DNA from: Bacteroidota bacterium
GTDB lineage: Bacteria; Bacteroidota; Ignavibacteria; UBA10030; UBA8401
DNA length: 46,434 nucleotides
Assembly: GCA_030679145.1 (NCBI GenBank)
Contig: JAUXTU010000099.1
Span: 1-46,434 of the forward strand
Direction: 5' to 3'
The translations under genes and the position numbers were made by a program. The notes beneath the pieces were generated by a model. The model searched no databases. It was not told the origin of the DNA and worked only from the letters and a program-made list of their open reading frames with translations. Every line of letters starts with the position of its first letter. Position 1 is the first letter of the stretch. Positions 1 to 46,434 of this stretch are shown here, piece by piece.

Positions 1-860
1 GATGGGTCTGTTGATTTGTGATCATTCCCTTTGTCGGAAAGTGCTAAGCCGAATGCTGCTTTGGAAAACATACGCGGGCGGCCGGTAAGCTGTGTATATC
101 GGTCAAGAATATTTCGGAAATCCGGTCCAAAAATGATAAAATAATCCATTCTTCCTTCCCCCGTTATCGAAAATTCATACTGTCCTTCATTTCCGAAGTT
201 AAATGTATTCGTAAATGTACTGTTAAGAAATACACCATATCCTTTGCTTGAATAATAGAATGGAACGAGAAGCGGGGCTTGCTGTCCGTGCAACGTTCCG
301 TAATTTCTTTTCACAATCTCACCGCGAAGATCGATACTTTTTTCTCGCCCATAATACCCATGTCCCAAACCAGTAAAGTGTTCATTTACATCATAAATAA
401 ATGACGTATGTATCGTATCACCATCCCACCAGATGCCATCGCTTTGACGAAGAAGGATTTTATCACTTCCACTTGTAGCAATTGAAAGACGTAAAGCATT
501 TTTTTCAATACATACGGATAATCCGCCAACAGAATCAGTTACAGCTGTTAACGCAACACTATCTTCGGCAAATAATAATGATCCATCCCATTGATGAGAT
601 TCTACCATCTCATATCGATCATCGGGAAAAAATTCTTCATGTGCACGAACTGCCTGGATACGAACGATCTGTTCTCCGTATGGGGTAATTCTCAATCGCT
701 GCCCTTCATAAGTTGTAATAATAATTCCTCTTCCTTCGCGTTGATGAGAAGAGTATTTTCCAAGCATTTCTTTTGCTTTTAGCGTTGGAAAAATTAAAAG
801 AAGAATTAATAATGAGAGAGGAAATTTACGACTTTGCAGGGAGTTATATTTTTTCGACAT
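1..860 (-). CDS. Glycoside hydrolase family 31 protein, N-terminal part (cut by window edge)
   Basis: The frame runs on the minus strand from an ATG at 858-860 to the window edge with no stop, giving about 286 residues of a longer protein. It opens with a hydrophobic signal-like segment after a basic start (MSKKYN...LLILLLIFPTLKAKE), so it is probably exported. The segment GLGHGYYGREKSIDLRGE followed by PLLVPFYYSSKGYGVFLN matches the N-terminal galactose-mutarotase-like domain of GH31 alpha-glucosidases and alpha-xylosidases, which precedes the catalytic barrel. The catalytic aspartates would lie outside the window, so substrate and activity cannot be judged. The neighbouring copper operon ends about 260 bases upstream, so the gene is probably transcribed on its own. 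Confidence 0.8.
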   Translation of the reverse strand, partial: MSKKYNSLQSRKFPLSLLILLLIFPTLKAKEMLGKYSSHQREGRGIIITTYEGQRLRITPYGEQIVRIQAVRAHEEFFPDDRYEMVESHQWDGSLLFAEDSVALTAVTDSVGGLSVCIEKNALRLSIATSGSDKILLRQSDGIWWDGDTIHTSFIYDVNEHFTGLGHGYYGREKSIDLRGEIVKRNYGTLHGQQAPLLVPFYYSSKGYGVFLNSTFTNTFNFGNEGQYEFSITGEGRMDYFIIFGPDFRNILDRYTQLTGRPRMFSKAAFGLALSDKGNDHKSTDP

Positions 861-954
861 AAAAAAATAAAGTATCAATGCTGGTTAATCTTAATTGACT
901 TTCACTTTTTATTTACATGCTAATATACATATTTTTTGGTTTCTTGCATCGACC

Positions 955-1000
955 TGCCAAAAATTAAAAACCTTCCAACGGTTAATTGAAGGAAGGTTTT
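955..1000 (-). terminator. Intrinsic terminator downstream of copA
   Basis: A perfect 10-bp inverted repeat (AAAACCTTCC at 967-976 and GGAAGGTTTT at 991-1000) encloses a 14-base loop. Read on the minus strand the hairpin is followed by TTTTTAATTTTT. It lies about 125 bases beyond the copA stop and before the GH31 gene, so it probably ends the copper operon transcript. Confidence 0.65.
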
Positions 1001-1041
1001 ATATTAATTGTTTTTGCGGTTTTGCGACTCACCAAGTGATC

Positions 1042-1104
1042 CGATCGGGCTTTGCGTGATAGCACAATCTACTCTTCGACGCGTCCCGATCGAAAAACAT
1101 CGGG
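1042..1104. repeat. Palindromic repeat remnant between copA and its terminator
   Basis: CGATCGGG (1042-1049) is repeated inverted as CCCGATCG (1085-1092), and CCCGAT (1085-1090) also pairs with ATCGGG (1099-1104) over an 8-base loop. The block is GC-rich compared with the flanks. It looks like a degraded short interspersed palindrome rather than coding sequence; no reading frame of note crosses it. Confidence 0.35.
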
Positions 1105-1124
1105 GCTTGCTCCGGACTATTTCG

Positions 1125-3341
1125 CTATATCTTTTTCGTTTTTAATCTCAATGAATTACTGATCACACTGACCGAACTGAATGCCATCGCTCCGGCAGCA
1201 AATGTGGGACTCAACATTCCGAACGCTGCAAGAGGAATACCGATAATATTATAGATGAATGCCCAGAAAAGATTCTGCTTGATCGTCCGAATCGTACTGC
1301 GCGACAATGTAATTGCCCTGACAACCGCCGTCAGATCATGACGCATTAATGCAACATCAGCAGTCTCCATTGCAACATCGGTCCCTGAGGCCATCGCCAA
1401 ACTGACATTTGCTTGAGCAAGCGCTGGTGCATCATTGATTCCATCCCCGACCATTGCAACAATCTCACTTTTTGATTGCAATTGTTTGATATACTCTGCT
1501 TTATCTTTCGGCAGCACATTTGCAATCACTGTTGTAATTCCAACTTCTTTTGCAATTGCTTCAGCAGTTAGTTTATTATCGCCAGTCAACAACGCAACAT
1601 TGATGTTCATAGCTTGAAGTTTTCGGATCGCTTCTTTGGATGATTCACGAACCGTATCTGCAATTGCAATAATTCCCGCAAGTTTCCTCTGAACACCGAC
1701 ATAAACAACTGTCTTCCCTTCTTGTTGAAGACGTGAAACCATTTCTTCTGCCGCACTGATATTTACCAACGATTCTCGCATAATTGCTTCTTTACCAATC
1801 ACAACATTCCTTCCTGTCACTTTACCCGTAATTCCAAACCCAGGATTAGCAAGAAATGATTCAACCGGTTGTAATACGATATTCCTCTTTTCAGCATATT
1901 GCACAATCGCTTTTGAAAGAGGATGTTCGGATTTATGTTCAACTGACGCGCTCAGCATCAGCAATTCTTCACTCGTGAAATCATTAAACTGAATAATATC
2001 CGTTACTGAAGGTTTCCCTTCCGTAATTGTTCCGGTCTTATCAAATACAACTGTTGTGACTGAACCCGCTCGTTCAAGACTCTCCGCATTTTTGATCAAC
2101 ACACCAGCGGATGCGCCTCGTCCTGTTCCGACCATGATTGCAGTCGGGGTTGCAAGTCCAAGAGCGCAAGGGCATGCAATAATCAAAACGGCAATTGCAT
2201 GAATCATAGCTTGTGCAAATTCTAAATCCCAAATAACAAATCCCGCAATGAACGTAACGAGAGAAATTCCAATAACAGTCGGAACGAACACTGAAGCGAT
2301 CTTATCAGCCAGTGACTGTATCGGCGCTTTCGATCCCTGCGCTTCTTCCACTAACCGAACGATCTGTGCAAGCATCGTATCACTTCCAACCGCAGTTGCA
2401 CGAAATTCTAAACTTCCTGTTGTATTGATCGTTCCACCGATCACTTTATCGCCGTTCTTCTTCTGCACGGGAATACTTTCTCCGGTCATCATAGATTCAT
2501 CGATGGATGTATCACCTTTTTCAATGATTCCATCAACCGGAATCTTTTCTCCCGGCCGAACAAGGATCATATCATTCTTCACTACATCGCTGATAGCAAT
2601 ATCAGTGTATTCGTTGTTTCGAAACACACGCGCTGTTTTCGGCTGGATAGACATCAGTTTCTTCATTGCATCAGAAGCACGGAGTTTAGCTTTTGCTTCC
2701 AGCAGTTTTCCAAGAAGAATGAGAACAATAATGGTGGATGCAGTATCAAAATAGATATCCATCATTCCAACGGTATCTGGAAGCCATTCCGGAAAGAGAA
2801 CCACAACCGAACTGAAGAGATACGCTACTCCTGTCCCGACCGCAACCAACGTATTCATATCAGCTTCAAAATGTTTTGCTAATTTCCACGCAATCGTGAA
2901 GAATCGTTTTCCTGAGACAACCATCACGACTGTTGCACCAAGAAAGAGAAGTTTATTTACTTCATCCATTCCGAATGGAGAAATTTCCATGAACCAATCG
3001 GTCATACTGATCATACTTACAATCATCACCGGCAGTGCAAATATCAAACTGATGATGAATTCTTTTTTAAGCTTGTTATAACCATCTGTCTGATTAGAAT
3101 CATCGGTTGGTTTAATACTTTCAATAATAAGTTTGTATCCAGCCTCTTCAACAACTTTCGCCATTTGTTCTGTTGTTGTTTTTGAAGGATCGAATTTGAT
3201 CGTCGCCTTTTCGGTTGCGAGATTGACCGTTGTTTTTTCTACACCCTCAACCCGCGTCAGGACTTTTTCCACTCGCGCCACACAACTTGCGCAGGTCATC
3301 CCTTCTACAGGAAGTGTAAGTGTTTGAATTTTTGTTTCCAT
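1125..3341 (-). CDS. copA: Copper-exporting P1B-type ATPase CopA
   Basis: This is a heavy-metal P-type ATPase that moves Cu(I) out of the cytoplasm across the inner membrane using ATP. The 738-residue product has one N-terminal HMA domain with GMTCASC (Cys17 and Cys20), eight expected membrane segments, the TGES actuator loop, the transmembrane CPC motif at 390-392 that defines copper/silver transporters, the phosphorylated aspartate D434 in DKTGT, and the GDGIND hinge. The reading frame can be extended to an ATG at 3383, but that start lies inside a 33-bp perfect palindrome and adds [14 protein letters not shown], which is not HMA-like. The ATG at 3341 has AAAGGGA just upstream and is preferred. 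It is last in an operon with CopZ and a metal-sensing AraC-type protein. Confidence 0.95.
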
Positions 3342-3352
3342 TTTTCCCTTTG

Positions 3353-3385
3353 AAGTGACCGTCACCTTCAAGGTGACGGTCACTT
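3353..3385. promoter_or_regulatory. 33-bp perfect palindrome made of two GTGAC-S-GTCAC dyads, between copZ and copA
   Basis: Two 16-base arms (3353-3368 and 3370-3385) are exact inverted copies around one central base. Each arm also holds its own dyad, GTGACCGTCAC at 3355-3365 and GTGACGGTCAC at 3373-3383, with centres 18 bp apart. No T-run follows on the minus strand, so it is not a standard terminator. It could be a paired operator or an intercistronic mRNA hairpin that protects copZ mRNA or lowers copA expression. The copA ribosome-binding site begins within about 10 bases of its end. The role is inferred. Confidence 0.5.
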
Positions 3386-3394
3386 TATTGATTA

Positions 3395-3604
3395 TTACTG
3401 AATTGAAACTACTGAATATCCTGCTTCTTCCACTGCTTCTTGAAGTTTCTTATCCGACACTTTTGATTCATCAACCGCAACATTTGCTTTACCTATTTCT
3501 ATATTGTTGATCGTAAGACCCTCGATCTTTAAGAACTCTTTTTTCAACGACATAACACAGTGACCGCATGTCATACCTTGAATTGATAATTGAACAGTTT
3601 TCAT
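3395..3604 (-). CDS. copZ: Copper chaperone CopZ (HMA domain protein)
   Basis: The 69-residue protein is a single HMA (ferredoxin-like) domain with the Cu(I)-binding loop GMTCGHC at residues 10-16. Proteins of this size beside copA carry Cu(I) in the cytoplasm and hand it to the ATPase N-terminal domain. A clear ribosome-binding site (TTAGGAGC) sits six to eight bases before the ATG. It lies directly upstream of copA, separated by the large palindrome, and downstream of the HMA-AraC regulator after a 98-base gap that looks like its own promoter region. Other HMA roles (mercury or zinc) are less likely given the CPC motif of the partner ATPase. Confidence 0.9.
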
Positions 3605-3631
3605 TTTTGCTCCTAAGTTTTATTGACAGGA

Positions 3632-3697
3632 TAAATATACGAGAAACTGTTCTTAACAGGTTTACACTTTAGATAAAATAATGTACAAAATTTTACA
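3632..3697 (-). promoter_or_regulatory. Candidate regulated promoter for copZ-copA
   Basis: In the 98-base gap before copZ the minus strand carries TATATTTA (3632-3639), close to the Bacteroidota -7 consensus TAnnTTTG, but no TTTG/TTG at the expected -33 distance, as is common for activator-dependent promoters. Immediately upstream is a dyad CTGTT-CTT-AACAG (3647-3659), and TTTACA occurs twice in direct orientation (3661-3666 and 3692-3697) 31 bp apart, about three helical turns. Direct repeats on one DNA face are the usual layout for AraC-family sites. Assignment to the neighbouring regulator is inferred. Confidence 0.35.
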
Positions 3698-3702
3698 AGG
3701 TC

Positions 3703-4317
3703 TTATTTCACTTTATCAAGCGAAATCCGATGCATTTGATGATGTGTTGGCGTGAGTTTTTTGAATTGACTGGGAGTAAAGCCTGTTATAGCTTTGAATT
3801 GATTGGAAAGATGCTGAACGCTGCTGTAATTAAGTTCGTATGCAATTTCACTGAGTGAGCGGTCGGCATATTTTAATAGTTCTTTGACACGTTCGATCTT
3901 TTGTTTAATGATATAATGTTCGATCGTAACATTCTCTACGGATGAAAACAACATGCTAAGCGAGTGATAATCTTTTCCAACTTTTTTAGCGATATAATCC
4001 GAATACTTCAACTTCATTGGCTCTGCATCATGATTATGGTGAACCAATTGAATAATCGCAGTTTTTATTGATTCAATCAATTTCCCATTTTTGTCTTCAA
4101 TTAGTTCAAAACCATTCTTATGCAGCATGGTTTTTATGGTTTCAATATCAACCAGTTTTAACGTGTTCCCAAGTTCCACTTCGCCGAGTTCAACCGCTCG
4201 CACATCGTGACCGAGTAATTGCATCTCATCACGAACGACTCGAATACAACGGTCGCATACCATGTTCTTAATATAAATCTTTTGAGATTTAGGTTTTGAG
4301 TTTTGGGTTTTCTTCAT
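3703..4317 (-). CDS. HMA-like domain fused to AraC-type DNA-binding domain; predicted metal-responsive regulator
   Basis: The 204-residue protein joins two parts. Residues about 13-75 resemble an HMA fold with the metal loop NMVCDRC, and residues about 105-200 form an AraC/XylS helix-turn-helix region (RSLSEIAYELNYSS followed by HLSNQFKAITGFTPSQFKK). A histidine-rich patch (HHNHD) lies in the linker. The natural reading is that Cu(I) or a related ion binds the N-terminal cysteines and alters DNA binding at the copZ-copA promoter. Its start overlaps the stop of the ATP-grasp-like gene by 4 nt, so the two are probably translationally coupled. The fold calls are good; the metal and the direction of regulation (activation or repression) are inferred. 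Confidence 0.8.
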   Translation of the reverse strand: MKKTQNSKPKSQKIYIKNMVCDRCIRVVRDEMQLLGHDVRAVELGEVELGNTLKLVDIETIKTMLHKNGFELIEDKNGKLIESIKTAIIQLVHHNHDAEPMKLKYSDYIAKKVGKDYHSLSMLFSSVENVTIEHYIIKQKIERVKELLKYADRSLSEIAYELNYSSVQHLSNQFKAITGFTPSQFKKLTPTHHQMHRISLDKVK

Positions 4318-5525
4318 ATCGCTTCATGGTAGGCTATAGTCCCACCAACCCATGTTTTGTTCTTATTGAAATCAACTCCCATCATTGCTCCTTTGCTTAA
4401 TCGTACAAGATTCTTGACAAGGATTGGTTTCTCTTTCCCTCCTTCGATAGCGCTTCGGAGGGCAGGCCAAATAAACATCATTCGTATTTCAGCTTTGGCA
4501 AAACCATCCGGCGTTTCAATCAATTCTGCATATTCAACTTTCCGCTGCAATAGATATTGTGACTTGTCATTCAACCCATCTAATTTTTCTTTTGTCACAT
4601 TGATATCAACGCCGAGTCCTGCAAACGAATAGAGCGGTTTTAAGACATACTGCTGAAGATCATTCGGATATTCTTTCAGATCACTTACAAAATGACATTC
4701 GGGGACATATTTACTCTTTAAGAATGGCAGTGTATGTTTGCTGATCCGAAAATACCAATTCGGATGACCAACCCAATGCACATCCACTTCATCTGAGAAT
4801 TTGAATTCAGATTGGACATTCTTTCGCTCTAACTCATCAAATATCACACGATTGTATACGCGTTCGATTCGAATCTCTTTTCCATTTTCAATATAGAATA
4901 ATTGTTTGCCATGCTTTTTCACTTTGGTAAGACAGACAGTCCGAACACCAAGCATTTTTTCCATGATAGTAAAATCGATCCGTGTCTTTTGCTTTTCAGG
5001 TTCAATCTCCAACAACACAACATTCTTTGGATCTGATTTTCCAACAATAACATCGTAGAGCAATTTCTCATATGTTTCACGGACAAAACCGTTGAACGAA
5101 GCGCCGTATGTCGGTGGAATAGAAAAATGTTTACGAATGGTATCATTAAGAAATGCCTGATAGCCGTAGAGTGACGGAAATCCTTGCAGCTCGATCAATT
5201 GCGGAATGAAATTTCCATTTTCATCCTTACAAATTCCAAAATCAATTTGTAAAAATTCAGGATGATGAGTTTCGTTTGGGACAGAAAGTCCTGAAGGAAT
5301 TGCGGTGGAAGCGTGCTTTCTAAACTCTTCTGTTTGCAACTGAGCAACAATGTCGTTACATGCATCAATTAATTGTCTCTTTACATCTTTTGTCAAAAAG
5401 ATCGGAGTTTCTGCGGAACGAAAATCGGTTGGATATTTATATGTCGTATCAAGTTCGTGTGTAAACGCTTGATACTTTGCATCTGTATATTCAGCATTAA
5501 TTTTTTTCCGAATTTCGGGGATCAT
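4314..5525 (-). CDS. ATP-grasp-like protein of unknown function in the copper operon
   Basis: I do not recognise a named family for this 403-residue protein with certainty. Two stretches look like ATP-grasp chemistry: IDFGICKDENG with LIELQGFPSLYG around residues 93-120, and YVLKPLYSFAGLGVDI around residues 290-306, which resembles the nucleotide-binding strand and glycine-rich loop. ATP-grasp enzymes join a carboxylate to an amine or thiol through an acyl-phosphate, as in glutathione and glutathionylspermidine synthesis. There is no signal peptide, so it should be cytoplasmic. It overlaps the small ORF upstream and the HMA-AraC gene downstream by 4 nt each, placing it in the copper operon; making a thiol or metal-chelating ligand would fit, but this is a guess. 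Confidence 0.55.
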   Translation of the reverse strand: MIPEIRKKINAEYTDAKYQAFTHELDTTYKYPTDFRSAETPIFLTKDVKRQLIDACNDIVAQLQTEEFRKHASTAIPSGLSVPNETHHPEFLQIDFGICKDENGNFIPQLIELQGFPSLYGYQAFLNDTIRKHFSIPPTYGASFNGFVRETYEKLLYDVIVGKSDPKNVVLLEIEPEKQKTRIDFTIMEKMLGVRTVCLTKVKKHGKQLFYIENGKEIRIERVYNRVIFDELERKNVQSEFKFSDEVDVHWVGHPNWYFRISKHTLPFLKSKYVPECHFVSDLKEYPNDLQQYVLKPLYSFAGLGVDINVTKEKLDGLNDKSQYLLQRKVEYAELIETPDGFAKAEIRMMFIWPALRSAIEGGKEKPILVKNLVRLSKGAMMGVDFNKNKTWVGGTIAYHEAI

Positions 5526-5698
5526 TTAATTTTTAGTTCAGGAATATGCCGTCCAAAGAAATACGTGGCAAAGAAAACAAGATTGTTTCTATATTCAGCT
5601 GACCGACGCAAACAATATAAAACATATTTTTCAATTGATTCGGTTCGCGGCGTAGTTTCTGTATATTCAAACTCCTTTATAAAAACATTCGCGCACAT
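5522..5698 (-). CDS. 58-residue ORF at the head of the copper operon, possibly a truncated gene remnant
   Basis: A minus-strand frame starts at ATG 5696-5698 and ends in TGA 5522-5524, overlapping the next start as ATGA. The product begins MCANVFIKEFEYTETTP and contains EKYVLYCLRRSAEYRNN and FFATYFFGRHIPELKIK. The mix of charged, aromatic and hydrophobic residues and the ATGA coupling look like real coding sequence, but I cannot assign a family. The start lies one base beyond the attC-like palindrome and has no clear ribosome-binding site, so it may be the C-terminal remainder of a longer gene whose 5' end was lost when the neighbouring element arrived. Confidence 0.5.
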   Translation of the reverse strand: MCANVFIKEFEYTETTPRTESIEKYVLYCLRRSAEYRNNLVFFATYFFGRHIPELKIK

Positions 5699-5699
5699 T

Positions 5700-5834
5700 G
5701 CACATAACGTTTTCGGGCTTTGCGTTGGTGGGCTTTTGAGACACCAAACTGTCTGCCTGAACTAATGTTTTTTAATTTCTCAAATGTTTCGATTCGCACT
5801 TACTGCCCACTAACGCAAAGCCCGTGTTAGTAGC
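5700..5834. repeat. Integron attC-like imperfect palindrome
   Basis: The 135-bp element has long outer arms. CGGGCTTTGCGTTGGTGGGC (5714-5733) is matched inverted, 19 of 20, by GCCCACTAACGCAAAGCCCG (5805-5824). The outer ends are CACATAACG on the left and GTGTTAGTAGC on the right, resembling the RYYYAAC and GTTRRRY simple sites of integron cassettes with one deviation each. The left arm has a few extra unpaired bases between the end box and the stem, as attC sites do, and the total length is within the attC range. No integrase gene is present in the window. It could alternatively be an unrelated hairpin repeat. Confidence 0.5.
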
Positions 5835-5840
5835 TGTACT

Positions 5841-6935
5841 TTAGTCAATAAGATTTTTGTCAAGCCTTATCTTGGTGATATTTTCAAAGAATTGTCTTAC
5901 TTGAATAGGCAAAGGATTACTTGATTTTGTATTGTCAATTATTTTCATTTCTCTTCTGAAGCCTGTAGAATGTATTCCGTCTGTAAATAATATTATTGTA
6001 CTAAAATGTTTTACAGGGTTTTTAAATTTTATTTGTTTTTCCCAGTCTGTAAAGCCTCCTGCAACATTTGTAAGGTCAATAAACAAAACGCATAGTTCGT
6101 TTAACGGAAGTTGGTGTCTTTTCTCATTTAATTTACTTTTTGCCCCTTTGTCTGGAATGTGAAAGTAAACTGAGCCGAAAGTCCCCTTGACAACATCACC
6201 ACTTTGTCGGACAGATATTGGCGTAGATATATATTCAAACGCTTTCAATGTTACATCGCTTGAATGTTCTGCTGTAAAGAAAATAGCAATGTCATCAAGT
6301 TTCCCTTCTTCTGGATTTGATTTCAGCCAGCTAATAATTTTTGAGTATTCGCTATCGTCAATCTCTTTTAGAATCAAAATAACACAATGTTTTTTCGGAT
6401 TAATAAGCGAAGCTAAATTTGAAATTTCTTCTCCCTTTTCTTCTATGCTATATTTTGCTTTCGAATTATCTCTTCGTGAAATCTCGCAGTATGTCCAAAA
6501 TTCGCAATCCGCGATTTTGAATCTGCAATCAGCAAATCCTTTTTCAACACTTGGTTCAAGTTCAATAAAAGCCTTATTGCGTATCAAGTCAGCAGCAATT
6601 GAAACTTCTAAGTCAACATTATCAAATCTTATGTTTGTTTTTAACTTATCAAATAACTCATCAAACCCTTTCAACTCTTTTACCAATTGGATATCTTCCC
6701 ATAAAAAAACCAGTCGTTCAAGGCTTCCAATTCCACTATATAATTTATCCTTACCTAATATTTTGATAATATATTCATCTGTTATTTTCTGAACTACGAT
6801 TTCACTTTCAACCCATTCTAGACCAAACAGGTCTATCAGTCCATTTAGGGCGGTTAATGAACGGCTATAGTATTTAGTCGCAAGCTGCCCATAGCTAATT
6901 TCTTGTAAGTCAAGTTCGGGATAATATTTTGTCAT
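5841..6935 (-). CDS. Uncharacterised 364-residue protein, possible integron cassette cargo
   Basis: I do not recognise this protein. It has no signal peptide or membrane segments and is likely cytoplasmic. Residues about 108-160 contain FIELEPSVEKGFADCRF followed by FWTYCEISRR, an alternation of an acidic residue, D in a beta-strand-like context and E-x-S that faintly recalls a PD-(D/E)XK nuclease core with the lysine missing; this is too weak for a call. The C-terminal half has beta-rich segments such as LCVLFIDLTNVAGGF and FSTIILFTDGIHSTGF. It sits between an attC-like element at its 3' side and a REP-like palindrome at its 5' side, and is bounded by a 12/15 inverted repeat (5826-5840 and 6950-6964). 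These signs suggest acquired accessory DNA. Confidence 0.7.
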   Translation of the reverse strand: MTKYYPELDLQEISYGQLATKYYSRSLTALNGLIDLFGLEWVESEIVVQKITDEYIIKILGKDKLYSGIGSLERLVFLWEDIQLVKELKGFDELFDKLKTNIRFDNVDLEVSIAADLIRNKAFIELEPSVEKGFADCRFKIADCEFWTYCEISRRDNSKAKYSIEEKGEEISNLASLINPKKHCVILILKEIDDSEYSKIISWLKSNPEEGKLDDIAIFFTAEHSSDVTLKAFEYISTPISVRQSGDVVKGTFGSVYFHIPDKGAKSKLNEKRHQLPLNELCVLFIDLTNVAGGFTDWEKQIKFKNPVKHFSTIILFTDGIHSTGFRREMKIIDNTKSSNPLPIQVRQFFENITKIRLDKNLID

Positions 6936-6985
6936 TATTCTGATGCCCCAGTATGGCTACTGACTTGCGGGTTGACGAACATCTA

Positions 6986-7060
6986 TTGCGTATACCCGCC
7001 TGCCAAAGTCCGCAGGGGCGGACGGCGGGCAGGTCCACCCAATTCAAGCGTGATATACGC
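6986..7060. repeat. Nested REP-like palindrome
   Basis: The outer pair GCGTATA (6988-6994) and TATACGC (7054-7060), the middle pair CCTGCC (6999-7004) and GGCAGG (7028-7033), and the inner pair GTCCGC (7008-7013) and GCGGAC (7018-7023) form nested hairpins. The core is far richer in GC than its surroundings. CCCGCCTGCC/GGCGGGCAGG-type palindromes are common as dispersed REP-like units in environmental Bacteroidota-related genomes. It lies between the unknown 364-residue gene and the end of the M29 peptidase gene and may also act as a transcript end. Confidence 0.5.
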
Positions 7061-7067
7061 AGTATTC

Positions 7068-8096
7068 TTAAAAATTCTCAAAGATAAATTTCCCTTTCTC
7101 CATTACCTGCACATCATCCATCCAGATATCAAAATTGCGGCCAACGCAATCGATATGAGTGGTCGAGATCCAATTTTGTCCGGTATGGTCAGCATAAGGA
7201 TGACCAAACGCGATATGGATTCCGGGGAACTTTTCATCCTGAAGGATATGACCGATGATACTTTTTAATGCGATGTTCGTTCCAATGGCAAACTCTCCGA
7301 CTCGGTCGCTATTCTCATCGGTATGGGTGTAATCAAGAAATTCTTTCAACAATTCTTTATTTGAGCATTCAACATTCTTTATTCTATTCTCAACCACCTC
7401 AATGAACAGAGGATGCTTTTGAATGTCTCCCCATTTTTGACAGAGATAGTCGCCAACAACGCCATCAACAACAAACAGTCCGTTAGAATTATTGGGAGAT
7501 GTGAAGATCTCCCCCCCGGGAAGATTTCCCCACTTGTCCGGAGAAATAATTCCGCTTGTCTTCAACCATTTTAAATGCAGAGAAAGCTCCGCTGTAAAAT
7601 CAGTCCCTGCAACAGTTTTTGTTTTGATTACTTTTGTTTTCCGTGCTTTCTCCACCAACCGTTGACTGATTCGATCCACTTCAAGAAAATCTGCACGCAT
7701 TCCTTCCATCATGATCTGTTTGTTGATATTCACCATATGACCATGGCGGATCTTATTTTTATTCACCACACTCGTCATCTGAATGCGCGAGCCAAGTTCT
7801 CCAGTCTGCGTTATTGCGGCAAAAATACTCACTTGGGATTTTCCAAGATCATTAAGGATTACCTGCGGCATATCTTTCAATGGTCGTTCAGCATATTCTT
7901 CCATAATGAACACATTGTATTCAGAACCGACCTTTTCAATTTCGTGAACCAGAGAAGCAGAAATTTCAGCGCATTCCCTATCGGTAATAATGGTGATTCG
8001 TTCGTTTGGTTTTAGTCGAAGACAATCAACAACAGCATTTCGCGCGCCGCTGCTTAATTGTGGATCGAATCCAATTGATGTAATTTCTCGGCTCAA
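7068..8096 (-). CDS. M29-family aminopeptidase (aminopeptidase T-like)
   Basis: The 342-residue protein matches the M29 metallo-aminopeptidase family, which removes N-terminal residues from peptides with a two-metal centre. Visible family features are the central AGTDFTAEL and NLPGGEIFTSP segments, GEFAIGTN, and the metal-ligand region GHPYADHTGQNW...THIDC in the C-terminal half, where His, Glu and Asp ligands are expected. There is no signal peptide. The reading frame opens with a TTG at 8094-8096, preceded about ten bases upstream by AGAGGAAAAG; no good ATG lies nearby, so TTG is accepted. It is followed on the same strand by no close gene but sits beside the GCS2/ATP-grasp ligase genes, which suggests a role in turnover of small peptides. 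Confidence 0.85.
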   Translation of the reverse strand: MSREITSIGFDPQLSSGARNAVVDCLRLKPNERITIITDRECAEISASLVHEIEKVGSEYNVFIMEEYAERPLKDMPQVILNDLGKSQVSIFAAITQTGELGSRIQMTSVVNKNKIRHGHMVNINKQIMMEGMRADFLEVDRISQRLVEKARKTKVIKTKTVAGTDFTAELSLHLKWLKTSGIISPDKWGNLPGGEIFTSPNNSNGLFVVDGVVGDYLCQKWGDIQKHPLFIEVVENRIKNVECSNKELLKEFLDYTHTDENSDRVGEFAIGTNIALKSIIGHILQDEKFPGIHIAFGHPYADHTGQNWISTTHIDCVGRNFDIWMDDVQVMEKGKFIFENF

Positions 8097-8149
8097 AAAA
8101 ATCTTTTCCTCTTTTATTATTTGTAGTTAGCACAAAAAAATAAATCATT

Positions 8150-8230
8150 GTCATTGCGAGCCGTTCTTTGGCGAAGCAATCTCGTTTTAGAAAAAAGATT
8201 GCTTCGGTCGCTTCGCTCCCTCGCAATGAC
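8150..8230. repeat. Short dispersed palindromic element with GTCATTGCGAG ends, copy 1
   Basis: The 81-bp unit is bounded by GTCATTGCGAG (8150-8160) and its inverted copy CTCGCAATGAC (8220-8230). A second pair, CGAAGCAATCT (8172-8182) and AGATTGCTTCG (8196-8206), nests inside. The unit fills the gap between the M29 peptidase and the GCS2 ligase. A longer copy of the same element is at 39257-39416. It carries no reading frame of its own and looks like a non-autonomous palindromic element. Confidence 0.75.
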
Positions 8231-8252
8231 CACTTTAAGAATGGTTTCCTGT

Positions 8253-9368
8253 TTAAGCCAATCCCATTGAAGTTTCTTTAATGATCAGATCGACAACGGC
8301 ATTCATATCTTTCGTTTCTTCCCATACTTTCAATTGACGGTCGGCGCCTGTTCCCATACGCAAAATTTCTTTTACATACTCAACTTCTTTTCTGCTTCCA
8401 AGTTCATCAATTTCATCATCAACAAATTCAAGCAGTTCGTCTATCAAATCTGTCAATGGAACTTCCTGCTGTTTACCAAAATCGATAAGTTTACCACTAA
8501 TGCCGTATCGGGCTGCACGCCATCGGTTCTCGTTAAGGAGCCGAGTTTTGTACATTCTGAAACCAAGATTCTGTTTGTATAATTTATATAGTTTCGCTGT
8601 CACTGCCTGCATCAATGCAGCAAGTGCTATGGTTTCATCAACACGCATGGGAATATCGCACACTCGCCACTCGATCGTATCAAAGAACGGATGTAATCGA
8701 ATATCCCACCAAATGCGTTTAGGATTGTCGATACAATTTGTTTTCAGTAACAGTTTAATATAATCCTCATAATCAGAGAGCGATTCAAAGATATCCGGAA
8801 TTCCTGTTCGTGGAAATCGTTCAAATATTTTTATCCGATACGATCGAAACCCTGTATTTCTTCCTTTCCAGAATGGGGAGTTTGTCGAGAGGGCAAAAAT
8901 ATGGGGTAAGAAGTACCGAGCAGTATTCATAACATGAATGGCTGTTTCCCTGTCAGGCATTCCAACATGAACGTGAAGTCCAAAGATCAGATTTGCTCGC
9001 GCCACTTGCTGCATGTCCTCTACGATATCCCGATAGCGCTGATGATCAGTGATCTTTTGCGCATCCCATTTTGCAAACGGATGTGTTCCCGATGCTGCAA
9101 TGCGAAGACCTTTATTGCGGGCGAGAGAGTCCAAAGTGTTTCGAAGTTTAGAAACTTCCCGCCGCGCATCCTGAATATTTTCACAGATCTCCGTGCCAAC
9201 TTCTACAACGGATTGATGCATTTCAGGTTTGATATTCTCCCTCAATAACATTTTCCCGTCTTCCAGGATCTCTTCAATATGAGATTTCAAATCACGCGTA
9301 ACCGGATCGACGATCTGAAATTCTTCTTCAATACCGAGTGTGAATAATTTTGAAGTCATAGTGTTCAT
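8253..9368 (-). CDS. GCS2-family carboxylate-amine ligase (YbdK-like)
   Basis: The protein belongs to the glutamate-cysteine ligase type 2 family, ATP-dependent enzymes that form an amide bond between a carboxylate (often glutamate) and an amine. Family landmarks are GIEEEFQIVDP close to the N-terminus, GTHPFAKW, the metal/nucleotide region LHVHVGMPDRETAI and NSPFWKGRNTGFRSYR. Length (about 371 residues) is normal for YbdK-type members. The frame extends to 9407, but that start overlaps the preceding gene; ATG at 9368 or 9359 (MTSKLFTLGIEEE) fits the family better, and GAAAGAAGA lies just upstream. It follows a four-helix-bundle gene and an ATP-grasp gene on the same strand, so two amide-forming enzymes are probably co-expressed. 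The true substrate is not evident. Confidence 0.88.
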   Translation of the reverse strand: MNTMTSKLFTLGIEEEFQIVDPVTRDLKSHIEEILEDGKMLLRENIKPEMHQSVVEVGTEICENIQDARREVSKLRNTLDSLARNKGLRIAASGTHPFAKWDAQKITDHQRYRDIVEDMQQVARANLIFGLHVHVGMPDRETAIHVMNTARYFLPHIFALSTNSPFWKGRNTGFRSYRIKIFERFPRTGIPDIFESLSDYEDYIKLLLKTNCIDNPKRIWWDIRLHPFFDTIEWRVCDIPMRVDETIALAALMQAVTAKLYKLYKQNLGFRMYKTRLLNENRWRAARYGISGKLIDFGKQQEVPLTDLIDELLEFVDDEIDELGSRKEVEYVKEILRMGTGADRQLKVWEETKDMNAVVDLIIKETSMGLA

Positions 9369-9390
9369 TCTTCTTTCAAAAACTAAGGAG

Positions 9391-9759
9391 TCAGGAGCCA
9401 GAACCAAGAATCGCTTTAGAATAAGCGTTAATTAATTTACTTACTTCTTCAATTTGCTGCTTTAGTTTTGAGACGTCACCATACTTAAGATCGTTCGTTA
9501 AAATTAAATAATATCGACACTCTTCCAACGATCCTTCAGCAATATTCATAAACCGTGCTTTATCAGTCTTCCCTTTTTTCTTAAATCCTTCAGCTATATT
9601 TGCGGCAATTGATACTGATGCTCTTCTTAACTGAGAAGTTAATCCAAACATTTCTTGTTTTGGAAAGCATTCAGTCATTGCATAAACCATAAGAACAAAC
9701 TGATGAGCTTTTTGCCACACAATAAGATCTTCAAACGATTTTGCTGGTAACCGTTCCAT
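9391..9759 (-). CDS. Four-helix-bundle protein (23S rRNA intervening-sequence/S23 family)
   Basis: The 122-residue protein has the hallmarks of the widespread S23-type four-helix-bundle family: FEDLIVWQKAHQFV at the start, LTSQLRRASVSIAANIAEGF in the middle, and FMNIAEGSLEECRYYLILTNDL after it. Members were first seen inside intervening sequences of 23S rRNA genes but are often free-standing with no known biochemical activity; they form pentameric bundles that may bind nucleic acid. AAGG is found upstream of the ATG. It is inserted between the ATP-grasp and GCS2 ligase genes with short gaps on both sides, which is more consistent with co-transcription than with any rRNA association here. Confidence 0.9.
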   Translation of the reverse strand: MERLPAKSFEDLIVWQKAHQFVLMVYAMTECFPKQEMFGLTSQLRRASVSIAANIAEGFKKKGKTDKARFMNIAEGSLEECRYYLILTNDLKYGDVSKLKQQIEEVSKLINAYSKAILGSGS

Positions 9760-9808
9760 TCACAACCTTCATTTATAAATTCTTACTTCTTATTCCTTAC
9801 TCCTTGAT

Positions 9809-10762
9809 TCACAAGCCTTTTCCTTGCACAAACGAAGAAACAAACTTTCCCCAGCGTAAATTATTTTTGCCCGTTTGATGTGTTTTCGCTCTTCGAATTG
9901 CCATGTTCGCAACTGTTTCAACAATCCATTCAAAATTTTCCTGACCGACTGAATTGATATCGGCATCCGGTGCGGGATTGCAAAAATCGATCGCATACGG
10001 AACGCCGTCGCGGATAGCAAACTCAACCGTATTAAAATCATAACCGAGATAATCATTCAATGCCAGGACGCCACTTTTAACTTTATCAAGAATTTTTTGA
10101 GCAACCGGCGGTCCATTTTTTACATACCGAAGATGATGGGGATTACGTGGTTCATATTGCATGATATGAACATCTTTACAATCAATGGAATAACATCGGA
10201 AGTATTCTGTAAAAATAACTTCTTCCTGGAGCATCATCACCAACTGGCCTGTTTCGTTATAGGCTTTAAAGAATTCTTCTGCATTATTTAATTTATAAAC
10301 ATTCTTCCATCCACCTCCATCAAACGGCTTAAAGTATGCGGGAAAACCAACATATTTAAAAATCGCTTCCCAATTCAACGGATATGCAAGATTGCGCATA
10401 GATTGTTCGGTGGTATCAGGCGGATGTTGATTGGAAGGAAGAATGACAGTTTTTGGAACCGCAACATTGATCTTTGTAGCTAAACAATTATTGAAAAATT
10501 TCTCGTCGGCACTCCACCAAAAGGGGTTGTTGATGACGGCCGTTCCATTCAACGCAGCATTTTTCAAATAGGCACGATAGAATGGAATATCCTGTGAGAT
10601 ACGATCTATTATAACTGCATATTCAGTCGGATCGCCTTGTATCACTTTATCGATTGTTACAGATTCAGCAATAATGTCTTTCTCTTTTTTCGCATTAACC
10701 CGTTCGATAAACGCCGGAGGAAATGTGTTTTCCTTTCCATACAAAATTCCAATTTTTTTCAT
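9809..10762 (-). CDS. ATP-grasp family ligase
   Basis: The 317-residue cytoplasmic protein looks like an ATP-grasp carboxylate-amine ligase of the glutathione synthetase/RimK/D-Ala-D-Ala ligase superfamily. It starts with a Rossmann-like strand (KKIGILYGKENTFPPAF). The segment VGFPAYFKPFDGGGWKNVY around residues 135-155 corresponds to the ATP-binding lysine and glycine-rich loop, and GYDFNTVEFAIRDGVPYAIDFCNPAPD near residues 240-270 carries the acidic and Asn magnesium ligands. AGGGGAG precedes the ATG. It heads a run with the four-helix-bundle and GCS2 genes. Together the two ligases could build a gamma-glutamyl or other small peptide; the acceptor is unknown. Confidence 0.8.
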   Translation of the reverse strand: MKKIGILYGKENTFPPAFIERVNAKKEKDIIAESVTIDKVIQGDPTEYAVIIDRISQDIPFYRAYLKNAALNGTAVINNPFWWSADEKFFNNCLATKINVAVPKTVILPSNQHPPDTTEQSMRNLAYPLNWEAIFKYVGFPAYFKPFDGGGWKNVYKLNNAEEFFKAYNETGQLVMMLQEEVIFTEYFRCYSIDCKDVHIMQYEPRNPHHLRYVKNGPPVAQKILDKVKSGVLALNDYLGYDFNTVEFAIRDGVPYAIDFCNPAPDADINSVGQENFEWIVETVANMAIRRAKTHQTGKNNLRWGKFVSSFVQGKGL

Positions 10763-10885
10763 AACTCCCCTTTTTTTGGTATGAAAAACTTAACCTTATG
10801 AATATAGTAATTTATTCTAAATCGTCAAATTTGCATTGATTGAAGGGGAATCTTTCAGTATGATTATTAAAACTAAGGCACAATT

Positions 10886-11743
10886 ATGAATTACAAACAT
10901 CTACTTTATCTATTCGTCTTCTTTCAAATTTCTTTTTCTCAGGTTACCGTTGTAGAGGATAGTTTGTTCTCCCAATCAGTAAGCACAACAACAAAATTCT
11001 ATGCTATCTTACCTGATGGATATTCAAAAACACAGGAAAGATATTCGGTAGTATATTTACTCCATGGATTCATTGGAGACTATACCAACTGGGTAAAACT
11101 AACCGATCTTGTAAAATATCTCAAAGAATATAATTATATCGTCATTTGCCCTGATGCAAAAAACAGCTGGTATTCAAATTCCGTTGTTCTTCAAAATGCA
11201 AATTATGAAGATCTGATCGTCAAAGATGTTATTCCTTTTGTCGATAAAAAATACAGAACCAAACAATCAAAATTCAGCCGGGCAATTGTAGGATTATCCA
11301 TGGGAGGATATGGTGCGGCGAAATTCGGTTTAAAATATTCCAATTTATTTTTCTTTGCAGGATGCTTAAGCCCTTCAATTCAATTTCCATCGGCACTTGA
11401 AGATTCGGTTGTTGTTGCACGACGCACCAAAGAGATTCTCAATAGTGTACGCGAGACGTTTGGAGAAACACGAAATGAAAGCTGGTCATCAAACGATGTT
11501 TTTGCACTTTCGCAAACAACAAATCCAAAAACAACTCCCTATTTTTATCTTACGGTAGGATCACAAGACAATATACTGAACATCGTTAATCCCACACATG
11601 CGTTTGCCGCTTCACTTCGCAATCGAGAGATTCCGTTTGAATTACATGAAACAGCCGGCGGACACGATTGGAAATTTTGGGATAAAGAAATAGAAATTGT
11701 GCTTCAACGGATATTTGAAACTGGCGGAAAGAAACGAAAATAA
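10886..11743 (+). CDS. Secreted esterase of the esterase D / S-formylglutathione hydrolase-like family
   Basis: The 285-residue protein begins with a signal peptide (MNYKHLLYLFVFFQISFSQ), so it acts in the periplasm or outside the cell. It has the alpha/beta-hydrolase layout of the PF00756 esterase family: YLLHGFIGDYTNW holds the oxyanion HG motif, GLSMGGYGA holds the nucleophilic serine (residue about 138), and AGGHDWKFW near the C-terminus holds the catalytic histidine. Such enzymes hydrolyse short acyl or feruloyl esters, or act as mycolyltransferase-like proteins; the substrate cannot be read from sequence. TAAGG precedes the ATG. The stop is two bases from the ppc start, so the two genes are co-transcribed although their functions appear unrelated. 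Confidence 0.85.
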   Translation: MNYKHLLYLFVFFQISFSQVTVVEDSLFSQSVSTTTKFYAILPDGYSKTQERYSVVYLLHGFIGDYTNWVKLTDLVKYLKEYNYIVICPDAKNSWYSNSVVLQNANYEDLIVKDVIPFVDKKYRTKQSKFSRAIVGLSMGGYGAAKFGLKYSNLFFFAGCLSPSIQFPSALEDSVVVARRTKEILNSVRETFGETRNESWSSNDVFALSQTTNPKTTPYFYLTVGSQDNILNIVNPTHAFAASLRNREIPFELHETAGGHDWKFWDKEIEIVLQRIFETGGKKRK

Positions 11744-11745
11744 TC

Positions 11746-14520
11746 ATGAATGTTCCCTTGCTCTCACGGTCTACCGATTCGTTGCTCCGTTCAAACATTC
11801 GTTTGCTCGGAACAATCCTTGGCGAAGTCATTCGCGAACAAGAGGGTGATACAGTATTCGATCTTGTTGAAACGGTACGACGTTCAACCAAGGATTTCCG
11901 AACGTTGCACAGTAATAGTATTGAACAAGGATTAAAAAATATTTTTTCATCGTTAGATGTTTCAACCATGAGGAAATTGATCCGTGCATTTTCAACATAT
12001 TTTCAGATTGTCAATATTGCCGAACAGCATCATCGCATTCAACGCATGCGGGAACAAAAGCAACGCGGAACTTCTCATTACCCAGCCGGATCGCTTCGCC
12101 ATACACTTCAGTTTGCAAAAAGAAAAAAAGTCTCTGCAAATGAAATACGGAAATTCTTATCGGCACTATATATCTCTCCTGTTTTCACAGCACATCCCAC
12201 TGAAGCGCTGAGAAGAACCGTATTGGAAAAACATTCGCGCATTTGGAACGTGCTTGAAGAGTTTGACCGTAAAGATCTTCTCCCGGACGAACGGTTGGAC
12301 CTCCTGCAATCCATCAAACGCAACATCACCAGTTTATGGCAAACGGAAGAGACACGGTCATATGATATCACGCCGCTCGATGAAGTAACGAACGGACTTT
12401 TTTATTTTACACAGGTATTACAATATTCGATCCCCTCGTTCTATCAAGAACTTGAACGAGCTCTCAAAGAAACGTATCCGGCACTGGTAAAAGAAGTTCC
12501 TTCGTTCATTCATTTCGGTTCATGGATCGGCGGAGACAGGGATGGAAATCCATTTGTAACATCGGATACCACATGGACCGCATTAAAAAGACAATCACAT
12601 ACTATTATTGATATTTATTTAAAGATGATGGATGATCTGTATGTTGTCAGAAGCGAATCGTCAAAAATAGTTTCAGTGAATGAAGACTTAGTGAATTCGA
12701 TTTATAAAGAAATAAACGATAACAATGAGATTTTCCCGCCTGCTATTCGAAATAAAAATGAAGTGTATCGCGCAAAAATTGCGCTTGCATACCGTAAGTT
12801 ACTACGGTACAAAAAGAAATTGGATGGAACACTGCCGCCAAATGAAGCGACGTATGTTTCTTCCCAAGAATTCTTACATGATCTTGAGTTGATCCGAAAG
12901 AGCTTAATCACAAATAAAGGAGAAGCGCTTTCTACGGGAACGTTGCAGCACTTGATCCGTAATGTTGAAACATTTGGATTTCACTTGGCTACATTGGATA
13001 TTCGCCAGCATAAAAAAGTGCATACATCGTCCATTCACGAAATTGCACTACAGCAGAATATCAATTATTTAGGAATGTCCGATGATGAGCGTGCCGAATG
13101 GCTGACCAATACGTTACAGCATCCCTTCTCATTCTTGTTGGATGAAAAGGGATTATCCGAACAAACCAATGAGGTTCTTGCGACCTTCCGGACAATTCAT
13201 CGTGCATTGGATGAGATCGACAGCCGCGCAATCCGTTCGTACGTTATCAGTATGACCGAATCACCCGCAGATGTTCTTGAAGTTCTCTTCTTGATGAAAT
13301 TAACAGGATTATCGTCGTTTGCAAAAGGTTTCAGTAAATTAAATATTGTTCCTTTATTTGAAACGATCGGCGATCTTCGAGCTTCCATTTCAATCATGGA
13401 AAAATTATATACAAATCCAGCGTACAAAAAACACCTTGAACTGCGAAGCCATCATCAAGAAATAATGCTTGGCTATTCTGACAGCAGCAAAGATGGCGGG
13501 ATCATAACATCAAGCTGGGAATTATATAAAGCGCAGCGTGCACTAGCAAAATGTTCATCGGAACATCATATCGACTGGATGTTCTTTCATGGACGCGGAG
13601 GAACAGTTGGACGCGGCGGCGGTCCTGAATTCCAAGCTATTATGGCATTGAATGGACAATCGATCAATGGAAAGATAAAAATTACCGAACAGGGTGAAGT
13701 CATCTCACTGAAATATTCTCACAAAGAAATTGCTCAGCGAACGCTTGAATTGACAACTTCTGCAATGCTGTTAAAATATTTCGACAAGACAAATCAATCA
13801 AAGATCAAATTGGCAAAGCATCCGCAATGGTTAACAATGATGGAAACGATCTCGCATGAAAGTTTTGATGCTTATCGAAGTGTTGTTTATGATGATCCAA
13901 ATCTCGTGCGATATTACTTCCAAGCAACTCCGCTCAAAGAAATCACTCGCATGAAGATCGGATCGCGACCTGCTCGACGAGTCAATTCCGAACGGATCGA
14001 AGATCTTCGTGCAATTCCATGGGTATTTGCCTGGATGCAAAGCAGGCACAATCTGCCGGGCTGGCTTGGCGTAAATGTTGGTCTTGAAAAGAAGAAAGCA
14101 ATTCCTTTATCATCGATGCAAACAATGTATCGGCATTGGGGCTTCTTTAAAGCAATGGTCGATAACATTCAAATGATCATCGCAAAAGCAGATTTCGACA
14201 TTGCACGAAATTATGCCGGTCTCGTTCAGCCTTCAACGTTAGGTCAAACGACATATTCAACATTACACGATCTTTTTGAACAGACAAAAAAATCGATTGT
14301 TTCTGTTTCGAAACAAAAATCTCTTTTAGAAAATAATCAAATGCTGCAACGATCGATCATTCTGCGCAATCCGTACGTCGATCCGATGAGTTATATGCAG
14401 GTAGAATTGTTGCAGCGATTGCGCGAAGAGAAGTTGACCGAAACAACGCGAAGAGAATTAGAAGAAGTGATGTTCTCGTGCATTAACGGTATTGCAGCTG
14501 GGTTAAGGAATACGGGATAA
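11746..14520 (+). CDS. ppc: Phosphoenolpyruvate carboxylase
   Basis: The 924-residue enzyme adds bicarbonate to phosphoenolpyruvate to form oxaloacetate and phosphate, replenishing the TCA cycle. All signatures are intact: VFTAHPTE with catalytic His150, GSWIGGDRDGNP, LGYSDSSKDGG, the mobile glycine-rich loop FHGRGGTVGRGGGP with Arg617 and Arg623, EQGEVISLKY, and a conserved C-terminal RNTG. The length is normal for bacterial PEPC. Translation starts two bases after the esterase stop, with no gap for a separate promoter. A hairpin follows the stop and separates it from the convergent sirtuin gene. Confidence 0.97.
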   Translation: MNVPLLSRSTDSLLRSNIRLLGTILGEVIREQEGDTVFDLVETVRRSTKDFRTLHSNSIEQGLKNIFSSLDVSTMRKLIRAFSTYFQIVNIAEQHHRIQRMREQKQRGTSHYPAGSLRHTLQFAKRKKVSANEIRKFLSALYISPVFTAHPTEALRRTVLEKHSRIWNVLEEFDRKDLLPDERLDLLQSIKRNITSLWQTEETRSYDITPLDEVTNGLFYFTQVLQYSIPSFYQELERALKETYPALVKEVPSFIHFGSWIGGDRDGNPFVTSDTTWTALKRQSHTIIDIYLKMMDDLYVVRSESSKIVSVNEDLVNSIYKEINDNNEIFPPAIRNKNEVYRAKIALAYRKLLRYKKKLDGTLPPNEATYVSSQEFLHDLELIRKSLITNKGEALSTGTLQHLIRNVETFGFHLATLDIRQHKKVHTSSIHEIALQQNINYLGMSDDERAEWLTNTLQHPFSFLLDEKGLSEQTNEVLATFRTIHRALDEIDSRAIRSYVISMTESPADVLEVLFLMKLTGLSSFAKGFSKLNIVPLFETIGDLRASISIMEKLYTNPAYKKHLELRSHHQEIMLGYSDSSKDGGIITSSWELYKAQRALAKCSSEHHIDWMFFHGRGGTVGRGGGPEFQAIMALNGQSINGKIKITEQGEVISLKYSHKEIAQRTLELTTSAMLLKYFDKTNQSKIKLAKHPQWLTMMETISHESFDAYRSVVYDDPNLVRYYFQATPLKEITRMKIGSRPARRVNSERIEDLRAIPWVFAWMQSRHNLPGWLGVNVGLEKKKAIPLSSMQTMYRHWGFFKAMVDNIQMIIAKADFDIARNYAGLVQPSTLGQTTYSTLHDLFEQTKKSIVSVSKQKSLLENNQMLQRSIILRNPYVDPMSYMQVELLQRLREEKLTETTRRELEEVMFSCINGIAAGLRNTG

Positions 14521-14529
14521 AAACTTTAT

Positions 14530-14562
14530 AACCTTGTGAAGGTTCTAAACCTTCGCAAGGTT
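14530..14562. terminator. Hairpin between convergent ppc and sirtuin genes
   Basis: Arms AACCTTGTGAAGGTT (14530-14544) and AACCTTCGCAAGGTT (14548-14562) pair over all 15 positions with one G-U wobble and a three-base loop. Each arm is itself palindromic (AACCTT/AAGGTT). It lies 10 bases after the ppc stop and 5 bases from the sirtuin stop, so it probably ends both transcripts. The T-run is weak in both directions (GTTTTT after a short spacer on the minus strand). Confidence 0.6.
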
Positions 14563-14566
14563 TCTG

Positions 14567-15280
14567 CTACAAGAGCTTTGCCACAAGTTTTGGTAGTTGT
14601 TCGCTTGCGCTCCCCTTCAATACCATATATCCGTCAAGCAAATCATAATTAGGGTGAGGATCAATAAAATATTTTTCTTTGGTCCGGCGGAACATTGGAA
14701 GCAATCCCGCGGCAGGATAAACTTGCGCTGATGTTCCAACACCGATAAAGATATCAGCAGACCGTATTTGCTCCATCAAAAATTCTTCCCTCATATCCAC
14801 CGGTTCACCAAACCAAACAATATCAGGCCGCAATTGACCGCCGCATTTTGGGCATGAATCACCGAATTGAATCGGCTTTGTGATCAATGATTTATAGTCA
14901 CAGTCAAAATCATACTGTTCAGGAAAAGCGAGTGATTGGTGAAATTCACATTTTTGTATATCAATACGTCCGTGCAAATGCCAAACATTCTTACATCCTG
15001 CCCGTTCAAGCAGTGTATCGATATTTTGCGTAATATTTAATACAGTATATTTTTGAGAAAGTTGTGCAATTGCATGATGAGCAGGATTTGGAAAACATTC
15101 TGTCTGCTTTATAAATCGCATTGCATAAAAATCGAGAACAAGTTTCTTATTTTTTGACCATCCTTCAGGAGACGCAACATCTTCGATACGATGCTGTTCC
15201 CACAATCCGCCGCTGTCGCGAAATGTCGGAATACCGCTTTCCGTTGAAAGTCCTGCTCCGCTAAAGATGACAATGTTCAT
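14567..15280 (-). CDS. cobB: NAD-dependent protein deacylase (sirtuin, CobB type)
   Basis: The 237-residue protein uses NAD to remove acyl groups from lysines. It has the NAD-binding GAGLSTESGIPTFR, the TQNIDTL segment and HLHG with catalytic His103. Tyr52 and Arg55 (FYAMR) match the YxxR pair that lets class III sirtuins such as CobB and SIRT5 accept succinyl- and malonyl-lysine. The zinc region has Cys111, Cys127, Cys143 and Cys146, with only the second pair in the CxxC form. The frame extends to 15316, but that region is a terminator hairpin; ATG 15280 gives the usual start MNIVIFSGAG. It converges on ppc. Confidence 0.93.
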   Translation of the reverse strand: MNIVIFSGAGLSTESGIPTFRDSGGLWEQHRIEDVASPEGWSKNKKLVLDFYAMRFIKQTECFPNPAHHAIAQLSQKYTVLNITQNIDTLLERAGCKNVWHLHGRIDIQKCEFHQSLAFPEQYDFDCDYKSLITKPIQFGDSCPKCGGQLRPDIVWFGEPVDMREEFLMEQIRSADIFIGVGTSAQVYPAAGLLPMFRRTKEKYFIDPHPNYDLLDGYMVLKGSASEQLPKLVAKLL

Positions 15281-15284
15281 ACAA

Positions 15285-15313
15285 TAAAAAAGGACAGACA
15301 TGAATGCCTGTCC
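15285..15313 (-). terminator. Intrinsic terminator of the envelope operon, directly before the sirtuin start
   Basis: On the minus strand GGACAGGCAT and ATGTCTGTCC (15313-15292) pair over 10 positions with one G-U, followed at once by TTTTTTATT (15291-15283). It is 24 bases after the stop of the NHL lipoprotein gene and ends five bases before the sirtuin ATG. Confidence 0.8.
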
Positions 15314-15336
15314 CAATAAAATTCAAAAAATGTATT

Positions 15337-16425
15337 CTAATTATTTGTTGAAAGGCGATACAGAACAATACGGTTATTTTGAGTATCGCAAACATAGAGC
15401 GTATTTTCAGCAACTGCCACACTTGAAGGACCACGAAGTGAAATCCCCGAGGTGCGCGTTCCAAAGGATTCAGATTTCAATCTCCCTCGGCTATTAAATT
15501 TGGATATACTATCCAATTGTGAATCAACAATAAAGATATCGCGTTTGATTCTGTCGATACCTACGCCTTTTGCATTTTGAAACCTATTAGGATTGACAAA
15601 ATCAATATTTCGTTGATCAGGATTAGAAGGATCATATTTTGGTATCCACCCTTCAAAATCTGCCGTCTTTGAAAACACCATCCATATCGCAGCGTATTGA
15701 ATTCCATCAGAGCTTTGAGTTACAATAAAATCTCCACTATTCGGGAACGTCGCCAAATTAGTCGGATGATTGATATTTGTTATTGAACTTCCGGCACCGG
15801 ATTGCAATTCACCGAGAGGAGTGATAAATGAATCTTTCTTTCCGGATGCATCAGGTCTATATCGAAAACGGAGAATGCGGGCATCAGGATCTACAAAACT
15901 GCTATTATCCGGCCCATCTCTTGCAATAAGAAATTCATCATTCAATATTACTCCGATACCGGTAAACCGTCTTTTCGGTCGTGCAGGTTCCTTCCACACA
16001 GTATCCATATTTGCAACATCTAGATGATGTGCAAAGGGAACTAATTTTATTCTAAGGACAATACCGATCGTGTCGCCATTCGCTTCAATGGTTTCAGCTC
16101 CAACCAGAAGGTCAAGACGCTGATCTTGTGCAACAGAGATTGGATGAAGAATCTTCCTGCTGACACTTAAAATTTGCCCTGCCTGATTGAGCATCACAAT
16201 GCGATTATTATATGTATCTGTCACGTAAATAAGCTGATCTTGCCCATACAAGATTGAAGTCGGCTTATTAAAAATTCCTCCCCAAGAACTTTTTTCAATA
16301 TATGTTGTATCACCGATCGTCACAATATCCGTTATCTTTGGAAGTGTCGAAAGGTCAAATTTTTCCTGACACCCAATAAAAAAAAGGGCGGATAAAATAA
16401 AAAATATAGAAAAGATTTTTTTCAT
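15337..16425 (-). CDS. NHL-repeat beta-propeller lipoprotein
   Basis: The 362-residue protein begins MKKIFSIFFILSALFFIGC, a lipoprotein signal with the lipid-modified cysteine at residue 19. The body contains NHL-type propeller blades, clearest as VTDTYNNRIVMLNQAGQI near residue 70 and VCDTQNNRIVLYRLS at the C-terminus, with intermediate blades such as IFIVDSQLDSISKFNSRGRL. NHL propellers usually bind protein or glycan ligands rather than catalyse. The frame can be extended to 16521 but that overlaps the upstream gene; the ATG at 16425 gives a proper signal peptide. It is last in the six-gene envelope operon, 22 bases behind the PorV-like gene. Confidence 0.8.
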   Translation of the reverse strand: MKKIFSIFFILSALFFIGCQEKFDLSTLPKITDIVTIGDTTYIEKSSWGGIFNKPTSILYGQDQLIYVTDTYNNRIVMLNQAGQILSVSRKILHPISVAQDQRLDLLVGAETIEANGDTIGIVLRIKLVPFAHHLDVANMDTVWKEPARPKRRFTGIGVILNDEFLIARDGPDNSSFVDPDARILRFRYRPDASGKKDSFITPLGELQSGAGSSITNINHPTNLATFPNSGDFIVTQSSDGIQYAAIWMVFSKTADFEGWIPKYDPSNPDQRNIDFVNPNRFQNAKGVGIDRIKRDIFIVDSQLDSISKFNSRGRLKSESFGTRTSGISLRGPSSVAVAENTLYVCDTQNNRIVLYRLSTNN

Positions 16426-16447
16426 GAAACTTTTTAGTTCACCAATT

Positions 16448-17488
16448 TTAATACGTAATTGAAACCGATATTCTTTGCACTTTTCCCAAATCATTGAAAT
16501 TGGTATAAGCGTAATCAACATTTGCCGTGGTAATACCTAACGGGATTCGAACTCCACCACCAAATGACAGATCTTCCGCAGTCGAAATAGATTTCCCTAA
16601 AAATGATTCACCAATTGTTCTTTTTACTCCTGCGCGGAGAAAGAACATTTTATCATATTCATATTCACAGCCGAAACGGATATTTTCTGCATTGTCATTA
16701 GGATGATTCAATTGTATAGAAGTTGTTAATCTATTAACATCATCCTGCCATGGTTCAAATGCATATCCGAGCCTGAACAATGTTGGGGGAGAAAATTCCT
16801 GAAACGAAGAAACAGTTTCAGCTTTTCCATTCTTCACCGAACCTGTTGGTCTTACATTATTTCCAAAATTCGAAACTACAACAGAAAACCGTGAAGTTCC
16901 TAGACCCATATAATAAAATGTCCCGATATCAATAAGAATAGCATCTGAATGAAGTTCGGCTATCGTTTCACGCACGTAACGAACAGTGGTACCAAAACTA
17001 AATTGATCTGTCATTTTTCGCGCATACGTTCCGCCAATTGCAATATCGTGATAGTTAAAATAATTCCCGGTTCCTGTCGGTTGGTATTCAGTTGTAATTT
17101 GCATTGGAGAGGTTGTTAACGAAGTAAAAGACAGTGCTACAATATTATTATCATCCAACCGGAGACTGGCGGCGGCGAAATCATATTTTAAATCAACCAA
17201 CCATTCTGCATGAGAGAATATCGCTTGATTAGAACTTGAACTTGTCAGTCCGGCGGGATTCCAATAAACCGATGAAACATCATTGACAACTGCAACAAAC
17301 GATTCGCTCATAGAAGACCCGCGAGCATCGGCACCAATCTTCAGGAATTGAAAAGAAGAAATACCGGATCGCTGTCCACCAAGGTTTGGAACAAACTGAG
17401 CAATTGAACTTTGAACAAATAACACAGAGAATAGTATCACTACTATAGAGTACCAAAATTTTATATGTTTAGGATAATGTTTAATCAT
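16448..17488 (-). CDS. PorV/PorQ-family outer-membrane beta-barrel protein
   Basis: The 346-residue protein has a signal peptide ending near SSIAQ and then FLKIGADARGSSMSESFVA and VSSVYWNPAGLTSS, the signature N-terminal region of the PorV/PorQ family (FadL-like barrels). In T9SS, PorV is the shuttle that binds the sorting domain of a secreted protein and brings it to the PorU sortase; paralogues often serve particular cargo. The chain ends in alternating beta-strands closing with RISVSITY. It begins one base after the TonB-dependent receptor stop and lies downstream of two T9SS-like secreted proteins, so a dedicated cargo shuttle role is plausible but inferred. Confidence 0.85.
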   Translation of the reverse strand: MIKHYPKHIKFWYSIVVILFSVLFVQSSIAQFVPNLGGQRSGISSFQFLKIGADARGSSMSESFVAVVNDVSSVYWNPAGLTSSSSNQAIFSHAEWLVDLKYDFAAASLRLDDNNIVALSFTSLTTSPMQITTEYQPTGTGNYFNYHDIAIGGTYARKMTDQFSFGTTVRYVRETIAELHSDAILIDIGTFYYMGLGTSRFSVVVSNFGNNVRPTGSVKNGKAETVSSFQEFSPPTLFRLGYAFEPWQDDVNRLTTSIQLNHPNDNAENIRFGCEYEYDKMFFLRAGVKRTIGESFLGKSISTAEDLSFGGGVRIPLGITTANVDYAYTNFNDLGKVQRISVSITY

Positions 17489-17489
17489 T

Positions 17490-20342
17490 CTAGAATCGAA
17501 ATGAAATTCCTAATTTGGCATTACGCGGAGCAAGATATCTTGCCGGATTATACGGAAATGGTGAAACGGTTCCTTGTAAATCCGGATAAAGCGGATCATT
17601 GTATGTTAACGGAGTTTTATCTCCATACTCATACGCTTTACCGGTGATTGGATTTACAATCTGTGAATTCTTATTATCAAACAAGTTTTGAATTTCAAGA
17701 GAGAGTGTCATTTTTGCAAAACCTAAATCGAAATATTTTTCCATGTTCAGGTTTGCATAGAACCAGAATTCACCAACTCCCTGCGACAAATTTGTATAAT
17801 CTGTTCGATATTCAGGTCTTCCATCAGATCCAATACCTGAGTATAATTGCGGGGTGAATCTTTTTCCGGATTGGAAAAAGAAACGTGTATACACATTATA
17901 ATCACTGAAATTCAGAGGGGCATCCTCAAATAACGGCTCATTCTTTTTCACATTCAAATTAGCTGTGATCTGTGCCTGTAAAGGACGATCCCATGAGACA
18001 TAGTTTTCTTTAATGGATGTTTCGAGTCCGCCACTTGACAAATTGAACAATGCCTCGGTTGCTGAAGAACTCTTCCCTGTTGAAATAGAGTATGAACCCG
18101 AAAAAGTAGTTTGAAAACTAGATGTAAAACGGTGAGTATATTCTAATTCAAAACCCCGAGTTCTTGCGTAATCTGAATTTACATATGTTGTATATGAACC
18201 GGAGAAACGAACGCTTGTAGAACGAACAGAGCGAGCTGTGATATAATCAAAGATATCTTTATAGTACGCAGTAAGAGTAAAAACATCATTTTCAGTAATC
18301 TGATTCCGAAGTCCAAGTTCGTATGCCACAGTAGTTTCAGGATTCAAATTGGGGTTACCGATAATTTGAGAAGATGAGCGAGCACTGCTTTCTGTGAGTT
18401 TTGAATAAACGTACGTTGGTCGTGGAAGTTTGGAAAAGTGTCCGTAAGAAAAGAACAATGTTTGATTATCTGAAACCGGATGCGAAATTCCAAGTCGAGG
18501 ACTCAAACGTCCCTTCCAACGTCTTCCAAAAAGTACCGATGTTTGACCCTTGTATTGTTCACGGATATCCTCCGAAGCTAATGGAATGTTAGGATTATTT
18601 ATTGCATCATCAACAAATTTTCCGGGGAACCAATAATCAAAGCGAAGTCCAAAATTCAAAACCATTCCGCTGATTGAGATATTATCCTGAACATAAATAG
18701 CACCGCTTGCGGGACTCACCTCATAAATATCATTGTTCAAACCAAGCGGCTTAATCCATGGCTGTGTAATATCTGCCATCTGCATATTCTGAAACTTCAT
18801 CTCAATTCCAGATTTGAATTTATTTTTTTCAGTAAAATGATTTGTAAAGTCAAATTTTATGGAATAATCATCGATAAAATGATCTCTCCAACTATTTGGA
18901 CCACCAACGTCAAAAAAACCATCGCCGGGAATAACACCAACTTTTGAACTGTCTTGATTATAATATTGTATTGGAAGCGTAACAATATCGCGTGGCTCAT
19001 TGTATTGACTATAATCCTTCCCATTCGCATCACCACGCACATGTGCGGAATATCTACTTAAAACAATTTCATAAAATGATTTCGAGCTTAGCGTTTGAGT
19101 CCAAGCAATAGAATGTTGAATGTTAATTTGCGTATATGTTGCAGCGCTATCTAGAATCTTTTGGTAATCGAATTGATATCCAGGCTGAGGATCCTCCCGT
19201 TCTAAAGTTGTTTTTACAGTTGCAGAGTTTTGATCAATCGAAACAGATTGATTATAAGAATATGCAAGTTTTTCAGTAGGAGAAATTCTCCATGTAAATT
19301 TTGTTGCCCAGGAAAATGCATTTGAAAGGCGGAATGCGAAATCTTTTCCTTTGAAAATTGTTGAATATAATTGTGTGGGAACACGTTTGGAGTATGTTCC
19401 GTTATTTTTTCCATTAACAATATTTTCCATCCACCGTGTATATCCATCCGAGATGTTGCCGGAAAAATTTCCAAAAAATGTAACTGTCCCCGGAAGCAGA
19501 TCATTGATAATTGGAACCGGCCCGCTAAAATTCGTTTCAAAAATATCCGTGTTGAAAAAATGCCTGGAATTTGATCCAACAAACCGATCTGTTTTATAAC
19601 CAAAACCGCCGCTGTATTTATCACTTCCTTCTTTCATCGTGATTTTAATAACGCCCGAAGTCGCCTGCCCATATTCAGCGTTATATCCACCGGTGATTAC
19701 TTCCATTTCCTGAATTGCTTCGGGACTGACTTGAAGACCAAATCCGCTGCCGCCAAGAACATCCTGCACAGAAACACCATCAACCAAATAAGCATTTTCA
19801 TAACCACGACTGCCGCGAATATGAATTTCGTTATCGGACTGTACTACACCTGTTTGAAGCCCAACAACATCTTTTACATCGGTCAATGCCGCAACGGTAA
19901 GATCTTCATTTCGAATTATTTTCTTACTGGAAGTTTCTTCAACATCGAACAATCTTTTCTCACCAATAATAACAACTTCCTGACCAAGAGAAAGAACAGA
20001 TTCTGTCATTTTTACATTTAATTCGAGATTTTTTCCAGCTTCTACTTTTATTCCTGAATATTGTACAGTCTTATATCCCAACAAAGTCACATCGATATTA
20101 TAGACACCTGCGTTAAGGTGTTCAATTTTGAAATTTCCATCAAAATCGGATGAGGCGCCGTAATATGTCCCTTTAACAAGAATGTTTACACTTGGTAGAC
20201 CTTCTTTTGTATTCTCATCAACCACTCTGCCAACAATACTTCCGGTTGACGACTCTGTCTTTTGAGCAAATGAACTACCCATCATCAAGATCATCAGAGT
20301 GCTCAATAAAAAGACATTGCAATATTTGAATATATTATTCAC
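17490..20342 (-). CDS. TonB-dependent outer-membrane receptor with carboxypeptidase-like N-terminal domain
   Basis: The 950-residue protein has a signal peptide (ending near SSFAQ), a CarboxypepD-regulatory-like beta-sandwich at about 33-115 (TGSIVGRVVDENTKEGLPSVNI), a plug domain at about 130-235 (EIHIRGSRGYENAYLVDGVSVQD and GGYNAEYGQATSGVI), and a long beta-barrel ending in the terminal phenylalanine (LGISFRF) needed for BAM insertion. Such receptors import large ligands using TonB energy. It starts with GTG, overlapping the previous stop by one base (TAGTG), and the PorV-like gene follows one base after its stop, so the three are translationally linked. No SusD partner is present, so it is not a classical SusCD pair; the ligand is unknown. 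Confidence 0.9.
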   Translation of the reverse strand: MNNIFKYCNVFLLSTLMILMMGSSFAQKTESSTGSIVGRVVDENTKEGLPSVNILVKGTYYGASSDFDGNFKIEHLNAGVYNIDVTLLGYKTVQYSGIKVEAGKNLELNVKMTESVLSLGQEVVIIGEKRLFDVEETSSKKIIRNEDLTVAALTDVKDVVGLQTGVVQSDNEIHIRGSRGYENAYLVDGVSVQDVLGGSGFGLQVSPEAIQEMEVITGGYNAEYGQATSGVIKITMKEGSDKYSGGFGYKTDRFVGSNSRHFFNTDIFETNFSGPVPIINDLLPGTVTFFGNFSGNISDGYTRWMENIVNGKNNGTYSKRVPTQLYSTIFKGKDFAFRLSNAFSWATKFTWRISPTEKLAYSYNQSVSIDQNSATVKTTLEREDPQPGYQFDYQKILDSAATYTQINIQHSIAWTQTLSSKSFYEIVLSRYSAHVRGDANGKDYSQYNEPRDIVTLPIQYYNQDSSKVGVIPGDGFFDVGGPNSWRDHFIDDYSIKFDFTNHFTEKNKFKSGIEMKFQNMQMADITQPWIKPLGLNNDIYEVSPASGAIYVQDNISISGMVLNFGLRFDYWFPGKFVDDAINNPNIPLASEDIREQYKGQTSVLFGRRWKGRLSPRLGISHPVSDNQTLFFSYGHFSKLPRPTYVYSKLTESSARSSSQIIGNPNLNPETTVAYELGLRNQITENDVFTLTAYYKDIFDYITARSVRSTSVRFSGSYTTYVNSDYARTRGFELEYTHRFTSSFQTTFSGSYSISTGKSSSATEALFNLSSGGLETSIKENYVSWDRPLQAQITANLNVKKNEPLFEDAPLNFSDYNVYTRFFFQSGKRFTPQLYSGIGSDGRPEYRTDYTNLSQGVGEFWFYANLNMEKYFDLGFAKMTLSLEIQNLFDNKNSQIVNPITGKAYEYGDKTPLTYNDPLYPDLQGTVSPFPYNPARYLAPRNAKLGISFRF

Positions 20343-22078
20343 TAGTTCAATTGGAATTCGTCTTCAACGATATGTTTAAAAAATGCAGGGAGGTTTTTAT
20401 TACCATTCATTTTATGCAGAGGCAGAGCTATAAGAACAAAACGTTTTGAATTATCAATACATCCAATTTCAGGCGTACCACTGTAACGGAATGTACCATT
20501 TGTATAATAGTTCTTTGATGAATCAAGCGCATAGATATATTCTGAGTCCGTTCTTTTATAAACACGACGCCAGTTAAAGTTATGAATGGTTGAGGTTGAG
20601 TCAAAAGCCAATTGCGGATACGTGTTGTTGAGCGAAAGAACTTTTGTTCCCCTCGGAATTCGTAAATCGGCATTTGTATGCAAATTTGTACTTGAATTTG
20701 CATCCGTCGTTACACTATCAATAGGAGCAAAATCATTCAATGCTCTCACATCCGCAAACGATATAAAGGAAGGAAATGTTGTTGAAAATATCACTTTGCC
20801 GCCCGTCTGGGTATAATGATATAATCCAATTTGGGCAGGTAAATAACTCGGGTATAAATCACTATACCAAAAAACAATATCAAATAACTTTAATGTTTGG
20901 ATAAGTTGCGGGTTCATATTTTTGGGGACAAACACTCCATATTTTTGTAGAGTCAATTGATTTTGTTTTTCATCCGCCGTCATTCCGAATCCAATATCAA
21001 GGACATCAAAGTTCGAATATGATTTCCCCGGTAATGCATCTTCTATAATCGTTCGGAAAATTGATACGGCAGTCGGTTGGTCGGGTTGATTATAATCAAC
21101 AACAAACAACATTTTACTTTTAGGTTTTTTAACGAACCATTTTTTAGATGGGCTCGAGGGCATTGTTATAACTTTTGAAAATTCACCTGCAACATCTTTT
21201 GCCTGCACGTAGAGAATATTCTCTGCATCTAACTTTAATCCTTTTATTTTCCCTCTCAACTGCATATTGGGAAATATTCCCGTATAGACATCCGCGTCTG
21301 CAACGTTCAAAGAGATATTGCTCACAATGCGTGGAACAATAAGTGTTACGAATGTAACGGTATTGTTTACTGTGAGCCATCGATCAGAAGTTGATGTATC
21401 ATTAAGAGCTAAACGGTAAGAAGCAATAGTTTGATCTCCGTCGATATCTGTTCCGTACCAAGAAAATGTCGCAACTGTGAATGTTGTTTCAGGTTGTTGT
21501 ACAGTTGATGAGTCCAACGTATTGACGGAGAAGAAAACATTTGGAGGTGTATTACGTAACGGCAACAATTGAATAGATCCTTTGGGATCTATAGAATTTG
21601 ACAATGAAGAGAGCGTAACATCTACACTGTCAAATATTCCATTTGTATTTTTATCCCAATACGGCTGTGGGATTAATCTGATTTGAGCATTTTGGGAAAG
21701 CTGCTTCGGGTCAAACGTATTATCAACTGATCGAATAATGACCGTAAAACTATCCCTCTTCGTCAATAATGGCAAAGAAATTATACTGTCTGTTCTTGTT
21801 GTCCAATAATAGGTGCTTGTATCAGGATAAGGTAGGGTTCCATGTAAGCGATAATTCCCCGAAGTAATAAGATATCCAACAACAATTCCATCCGGATCTT
21901 CTCCGTACCAATATAAATGTTGACGCGAAGAGGATTCTAAAAGCGTAGAGTCCGAAACGATATACAATCGCGTTGATGGTAACTGGTTTGGTTTCGGTTG
22001 GTTTGGAAGTTCTTTTTGACAAGAACCAATTAGAAATCCGGCAACAACAAGGATAATATTTTTGGAAATATTTTTCAT
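20342..22078 (-). CDS. Uncharacterised lipoprotein with Ig/fibronectin-like repeats
   Basis: The 578-residue protein starts MKNISKNIILVVAGFLIGSC, a lipoprotein signal with Cys20. Two similar segments, LYWYGEDPDGIVVGYLI near residue 55 and FSWYGTDIDGDQTIASYRLAL near 205, look like repeated Ig/fibronectin-type domains with an acidic DxDG loop. The C-terminal half (MLFVVDYNQPDQPTAVSIF, DIVFWYSDLYPSYLP, GGKVIFSTTFPSF) resembles a flavodoxin or class I amidotransferase-like alpha/beta fold without a catalytic triad that I can identify. A hairpin lies five bases before the start codon. It overlaps the receptor gene by one base, so it probably works with it, perhaps as a surface-exposed partner. Confidence 0.7.
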   Translation of the reverse strand: MKNISKNIILVVAGFLIGSCQKELPNQPKPNQLPSTRLYIVSDSTLLESSSRQHLYWYGEDPDGIVVGYLITSGNYRLHGTLPYPDTSTYYWTTRTDSIISLPLLTKRDSFTVIIRSVDNTFDPKQLSQNAQIRLIPQPYWDKNTNGIFDSVDVTLSSLSNSIDPKGSIQLLPLRNTPPNVFFSVNTLDSSTVQQPETTFTVATFSWYGTDIDGDQTIASYRLALNDTSTSDRWLTVNNTVTFVTLIVPRIVSNISLNVADADVYTGIFPNMQLRGKIKGLKLDAENILYVQAKDVAGEFSKVITMPSSPSKKWFVKKPKSKMLFVVDYNQPDQPTAVSIFRTIIEDALPGKSYSNFDVLDIGFGMTADEKQNQLTLQKYGVFVPKNMNPQLIQTLKLFDIVFWYSDLYPSYLPAQIGLYHYTQTGGKVIFSTTFPSFISFADVRALNDFAPIDSVTTDANSSTNLHTNADLRIPRGTKVLSLNNTYPQLAFDSTSTIHNFNWRRVYKRTDSEYIYALDSSKNYYTNGTFRYSGTPEIGCIDNSKRFVLIALPLHKMNGNKNLPAFFKHIVEDEFQLN

Positions 22079-22083
22079 TATAG

Positions 22084-22116
22084 AATCCCGTCAAAGGTTC
22101 ACTCTTTGACGGGATT
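22084..22116. promoter_or_regulatory. Intercistronic hairpin just before the lipoprotein start codon
   Basis: AATCCCGTCAAAG (22084-22096) and CTTTGACGGGATT (22104-22116) form a perfect 13-bp stem with a 7-base loop. On the minus strand the hairpin begins 6 bases after the T9SS protein stop and ends 5 bases before the ATG at 22078, with no T-run. It would cover the ribosome-binding region and could reduce downstream expression or mark an mRNA processing point. Confidence 0.6.
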
Positions 22117-22122
22117 AAAGAT

Positions 22123-24384
22123 CTATTTTACAAGAAGCATTTTTTTAACTTGAACAAAATTTCCGGAAGAAATTCTATAAAGATACATTCCCGTGGAAAG
22201 TTTGGATGCATCAAATTTTACAGAATATGTTCCGGATGTTTGGTACTCGTTCACCAAGGTTGCAACTTCTTGACCAATTACATTGTACACTTTTAGCAGC
22301 ACTGTTCCTGCATTTTTAAGCGAGTAACTGAACGTTGTTGAAGGATTAAATGGATTAGGATAATTTTGTTCAAGAGAATATTCTCCTGGCAACACATTAT
22401 TCCGAGTGATCTGCACTCCTAAAACCGGAGAGAAACCTACAAAATCAGCATTTGTCCTAGGAACAATTTTATAGCGACCAAAACTATAGTGAAGGACACC
22501 TGCCATTGAAGCAAATTTATCTCCAACCTTAACAACTGTTAATCCAATTCCCGTATCTGCTATGACGTTTGAATACTTATTTTTACCATCACGACGAACA
22601 AGCATTGATTGATTACTATTCGAGATCGAATATTCAGTAGCATCACTAAAAACTGGGTCAATGCTTTTCACTTCAACAGAATCGAACTGAACAAGCATCC
22701 CCTCGTACGGTTCTGCATTCAAATTACCATTACTTGCTGCATCACCAAAACGTTCTGTCTTTAACTTTACAAATGCCGGCAAGGGATTTCCCGAAGAAAC
22801 AACACGTGCTGATGTAATATTAAATAATTCTGTAACATCGTTAAATTCAGAAATCGAACCAGTGACAATAACACTATCACCAATTTTTATTTTACGCATA
22901 ATTGAGTCCGGACCAACAACCCACAAACCACTCCACGGTGTATTTCCGCTTTGTATATAATATCCGCTCGGTCCACCGGCAGAAAGAGCAGAAACACGAA
23001 GTGCAGAAGTGTCAACAGTTACAATACCTCCAACAGAATCAATTGCTCCAAGATATGGTGTTCTTCCATTGTTGAAAGGGGTTCTTTGAACATCACTTGG
23101 CAACAATATTTTTTGAGCATCTCTGTCTAAAACAGTATAGAAGAAAAACCCTTTTGATGTATCAAATTGTGTTAACACACTACTATTTGATAAATGGACA
23201 ACCGAACCGACAGAATCAGTTACCCGAATAAAATAACTCACCGTTGAACCAACAACTTGTTTTGGAATCTGTACTAAATACGTACTGTCACTCGGATGAC
23301 TCACCATAGGTATTTCTTGCCAAGCTCCATTTCCAACTCTATAAACAACTCCTGCTGTTGTAATACTTCCGGTTTTTAAGATCGGGTCATTTTGACGATA
23401 AATTTTTGCAGAAATTGTTGGTGTGGAATCATTGTCAACAATAATGGGGTTTCTTCTATGAGTTGTTACCGAAGGAGGCAATGTTTTTCCGTATACGACA
23501 TCCCCGGGATATATTGGAGAAATTCTATACCCTCTATTAGACTCCTGTCCAGACACTGCGCCAATGTATCCAATTAATGTATCAATCGGAGTTCCCAACA
23601 ATGGTACTTTATAATTTAAATCATGAGGATTACCAACTCTGTCTACTGAGGTTGTATCAACAGTAAAATGATATGACCAGTCATAATCTGAAAGTGTATT
23701 TCCATTTTCATCAACGAATTGCCATGTGCCCCTTGACGAATTAACAATAGCGCCAACCCTGACATTTGTAAACATCACTCTCATCCCCTCCCACTTTTCA
23801 CCTGTTGTGAATTTTACTTTCCCACCAGGATTGTTACCAATATTAAAATCTGAGACCGACAATTTCACTGGTGCTGGCAATGGATTACCTGAAGAGAGAA
23901 TTTCAATTTTTATTCCAGCAATAGGGGTGAATTGCGTTGCACTTTCCATTGCACCTGAAGGAAATTCATCAATAATTCCGGTTATTTTAATGATATCACC
24001 CTGTTCAATAGTAAATAAACCAGCCGCGTCTGCAGCTGCATTCCCGCCACTATATCGAACAAAAATTCCGGAGTATGGATCCGAAGCAGTAACACCGGTA
24101 TCAGTTATACACAAAGTATTTCCCAAAGCAGTATAAGTAATTACTTTAGCTGGAACTGTAACCAATGCAATGACGCTAACTGTTTCTCTTTGAGTCGTAT
24201 TAATTCTATACATTGTAGATGCCTGGAGCAGCCATCTCGGTGTTACGCCAACTCCCAAAGAATCAGCAATTTTTAGCGAATCAGGATGTACAGTTTGAAT
24301 TTCTTTAACGGTAACAATTCTGTAATCCTTAGCGTAGACACTAAGCAGGCCAGCCAATACAAAGAACAATAAAAACTTTTTCAT
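22123..24384 (-). CDS. Secreted protein with OB-fold-like repeats and a T9SS type A sorting domain
   Basis: The 753-residue protein has a signal peptide (MKKFLLFFVLAGLLSVYA) and, in its last 85 residues, a classic type A T9SS sorting domain: LEQNYPNPFNPSTTFSYSL, LLKVYNVIGQEVATLVN, and GMYLYRISSG with a terminal LLVK. Two OB-fold-like segments are visible: around 90-165 (GIFVRYSGG with GDIIKITGIIDEFP) and around 455-530 (GLWVVGPDS with GDSVIVTGSISEF). A beta-sandwich region lies between (around 310-390). OB units of this type occur beside nuclease or lamin-tail domains in secreted proteins, but no catalytic domain is evident, so a binding role is more likely. A strong GAGGAGG precedes the ATG. 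It follows the other secreted protein by 41 bases in the same operon. Confidence 0.85.
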   Translation of the reverse strand: MKKFLLFFVLAGLLSVYAKDYRIVTVKEIQTVHPDSLKIADSLGVGVTPRWLLQASTMYRINTTQRETVSVIALVTVPAKVITYTALGNTLCITDTGVTASDPYSGIFVRYSGGNAAADAAGLFTIEQGDIIKITGIIDEFPSGAMESATQFTPIAGIKIEILSSGNPLPAPVKLSVSDFNIGNNPGGKVKFTTGEKWEGMRVMFTNVRVGAIVNSSRGTWQFVDENGNTLSDYDWSYHFTVDTTSVDRVGNPHDLNYKVPLLGTPIDTLIGYIGAVSGQESNRGYRISPIYPGDVVYGKTLPPSVTTHRRNPIIVDNDSTPTISAKIYRQNDPILKTGSITTAGVVYRVGNGAWQEIPMVSHPSDSTYLVQIPKQVVGSTVSYFIRVTDSVGSVVHLSNSSVLTQFDTSKGFFFYTVLDRDAQKILLPSDVQRTPFNNGRTPYLGAIDSVGGIVTVDTSALRVSALSAGGPSGYYIQSGNTPWSGLWVVGPDSIMRKIKIGDSVIVTGSISEFNDVTELFNITSARVVSSGNPLPAFVKLKTERFGDAASNGNLNAEPYEGMLVQFDSVEVKSIDPVFSDATEYSISNSNQSMLVRRDGKNKYSNVIADTGIGLTVVKVGDKFASMAGVLHYSFGRYKIVPRTNADFVGFSPVLGVQITRNNVLPGEYSLEQNYPNPFNPSTTFSYSLKNAGTVLLKVYNVIGQEVATLVNEYQTSGTYSVKFDASKLSTGMYLYRISSGNFVQVKKMLLVK

Positions 24385-24425
24385 TTTTCCTCCTCATACA
24401 TTAATAAATATAGTACAGTAATTTT

Positions 24426-26639
24426 CTATTTTACAATGACAAATTTACCGCGTTTCAAATCACCGGTATCAAGATTCTTTACAGTAAACAAATACAACCC
24501 TGTTGCGATAGCCTGATCATATTTTGAAATCAAATCCCACGCATGTTCACCGCCGGCAAATTCAGGTGAGACACCAAGTGTCTTAAAATCATCGAACCAT
24601 TTTATTCCTGAACCATCATATGTCTGCGAATCATGAAGTAATTCCGCAACCAAATCCCCTGTCATCGTATAGATTTTTATTTCAGCATGCGCAGACAGAT
24701 TCGTAAAATATATCTTCCGCGTTCGCTCTCCGGTTCCATCCCACGAGGCATTCGAATAATATGGATTTGGATAAACACCAATTTCGCTGCTTCCATTTGC
24801 AGAAACTTTCATTCCCGGAACAACACGTTTAATGACTTTAGCACATTCTAAACTTGTTAAACCATTCGCCGAATCCCCTGCATCGAATGCAGACACACCG
24901 TAAAGATACTGCCAACCGTTCAAACTTGTAATCGGATCATCTTTTGGCGGAAATTGATACCAATATTCAACCGTATCTCCATCAAACTTTTTAGGAGCAT
25001 CCAATTTAATTTTCTGTAAGCCGGTATTGTAACCGATATTATCATCTGATCTGTCAAATTCACCAACTAATTGCATCGATAACAAAAAATTTTCCGGGCT
25101 GGAAACATCGGCACCTGGTGATGAACGATAAATTCTATATCCTTCGAAATCGTAGTTTCTGCTTATTGGATCAAAGCTCTGTTCAGCTTGTACTTTGTCC
25201 CAAAATATAGTAACCCGTTGATTTTCAACAAGTGTCCGAACCCGAGGTTGCCTTGGCGGTTGCGGTAATGTAAATCGGTTTAATTTACCATCTCCATTTA
25301 TATCCTCTCCGACATCCAACGCATTATTACCGTTCAAATCTTCTCCGTTATAAGCTTGTTGAGCCCATCCCGAATTGGAATATAGTTGTACTCTGAGTTT
25401 TGGATTTTTATAATCTTCGGATGGTGCAAAACTACCTAGTTTTTTTGCACAGACCAATGCAAATACTACCTGAACACTGTCTCCGGGAGGAAAAGATTTA
25501 AAAGGTCCGACTGAAAGAAGATCGGTCATACTTGCCGGAGCTTCACCTGTGGTAATTCCGTCCGATGAAAGGACATTTGAAGGACGGCCAAGCGCTTCAA
25601 TATTTGGTTTCGGCATCTTGCGCGATAAGCGCTGATATTTACCCCGAAAAGAATTGTCAAGAAATTCTTGATCGGGGAAAAAATATACTTCACTGCCTGA
25701 TCGGTTATTGAACTTCCATCCATTGTAGTATGTATTCTTATATAGATCGCCGAGGGAGTCAAGTTTTTTATCAGAATAATAATATGTTTTATTGAGATCA
25801 ATAACAGAATCTTTTAATGGGAATGGGTTTGTTCCGAGCAATTTGTAACCATAATAACTGTTTGCCGGAGGTCCATACGGTGCCCCATCAAAATCAAATG
25901 TATATCCCAATCTCAAACTATCAATAAACCCTTTTGCGGAATGGTTATAAAAATCTCTTCCGCCAGGTCTTCCGGTTAGTTTAGTGTTTCTTACAACTGC
26001 ATTGTTCCATAGTCCAACGTAAAGTCCATCAATAGTATCAACACTTGCATTCTTAATTGTATAGCTGAGGATAACAAAAAAATCTGCAAAAGGAAAATTC
26101 CACGCATATGATTCGAGGTGAATATCAACACCAAGCGGAATATGATTTGGAATCGAATCTCCGGTATCAGGTATACGAGTATTTCTGTCGGTAAAATCCA
26201 TAACCATATCTTGATGACTAATCGCATTCAAATCAAAATACGGAGATTCAGTCAGAGTGGATCGGAGTGTTATTCCTTTTCCAATATCACTTGTCATCTC
26301 AAAACCTTCAGCCTGCCTTCTCACTGAACCTATGTCAACTGCCGCAGTGGAAACGTGAACAACACCCTCTTTTCTTGGAATGCCTCCAATCCAAAGACCG
26401 CCCAAAAAAAGATGTTCGATGCCGGACCCCTTGGGATATTCAAGAGACGGTTGATTCGGCCAAGTGGTAAATCCATTGCCTATTGTACCAAAATTTGTAA
26501 TTGTAACGCCAAGATTTCCGACGTTAGTATATTTTGTACCATCATCATCTGCAATTTTACTTAAAGATTGACCATAGAGCGGAGCTACACCGAGGGTGAT
26601 CAAAATAAGGGGGAGGAAAAAATTAATCAGTCGTTGCAA
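24426..26639 (-). CDS. Large secreted protein with a calcium-binding-like loop and a C-terminal FlgD/T9SS-like domain
   Basis: The 737-residue protein has a signal peptide ending near LYGQS. The body is not a family I can name. Around 435-455 is GEDLNGNNALDVGEDINGD, an acidic, regularly spaced loop pair like dockerin or thrombospondin type 3 calcium loops, and after it a fibronectin-like stretch (RVTIFWDKVQAEQSF, FEGYRIYRSS). The C-terminus (GVYPNPYYSNASWDG, AEIKIYTMTGDLVAEL, ATGLYLFTVKN, KRGKFVIVK) is a FlgD-like or T9SS sorting domain, so it is probably exported through T9SS and surface-anchored. The frame begins with TTG at 26637-26639; no clear ribosome-binding site is visible, so the exact start is uncertain. 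It is the first gene of the six-gene operon. Confidence 0.75.
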   Translation of the reverse strand: MQRLINFFLPLILITLGVAPLYGQSLSKIADDDGTKYTNVGNLGVTITNFGTIGNGFTTWPNQPSLEYPKGSGIEHLFLGGLWIGGIPRKEGVVHVSTAAVDIGSVRRQAEGFEMTSDIGKGITLRSTLTESPYFDLNAISHQDMVMDFTDRNTRIPDTGDSIPNHIPLGVDIHLESYAWNFPFADFFVILSYTIKNASVDTIDGLYVGLWNNAVVRNTKLTGRPGGRDFYNHSAKGFIDSLRLGYTFDFDGAPYGPPANSYYGYKLLGTNPFPLKDSVIDLNKTYYYSDKKLDSLGDLYKNTYYNGWKFNNRSGSEVYFFPDQEFLDNSFRGKYQRLSRKMPKPNIEALGRPSNVLSSDGITTGEAPASMTDLLSVGPFKSFPPGDSVQVVFALVCAKKLGSFAPSEDYKNPKLRVQLYSNSGWAQQAYNGEDLNGNNALDVGEDINGDGKLNRFTLPQPPRQPRVRTLVENQRVTIFWDKVQAEQSFDPISRNYDFEGYRIYRSSPGADVSSPENFLLSMQLVGEFDRSDDNIGYNTGLQKIKLDAPKKFDGDTVEYWYQFPPKDDPITSLNGWQYLYGVSAFDAGDSANGLTSLECAKVIKRVVPGMKVSANGSSEIGVYPNPYYSNASWDGTGERTRKIYFTNLSAHAEIKIYTMTGDLVAELLHDSQTYDGSGIKWFDDFKTLGVSPEFAGGEHAWDLISKYDQAIATGLYLFTVKNLDTGDLKRGKFVIVK

Positions 26640-26762
26640 AGATCAATAATTGTTCGTGATTGGATTAATTAACTGAAAAAAATATACAAGCAAATAGATA
26701 GAAAAACAAGGTGAGTTTTGAATGATAAAAATTTGGTAATATTAAAAAAATGTTTTGGGAAA

Positions 26763-29108
26763 TTATCCCTCAATTCTCAATTTTTGACCGATCGTGATTT
26801 TTGAAGATTTAAGATCGTTCCATTTTTTTACGTCTTCGATTGTGATGTGATATTTTTCGGCGATCTTCTCGAGTGTCTCGCCGCTTTTCACGATATGAGT
26901 TGAAGATTTTACTCTATACTTTTCAGGGAGATTTTTTTTTGTACTGTTATTCTTTCTTGCAATCGGTTCTTCAGCGGGTTCTTCCGTTTGATCCGGCGCA
27001 AAAATTTCTAACATCTCTCCTGCGTTAATCCTGCTTGTGCGGAGCCGATTCCATGATTTAATATCAGCGATCGCAACATCATACTCAGCCGCAATTTTTT
27101 CGAGTGACTCACCCCGTTTTACTTTATGCCGAACCCATCCAACACTGGTCTTACCGGTTTGTTCAATATTTTTTTTCTTTACAGCTGAAGAAGTAGCAAT
27201 ACTTTTTTCTTTTTGCACAGTAGATTGATTTGCCAGATTCTTGTAAAACTCAAGTTTTTCTTCCGGCACCCAGATGGTTAATCGTTGTCCCGAATAAATA
27301 TGCTTTCCGTATGGAATATTGTTCCAGTTGCGAACATGACTCGCTCGAACATTGAACCATTCCGCAATATGACCGAGTGTTTCACCCGTTTTCACTTTAT
27401 AGACAAGCTTCTCACGTCCCTGCGGTTCATATGTTGCCTTTTGAATTTTCGTTTTATTTTTTTGAGCTAACGCTGCAAGTGACGTTGGCTTCCTAGTTAC
27501 TGAAGCTCTTCTTCCTTCTTCTTTTACTTGATTGTATCTTGCAATATCTTCGATCTCTTTTTTACGTTGTGCATCAACCAGCGCAAAAGCAGAATTAGAT
27601 TTCACAGGAATAACAAGCGTTCCACCAACTTTCAATCGCTTGGACCGTGAAAGTTTATTCACTTCCAACAGGATCGCCGTCGTCACTTTGTATCGTTTAG
27701 CAATTTGACTGATCGTTTCTTTGCGTTTGATAACATGTGTAGCAAAATCTAATTTTTTATCATCCGGAATCTTTGCGTAGTTCTCTGTAAATGTTACCGC
27801 AGTACCGAGCGGCACACGAAACTGATAGCCTTTATAATTTGGCGGCGTACACCATTGTGTCAATTCAGGATTGAGCTCTTTAATTTTTTCCAGTTCTGTT
27901 CCTGCACATTCAGCAAGGATTCCAAGATCAATACAATCATCAACAGTAACATACTCATACGATAATGAATCTGCTTTCACGACATCACCAAAACCGAAAG
28001 CTTCAGGACGCATGACAATAAGCGCAACAGCAATATATTGAGGAACATAATTTCGCGTCTCTCTCGGAAGCCGATGACGCATCTCCCAATAATCTGTTGA
28101 ACCGGTCCTTCTAATTCCTCTGCGAACCCATCCACCGCCGGCATTGTACGCAACAAACACCAAATGCCAGTCATTAAATTCACTGTACAGATCTTTCATG
28201 TGGCGCGCTGCTGCGCGGGTTGCTTTTTCAAAATCACGACGCTCATCGTACCAATAATTCGAACGGAGACCATACATTCCTCCCGTTCCTTTCATAAACT
28301 GCCACAGGCCAACTGCTTTTGCCCACGAACGTGCAACCGGATTCAATCCGCTTTCCGGCAACGAAAGATACATCAATTCCGGAGGAAGCCCTTCTTCAGC
28401 AAAAACTCTGGACATTAACGGAAAGTATTTTCCCGAACGTTGAATCCAATTTTCCATGTGAGAACGACCTTTTCCCATAAAGAAGGAGATCGTCCTTTTT
28501 GTGTATTCGTTGATGTGAAGAGGAACTTCAGTTTTAGGAACAAGCGATGGAGGAATTTGGATGTTCGTAATATCGATCTTTTCAATATCAAGATTTAATT
28601 TTTCGCGAAGAGCAAAGATAGAACTGTTCGGTCCGATGCTGTCGATGGTTGCAATATATTTTTCGTAATCTTCAATAACGCTGCGTGACAATTCATTGAA
28701 GTCCGAATTCATTTCAATATTTGGAAAGTAACTTGCTTCATTCAAATGTTTGATTGATTCTTCAAATTCATCCGCTGAGAGCATAGAATCGCCTTCAGCC
28801 TGTGCCAGCATAGCAGAGAGATAATGACCACGCGCCTTTTCTAGTAATTCCGCTATTTGCTTTTCATCAGCATCACCGGTAGAATCTGCGCCAGTTGTAT
28901 CCGCAGCAGGATCAACGGATTGAACCGGACGATTCGGTAATGTGTCTTGAACAAAAAAAGATGGTGATGACGATGCCAATAATATTGAACTATTATATGA
29001 CTTTTGATACGGAGTTTGAAAAGATTGTGAGTCGGATGTTTGAGGAGTTGTGCTTGTACAACCTATCATTAATACAAATATTGACGCAATACTGAAAACT
29101 TTTTTCAA
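26763..29108 (-). CDS. mltD: Membrane-bound lytic murein transglycosylase D-like lipoprotein with four LysM domains
   Basis: The enzyme cleaves the MurNAc-GlcNAc bond of peptidoglycan with formation of the 1,6-anhydro product. A lipoprotein signal (KKVFSIASIFVLMIGC, Cys17) anchors it in the envelope. The SLT domain at about 235-370 has the catalytic glutamate E252 in LSLPESGLNP, plus GLWQFM and FVAYNAGGGWVRR. Four LysM modules follow (about 457-500, 566-612, 656-702 and 736-781), each with a GET/GES-type start, for peptidoglycan binding. The frame can begin at ATG 29135, but the TTG at 29108 has AAAGG seven bases upstream and gives a compact signal peptide, so it is preferred. Two LysM modules are usual in E. 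coli MltD; four is a longer binding arm. Confidence 0.92.
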   Translation of the reverse strand: MKKVFSIASIFVLMIGCTSTTPQTSDSQSFQTPYQKSYNSSILLASSSPSFFVQDTLPNRPVQSVDPAADTTGADSTGDADEKQIAELLEKARGHYLSAMLAQAEGDSMLSADEFEESIKHLNEASYFPNIEMNSDFNELSRSVIEDYEKYIATIDSIGPNSSIFALREKLNLDIEKIDITNIQIPPSLVPKTEVPLHINEYTKRTISFFMGKGRSHMENWIQRSGKYFPLMSRVFAEEGLPPELMYLSLPESGLNPVARSWAKAVGLWQFMKGTGGMYGLRSNYWYDERRDFEKATRAAARHMKDLYSEFNDWHLVFVAYNAGGGWVRRGIRRTGSTDYWEMRHRLPRETRNYVPQYIAVALIVMRPEAFGFGDVVKADSLSYEYVTVDDCIDLGILAECAGTELEKIKELNPELTQWCTPPNYKGYQFRVPLGTAVTFTENYAKIPDDKKLDFATHVIKRKETISQIAKRYKVTTAILLEVNKLSRSKRLKVGGTLVIPVKSNSAFALVDAQRKKEIEDIARYNQVKEEGRRASVTRKPTSLAALAQKNKTKIQKATYEPQGREKLVYKVKTGETLGHIAEWFNVRASHVRNWNNIPYGKHIYSGQRLTIWVPEEKLEFYKNLANQSTVQKEKSIATSSAVKKKNIEQTGKTSVGWVRHKVKRGESLEKIAAEYDVAIADIKSWNRLRTSRINAGEMLEIFAPDQTEEPAEEPIARKNNSTKKNLPEKYRVKSSTHIVKSGETLEKIAEKYHITIEDVKKWNDLKSSKITIGQKLRIEG

Positions 29109-29633
29109 TTCTAAACCTTTTATATGAATAATCAATACATGTAATATACACTTTGAACCAAAAAAAACAAGGAATTATTAAGTCTGACTATAATTTAAAC
29201 GAATACAATATTACTGTAGCTCTTGACCTTAGAGTAATGACGAGTATTTAGATGAAAAACATTGAAAACATAACGTTCCGATTGCTCTCAATAATGGTAG
29301 ATCGATCAAGGTGATTTCTCACATTATTTTTTCCCCTCGAATAACCAACACTCATTGTCGCTCAGAATATCTGTCTCTCGCTCTGTCAACGAGTTCAGTA
29401 ATGTTTGTTTAAAAAAACATACAACGTAATTGATGAGAATAGATTTATTCCTTTCATCTCAAAACGACATAAATAAACTATAACAAAGTTACAATTACGA
29501 TATATCAACGGAATTTCAATTATAGATGATTTTGCAATAGTTTCTTCTTTCACCTCTTGCATTCTTGTAAATTCGGCAAATTTTCAGTATCTTTGTGTAG
29601 TTTCAGTTAGTTCCTAACAATACATAAGGACAT
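29109..29633. other. Intergenic region between divergent mltD and glgA
   Basis: About 525 bases hold no convincing gene; only very short frames are present. The right end carries the glgA promoter. The left end must contain the mltD promoter, but I see no clear TAnnTTTG match there. No tRNA cloverleaf or strong hairpin was found by eye. Confidence 0.6.
29565..29595 (+). promoter_or_regulatory. Bacteroidota-type sigma promoter of glgA
   Basis: TATCTTTG (29588-29595) is an exact match to the -7 consensus TAnnTTTG of Bacteroidota, with TTG (29565-29567) 20 bases upstream as the -33 element. Transcription would start a few bases on, leaving a leader of about 30 bases. The ribosome-binding site TAAGGA lies close before the glgA ATG at 29634. 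Confidence 0.65.
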
Positions 29634-31112
29634 ATGTCGAAACCTCTTAATATCCTCTTTATAACCAGCGAAGCAGAACCTTTTTCAAAAACCGGCGGAT
29701 TAGCAGACGTATCAAGCGCACTTCCAAAAATGATTCGGGAATTAGGGCATGATATCCGTATTATGACCCCCCGTTACGGTACCATTAGTGAACGAAAATT
29801 CAAACTTCATGATGTAATCCGGTTACGAGAAATTCCTATAACTGTTGGTGATGATACAAAAATTGCAAGCGTTAATTCATCTTTTATTTCAAGCTTAAAG
29901 GCTAAAGTTCAGGTCTATTTCCTTGCAAATAAAGATATGTATAATCGCGCCGGACTGTACATTGACCCGATTACGCATAAAGATTATCCAGACAATGATG
30001 CACGGTTTATCTTCTTTTGCCGCGGAGTTCTGGAAACTTTAAAAAAACTTGGCTGGCAGCCTGATATCATACATTGTAATGATTGGCAGACAGGTTTAAT
30101 TCCTGCGTATATGAAAACTGTTTTTAAAGATGAGCCAACTTTTAAAAATATTAAAACAGTTTTTACTGTTCATAATCTCGGATATCAGGGAGCATTTCCT
30201 GATAAATCGTTTGCAAAAACGGGATTGCCGGAATCAGAATTTAATTCCGAAGGTGTGGAGTTTTACGGTAAATTGAACTTTATGAAAGCCGGACTCGTCT
30301 ATTCAGATATGATAACCACGGTAAGTGAAAAATATGCTCAGGAAATTACAACATCAGAAGAATTTGGTGCCGGGTTAGAGGGCATATTAAAGAAACGGAA
30401 AAAAGATCTTTACGGAATTATCAATGGAATTGATTATACAGTTTGGAATCCTGAAACTGACCCGATTATCGATCAACGATACGATATTCAATCGCTTGAA
30501 GGAAAAGAACAGAACAAGAAGGCATTGGTTCAGAAGTTCGGACTTCAATATAAAGAAGGCGTTCCAGTCATCGGCTGTATCACCCGTCTTGTTGACCAAA
30601 AAGGGATCGATCTGATAAAAGAAATTGCAGACGACATGATGAAATTAGACATTCAATTTATCATGATCGGTCTTGGTGAAAAGCGGTATCATGAGTATTT
30701 TGAATCGTTGAAGAAAAAATATCCGAAAAAAGCAGGGATCACGTTTGGGATGAGTGAAGAGATCGCACATTTGATCGAAGCCGGAAGCGATATGTATCTT
30801 ATGCCGTCACGATATGAACCGTGCGGTTTGAATCAATTATACAGTTTGAAATATGGAACAGTTCCAATTGTTCGCGCAACCGGCGGACTTGATGATACCA
30901 TTCAAGATGTTACCGCAGGCGGCAATGGAACCGGTTTCAAATTCCAAAAATATGACGGAAAAGAATTACTTAAAACAATCCAACGCGCTGTGAAAATTTA
31001 CGGTGACCAGAAAACATGGCAGAAGATCATGCGAAACGGAATGGCAAAAGATTTTTCGTGGGAATCATCGGCAAAAAAATATATCAACCTCTATCGCAGT
31101 CTTTTGAAATAG
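29634..31112 (+). CDS. glgA: Glycogen synthase (ADP-glucose type, GT5)
   Basis: The 492-residue enzyme transfers glucose from ADP-glucose to a growing alpha-1,4-glucan. The N-terminal KTGGLADVSSALP (Lys19) binds the ADP-glucose phosphates, VHNLGYQGAF lies in the first Rossmann half, and PSRYEPCGLNQLYS with GTVPIVRATGGL in the second half is the C-terminal GT-B motif with the conserved acid. The length is normal for GT5. No adjacent glgB or glgC is present; the next gene overlaps directly (TAG followed by ATG) and is a heptose phosphatase, so co-expression with surface-sugar synthesis is suggested by position only. Confidence 0.95.
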   Translation: MSKPLNILFITSEAEPFSKTGGLADVSSALPKMIRELGHDIRIMTPRYGTISERKFKLHDVIRLREIPITVGDDTKIASVNSSFISSLKAKVQVYFLANKDMYNRAGLYIDPITHKDYPDNDARFIFFCRGVLETLKKLGWQPDIIHCNDWQTGLIPAYMKTVFKDEPTFKNIKTVFTVHNLGYQGAFPDKSFAKTGLPESEFNSEGVEFYGKLNFMKAGLVYSDMITTVSEKYAQEITTSEEFGAGLEGILKKRKKDLYGIINGIDYTVWNPETDPIIDQRYDIQSLEGKEQNKKALVQKFGLQYKEGVPVIGCITRLVDQKGIDLIKEIADDMMKLDIQFIMIGLGEKRYHEYFESLKKKYPKKAGITFGMSEEIAHLIEAGSDMYLMPSRYEPCGLNQLYSLKYGTVPIVRATGGLDDTIQDVTAGGNGTGFKFQKYDGKELLKTIQRAVKIYGDQKTWQKIMRNGMAKDFSWESSAKKYINLYRSLLK

Positions 31113-31691
31113 ATGATAACAGCGCAGAACGATTTTGCAGTATTCGTTGATCGTGACGGGACCATCAATGTAGATGTTGATTTTCTTACTTCTCCAAGTC
31201 AGCTTCAACTCATTCCTCGAAGTGCAGAAGCAATCAAAGAATTGAATGACCTTGGTATACCAGTTATCGTCATAACAAATCAATCCGGAATAGCGCGCGG
31301 ATTAATTTCCGAAAACGATCTGCATCATATTCATTCAAAAATGGATGAAATGCTCCAACACTTTGGAGCATCGATCTCTGCGTATTATTACTGTCCGCAT
31401 CATCCCGATGGTACAATTGCTCAGTACGTAGTTGATTGTGACTGCCGGAAACCAAAACCGGGAATGTTATATACTGCAAAGAACGATTTTGGTTTTGACC
31501 TTCAGCGTTCATTTGTTGTTGGGGACAAATTCAGAGATGTTGAAGCGGGAAATGTAGTCGGCGCAGTCGCAATACAAGTTTCAACGGGTTACGGTGCAAT
31601 GGAAAAAGATCTTTGTAAAGATATCCGTGATTTTTATGCGGTCGATCTCTTCGACGCGGTTCAATTTATCAAATTAAAACTGAAACAATGA
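31113..31691 (+). CDS. gmhB: D-glycero-D-manno-heptose 1,7-bisphosphate 7-phosphatase (GmhB-like HAD phosphatase)
   Basis: The 192-residue HAD-family enzyme removes the 7-phosphate from heptose bisphosphate on the way to ADP- or GDP-heptose for lipopolysaccharide core or S-layer glycans. It has the nucleophile motif VDRDGTIN (Asp13 and Asp15), ITNQSGIARG, a zinc loop (CPHHPDG followed by CDCRKPKPG) typical of the GmhB subfamily, and VGDKFRDVEAG. It starts right after the glgA stop and overlaps the following lipoprotein gene by 4 nt. A histidinol-phosphate phosphatase role is possible, as these enzymes are close relatives. Confidence 0.88.
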   Translation: MITAQNDFAVFVDRDGTINVDVDFLTSPSQLQLIPRSAEAIKELNDLGIPVIVITNQSGIARGLISENDLHHIHSKMDEMLQHFGASISAYYYCPHHPDGTIAQYVVDCDCRKPKPGMLYTAKNDFGFDLQRSFVVGDKFRDVEAGNVVGAVAIQVSTGYGAMEKDLCKDIRDFYAVDLFDAVQFIKLKLKQ

Positions 31692-32881
31692 AAAAACTCT
31701 CTCTCTCAGTATTCTTTTTAATTCTTCTTATTGTTGGCTGTGCAGAAAAACCGAAAAATATCGGTGATTCGTTGCTCGACCAGAGTGATATTTTTAATAT
31801 CGAAGATATAGTTGTCTATTCAAGTTCTGATACCTCCTATCGCATTGCGTACGCAGCAGGATTTAGTTCTACCCTTCTCGCCGGAAAACTATCGAATAAT
31901 GATGAGTCAATCACGCTGATCAACTTCCTTCCTGACGAATCTATTGATTCACTAAAAGATGCGGTGATCGATACGGTAGAACTCAGTTTGTTTATCGAAT
32001 ATCGCTTGCAGCCTGCTTCACCAATGATCGAACTTGATATAAAGAAAATTGAAACTTCTTGGTCGCAAAGCACATTTACGTATGACTCTCTCCCCTTGCT
32101 TCAAATTTCTGCCGATAGTATTTTGGGAACATTCAAAGATTCAATGAACTACAACGCAACGATCATTGCTCAAATAAATAAAGATTACATCCGTCGGTGG
32201 GCAGATTCGTATATCGATACAGGAAATCACAGTAAATTTTACGGATTCGCTCTTCAAGCACGGACAATTCCAACAGGTTTAATAGGATTCACCTCTTTCA
32301 ATTCACCGTTAGAAATTTTTCCCCGATTATTGATAAAATATACAAAGAATGGAACGCGTGATTCGGTCGTGCTCACTTATGGTGAAGATACGTTCGTCTC
32401 AAAATTTGCTACTCCGCCAACACTTACACCAATCACTGTTCAGGGATCATTTGGGATCCGATCGAAAATAAATTTCAACCTTGATTATCTTAAAAATAAA
32501 CCATTGGTCAACAGACCGACGATCAATAAAGCATCCTTAGAACTGACTCTTGATACAACAGCAAACACATTGAGCGGATATGTGCCGGACAGTGTTGTTG
32601 CTTTTTTGGCAATGGATAGCTCCATTGTTTCTGATCGATCGGATTCGACAATCTTTGTTTTTGGATATCGAAAAGAAGTCGTTCCAAACAGTTCACCAAT
32701 ATATTCCTTTAATGTTGCAAATAATGTGCAGCGATGGATCAACGGTTTAAAACCTAATTATGGTTTAACACTGCGATGGGCTGCGGAGTTCAGCAGTGCT
32801 GATAAAGTTGTATTTTTTTCTTCAACTGCTGCCGACTCAACGAAACGCCCAAAAATTAAAATTACCTATTCAACGAAATAA
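31688..32881 (+). CDS. DNRLRE-like lipoprotein of unknown function
   Basis: The 397-residue protein has a lipoprotein signal (MKKLSLSVFFLILLIVGC, Cys18). The rest alternates beta-strands, with SLFIEYRLQPASPMIELDIKK followed by SWSQSTFTYDSLP, and ends KRPKIKITYSTK, a pattern seen in DNRLRE domains of surface-bound proteins, where the domain is thought to bind carbohydrate or form stalk units. There may be two such domains, one per half. It overlaps gmhB by 4 nt and lies five bases before a gene for an outer-membrane barrel, so lipoprotein and barrel may form a surface complex. Function unknown. Confidence 0.65.
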   Translation: MKKLSLSVFFLILLIVGCAEKPKNIGDSLLDQSDIFNIEDIVVYSSSDTSYRIAYAAGFSSTLLAGKLSNNDESITLINFLPDESIDSLKDAVIDTVELSLFIEYRLQPASPMIELDIKKIETSWSQSTFTYDSLPLLQISADSILGTFKDSMNYNATIIAQINKDYIRRWADSYIDTGNHSKFYGFALQARTIPTGLIGFTSFNSPLEIFPRLLIKYTKNGTRDSVVLTYGEDTFVSKFATPPTLTPITVQGSFGIRSKINFNLDYLKNKPLVNRPTINKASLELTLDTTANTLSGYVPDSVVAFLAMDSSIVSDRSDSTIFVFGYRKEVVPNSSPIYSFNVANNVQRWINGLKPNYGLTLRWAAEFSSADKVVFFSSTAADSTKRPKIKITYSTK

Positions 32882-32886
32882 CGATT

Positions 32887-34113
32887 ATGAAAAAATTTGT
32901 TCTTATTATTTTGATGACATCATTCGGGTTTGCGGGAAAAGGTTCCATCTATTCCCGGTACGGAATTGGTGAGATCAATACATTTGTCAGCGGGAAAAAT
33001 ATTGGGATGGGAAATGCCGGAATTGCAACATTCGGTGAAACACACATCAACCTTGCAAATCCCGCTGCAACAATGAATATTGCACGCACAATTCTTTCCG
33101 TGTCGTATCAATACAAGAATTATAATTCTGAAGATGCATCAGGTGCTTCAATCTTTAATACAGGTAATATCAATTCTTTTGCACTTGCATTTCCGGTCTA
33201 TTCGCCAAAAAAAATGGTGCTGACTCTCGGCATAGTTCCCTTCTCTTCTGTTGCTTATGAACAACAGCGTACCGATACATTATACGGCGGTACTACTCAG
33301 TCCGTTGAAGGACGCGGAGGTATCACATCGGCGCAATTAAGTCTTTCGTATGCCGTCAATTCCGATCTCTCACTCGGAGTAACAACACATTATTTCTTCG
33401 GTTCAATTTATAAAGATCAAACAGTGAATTTTAATTCCGTTGAATACTTCGGCGGATCATACAACCAAACGAATTCGTTAAGCGGATTCGGATTGACCGT
33501 TGGTGGAATTTATTCCGGTATAGATAAGGCGCTCGGATTTTCCAACACTAAAGAAATGAACGCCGGATTTACATTGTTCAGCGGGTCGTCTCTTGATTAT
33601 GATGAACAGCTCCTGCGCAATTTTTCTACCAATCAAGATTCGATACAGGCAAACGATAGAACAATGAGTCTTCCATTGGGATTTTCATTTGGGCTCGCAT
33701 ATCTAAAAAATAAAACAATCTATGCTGCCGATATTCATTTTCAAAATTGGGATAATTTTAAGGTTGCCGGTGTTCATCCTTCTGAGATTCAGAACAGTTT
33801 CCGGTTAGGTGCAGGAGTTGAATTCCTTCCTCAATCAGATTTTATTGGGGATGAATTCTTCAAGCGACTTTCGTACCGGTTCGGTGGATATTACCGCATG
33901 ACGAATGTGAAATTAAACGGCGAATCCATTAATGAGATATTTGGTTCCACAGGATTGAGTTTCCCGATGAGTGCTGAAACCCGGATGCATCTTGCGATAG
34001 AATATGGTATCAGAGGAACAACATCATCATCCTTAATTAAAGATTCACTGTTACGGTTCACCGTTTCTATTTCAGCTTCCGAGCTGATGTTCATTCAACC
34101 GGAAATCGAATAA
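32887..34113 (+). CDS. Predicted outer-membrane beta-barrel protein (FadL/PorV-like)
   Basis: The 408-residue protein has a signal peptide (MKKFVLIILMTSFGFAGKG) and then SRYGIGEINTF and NIGMGNAGIATFGETHINLANPAATMN in order, which resembles the N-terminal plug/strand region of FadL- and PorV-type barrels in this phylum. The remainder is amphipathic beta-strands (LSLSYAVNSDLSLGVTTHYFF, LGAGVEFLPQSDF, YRFGGYYRMTNVKL) without catalytic motifs. It sits five bases after the DNRLRE-like lipoprotein and before rpiB. It may be an outer-membrane transporter or a T9SS-associated barrel; sequence alone does not decide. Confidence 0.7.
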   Translation: MKKFVLIILMTSFGFAGKGSIYSRYGIGEINTFVSGKNIGMGNAGIATFGETHINLANPAATMNIARTILSVSYQYKNYNSEDASGASIFNTGNINSFALAFPVYSPKKMVLTLGIVPFSSVAYEQQRTDTLYGGTTQSVEGRGGITSAQLSLSYAVNSDLSLGVTTHYFFGSIYKDQTVNFNSVEYFGGSYNQTNSLSGFGLTVGGIYSGIDKALGFSNTKEMNAGFTLFSGSSLDYDEQLLRNFSTNQDSIQANDRTMSLPLGFSFGLAYLKNKTIYAADIHFQNWDNFKVAGVHPSEIQNSFRLGAGVEFLPQSDFIGDEFFKRLSYRFGGYYRMTNVKLNGESINEIFGSTGLSFPMSAETRMHLAIEYGIRGTTSSSLIKDSLLRFTVSISASELMFIQPEIE

Positions 34114-34152
34114 TTATCAGTTCACACACCATTGTATCATTGTGAGAATAGT

Positions 34153-34590
34153 ATGATAGCAATTGCAAGCGATCACGCAGGTTTCCACTATAAAGAACGA
34201 GTGAAATCATTTCTCAAACAATTGAATCTTGAATTCAAAGATTTTGGGACACACTCAACCGATTCAGTTGATTATCCTGACTTTGCCCATGCTGCTTCCG
34301 AAGCGATTTCTAACGGTGAATGTGAGAATGGCATTTTTGTCTGCGGCACCGGAATCGGAGTTTCAATTGTTGCCAATAAGCATAAGGGCGTTCGCGCCGC
34401 TGCGTGTGAATCAGTCACCGCTGCAGAACTTTCGCGGAAACACAACAATGCAAACGTATTGTGTTTTGGTGAGAGACTTGTCGGATGGGGAATTGCGGAA
34501 GATATGATCAAAATTTTTCTAAACACAAATTTTGAAGCCGGACGCCATACCCGTAGAGTTGAAAAGATCCATTCCCTTACCGGAAGATAA
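34153..34590 (+). CDS. rpiB: Ribose-5-phosphate isomerase B
   Basis: The 145-residue enzyme interconverts ribose 5-phosphate and ribulose 5-phosphate in the pentose phosphate pathway. It has ASDHAGF at the start (Asp7 and His8), the base Cys64 in FVCGTGIGVSI, and RKHNNANVL (His97, Asn98) in the phosphate-binding region. The frame can be extended to a TTG at 34132, but the ATG at 34153 gives the family's standard start MIAIASDH. It is followed by a palindromic repeat and then glyA. Confidence 0.95.
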   Translation: MIAIASDHAGFHYKERVKSFLKQLNLEFKDFGTHSTDSVDYPDFAHAASEAISNGECENGIFVCGTGIGVSIVANKHKGVRAAACESVTAAELSRKHNNANVLCFGERLVGWGIAEDMIKIFLNTNFEAGRHTRRVEKIHSLTGR

Positions 34591-34660
34591 TGAATATTGG
34601 TAACTACTCAGTGTATTTATTGTTTCAAAATTATTCTGCTTAAACATTGAGAAAAATCGT

Positions 34661-34723
34661 TGCCACAGATTCACAGATTATTTTTATGAAAATTTTCTGT
34701 GAAAATCAGTGTAATCTGTGGCA
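34661..34723. repeat. Short palindromic repeat with TGCCACAGATT ends
   Basis: TGCCACAGATT (34661-34671) and AATCTGTGGCA (34713-34723) are exact inverted copies 63 bp end to end, with a secondary CACAGATTA/TAATCTGTG-like match inside. Units of the CCACAGATT type are common dispersed intergenic palindromes in environmental bacterial genomes. It lies between rpiB and glyA and may act as a weak transcript end (TAAAAAA follows). Confidence 0.6.
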
Positions 34724-34822
34724 TAAAAAACTTTGCAGAGTAGTCGCAAGTATTGCCAGTTTTGCATAACTACAACCAAACTCTTTTGTAGCTTTTATCA
34801 ACTTCCATATACAAAAAATTCT

Positions 34823-36118
34823 ATGAACCATATACAACAATTCGATCCGGAAATATATTCTGCAATTAAGAGCGAACAGAATCGTCAAAATACAAAATTG
34901 GAATTGATCGCATCGGAGAATTTTGTTTCGCGTGCAGTTCTCGAAGCTGCAGGTACAGTTCTCACCAATAAATATGCCGAAGGATATCCCGGGAAACGGT
35001 ACTACGGCGGATGTGAATATGTTGATGTGGTTGAAAATATTGCCCGTGACCGTGTTAAACAACTTTTCGGCGCAGAATATGCGAACGTCCAGCCCCATTC
35101 CGGTTCTCAGGCAAATACTGCTGTCTATTTCACTTTCATTAAACCAGGCGACAAAGTACTGGGAATGAATCTTTCCCACGGCGGTCATCTTACCCATGGC
35201 TCAAGTGTGAATTTTTCCGGACAGCTCTATAATTTCTCAGCATATGGTGTTTCTAAAGAAACCGGTTTTATCGACTATAACGAAGTTGAAGATGTTGCAA
35301 AACGAGAACGTCCAAAATTGATCACGGTTGGTGCGAGTGCTTACTCAAGAAATATTGATTACAAAAAATTCCGTGAGATTGCAGATAAGATCGGCGCATT
35401 TCTATTTGCTGATATTGCTCATCCTGCTGGATTGATCGCTGCCAATTTATTGAACGATCCAATCCCACACTGCCACGTTGTAACATCGACTACACACAAA
35501 ACATTGCGTGGACCTCGAGGTGGAATTATTCTCGTCGGAAAAGATTATGAAAATCCTTTCGGAATTGTTGCACCTAAATCCGGGAGAAAGAAAATGATCT
35601 CAGAATTGCTTGATTCTATGGTCATTCCGGGAATTCAAGGCGGACCATTAATGCACGTTATTGCAGCAAAAGCGATCTCGTTCAAAGAAGCATTACAGCC
35701 CGATTTTAAAATCTATGCCCAGCAGATCATTAAGAATGCGCAGGCACTTTCCTCCCATTTAATGTCAAAAGGATATATGATCTGTTCCAATGGAACAGAC
35801 AATCATTTGATGCTGCTTGATCTTCGCAACAAAAATATTACCGGCAAAGATGCGCAAGAAGCACTTGATGAAGCAGGAATTACTGTAAACAAGAACGGCG
35901 TTCCGTTCGACGATAAATCGCCTCTCATTACCAGTGGAATCAGAATTGGAACACCCGCATTGACTACACGCGGAATGAAAGAGAATGAAATGAAGATCGT
36001 CGGCGATCTTATTGATGAAGTGCTGAGAAATATCGGCAAGACCGATGTGTATGAATCTGTAAAGAAAAAAGTTGCTGATCTATGCCTTGGTTTCCCGTTA
36101 TATAATGATTTAAAATAA
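34823..36118 (+). CDS. glyA: Serine hydroxymethyltransferase
   Basis: The 431-residue PLP enzyme converts serine and tetrahydrofolate to glycine and methylene-tetrahydrofolate, the main source of one-carbon units. Hallmarks are [11 protein letters not shown] near the start, [28 protein letters not shown], and the PLP lysine Lys226 in [14 protein letters not shown]. The reading frame extends 90 bases upstream to 34733, but the added residues do not resemble the family; ATG 34823 ([12 protein letters not shown]) gives a normal length. No riboswitch-like leader is obvious. The tatC gene follows ten bases after the stop. Confidence 0.97.
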
Positions 36119-36127
36119 TATTTTCTG

Positions 36128-36880
36128 ATGCCAAACGACCAAGCACACGAAGATGAAAAAGAAATGGGATTCCTCGATCATTTAGAGGAATTACGGATGA
36201 GAATTTTCCGTGCTGCACTTGCTGTTGTTTTTTTCTCAGCTATTGCTGCATTCTTTGCAGATTTTCTTATAAAAGAAGTATTGCTTGCCCCCCTGCTGGC
36301 GGTCGGATTGAAAGCGCAAGTCCTCACTCCTTATGGAATTATGATGACGTATATGGAAGTTGTCATCGTGGTGGGAATTATTGCGGCAATGCCGATCATC
36401 TTATACCAATTATGGAAGTTCATAGCCCCGGGTTTAATGCCCAATGAACGAAAATATGCTTCATCGATCGTTTTCTTTACTTCAATTTGTTTCTTATCGG
36501 GAGTTGCGTTTGCTTATTTTATCATTGTTCCAACTGCACTAAAGTTCTTTTCTACATTTGGAACAGATGTTTTTGAATTGAACATCGCAATCAATGAATA
36601 CATCAGTTTCTTGCTCAGTCTTATTCTCGGTTCCGGTCTGGTGTTTGAACTTCCAATGGTTACATATTTTCTCACAAAAATCGGACTTCTAACACCCGGA
36701 GTAATGAGAAAATATCGACGCCACGCAATCGTCGGCATTTTAATTATCGCAGCTATTGCCACGCCAACACCGGATATATTGACTCAAAGCCTGTTTGCCG
36801 CACCAATGATCCTCTTATATGAGATTAGTATTTTCATTTCAAAATTTGCACAAAAGAAATCTGAATCACCGAAAGAATAA
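36128..36880 (+). CDS. tatC: Sec-independent protein translocase subunit TatC
   Basis: The 250-residue inner-membrane protein is the twin-arginine signal receptor of the Tat pathway. It shows MGFLDHLEELRMRIF at the start, YQLWKFIAPGLMPNERKY with the conserved FxxPGL-type loop, and six expected membrane segments; ATPTPDILTQSLFAAPM is the last conserved stretch. A second, distant tatA/tatB must exist elsewhere since none is in the window. It is followed directly (stop TAA, then ATG) by the polyprenyl synthase gene. Confidence 0.95.
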   Translation: MPNDQAHEDEKEMGFLDHLEELRMRIFRAALAVVFFSAIAAFFADFLIKEVLLAPLLAVGLKAQVLTPYGIMMTYMEVVIVVGIIAAMPIILYQLWKFIAPGLMPNERKYASSIVFFTSICFLSGVAFAYFIIVPTALKFFSTFGTDVFELNIAINEYISFLLSLILGSGLVFELPMVTYFLTKIGLLTPGVMRKYRRHAIVGILIIAAIATPTPDILTQSLFAAPMILLYEISIFISKFAQKKSESPKE

Positions 36881-37870
36881 ATGAGTCTGTCAGCAGTAAA
36901 GAATTTAGATGTGATCAAAAAACCCGTCAACAGCGAGATAAAAGAGTTTGCCGGTTTTTTTAAGAATGCAATGCGCTCCAACGTAACGCTGGTGGATACG
37001 ATTGCACGATATATCGTAAAACAAAAAGGGAAACGCATTCGACCGGTGCTTGTATTTTTATGCGCAAAAGCATGCGGCACGATCAATCAAAGTACGTTCC
37101 GTGGAGCAACACTTGTAGAGATTCTTCATACCGCAACACTTGTGCATGATGATGTTGTTGATGATGCCGACACTCGCCGGGGACTTGCATCTATTAATGC
37201 TGTATGGAAGAATAAGATCGCCGTATTGATGGGAGATTATCTCCTCTCTACCGGATTAATGATCTCGTTGAATCACGATGATGTCTATTTTCTCAAAGTC
37301 ACTTCCGATTCGGTCAGGAGAATGAGTGAAGGAGAAATTTTACAGATCCAAAAAAGCCGTGAGTTGAACATTGATGAAGAGACGTACTTGAAGATCATTT
37401 CCAATAAGACTGCTTCGTTACTTTCCACATGTTCTGAGATCGGCGCAGCAAGCACAACAGAAGATCCGGCAGTGCGAAAATTAATGAAAGATTACGGTGA
37501 GAATGTCGGGATGGCATTCCAGATCAGGGACGATATTCTCGATTTCACTTCCAGAAAAAGTATTCTTGGTAAGCCGATCGGCGGTGATATGAAGGAAAAG
37601 AAGATCACTCTCCCGTTGATCCACGCCTTACAGCAATCGTCCAAACAAGAATCTCGCAAAGTCTTAAAGATGATCAGGAGCGGCGCATCGAACAAGGATG
37701 TTGAGATTATCGTTGATTACGTGAAGCAGAACGGCGGAATTGAATATGCGGAAAAACGAGCACGGGATTACGGAAATGCAGCAAAAGAATGTCTGCGAAC
37801 ACTTCCTGAAACTGATGCTAGACAATCGCTTGAAATGTTCATTGATTTTGTGATGGATAGGGAGAAATAA
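36881..37870 (+). CDS. Polyprenyl diphosphate synthase (octaprenyl/IspB-like)
   Basis: The 329-residue trans-prenyltransferase extends isoprenoid chains by adding isopentenyl diphosphate, usually to make the quinone side chain. The first aspartate-rich motif is VHDDVVDDADTRRG (the DDxxxDD region), KGKRIRP near the N-terminus binds diphosphate, and the second motif is FQIRDDILDF. GKPIGGDMKEKKITLPLIHAL follows as in the family. Chain length cannot be read reliably; IspB-type or heptaprenyl synthase is likely. It starts right after the tatC stop and converges on the DNA polymerase gene with a 21-base gap. Confidence 0.92.
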   Translation: MSLSAVKNLDVIKKPVNSEIKEFAGFFKNAMRSNVTLVDTIARYIVKQKGKRIRPVLVFLCAKACGTINQSTFRGATLVEILHTATLVHDDVVDDADTRRGLASINAVWKNKIAVLMGDYLLSTGLMISLNHDDVYFLKVTSDSVRRMSEGEILQIQKSRELNIDEETYLKIISNKTASLLSTCSEIGAASTTEDPAVRKLMKDYGENVGMAFQIRDDILDFTSRKSILGKPIGGDMKEKKITLPLIHALQQSSKQESRKVLKMIRSGASNKDVEIIVDYVKQNGGIEYAEKRARDYGNAAKECLRTLPETDARQSLEMFIDFVMDREK

Positions 37871-37891
37871 ACACGTACACGGTCCAAAGTA

Positions 37892-39187
37892 TTAGATTCC
37901 AAAATCATCAACTTTGCCAAAACTTTTTTCATCAGTTTTGGCTTTTTTCTTTTTTTCCTTCCCTCCCTTTCCATCTTCTATTTCAATATCAGGAATATGG
38001 TTGAATGCAATTTTTGCAGGTGATGACTCCAACGCCGTATGCGCTCCTCCGAAATACAACGCCGCTTTCCCAAACCGCAAATTCAATTCATCAACAGCAG
38101 AGGACAAAGCCGACGAACGATCTTCATCTTCAAACATAGATTGAGTATGTTCTTTTTCTGGCGTCAAATGCAATAACGTAACTCCAACTTGCAACGGTTT
38201 TTCTTTTATTGTTGGCTTCCGCTCCAGAAGCGCCTTTAACGCATTTGTCATCTGTAATGTATCAGAAGTTTCACTGATCGTAATATCGTCTGCCCAATCT
38301 TTTCCGTCATAGAATCGAATATTCGCCACGATCATTGATGTTCGATACCCCAGTTTTCTCAAACGCATGGCAGCTTTCTGCAAGATCCTGTGCATTACTG
38401 ATATAGCACTCTCCATATTCCGTTCTGCAGGTGCTAAGACATGGGAATGTCCAATGGTTGTATGATGAGTTTCAGGAACTGCTACTTCAATTCCCCGAAG
38501 CTTTTCAAACATTCGATCTCCCTCAATCCCGCCCCATACTTTGTGCAGTTTTTCTTTTTCAGCATTCCATAATTGCTCAACAGTGTAGATGCCGTTTCGA
38601 TACAATCGCTTCGTCATATTCCTGCCAATGCCGGTAAGATCGTTTAATTCCAGAGAGAATAAGATAGAAGGAAGGTCTTTTTGTTCAATAACAACAAGAC
38701 CGTTCGGCTTCTGCATATCAGATGCGGTTTTTGCAAGGAAGATATTCGGCGCAATACCAATGGAAGCCTTAATATGTTCACCAACATTTTTCCCAATTTG
38801 CTGTTTGATTTTATTTGCAAGTGCAATGGCATTTTCTTTTTTCTTTTGACTTCCGCTGAGTTCGCATGCCATTTCATCAATTGATTTTACTGTATGGACA
38901 GGAATACACGATTCAACCACATCAACAAGTTTATGATGATACTGCACATATACCGAGGGGCGGGCGCCAAGAATGACAATTTCCGGACAGCGATCTTTTG
39001 CTTCCCGTACAGATGTTCCTGTCCTAATACCGAACTTTTTCGCTTCGTAACTTGCGGCGATGCACCCTGTATTTTCAGACATGACGGGAACAACAGCGAC
39101 AGGTTTCCCACGAAGCGAAGGATTTTCCTGCTGTTCAACAGAGGCAAAGAAAGAATTAAAATCGATAAATAGAAATCGGAGAGACAT
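37892..39187 (-). CDS. Y-family DNA polymerase (DinB/UmuC superfamily)
   Basis: The 431-residue protein is a translesion polymerase that bypasses damaged bases. Catalytic acids are visible: Asp9 in FIDFNSFFASVE and Asp104-Glu105 in SIDEM. Other family marks are AASYEAKKFGIRTG, ASIGIAPNIFLAKTASDMQKPNGL (finger/palm) and LTGIGRNMTKRL (HhH). The little-finger part follows. The last ~30 residues form a lysine-rich low-complexity tail (GKGGKEKKKKAKTDEKS), unusual for DinB and of unknown use. It converges on the polyprenyl synthase gene. A canonical QL[SD]LF clamp-binding motif was not found. DinB or UmuC-like assignment within the family is not certain. Confidence 0.92.
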   Translation of the reverse strand: MSLRFLFIDFNSFFASVEQQENPSLRGKPVAVVPVMSENTGCIAASYEAKKFGIRTGTSVREAKDRCPEIVILGARPSVYVQYHHKLVDVVESCIPVHTVKSIDEMACELSGSQKKKENAIALANKIKQQIGKNVGEHIKASIGIAPNIFLAKTASDMQKPNGLVVIEQKDLPSILFSLELNDLTGIGRNMTKRLYRNGIYTVEQLWNAEKEKLHKVWGGIEGDRMFEKLRGIEVAVPETHHTTIGHSHVLAPAERNMESAISVMHRILQKAAMRLRKLGYRTSMIVANIRFYDGKDWADDITISETSDTLQMTNALKALLERKPTIKEKPLQVGVTLLHLTPEKEHTQSMFEDEDRSSALSSAVDELNLRFGKAALYFGGAHTALESSPAKIAFNHIPDIEIEDGKGGKEKKKKAKTDEKSFGKVDDFGI

Positions 39188-39256
39188 ACGACTGAAGATT
39201 AAAAAAAGAAAATGACAATCCCTTAATTAGAACGGTTTCAAAAATATCAAATCTTT

Positions 39257-39416
39257 GTCATTGCGAGCCGTTCTCTGGCGAAGCAATCTTGTTTTTCTTT
39301 TTAATTTATAAGATTGTCCCGCTTTTTAGATTCCGCTCAGTGCTGGATTCAAAAAAAGCGGAACTTAGGTCGCTTCCGCCAAAAAGATGGCGGGCAAGTT
39401 GCTCCCTCGCAATGAC
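39257..39416. repeat. Dispersed palindromic element with GTCATTGCGAG ends, copy 2 with nested insertions
   Basis: Ends GTCATTGCGAG (39257-39267) and CTCGCAATGAC (39406-39416) match the copy at 8150-8230, and the first ~38 bases are nearly identical. This copy is about 160 bp rather than 81: it carries two extra blocks, one bounded by CCGCTTTTT (39319-39327) and AAAAAGCGG (39353-39361), and a second with GCC/GGC hairpin arms near 39377-39395. No reading frame is carried. It lies between the polymerase and the NlpC/P60 gene. Confidence 0.75.
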
Positions 39417-39435
39417 CAACATTTTTGAGACAGTT

Positions 39436-40617
39436 CTAATGTGTCCTTACTTCGGCAACCCGCGGTGTCGAAGCAATAACGCGTCTGGCACGCACAAACC
39501 GTTTTAAATTATACTCTTCAAAGATCGGTGAATTAGAATCAAAACTACTTAGATGAACTTTCCCCGAGGAATGAATGTATTCCCGATTTCCAAGATAAAT
39601 CCCAACATGAACAATCTTTTCAGGTTTATCATTCTCTGCTTTTCGTCCAAAAAACAGAAGATCACCTTTCTTTAAATTTTCAAACTCAGCACCTGGTTCA
39701 ATCGGTTCACCCTGTTCCGCTTGTTGATTAGCATCTCGATTTAATAATTGTCCGTTCAGCAAAAAAACAGTTTTAGTGAATCCTGAACAATCAACTCCTT
39801 TTGGCGATGTTCCACCCCAAAGATAGGGAACGCCCATCAGGTATTTTCCGGTTCGTTCTATGTTATCTGCAACCGGAGTAAGTTTGGTTCCCCATTGTTG
39901 ATATTCGATCACATTGGATTTTTGAATGTAACCCACTCTGCCGTCGGCTAATCCAACTTTTGTCCACGCACTGGTTGTCCCTAAATCTTTCAGCAGCGCT
40001 CCACCCGTAATATCACAGACGGGAAATGATTGAAGAGTCGGCTGCTGTTGAATAAATCCAAAATAATCCGTCACAAACACTTTTTTTGCGTTACTCCATT
40101 CCTCAGCATCTTTTTTTGAGACACGAATCATTTGGTCAGGATCAGCCCAACCAAGATATTTATCAGGAGATTGGATATAAACCCAGCCCCCTTTCTTTTT
40201 CAAGATACGGACGATACTTCCCATCAACACCTGCGAACCAAGTTCTGCATCTTCGCCCGGATCACTTCTCATATTGGCAACACTCACCGTAATGATTCCA
40301 TATGTTTTATTTCCCAGTTTTTCATCGGGAAGAACTATAACGCTGTCAACAAGCTCTTTCTTTTCGGCAGATAGAAGATCGAATAATTCCTTCTTCGCTT
40401 CTTCTTGTCCAACTTCGCCTGAAACAATCAACGTATTTCCAAGTTCAACTGTTTTAATATTAAATATTGCAACACGCTTATCCGGTGCATATTTTTTTTG
40501 TACTTCTCTGACAAGTGCAAGTATCTTTGGGTCCGTTGGTTTTTGCTCTATTGTTTTTTCCGTACATCCATAGAAAAACAATACCCCAAACAAAACATAT
40601 ACATTAATTTTATTCAT
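39436..40617 (-). CDS. NlpC/P60 peptidoglycan hydrolase lipoprotein with SH3-like domains
   Basis: The 393-residue lipoprotein (MNKINVYVLFGVLFFYGC, Cys18) has a bacterial SH3-like region (GIITVSVANMRSDPGEDAELGSQV), a second SH3-like segment before the catalytic part, and a C-terminal NlpC/P60 domain with catalytic Cys277 in DCSGF, His337 in HVGIYLG and His349 in HSSG. NlpC/P60 enzymes cut gamma-D-Glu to diamino-acid bonds in peptidoglycan stem peptides. The longest frame starts 42 bases upstream, but that overlaps the previous stop; ATG 40617 gives a proper lipobox. It follows the EVE gene after two bases. Confidence 0.92.
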   Translation of the reverse strand: MNKINVYVLFGVLFFYGCTEKTIEQKPTDPKILALVREVQKKYAPDKRVAIFNIKTVELGNTLIVSGEVGQEEAKKELFDLLSAEKKELVDSVIVLPDEKLGNKTYGIITVSVANMRSDPGEDAELGSQVLMGSIVRILKKKGGWVYIQSPDKYLGWADPDQMIRVSKKDAEEWSNAKKVFVTDYFGFIQQQPTLQSFPVCDITGGALLKDLGTTSAWTKVGLADGRVGYIQKSNVIEYQQWGTKLTPVADNIERTGKYLMGVPYLWGGTSPKGVDCSGFTKTVFLLNGQLLNRDANQQAEQGEPIEPGAEFENLKKGDLLFFGRKAENDKPEKIVHVGIYLGNREYIHSSGKVHLSSFDSNSPIFEEYNLKRFVRARRVIASTPRVAEVRTH

Positions 40618-40619
40618 AA

Positions 40620-41033
40620 TTATTTTGGATTTTTGCTCATTGAAATAATAATATTCCATTCCTTTTCTGTTACCGGTTGAACTGAAAGTCTGCTGATGCG
40701 GACTAACGGCATTGAAGCCAACTCTTTAGTGCTTTTTACAACTGCAAGCGTTACAGGATGATGCAGTTTTTGTTCTGCTTGTATATCAACCACAACTAAT
40801 TTTTCATCCTTCGCTTTTGGGTCCCGATAAGGATCCGAGATAATCTTTGCAACGCCAACAATCTGTTTTTCATCACCGGTATGATAAATAAACGCATAAT
40901 CTCCATTTTTCATAGAACGGATATTTTTTAATGCAGGGGCTGCGGAAACACCGCTCCACATTGTCTTTTTGTCCTGAACAAGATCGTCAAACGAATATTC
41001 TGACGGCTCTGTTTTTAAAAGAAATTTTTGCAT
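40620..41033 (-). CDS. EVE domain protein
   Basis: The 137-residue protein is almost entirely one EVE (PUA-like) domain: FLLKTEPSEYSFDDL, WSGVSAAPALKNI and GDYAFIYHTGDEKQIVGVAKI. EVE domains bind modified bases in DNA or RNA and are related to YTH readers; in bacteria free-standing forms of this length are common and usually uncharacterised. ATG 41033 has GGAAGGTGAGT directly upstream and is preferred over the start at 41051. It is placed between the C25 peptidase and the NlpC/P60 gene with short gaps, so probably co-transcribed. Confidence 0.92.
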   Translation of the reverse strand: MQKFLLKTEPSEYSFDDLVQDKKTMWSGVSAAPALKNIRSMKNGDYAFIYHTGDEKQIVGVAKIISDPYRDPKAKDEKLVVVDIQAEQKLHHPVTLAVVKSTKELASMPLVRISRLSVQPVTEKEWNIIISMSKNPK

Positions 41034-41063
41034 ACTCACCTTCCATGTCAAATATTCAATGTG

Positions 41064-44000
41064 CTACCGCATCTTCACTAACTTTGAAAGCCCTTCAACC
41101 TGTTTTCCCCCCTGTTTCACTATCACTTTGTAAAGATAAACACCGTTTCCAATCTGATCTCCGTCTTTGTCCCGTCCATCCCATGGAATTTTATTAAAAC
41201 CTATAATCCCTAGTGCCGAAATTTCATGGATGAGGCGTCCGGCAACAGTATATATTTTGATTTTTATTTCATCTGGATTGACCGGACCAATTATCGTAAA
41301 AGTAAATTGGGTTGATGATGAAAACGGGTTTGGGATATTATATATTTCTTGAATCTTATAATTGGAAGATACAAATAAAGAAAGATCAAGAATATTACCA
41401 AATTCCTTTGAATTATCAGAAAAATTTTTCGTGGATATTTTTATTGAATTCTCATCATTTTGAAGCTCCGGAAACCACCGCAGATGTGCTTTCCCCGCGT
41501 TTCCGGTCGGTATAAATTCAAATTTATTTGTTTGATCAATGGTAACAGATAAATTATTCAGCGTAATTTCAAACAGTGATGTATCTTGAATCGTCAATAT
41601 CGAATTGAGATTGTCAAAAAATAAAATATTAATCTCCGGTGTTTTTTGCACAAATTCGCCAGGTATTGGTTTAATCCCATCAACAGTAACAGATATTGTA
41701 GGGCGAGTTGTGTCTTGTTCAACTGTATATGGTATAGTAATGGAGTTGTTATTTTTATAAAATTCCGGAATCCGATTATTTTCATCAACAATAATTCTTA
41801 GGGCATGGTTTCCTCGAAATCCTTTTGTCTCATAGACCAAAGAAAATGAGGAAGAATCATTCTCATTAATCTTCCCGACAGAAATTGATTTGAGCAATCG
41901 CTCTGAAATTCCTAAATCATTAGAATAGATTGATACGTACACCGTATCAGATCCAACTGCTCCGACATTTTTGACTTTACCGGAAATCAACATAGATTCA
42001 CCTTCAGGTATGACCTGTTTATTAAGCGTTATCATGGATGATGACAGCGCTAATTCCGGAGGAGCTGATGCCTCAAATGACCATCCCTGTAAGATAGGAG
42101 TTTGATTGAATGAGTTTGCATTGAGGGAAAATAACAATTTCATCTTTTGATATTTATTTGAAAGTGAATCTGCTAAAACAAATACAGTATCAATTTTGGA
42201 AATGATGGTATCATTCAATAATGAAGAATGCACTCCAATAATTTTTGTTTCGATAGAAGAACCGATCGGCTGAATAGATTTAAGAGATAATTTTTTCCAT
42301 TGAACCGCAGGTCCAATTTCTTGCGTAATCAGTTGTCCAATTTTTTCTTGTTTAATATATGTCGTTTCAATGATCGCTTTTTGACCTGAACCCGAAGCAA
42401 AATAGACTTCTTTTGCAGATCCCGGTGATCCTCCCTTTATTCCGACAACAGCCCATGAATCTCTAAATTTGAGAAGTGATGCCTTTGACGCACCAATTTG
42501 AGAGTACGCATTGCGCGCAGCTGTGGTAAAATTGTTTGCACCTTCATCTATTACAACTGACACAACAATTTGACCTGAAGGAATAGCATTTAAAAATGCA
42601 ATCAATGAATCTGCGTTTGATGGCTGATTGAATAAATCAAAAGTTCGGACTGATTGAACTTCATATTGAATTGTATCCATTACGACTAAAGAATGACCGA
42701 CACTAAATGAATTGAAGAGAACATTGATTCCATTAATTTCAACAACTCCAAAATTTCCATCAAGCGCGCCTGAAGAAATAGCTTTTAACGAAATGAGTGT
42801 GGGTGATATCTTGATTCCTTTAGATGAATTATCAAAGATAGTTTTTGAAAAAGAATTACTGCTAAATGCTGCAGAATCAAATTGACCAAACAATACCGTT
42901 GAATCCGGAGAAGAATAAAATGTTCCTTCAGTCCAACTAAAGGATGATTGTAACTTTGCCCGCCAGTAATACCGCCGCCCGGGTGTCAATGCAGGAATTA
43001 AAAGTTCAGTTGTAACATTACCGCTTGGCGTATTAAATACTTGTGCGGTGGAATAGTTTTTTAGTGAATCAATTTCTATTTGTACATTCTCATTTCCCCC
43101 CGCTACTGTCGTAACGGGTTTCAAGAGAACAAGCTTATCCACTTTTTGTACGTTAAATTTTGGCGGAAAAAGTATTTGAAAACTTGATGATAGAACCGGA
43201 AACGAAAATGTGGTATTGTTATCATTCTCTGAAAGTTCAGCAATACGATCATTAACATCAAGACTTGCTGTCAACGAGTGCTGCCCGGCTTTTCCATGGA
43301 TACCAATTGAAAATTGTATTGTATCTTGAAAACGTGGAACAGGTATCGTTGAAGTAACAATATTTGTCACAACATTATTGTAGGTATGTTTTATTGTAAT
43401 GGTTACAGAATCATTAATAACCTTGCCGTAGTTGCTAATAACATATTTTATTGCCGCTGTGTCCAAATCATCACTTAAATTTTGATCCACAATAAATGAA
43501 CTCTGATCTGTTGACAAATTTGGTTTTTTGGGGATTGCAAGTTCTAATGAAGGATCACCAACAAATTCACTCGTATATAACATCACCACATTTGTAGTAG
43601 TAAAGTTCTGTTGTGCTAATGTAATTTTAGCATTCATATGTGCTTTGCTAATGGAATATAAAGAGTCTTTCAAAAGATTTTTATACAGCTCTATCGGCAG
43701 CGTTGTTGCCGTACTTGTAAAACCAAGTGCGGAATTTCCTATATATCCAATGGCATTCGAAACAGGTCCGAGAACAAAAACTTCACTGAACGATAAATAA
43801 TCCGGTTCAGCAAATTTACCCGTTGAACACCCAAAATCTGATAAAAAAGAACTGCGATTGCGAGAATTCTTCAACTGCGACGGATCACCGATACTATTGT
43901 CCCATGTTTGTGTTCCGCTGTGCCCTATGTATGATATAAAAACCGCACCATTTGAGATCACATCTTTCACCTGCAACGATGTATAAGGTCCAAAATCAGA

Positions 44001-46352
44001 TTTAGGATTTGAGGTTTTATAAAAATGGGTGGAGATACCTCCTATCGGAAATGGTTGAACATAATTTCCAATAACTGAATTAAAAACATTCTTAAAATTA
44101 TCGATCTCGCTTTGTTTGTTTGGATCTCCTCCGGTAAAGAATAAATATCGTTTATTCCAATCATTAAATGGATTCGTGGCATATTCCTGCATCCGAGTTA
44201 AATACTGTGTTACATCTCCAACATTATTTGCCGGTAATCTTCCAATATACATCTGCGGAAAGTTTGATAGTGATTTCCAAGTGACAAGCAATGGATCACT
44301 CACAGGATATCCGTACGAAGGCACATAATTCAATGCACTGAATTTCTTTAAATAAAATTTATAATCAACCGATGCATCGCCAACTAAAAACAGATATGCC
44401 GGGATCGGTGCCGGCCAAGACATTGTGTTTTGTAAAAAATCTCTCAATGCCTGTGGATTCGGATATCCAAACCCAAATTCATCATAGACTTCACTAATTT
44501 CAACTACTTTGACCGTTAGATTACGTGATGTCGTCAGAAAATTCTTATAAAGTTGAACTTCGGGGAGAAATTTTGAATGAGTAACTACAATGTAGTCCGT
44601 TTGTTGTGTATTGTCATAATAATTTGCAAATGCTTTTGCAGATAATAGTATCGGATCATTTATCTTTGATGTTGGAAGAACCATATATTGATCATCAGGT
44701 CCTACGGTATCAGAAAATGTTGCTGTAAAAGGAGCTGATGCAGAATATGTAATATTGTTTATTTTCTGAAATTGCGGGAAAACTTTATAGATTGCAATAT
44801 TCTTTGTTGAAAAATTAGTAATCTTTACAAATCGGGCAGTTCTATTTGTAAGAGATTTAAACTGAAATTGAAGTGAATCCCCTATCGCCTTCAATTGCCG
44901 TGGAAATTCAATTTCAAGCCAATCTGGAATTACCCAATTGACAGATGTTGAAGCTGTTGGATATGAAAAGACTGAAACATTATTTGTTCCATTTACTAAT
45001 TTGGAAATTGGATATTTTGACGAAAGAATTGTTTGTTCATATCTGTTCAGAGTATCTTTTTTTAGGTCTATTCCTCCATTTAGACGCAATCCCAAAATAT
45101 GTGTATTTGTGGATATTGAGCCTCCCCAACTTAATGCTTTTACATACGCTGTGCCGCTATCACTCGTAGTCGCTAGATCTGTTATTGAAAATGTCGGTTT
45201 CAATTCACCATTGGCACCAAGAAAATTCCATCCCCAAAAATCTTGCGAGGTGTACTCCGGATTTTGTTGAAGAGTAATATCATTACTTGCAAACTGAATG
45301 AATGAATTGGTCTCAAGATGGCGAAAGTCGGTGTAATTATTTAATGTTTCAGATGCAGCCACTGAGTTTGCAAGCACTTGCATGCGTAGACCATCCTGAA
45401 GACCCACTGTAAAAAATAAATATGTAGAATCGGAATAACGATCGAGATAATCATTAAATTCATTCAATCCTGTCGTGATAATACGATGTTTATACGTATA
45501 ATTTCGCAAAGCAGGAAACTCTATATAATCTGTCGAATCGAAAGTTCCATCATCCTCACCGGAAATATAAATTGGAATCTCCAATCCCTTATTAATTACT
45601 TGAAATTTCCTAGGGTCTGCAGAAATAATCTCAGGAAATATATTTTTTAACTGGTCATACGCTATGCGATAAATATTATCTCGCGGAATAATGACCTTAG
45701 AATATTTTTGGCCGCTGACAAACCATTTAACTGCCGATTTTTGTTGATACGGAACTGCCTCATCATAATTAACGATCATTTGCTTTAGTAATAACTCATA
45801 ATGAGGGTCATTTTTTTTACGAGATTGCACAGAAGCATTAGCCTGTTGACCATTGAGGCGCACCACCAACTCAACATTATGAGCAATTTTATATTTTGCT
45901 TGTGCAATATCATATTCAAGATTCTGTACTTCAATCCTTGCAAGATAAAATCCTCTAAACCATTCATACCCTGTAATCTGAGCATTATTTTTTTTCTGAA
46001 TAGTAGTGGAAACCGACTTCGCCATTTTTGGTTTTTCAACAATAATACTCGAGTCTGAACTTATTGAAAGTTGATCACCATACTTAATTTGTTTCTCTGA
46101 AAGAACGGATGTTTCATACTGTTGGTCTACAATGAGAGCTTGCTGTCCGGGCGTGATAGAGAAGTAAAATATTTGTGAACTTGAATTTTGAACATCTACA
46201 AGTTGTTCGGAAATCTTTAGCGGTAACGATATTTGATATTCATTTTGAGATTTTTTTGCATACACCGGCTTCGATGTTTGCGCAGCATAACTATTACTAC
46301 TAATTATGCAGACGAAAACAAGAAAAAGTATTGTAAAAAAGTATTTCTTCAT
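41064..46352 (-). CDS. C25-family (gingipain-like) cysteine peptidase, candidate T9SS sortase PorU
   Basis: The 1762-residue secreted protein has a signal peptide (ending near SNSYA). The C25 catalytic region lies around 590-950, with His811 in ISYIGHSG and Cys842 in DFGCSTGKF, 31 residues apart, much as in gingipains and PorU. Beyond it are CARDB-like Ig domains (AGQHSLTASLDVNDRIAEL near 1040; VKNVGAVGSDTVYVSIYS near 1470) and a C-terminal FlgD/T9SS-like domain (YNIPNPFSSSTQFTF; IPWDGRDKDGD; GNGVYLYKVIV). PorU removes sorting domains from T9SS cargo at the cell surface; P. gingivalis PorU is ~1158 residues, so this is far longer. porV is not adjacent here. It could be PorU of a divergent lineage or a C25 protease that is itself cargo. 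Confidence 0.85.
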   Translation of the reverse strand: MKKYFFTILFLVFVCIISSNSYAAQTSKPVYAKKSQNEYQISLPLKISEQLVDVQNSSSQIFYFSITPGQQALIVDQQYETSVLSEKQIKYGDQLSISSDSSIIVEKPKMAKSVSTTIQKKNNAQITGYEWFRGFYLARIEVQNLEYDIAQAKYKIAHNVELVVRLNGQQANASVQSRKKNDPHYELLLKQMIVNYDEAVPYQQKSAVKWFVSGQKYSKVIIPRDNIYRIAYDQLKNIFPEIISADPRKFQVINKGLEIPIYISGEDDGTFDSTDYIEFPALRNYTYKHRIITTGLNEFNDYLDRYSDSTYLFFTVGLQDGLRMQVLANSVAASETLNNYTDFRHLETNSFIQFASNDITLQQNPEYTSQDFWGWNFLGANGELKPTFSITDLATTSDSGTAYVKALSWGGSISTNTHILGLRLNGGIDLKKDTLNRYEQTILSSKYPISKLVNGTNNVSVFSYPTASTSVNWVIPDWLEIEFPRQLKAIGDSLQFQFKSLTNRTARFVKITNFSTKNIAIYKVFPQFQKINNITYSASAPFTATFSDTVGPDDQYMVLPTSKINDPILLSAKAFANYYDNTQQTDYIVVTHSKFLPEVQLYKNFLTTSRNLTVKVVEISEVYDEFGFGYPNPQALRDFLQNTMSWPAPIPAYLFLVGDASVDYKFYLKKFSALNYVPSYGYPVSDPLLVTWKSLSNFPQMYIGRLPANNVGDVTQYLTRMQEYATNPFNDWNKRYLFFTGGDPNKQSEIDNFKNVFNSVIGNYVQPFPIGGISTHFYKTSNPKSDFGPYTSLQVKDVISNGAVFISYIGHSGTQTWDNSIGDPSQLKNSRNRSSFLSDFGCSTGKFAEPDYLSFSEVFVLGPVSNAIGYIGNSALGFTSTATTLPIELYKNLLKDSLYSISKAHMNAKITLAQQNFTTTNVVMLYTSEFVGDPSLELAIPKKPNLSTDQSSFIVDQNLSDDLDTAAIKYVISNYGKVINDSVTITIKHTYNNVVTNIVTSTIPVPRFQDTIQFSIGIHGKAGQHSLTASLDVNDRIAELSENDNNTTFSFPVLSSSFQILFPPKFNVQKVDKLVLLKPVTTVAGGNENVQIEIDSLKNYSTAQVFNTPSGNVTTELLIPALTPGRRYYWRAKLQSSFSWTEGTFYSSPDSTVLFGQFDSAAFSSNSFSKTIFDNSSKGIKISPTLISLKAISSGALDGNFGVVEINGINVLFNSFSVGHSLVVMDTIQYEVQSVRTFDLFNQPSNADSLIAFLNAIPSGQIVVSVVIDEGANNFTTAARNAYSQIGASKASLLKFRDSWAVVGIKGGSPGSAKEVYFASGSGQKAIIETTYIKQEKIGQLITQEIGPAVQWKKLSLKSIQPIGSSIETKIIGVHSSLLNDTIISKIDTVFVLADSLSNKYQKMKLLFSLNANSFNQTPILQGWSFEASAPPELALSSSMITLNKQVIPEGESMLISGKVKNVGAVGSDTVYVSIYSNDLGISERLLKSISVGKINENDSSSFSLVYETKGFRGNHALRIIVDENNRIPEFYKNNNSITIPYTVEQDTTRPTISVTVDGIKPIPGEFVQKTPEINILFFDNLNSILTIQDTSLFEITLNNLSVTIDQTNKFEFIPTGNAGKAHLRWFPELQNDENSIKISTKNFSDNSKEFGNILDLSLFVSSNYKIQEIYNIPNPFSSSTQFTFTIIGPVNPDEIKIKIYTVAGRLIHEISALGIIGFNKIPWDGRDKDGDQIGNGVYLYKVIVKQGGKQVEGLSKLVKMR

Positions 46353-46434
46353 AAACGACCAGCTATTTTTTGCTTAATAACTAAATATGCAAAATGTGGA
46401 ATCCCAATGATATACCTTTTCCAAAGACGTCTTG

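Follow-up and report, generated by a model that had tools for sequence, protein, structure and literature searches.

The window, that is, the whole 46,434-nt stretch of DNA analysed here (Bacteroidota bacterium; Ignavibacteria; UBA10030; UBA8401; assembly GCA_030679145.1, contig JAUXTU010000099.1), carries six minus-strand genes running from 26639 to 15337 in the order FIRST-OBtail-LIPO-TBDR-PorV-NHL, each found where a preliminary description of this DNA had placed it, and a terminator:

24426..26639, minus strand: FIRST, secreted surface protein of 737 aa
22123..24384, minus strand: OBtail, secreted protein of 753 aa with a canonical T9SS type A tail
20342..22078, minus strand: LIPO, lipoprotein of 578 aa
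17490..20342, minus strand: TBDR, 950 aa, with a CarbopepD_reg domain, a plug and a TonB-dependent receptor barrel
16448..17488, minus strand: PorV, PorV/PorQ-family outer-membrane barrel of 346 aa
15337..16425, minus strand: NHL, NHL-repeat lipoprotein (likely start 16425, lipobox identified by eye; longest ORF to 16521)
15291..15314, minus strand: intrinsic terminator 3′ of NHL, the last operon gene (hairpin plus T run, RNA fold)

The spacing of 41, 44, -1, 1 and 22 bases proposed earlier was reproduced from the ORF ends, with the last gap counted from the lipobox start of NHL, whose longest ORF overlaps PorV. The terminator is strong (a 10-pair hairpin with its T run at 15314-15291, 22 bases past the NHL stop; RNA fold of -14.8 kcal/mol, z -4.2), and a gap of 123 bases lies upstream of the operon. 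A consensus promoter scan did no better than shuffles (50 vs. 49.3 sites). Rfam searches gave no match in the window at E≤0.1 and none at gathering level in seven relatives, and hence no cobalamin riboswitch was found in either. FIRST had no match in a search against plasmids.

Conservation of the gene order in related genomes was the check proposed in the preliminary description. Of 80 named loci, 41 had the complete order and 32 more were consistent with it as far as their stretch reaches. A phylum-wide set of 40 loci, 33 of them from outside the class Ignavibacteria, had it complete in 35 and cut in 3. Some genomes enter these sets more than once, under separate handles. Such recurrence over many genera and families goes beyond chance. 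The six-gene operon is ancient, its order retained across many genera and families of Bacteroidota, rather than unique to this strain. Together with the terminator after the last gene, the order kept outside the class also supports the proposal that the six genes form one unit. The 28 sampled operon PorVs, a subset, fell on one side of a branch (100/99) in a tree with a long-branch warning among the paralogues.

The prediction of a TonB-dependent receptor without a SusD held up: TBDR qualifies as such a receptor by both its plug (PF07715, 43.7 bits vs. a cut-off of 23.9) and its barrel (PF00593, 82 bits vs. 27), and the source genome had no match to SusD-like_3 (PF14322, the SusD model searched). 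The same two domains, and the order kept outside the class, support the suggestion of a surface uptake system. The two domains also weigh against a surface attachment or envelope-assembly complex in which the receptor-like protein would be structural and import nothing, a view that we consider distinctly improbable. It can draw on how well the receptor is conserved (63% mean column identity over 16 sequences) and on the big extracellular caps that Bacteroidota place on barrels for assembly, as in BAM with BamG-K (PMC12578637). However, the paralogous modules resemble uptake loci by eye, and FIRST, unlike an essential assembly factor, was missing (E≤1e-20, among the matches listed) from several sampled Ignavibacteria genomes, including every listed genome of family f11.

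NHL contains NHL repeats (44.8 bits, cut-off 20), and PorV belongs to the PorV/PorQ family NF033709 (204.9 bits, cut-off 90). It could be assigned neither to the T9SS core PorV (NF033710, 90.5 bits vs. 250), nor to PorQ (NF033711, 89.9 vs. 220), nor to PorV2 (NF052325, 86.4 vs. 325). Two secreted proteins with T9SS or FlgD-like tails had been predicted; both are indeed tailed, with a different kind of tail on each. OBtail has a canonical type A cargo tail (Por_Secre_tail, 43.9 bits vs. 27), whereas FIRST falls below the canonical cut-off (13.9 vs. 23) and shows a weak match, in the tail only, to the PorZ C-terminal model (NF052228, 24 bits vs. a cut-off of 260). FIRST and LIPO gave no Pfam family at E≤0.1. 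LIPO combines an FN3-like N-terminal half with a class-I-glutamine-amidotransferase-like C-terminal domain (approximately residues 319-578), and its Cys20 is invariant in 54 sequences. OBtail contains one or more OB-fold-like regions related to extracellular nucleases; no catalytic nuclease domain was detected in it. In one relative (L089), a single ORF joins parts of FIRST, LIPO and OBtail. The long LIPO proteins (870-899 aa) of loci without OBtail were considered as OBtail fusions, and none of the three examined had an OBtail match.

Fold searches, which cover the families listed and in which absence of a fold is no evidence of a new one, matched FIRST residues ~29-459 to the beta-sandwich region at the N-terminus of GH94/GH116 enzymes (Z 19.4, rmsd 3.4, 259 aligned); a probable FN3-like part, seen by eye, and the PorZ/PorU-like C-terminal domain follow. 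This match raises the alternative of a glycan uptake complex of the same architecture, with an oligosaccharide ligand as in SusCD and with the nucleases described below present by chance or for another purpose. The C-terminal domain of LIPO, which resembles ThuA-like and beta-galactosidase-associated GATase domains in fold searches, agrees with this alternative, as do carbohydrate-type domains among the 39 OBtail orthologues scanned (CHB_HEX_C_1 in 5, CBM_56 in 4 and SusE in 3) and the neighbours of paralogous modules, some of which by eye resemble sugar transport and glycosidase genes. Thus some findings favour glycans. The fold matches of FIRST nevertheless stop before the catalytic barrel of the GH94/GH116 enzymes, and the gene following the operon tells against glycans, as described below; on balance, we regard this alternative as possible, but unlikely.

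The association of barrel, tail and receptor is not confined to this operon. In nine Ignavibacteria genomes, at least 74 of 113 PorV-family genes were accompanied, within 12 kb and on the same strand, by both a TonB receptor and a PorZ/PorU-like tail (the TonB receptor numbers being lower bounds), compared to a chance expectation of about 2-7% for a TonB receptor near a PorV. The tail lay upstream of PorV in all 74 pairings. Unpaired PorVs numbered 4-5 per genome, 37 in all over the nine genomes, making four core PorVs a genome an approximation. Ten further genomes had 5-14 PorVs each, with LIPO not found in some of the ten; the two 1.7-Mb genomes among them (L083 and L084), with 7 and 9 PorVs, retain the operon. 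Limits outside the source genome were E≤1e-25 for PorV, 1e-15 for the tail and 1e-10 for the receptor.

The source genome has about a dozen sets of TonB receptor, tailed surface protein and PorV, the operon among them (using 16 of 22 PorV matches, those over the cut-off, 16 of 41 tail matches, those of at least 62.8 bits, and 29 of 32 receptor matches). Thirteen of its 16 PorZ/PorU-like tails lie within 12 kb of a PorV, vs. 21 of 150 canonical tail matches, and 10 of the 16 end less than 400 bp upstream of one, vs. none of the 150; 13 of these 16 tails were themselves rows of the tail profile. Against the PDB, this profile had no hits at E≤1 other than PorZ and PorU, and the PorZ model matched 12 of 13 tails. 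In Porphyromonas, PorU and PorZ are surface proteins anchored by PorV/PorQ barrels (PMC8545088). The dedicated PorV-like shuttle of the preliminary description therefore calls for other words: the barrel goes with the PorZ/PorU-like tail of FIRST, and is more likely to be an anchor than a shuttle. We infer that the PorV-like barrel anchors the tailed surface protein as a lipid anchor does for SusD, although three of the 16 tails in the source genome have no nearby PorV, which argues against anchoring.

The gene directly after NHL (slot 7) bears on the ligand. It encodes a nuclease or phosphodiesterase in 25 of 61 loci (11 DNase-I-like, 7 PLD-like, 6 type I phosphodiesterase and 1 endonuclease I), vs. 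3 of 389 other flanking ORFs, a control in which 120 of the 389 were domain-scanned (25 of 163 families listed) and phmmer was run on all 389 with six slot-7 query parts. The three matching control ORFs themselves adjoin the operon (EEP in L270, PLD in L278 and a phosphodiesterase type in L288). In other orders of Ignavibacteria, too, NHL is directly followed by an EEP or PLD-type protein in 14 of 15 additional loci. Because of kinship among the loci and some overlap between the sets, these nuclease counts are not independent. Slot 7 contained no glycoside hydrolase among the 25 of 37 families listed, and its nucleases and phosphodiesterases belong to several unrelated families, both points against glycans. 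The slot-7 nucleases of many relatives suggest that the complex imports external DNA or nucleotides.

The window itself has no slot-7 nuclease, and no linked one was found in the named loci closest to it (L151-L190), where slot 7 is occupied by SIR2, patatin, DUF1028 or others, or is empty. In favour of nucleic acids, solved EEP proteins match the OBtail profile in their N-terminal part (E 1e-9), and DUF5689, a domain of one of the two Riemerella transformation proteins described below, was detected (E≤1e-3) in 8 of the 39 OBtail orthologues scanned (40 less L267, which was left out of the alignment), the window's own OBtail having none at E≤0.1. As regards DNA binding, the operon proteins are not basic (net charge of -14 for FIRST, -11 for TBDR, 0 for OBtail, -2 for LIPO and 0 for NHL, the last counted from the lipidated Cys). 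Also against the nucleic-acid reading, an ORF with an EEP-like motif adjoins another module in the source genome (C6). EEP-type enzymes occur near other uptake loci too.

The same neighbours could reflect general scavenging of phosphate esters (phospholipid head groups, nucleotides and phosphodiesters) rather than of nucleic acids specifically, as EEP, PLD, type I phosphodiesterase (similar to the alkaline phosphatase PafA) and patatin in slot 7 are all phosphoester or lipid hydrolases. We judge this improbable, since the endonuclease I and NucT/ExeM-type matches indicate nucleic acids and the OBtail region is akin to extracellular nucleases.

TonB-driven nucleic-acid uptake is the likeliest reading of the operon, and we hold it with moderate confidence. 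Starting from the observed gene set, order and conservation, the domain and tail types, the receptor/tail/PorV pattern and the nuclease neighbours, we infer a complex, its anchoring by PorV, uptake and a ligand. The operon products would form one outer-membrane uptake complex, with the TonB-dependent receptor as its energised channel. FIRST would reach the surface through the type IX system and be held via its PorZ/PorU-like tail on the PorV barrel of the same operon, acting as membrane anchor. LIPO (FN3/GATase-like), the NHL lipoprotein and the T9SS-secreted OBtail would complete an outer cap for binding the ligand and passing it on to the receptor. That ligand would most likely be extracellular nucleic acid or its fragments, cut in many relatives by the secreted nuclease of the seventh gene. 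More tentatively, and with considerable doubt, the operon may be the machinery by which many non-Bacteroidia lineages of the phylum take DNA up across the outer membrane, with a TonB-driven receptor, a PorV-anchored, T9SS-built cap and a distant match to the CarbopepD_reg/DUF5689 pair that Riemerella requires for transformation. If true, this would be a DNA entry route independent of secretin and pili.

In the open-licence literature, where absence is weak evidence, we found no published description of the operon, including of PorV and a TonB-dependent receptor with Ignavibacter or an NHL repeat. The operon would offer a surface complex conserved among little-studied bacteria (groundwater and fen are among the record titles), a recurrent SusD-free TonB-receptor design in which a PorV-family barrel probably anchors a tailed surface protein, and a testable candidate for extracellular nucleic-acid uptake in these bacteria.

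Several known systems share parts of this design. Like SusCD, the operon combines a CarbopepD_reg-bearing TonB receptor with surface proteins; in contrast to SusCD, its receptor falls well below the SusC/RagA cut-off (TIGR04056, 73.8 vs. 368.25 bits), the partner is T9SS-tailed and a PorV-family barrel is included. BtuB-BtuG pairs a TonB receptor with a beta-propeller lipoprotein, as the operon has TBDR and the propeller-type NHL, but the operon has extra components and lacked any Rfam match in the window or the seven relatives. The PorU-PorV/PorZ-PorQ attachment complex likewise has a PorU/PorZ-type CTD protein adjoining a PorV/PorQ-family barrel. FIRST, however, showed neither a sortase nor a PorZ-type propeller in domain and fold searches, the operon adds a TonB receptor, and the source genome has a separate PorU beside its top-scoring PorV. 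In SprB-SprF, a type B CTD surface protein is anchored by an adjacently encoded cognate barrel of FadL type, PorP-like (PMC9143113); protein and barrel are encoded side by side here too, but the barrel is of the PorV/PorQ family and the tail PorZ/PorU-like. Lastly, natural transformation of Riemerella anatipestifer requires both products of the predicted operon RA0C_RS04915-RS04920, an outer-membrane protein with a CarbopepD_reg domain and a protein with DUF5689 (PMC8459023, whose relevant passages make no mention of PorV, NHL or FIRST partners), a likeness to our operon at the level of domains only.

The six genes proposed to form a single envelope operon were all found on the minus strand (26639-15337), transcribed in the order FIRST (a surface protein with a PorZ/PorU-like tail), OBtail (OB-fold-like, with a T9SS type A tail), LIPO (a lipoprotein), TBDR (a TonB receptor), PorV (an outer-membrane barrel) and NHL (a second lipoprotein). 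The intergenic gaps of 41, 44, -1, 1 and 22 bases in the preliminary description agree with our reading, the last being counted from the lipobox-bearing NHL start at 16425. A hairpin of 10 pairs with a T run (-14.8 kcal/mol, z -4.2 by RNA folding) lies 3′ of the NHL stop, and 123 bases separate the operon from an upstream lytic-transglycosylase/LysM gene. A SIR2 deacetylase gene (14567-15316, minus strand) comes after the terminator, as in three near relatives.

FIRST was matched in 60/60 genomes, 54 at E<=1e-100; the remaining six matches were weak (1e-4 to 1e-24), such as a fragment or tail-sharing paralogues would give. LIPO was matched in 77 of 100 related genomes. The complete six occur in order in 41 of the 80 named loci; 32 end at a contig or stretch end and are consistent up to there, five lack OBtail and have a LIPO of 870-899 aa, and two (L164, L192) stop after OBtail. 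The loci without OBtail are L170, L172, L174, L179 and L183, with the extra sequence inside LIPO in the three looked at. In an even sample of the phylum, FIRST was matched at E<=1e-20 in 96/296 genomes, six of these with weak matches only on our reading of the table; among the matches listed, strong ones fell in 15 families outside the class (Ignavibacteria), and several class genomes went unmatched, the operon not being universal. We fetched 40 loci from this phylum search, 33 from outside the class: 35 were complete and in order, three were cut, and two (L275, L276, both of the class) held FIRST and OBtail only. Since loci were picked for holding FIRST, these counts tell how often the other genes accompany it. 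Median gaps across loci were -4 (LIPO-TBDR), 0-2 (TBDR-PorV) and -1 (PorV-NHL). Genes upstream of the operon differ by lineage. In a midpoint-rooted tree of 43 PorVs, with long branches among the paralogues, the 28 operon PorVs sampled, some of the class and some from beyond it, fell on one side of a branch with support 100/99, separate from 15 paralogues of the window's genome. The operon therefore looks to have been inherited as one unit. A separate 945-aa gene in locus L089 combines the N-terminal part of FIRST, part of LIPO and the C-terminal part of OBtail, a fusion that supports a joint function of the three.

In the window's genome, 16 genes score above the PorV-family cut-off. The surroundings of 11 further places showed a repeated set of a TonB receptor, a secreted protein of 689-1277 aa and PorV, with two secreted proteins on C114 and one additional small gene on C71:

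Paralogous sets (L132-L143): contigs C114, C60, C52, C69, C83, C71, C78, C112, C6, C49, C117

Some sets adjoin genes resembling, by eye, sugar transport or glycosidases; they are a PUL-like family in a genome where the single SusD model searched, SusD-like_3, has no match.

The last 130 residues of FIRST and of the secreted proteins of these 11 sets are alike. A profile built from 13 such tails gave 15 strong matches in the window's genome (the 13 profile rows and two on C98); the next match had 62.8 bits, followed at 42-43 bits by a PorU2-like ORF located in the window and by PorU, and all others had 31.4 bits or less. At E<=1, a PDB search with the profile returned only PorZ and PorU, and NCBIfam models for PorZ, PorU and the canonical tail matched 12/13, 11/13 and 11/13 tails, respectively. 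In this genome, 13/16 tails lie within 12 kb of a PorV and 10/16 directly upstream of one, compared to 21 and 0 of 150 canonical tail matches taken as a control; no PorV was within reach of three tailed proteins, two on C98 and one on C88. The C98 proteins (L231, 1382-8271) are a tandem pair of 1124-1149 aa, on a contig where neither a PorV nor a TonB receptor was found. The PorU2-like ORF (41064-46352, minus strand; 1762 aa, Peptidase_C25 domain) falls short of the NCBIfam 'PorU2' cut-off (394.6 against 450 bits) and matches the tail profile at 43 bits; it is a second PorU-like protein, the first being the PorU that adjoins the top-scoring PorV on contig C12.

In nine class genomes, a TonB receptor and a tail of this type both lay on the same strand as, and no more than 12 kb from, at least 74 of 113 PorV-family genes; among the matches listed, 37 had neither partner and two had one. 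The paired tail was upstream of PorV in 74/74 cases, at 400 bases or less in 61, and in genomes other than the source of the profile a PorV was near 62/70 tails. PMC8545088 describes PorV and PorQ of Porphyromonas as holding the surface proteins PorU and PorZ, the CTD of PorZ staying uncleaved, and PMC9143113 has Flavobacterium SprB anchored by SprF. By analogy with both, the operon PorV would be the anchor of FIRST. In our judgement, the product of the operon is probably a receptor complex in which PorV anchors a tailed protein.

In the FIRST model (pLDDT 86.4), the segment at residues ~29-459 aligns with the N-terminal part of GH94/GH116 enzymes (259 residues at rmsd 3.4, Z 19.4); the alignments stop at the end of this segment, and the remainder of the protein appears too small for the catalytic barrel. 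The LIPO model (pLDDT 90.8) has an FN3-like N-terminal half, with a chitinase FN3 domain match by sequence, and a class-I-glutamine-amidotransferase-like domain at residues 319-578 (best Z 13.7 in a structure search). A fold in common is no proof of function. Among 39 OBtail orthologues, carbohydrate-type matches were to CHB_HEX_C_1 (5), CBM_56 (4) and SusE (3); others were to DUF5689 (8), OB-fold (4) and lamin-tail domains (3). The fold of FIRST and some of these OBtail domains suggest carbohydrates, making a glycan ligand possible, if rather unlikely. Against solved structures, the OBtail profile matched the N-terminal part of two endonuclease/exonuclease/phosphatase (EEP) proteins (E 1e-9) and also an Ig-like stretch in peptidylarginine deiminases.

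A same-strand ORF follows NHL within 400 bases ('slot 7') in 61 of 72 loci with room. In the best 25 of 37 Pfam families, these were DNase-I-like EEP (11), type I phosphodiesterase (6), phospholipase-D (PLD)-like (6), DUF1028 (5), circularly permuted ATP-grasp, patatin, SIR2 and TonB receptor plug (3 each), ATP synthase and permease (2 each), and others; one ORF is an endonuclease I. The DUF1028-type proteins fill slot 7 in L170, L172, L174, L183 and L186 (all five from the family counts, two also from single scans). When phmmer was run with query parts without most of the T9SS tails, 25/61 matched, divided into 11 EEP, 7 PLD, 6 phosphodiesterase and 1 endonuclease I; the same queries matched 3/389 other flanking ORFs, all three adjoining the operon. 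In L270, an EEP-type ORF (14912-16093, minus strand) immediately precedes FIRST, in the same orientation, rather than following NHL. Slot-7 enzymes of these kinds occurred in 14/29 loci outside the class, 2/5 phylum-search loci inside it and 9/38 named loci, with none in the named loci nearest the window. In other orders of the class, an EEP or two-HKD-motif protein directly followed NHL in 14 of 15 further loci (EEP 5, PLD-type 6, LTD+PLD-type 3; L296 had neither), with T9SS-like tails where complete; the sets overlap, at least one of the 15 sharing its contig with a named locus. Irrespective of cut-off, NCBIfam matches in slot 7 were NucT-type (4), ExeM/NucH-type (4) and PafA alkaline phosphatase (6). 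Helicobacter NucT reportedly serves purine salvage from extracellular DNA.

CarbopepD_reg domains, one of which TBDR carries, are common among Bacteroidota receptors, so the following likeness is a lead and not a test. According to PMC8459023, two Riemerella anatipestifer genes, RA0C_RS04915 for an outer-membrane protein with CarbopepD_reg and RA0C_RS04920 for a DUF5689 protein, share a predicted operon and are both essential for natural transformation, and an insertion in a SusC/RagA-type gene reduced transformation frequency; its authors suggest that RA0C_RS04915 takes DNA across the outer membrane. Secreted nucleases are described as common in activated-sludge Bacteroidota (PMC11495043). 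Against a nucleic acid ligand, the window and its nearest relatives are without a linked nuclease and the operon proteins are not basic. The slot-7 genes are also compatible with general phosphoester scavenging, and we consider other phosphoesters an improbable ligand; that nothing is imported at all seems slightly less probable still. Given the missing nuclease, the non-basic proteins, the carbohydrate-like folds and domains and the phosphoester fit, we allow nucleic acid about an even chance of being the ligand.

The components are of known kinds, and we found their combination and its reach nowhere described in our searches of the open-licence literature. Named components of the Bacteroidota BAM complex are BamG-K, BamM and BamP, of which BamG is described as a FadL homologue, like PorV (PMC12578637 and PMC12611786).
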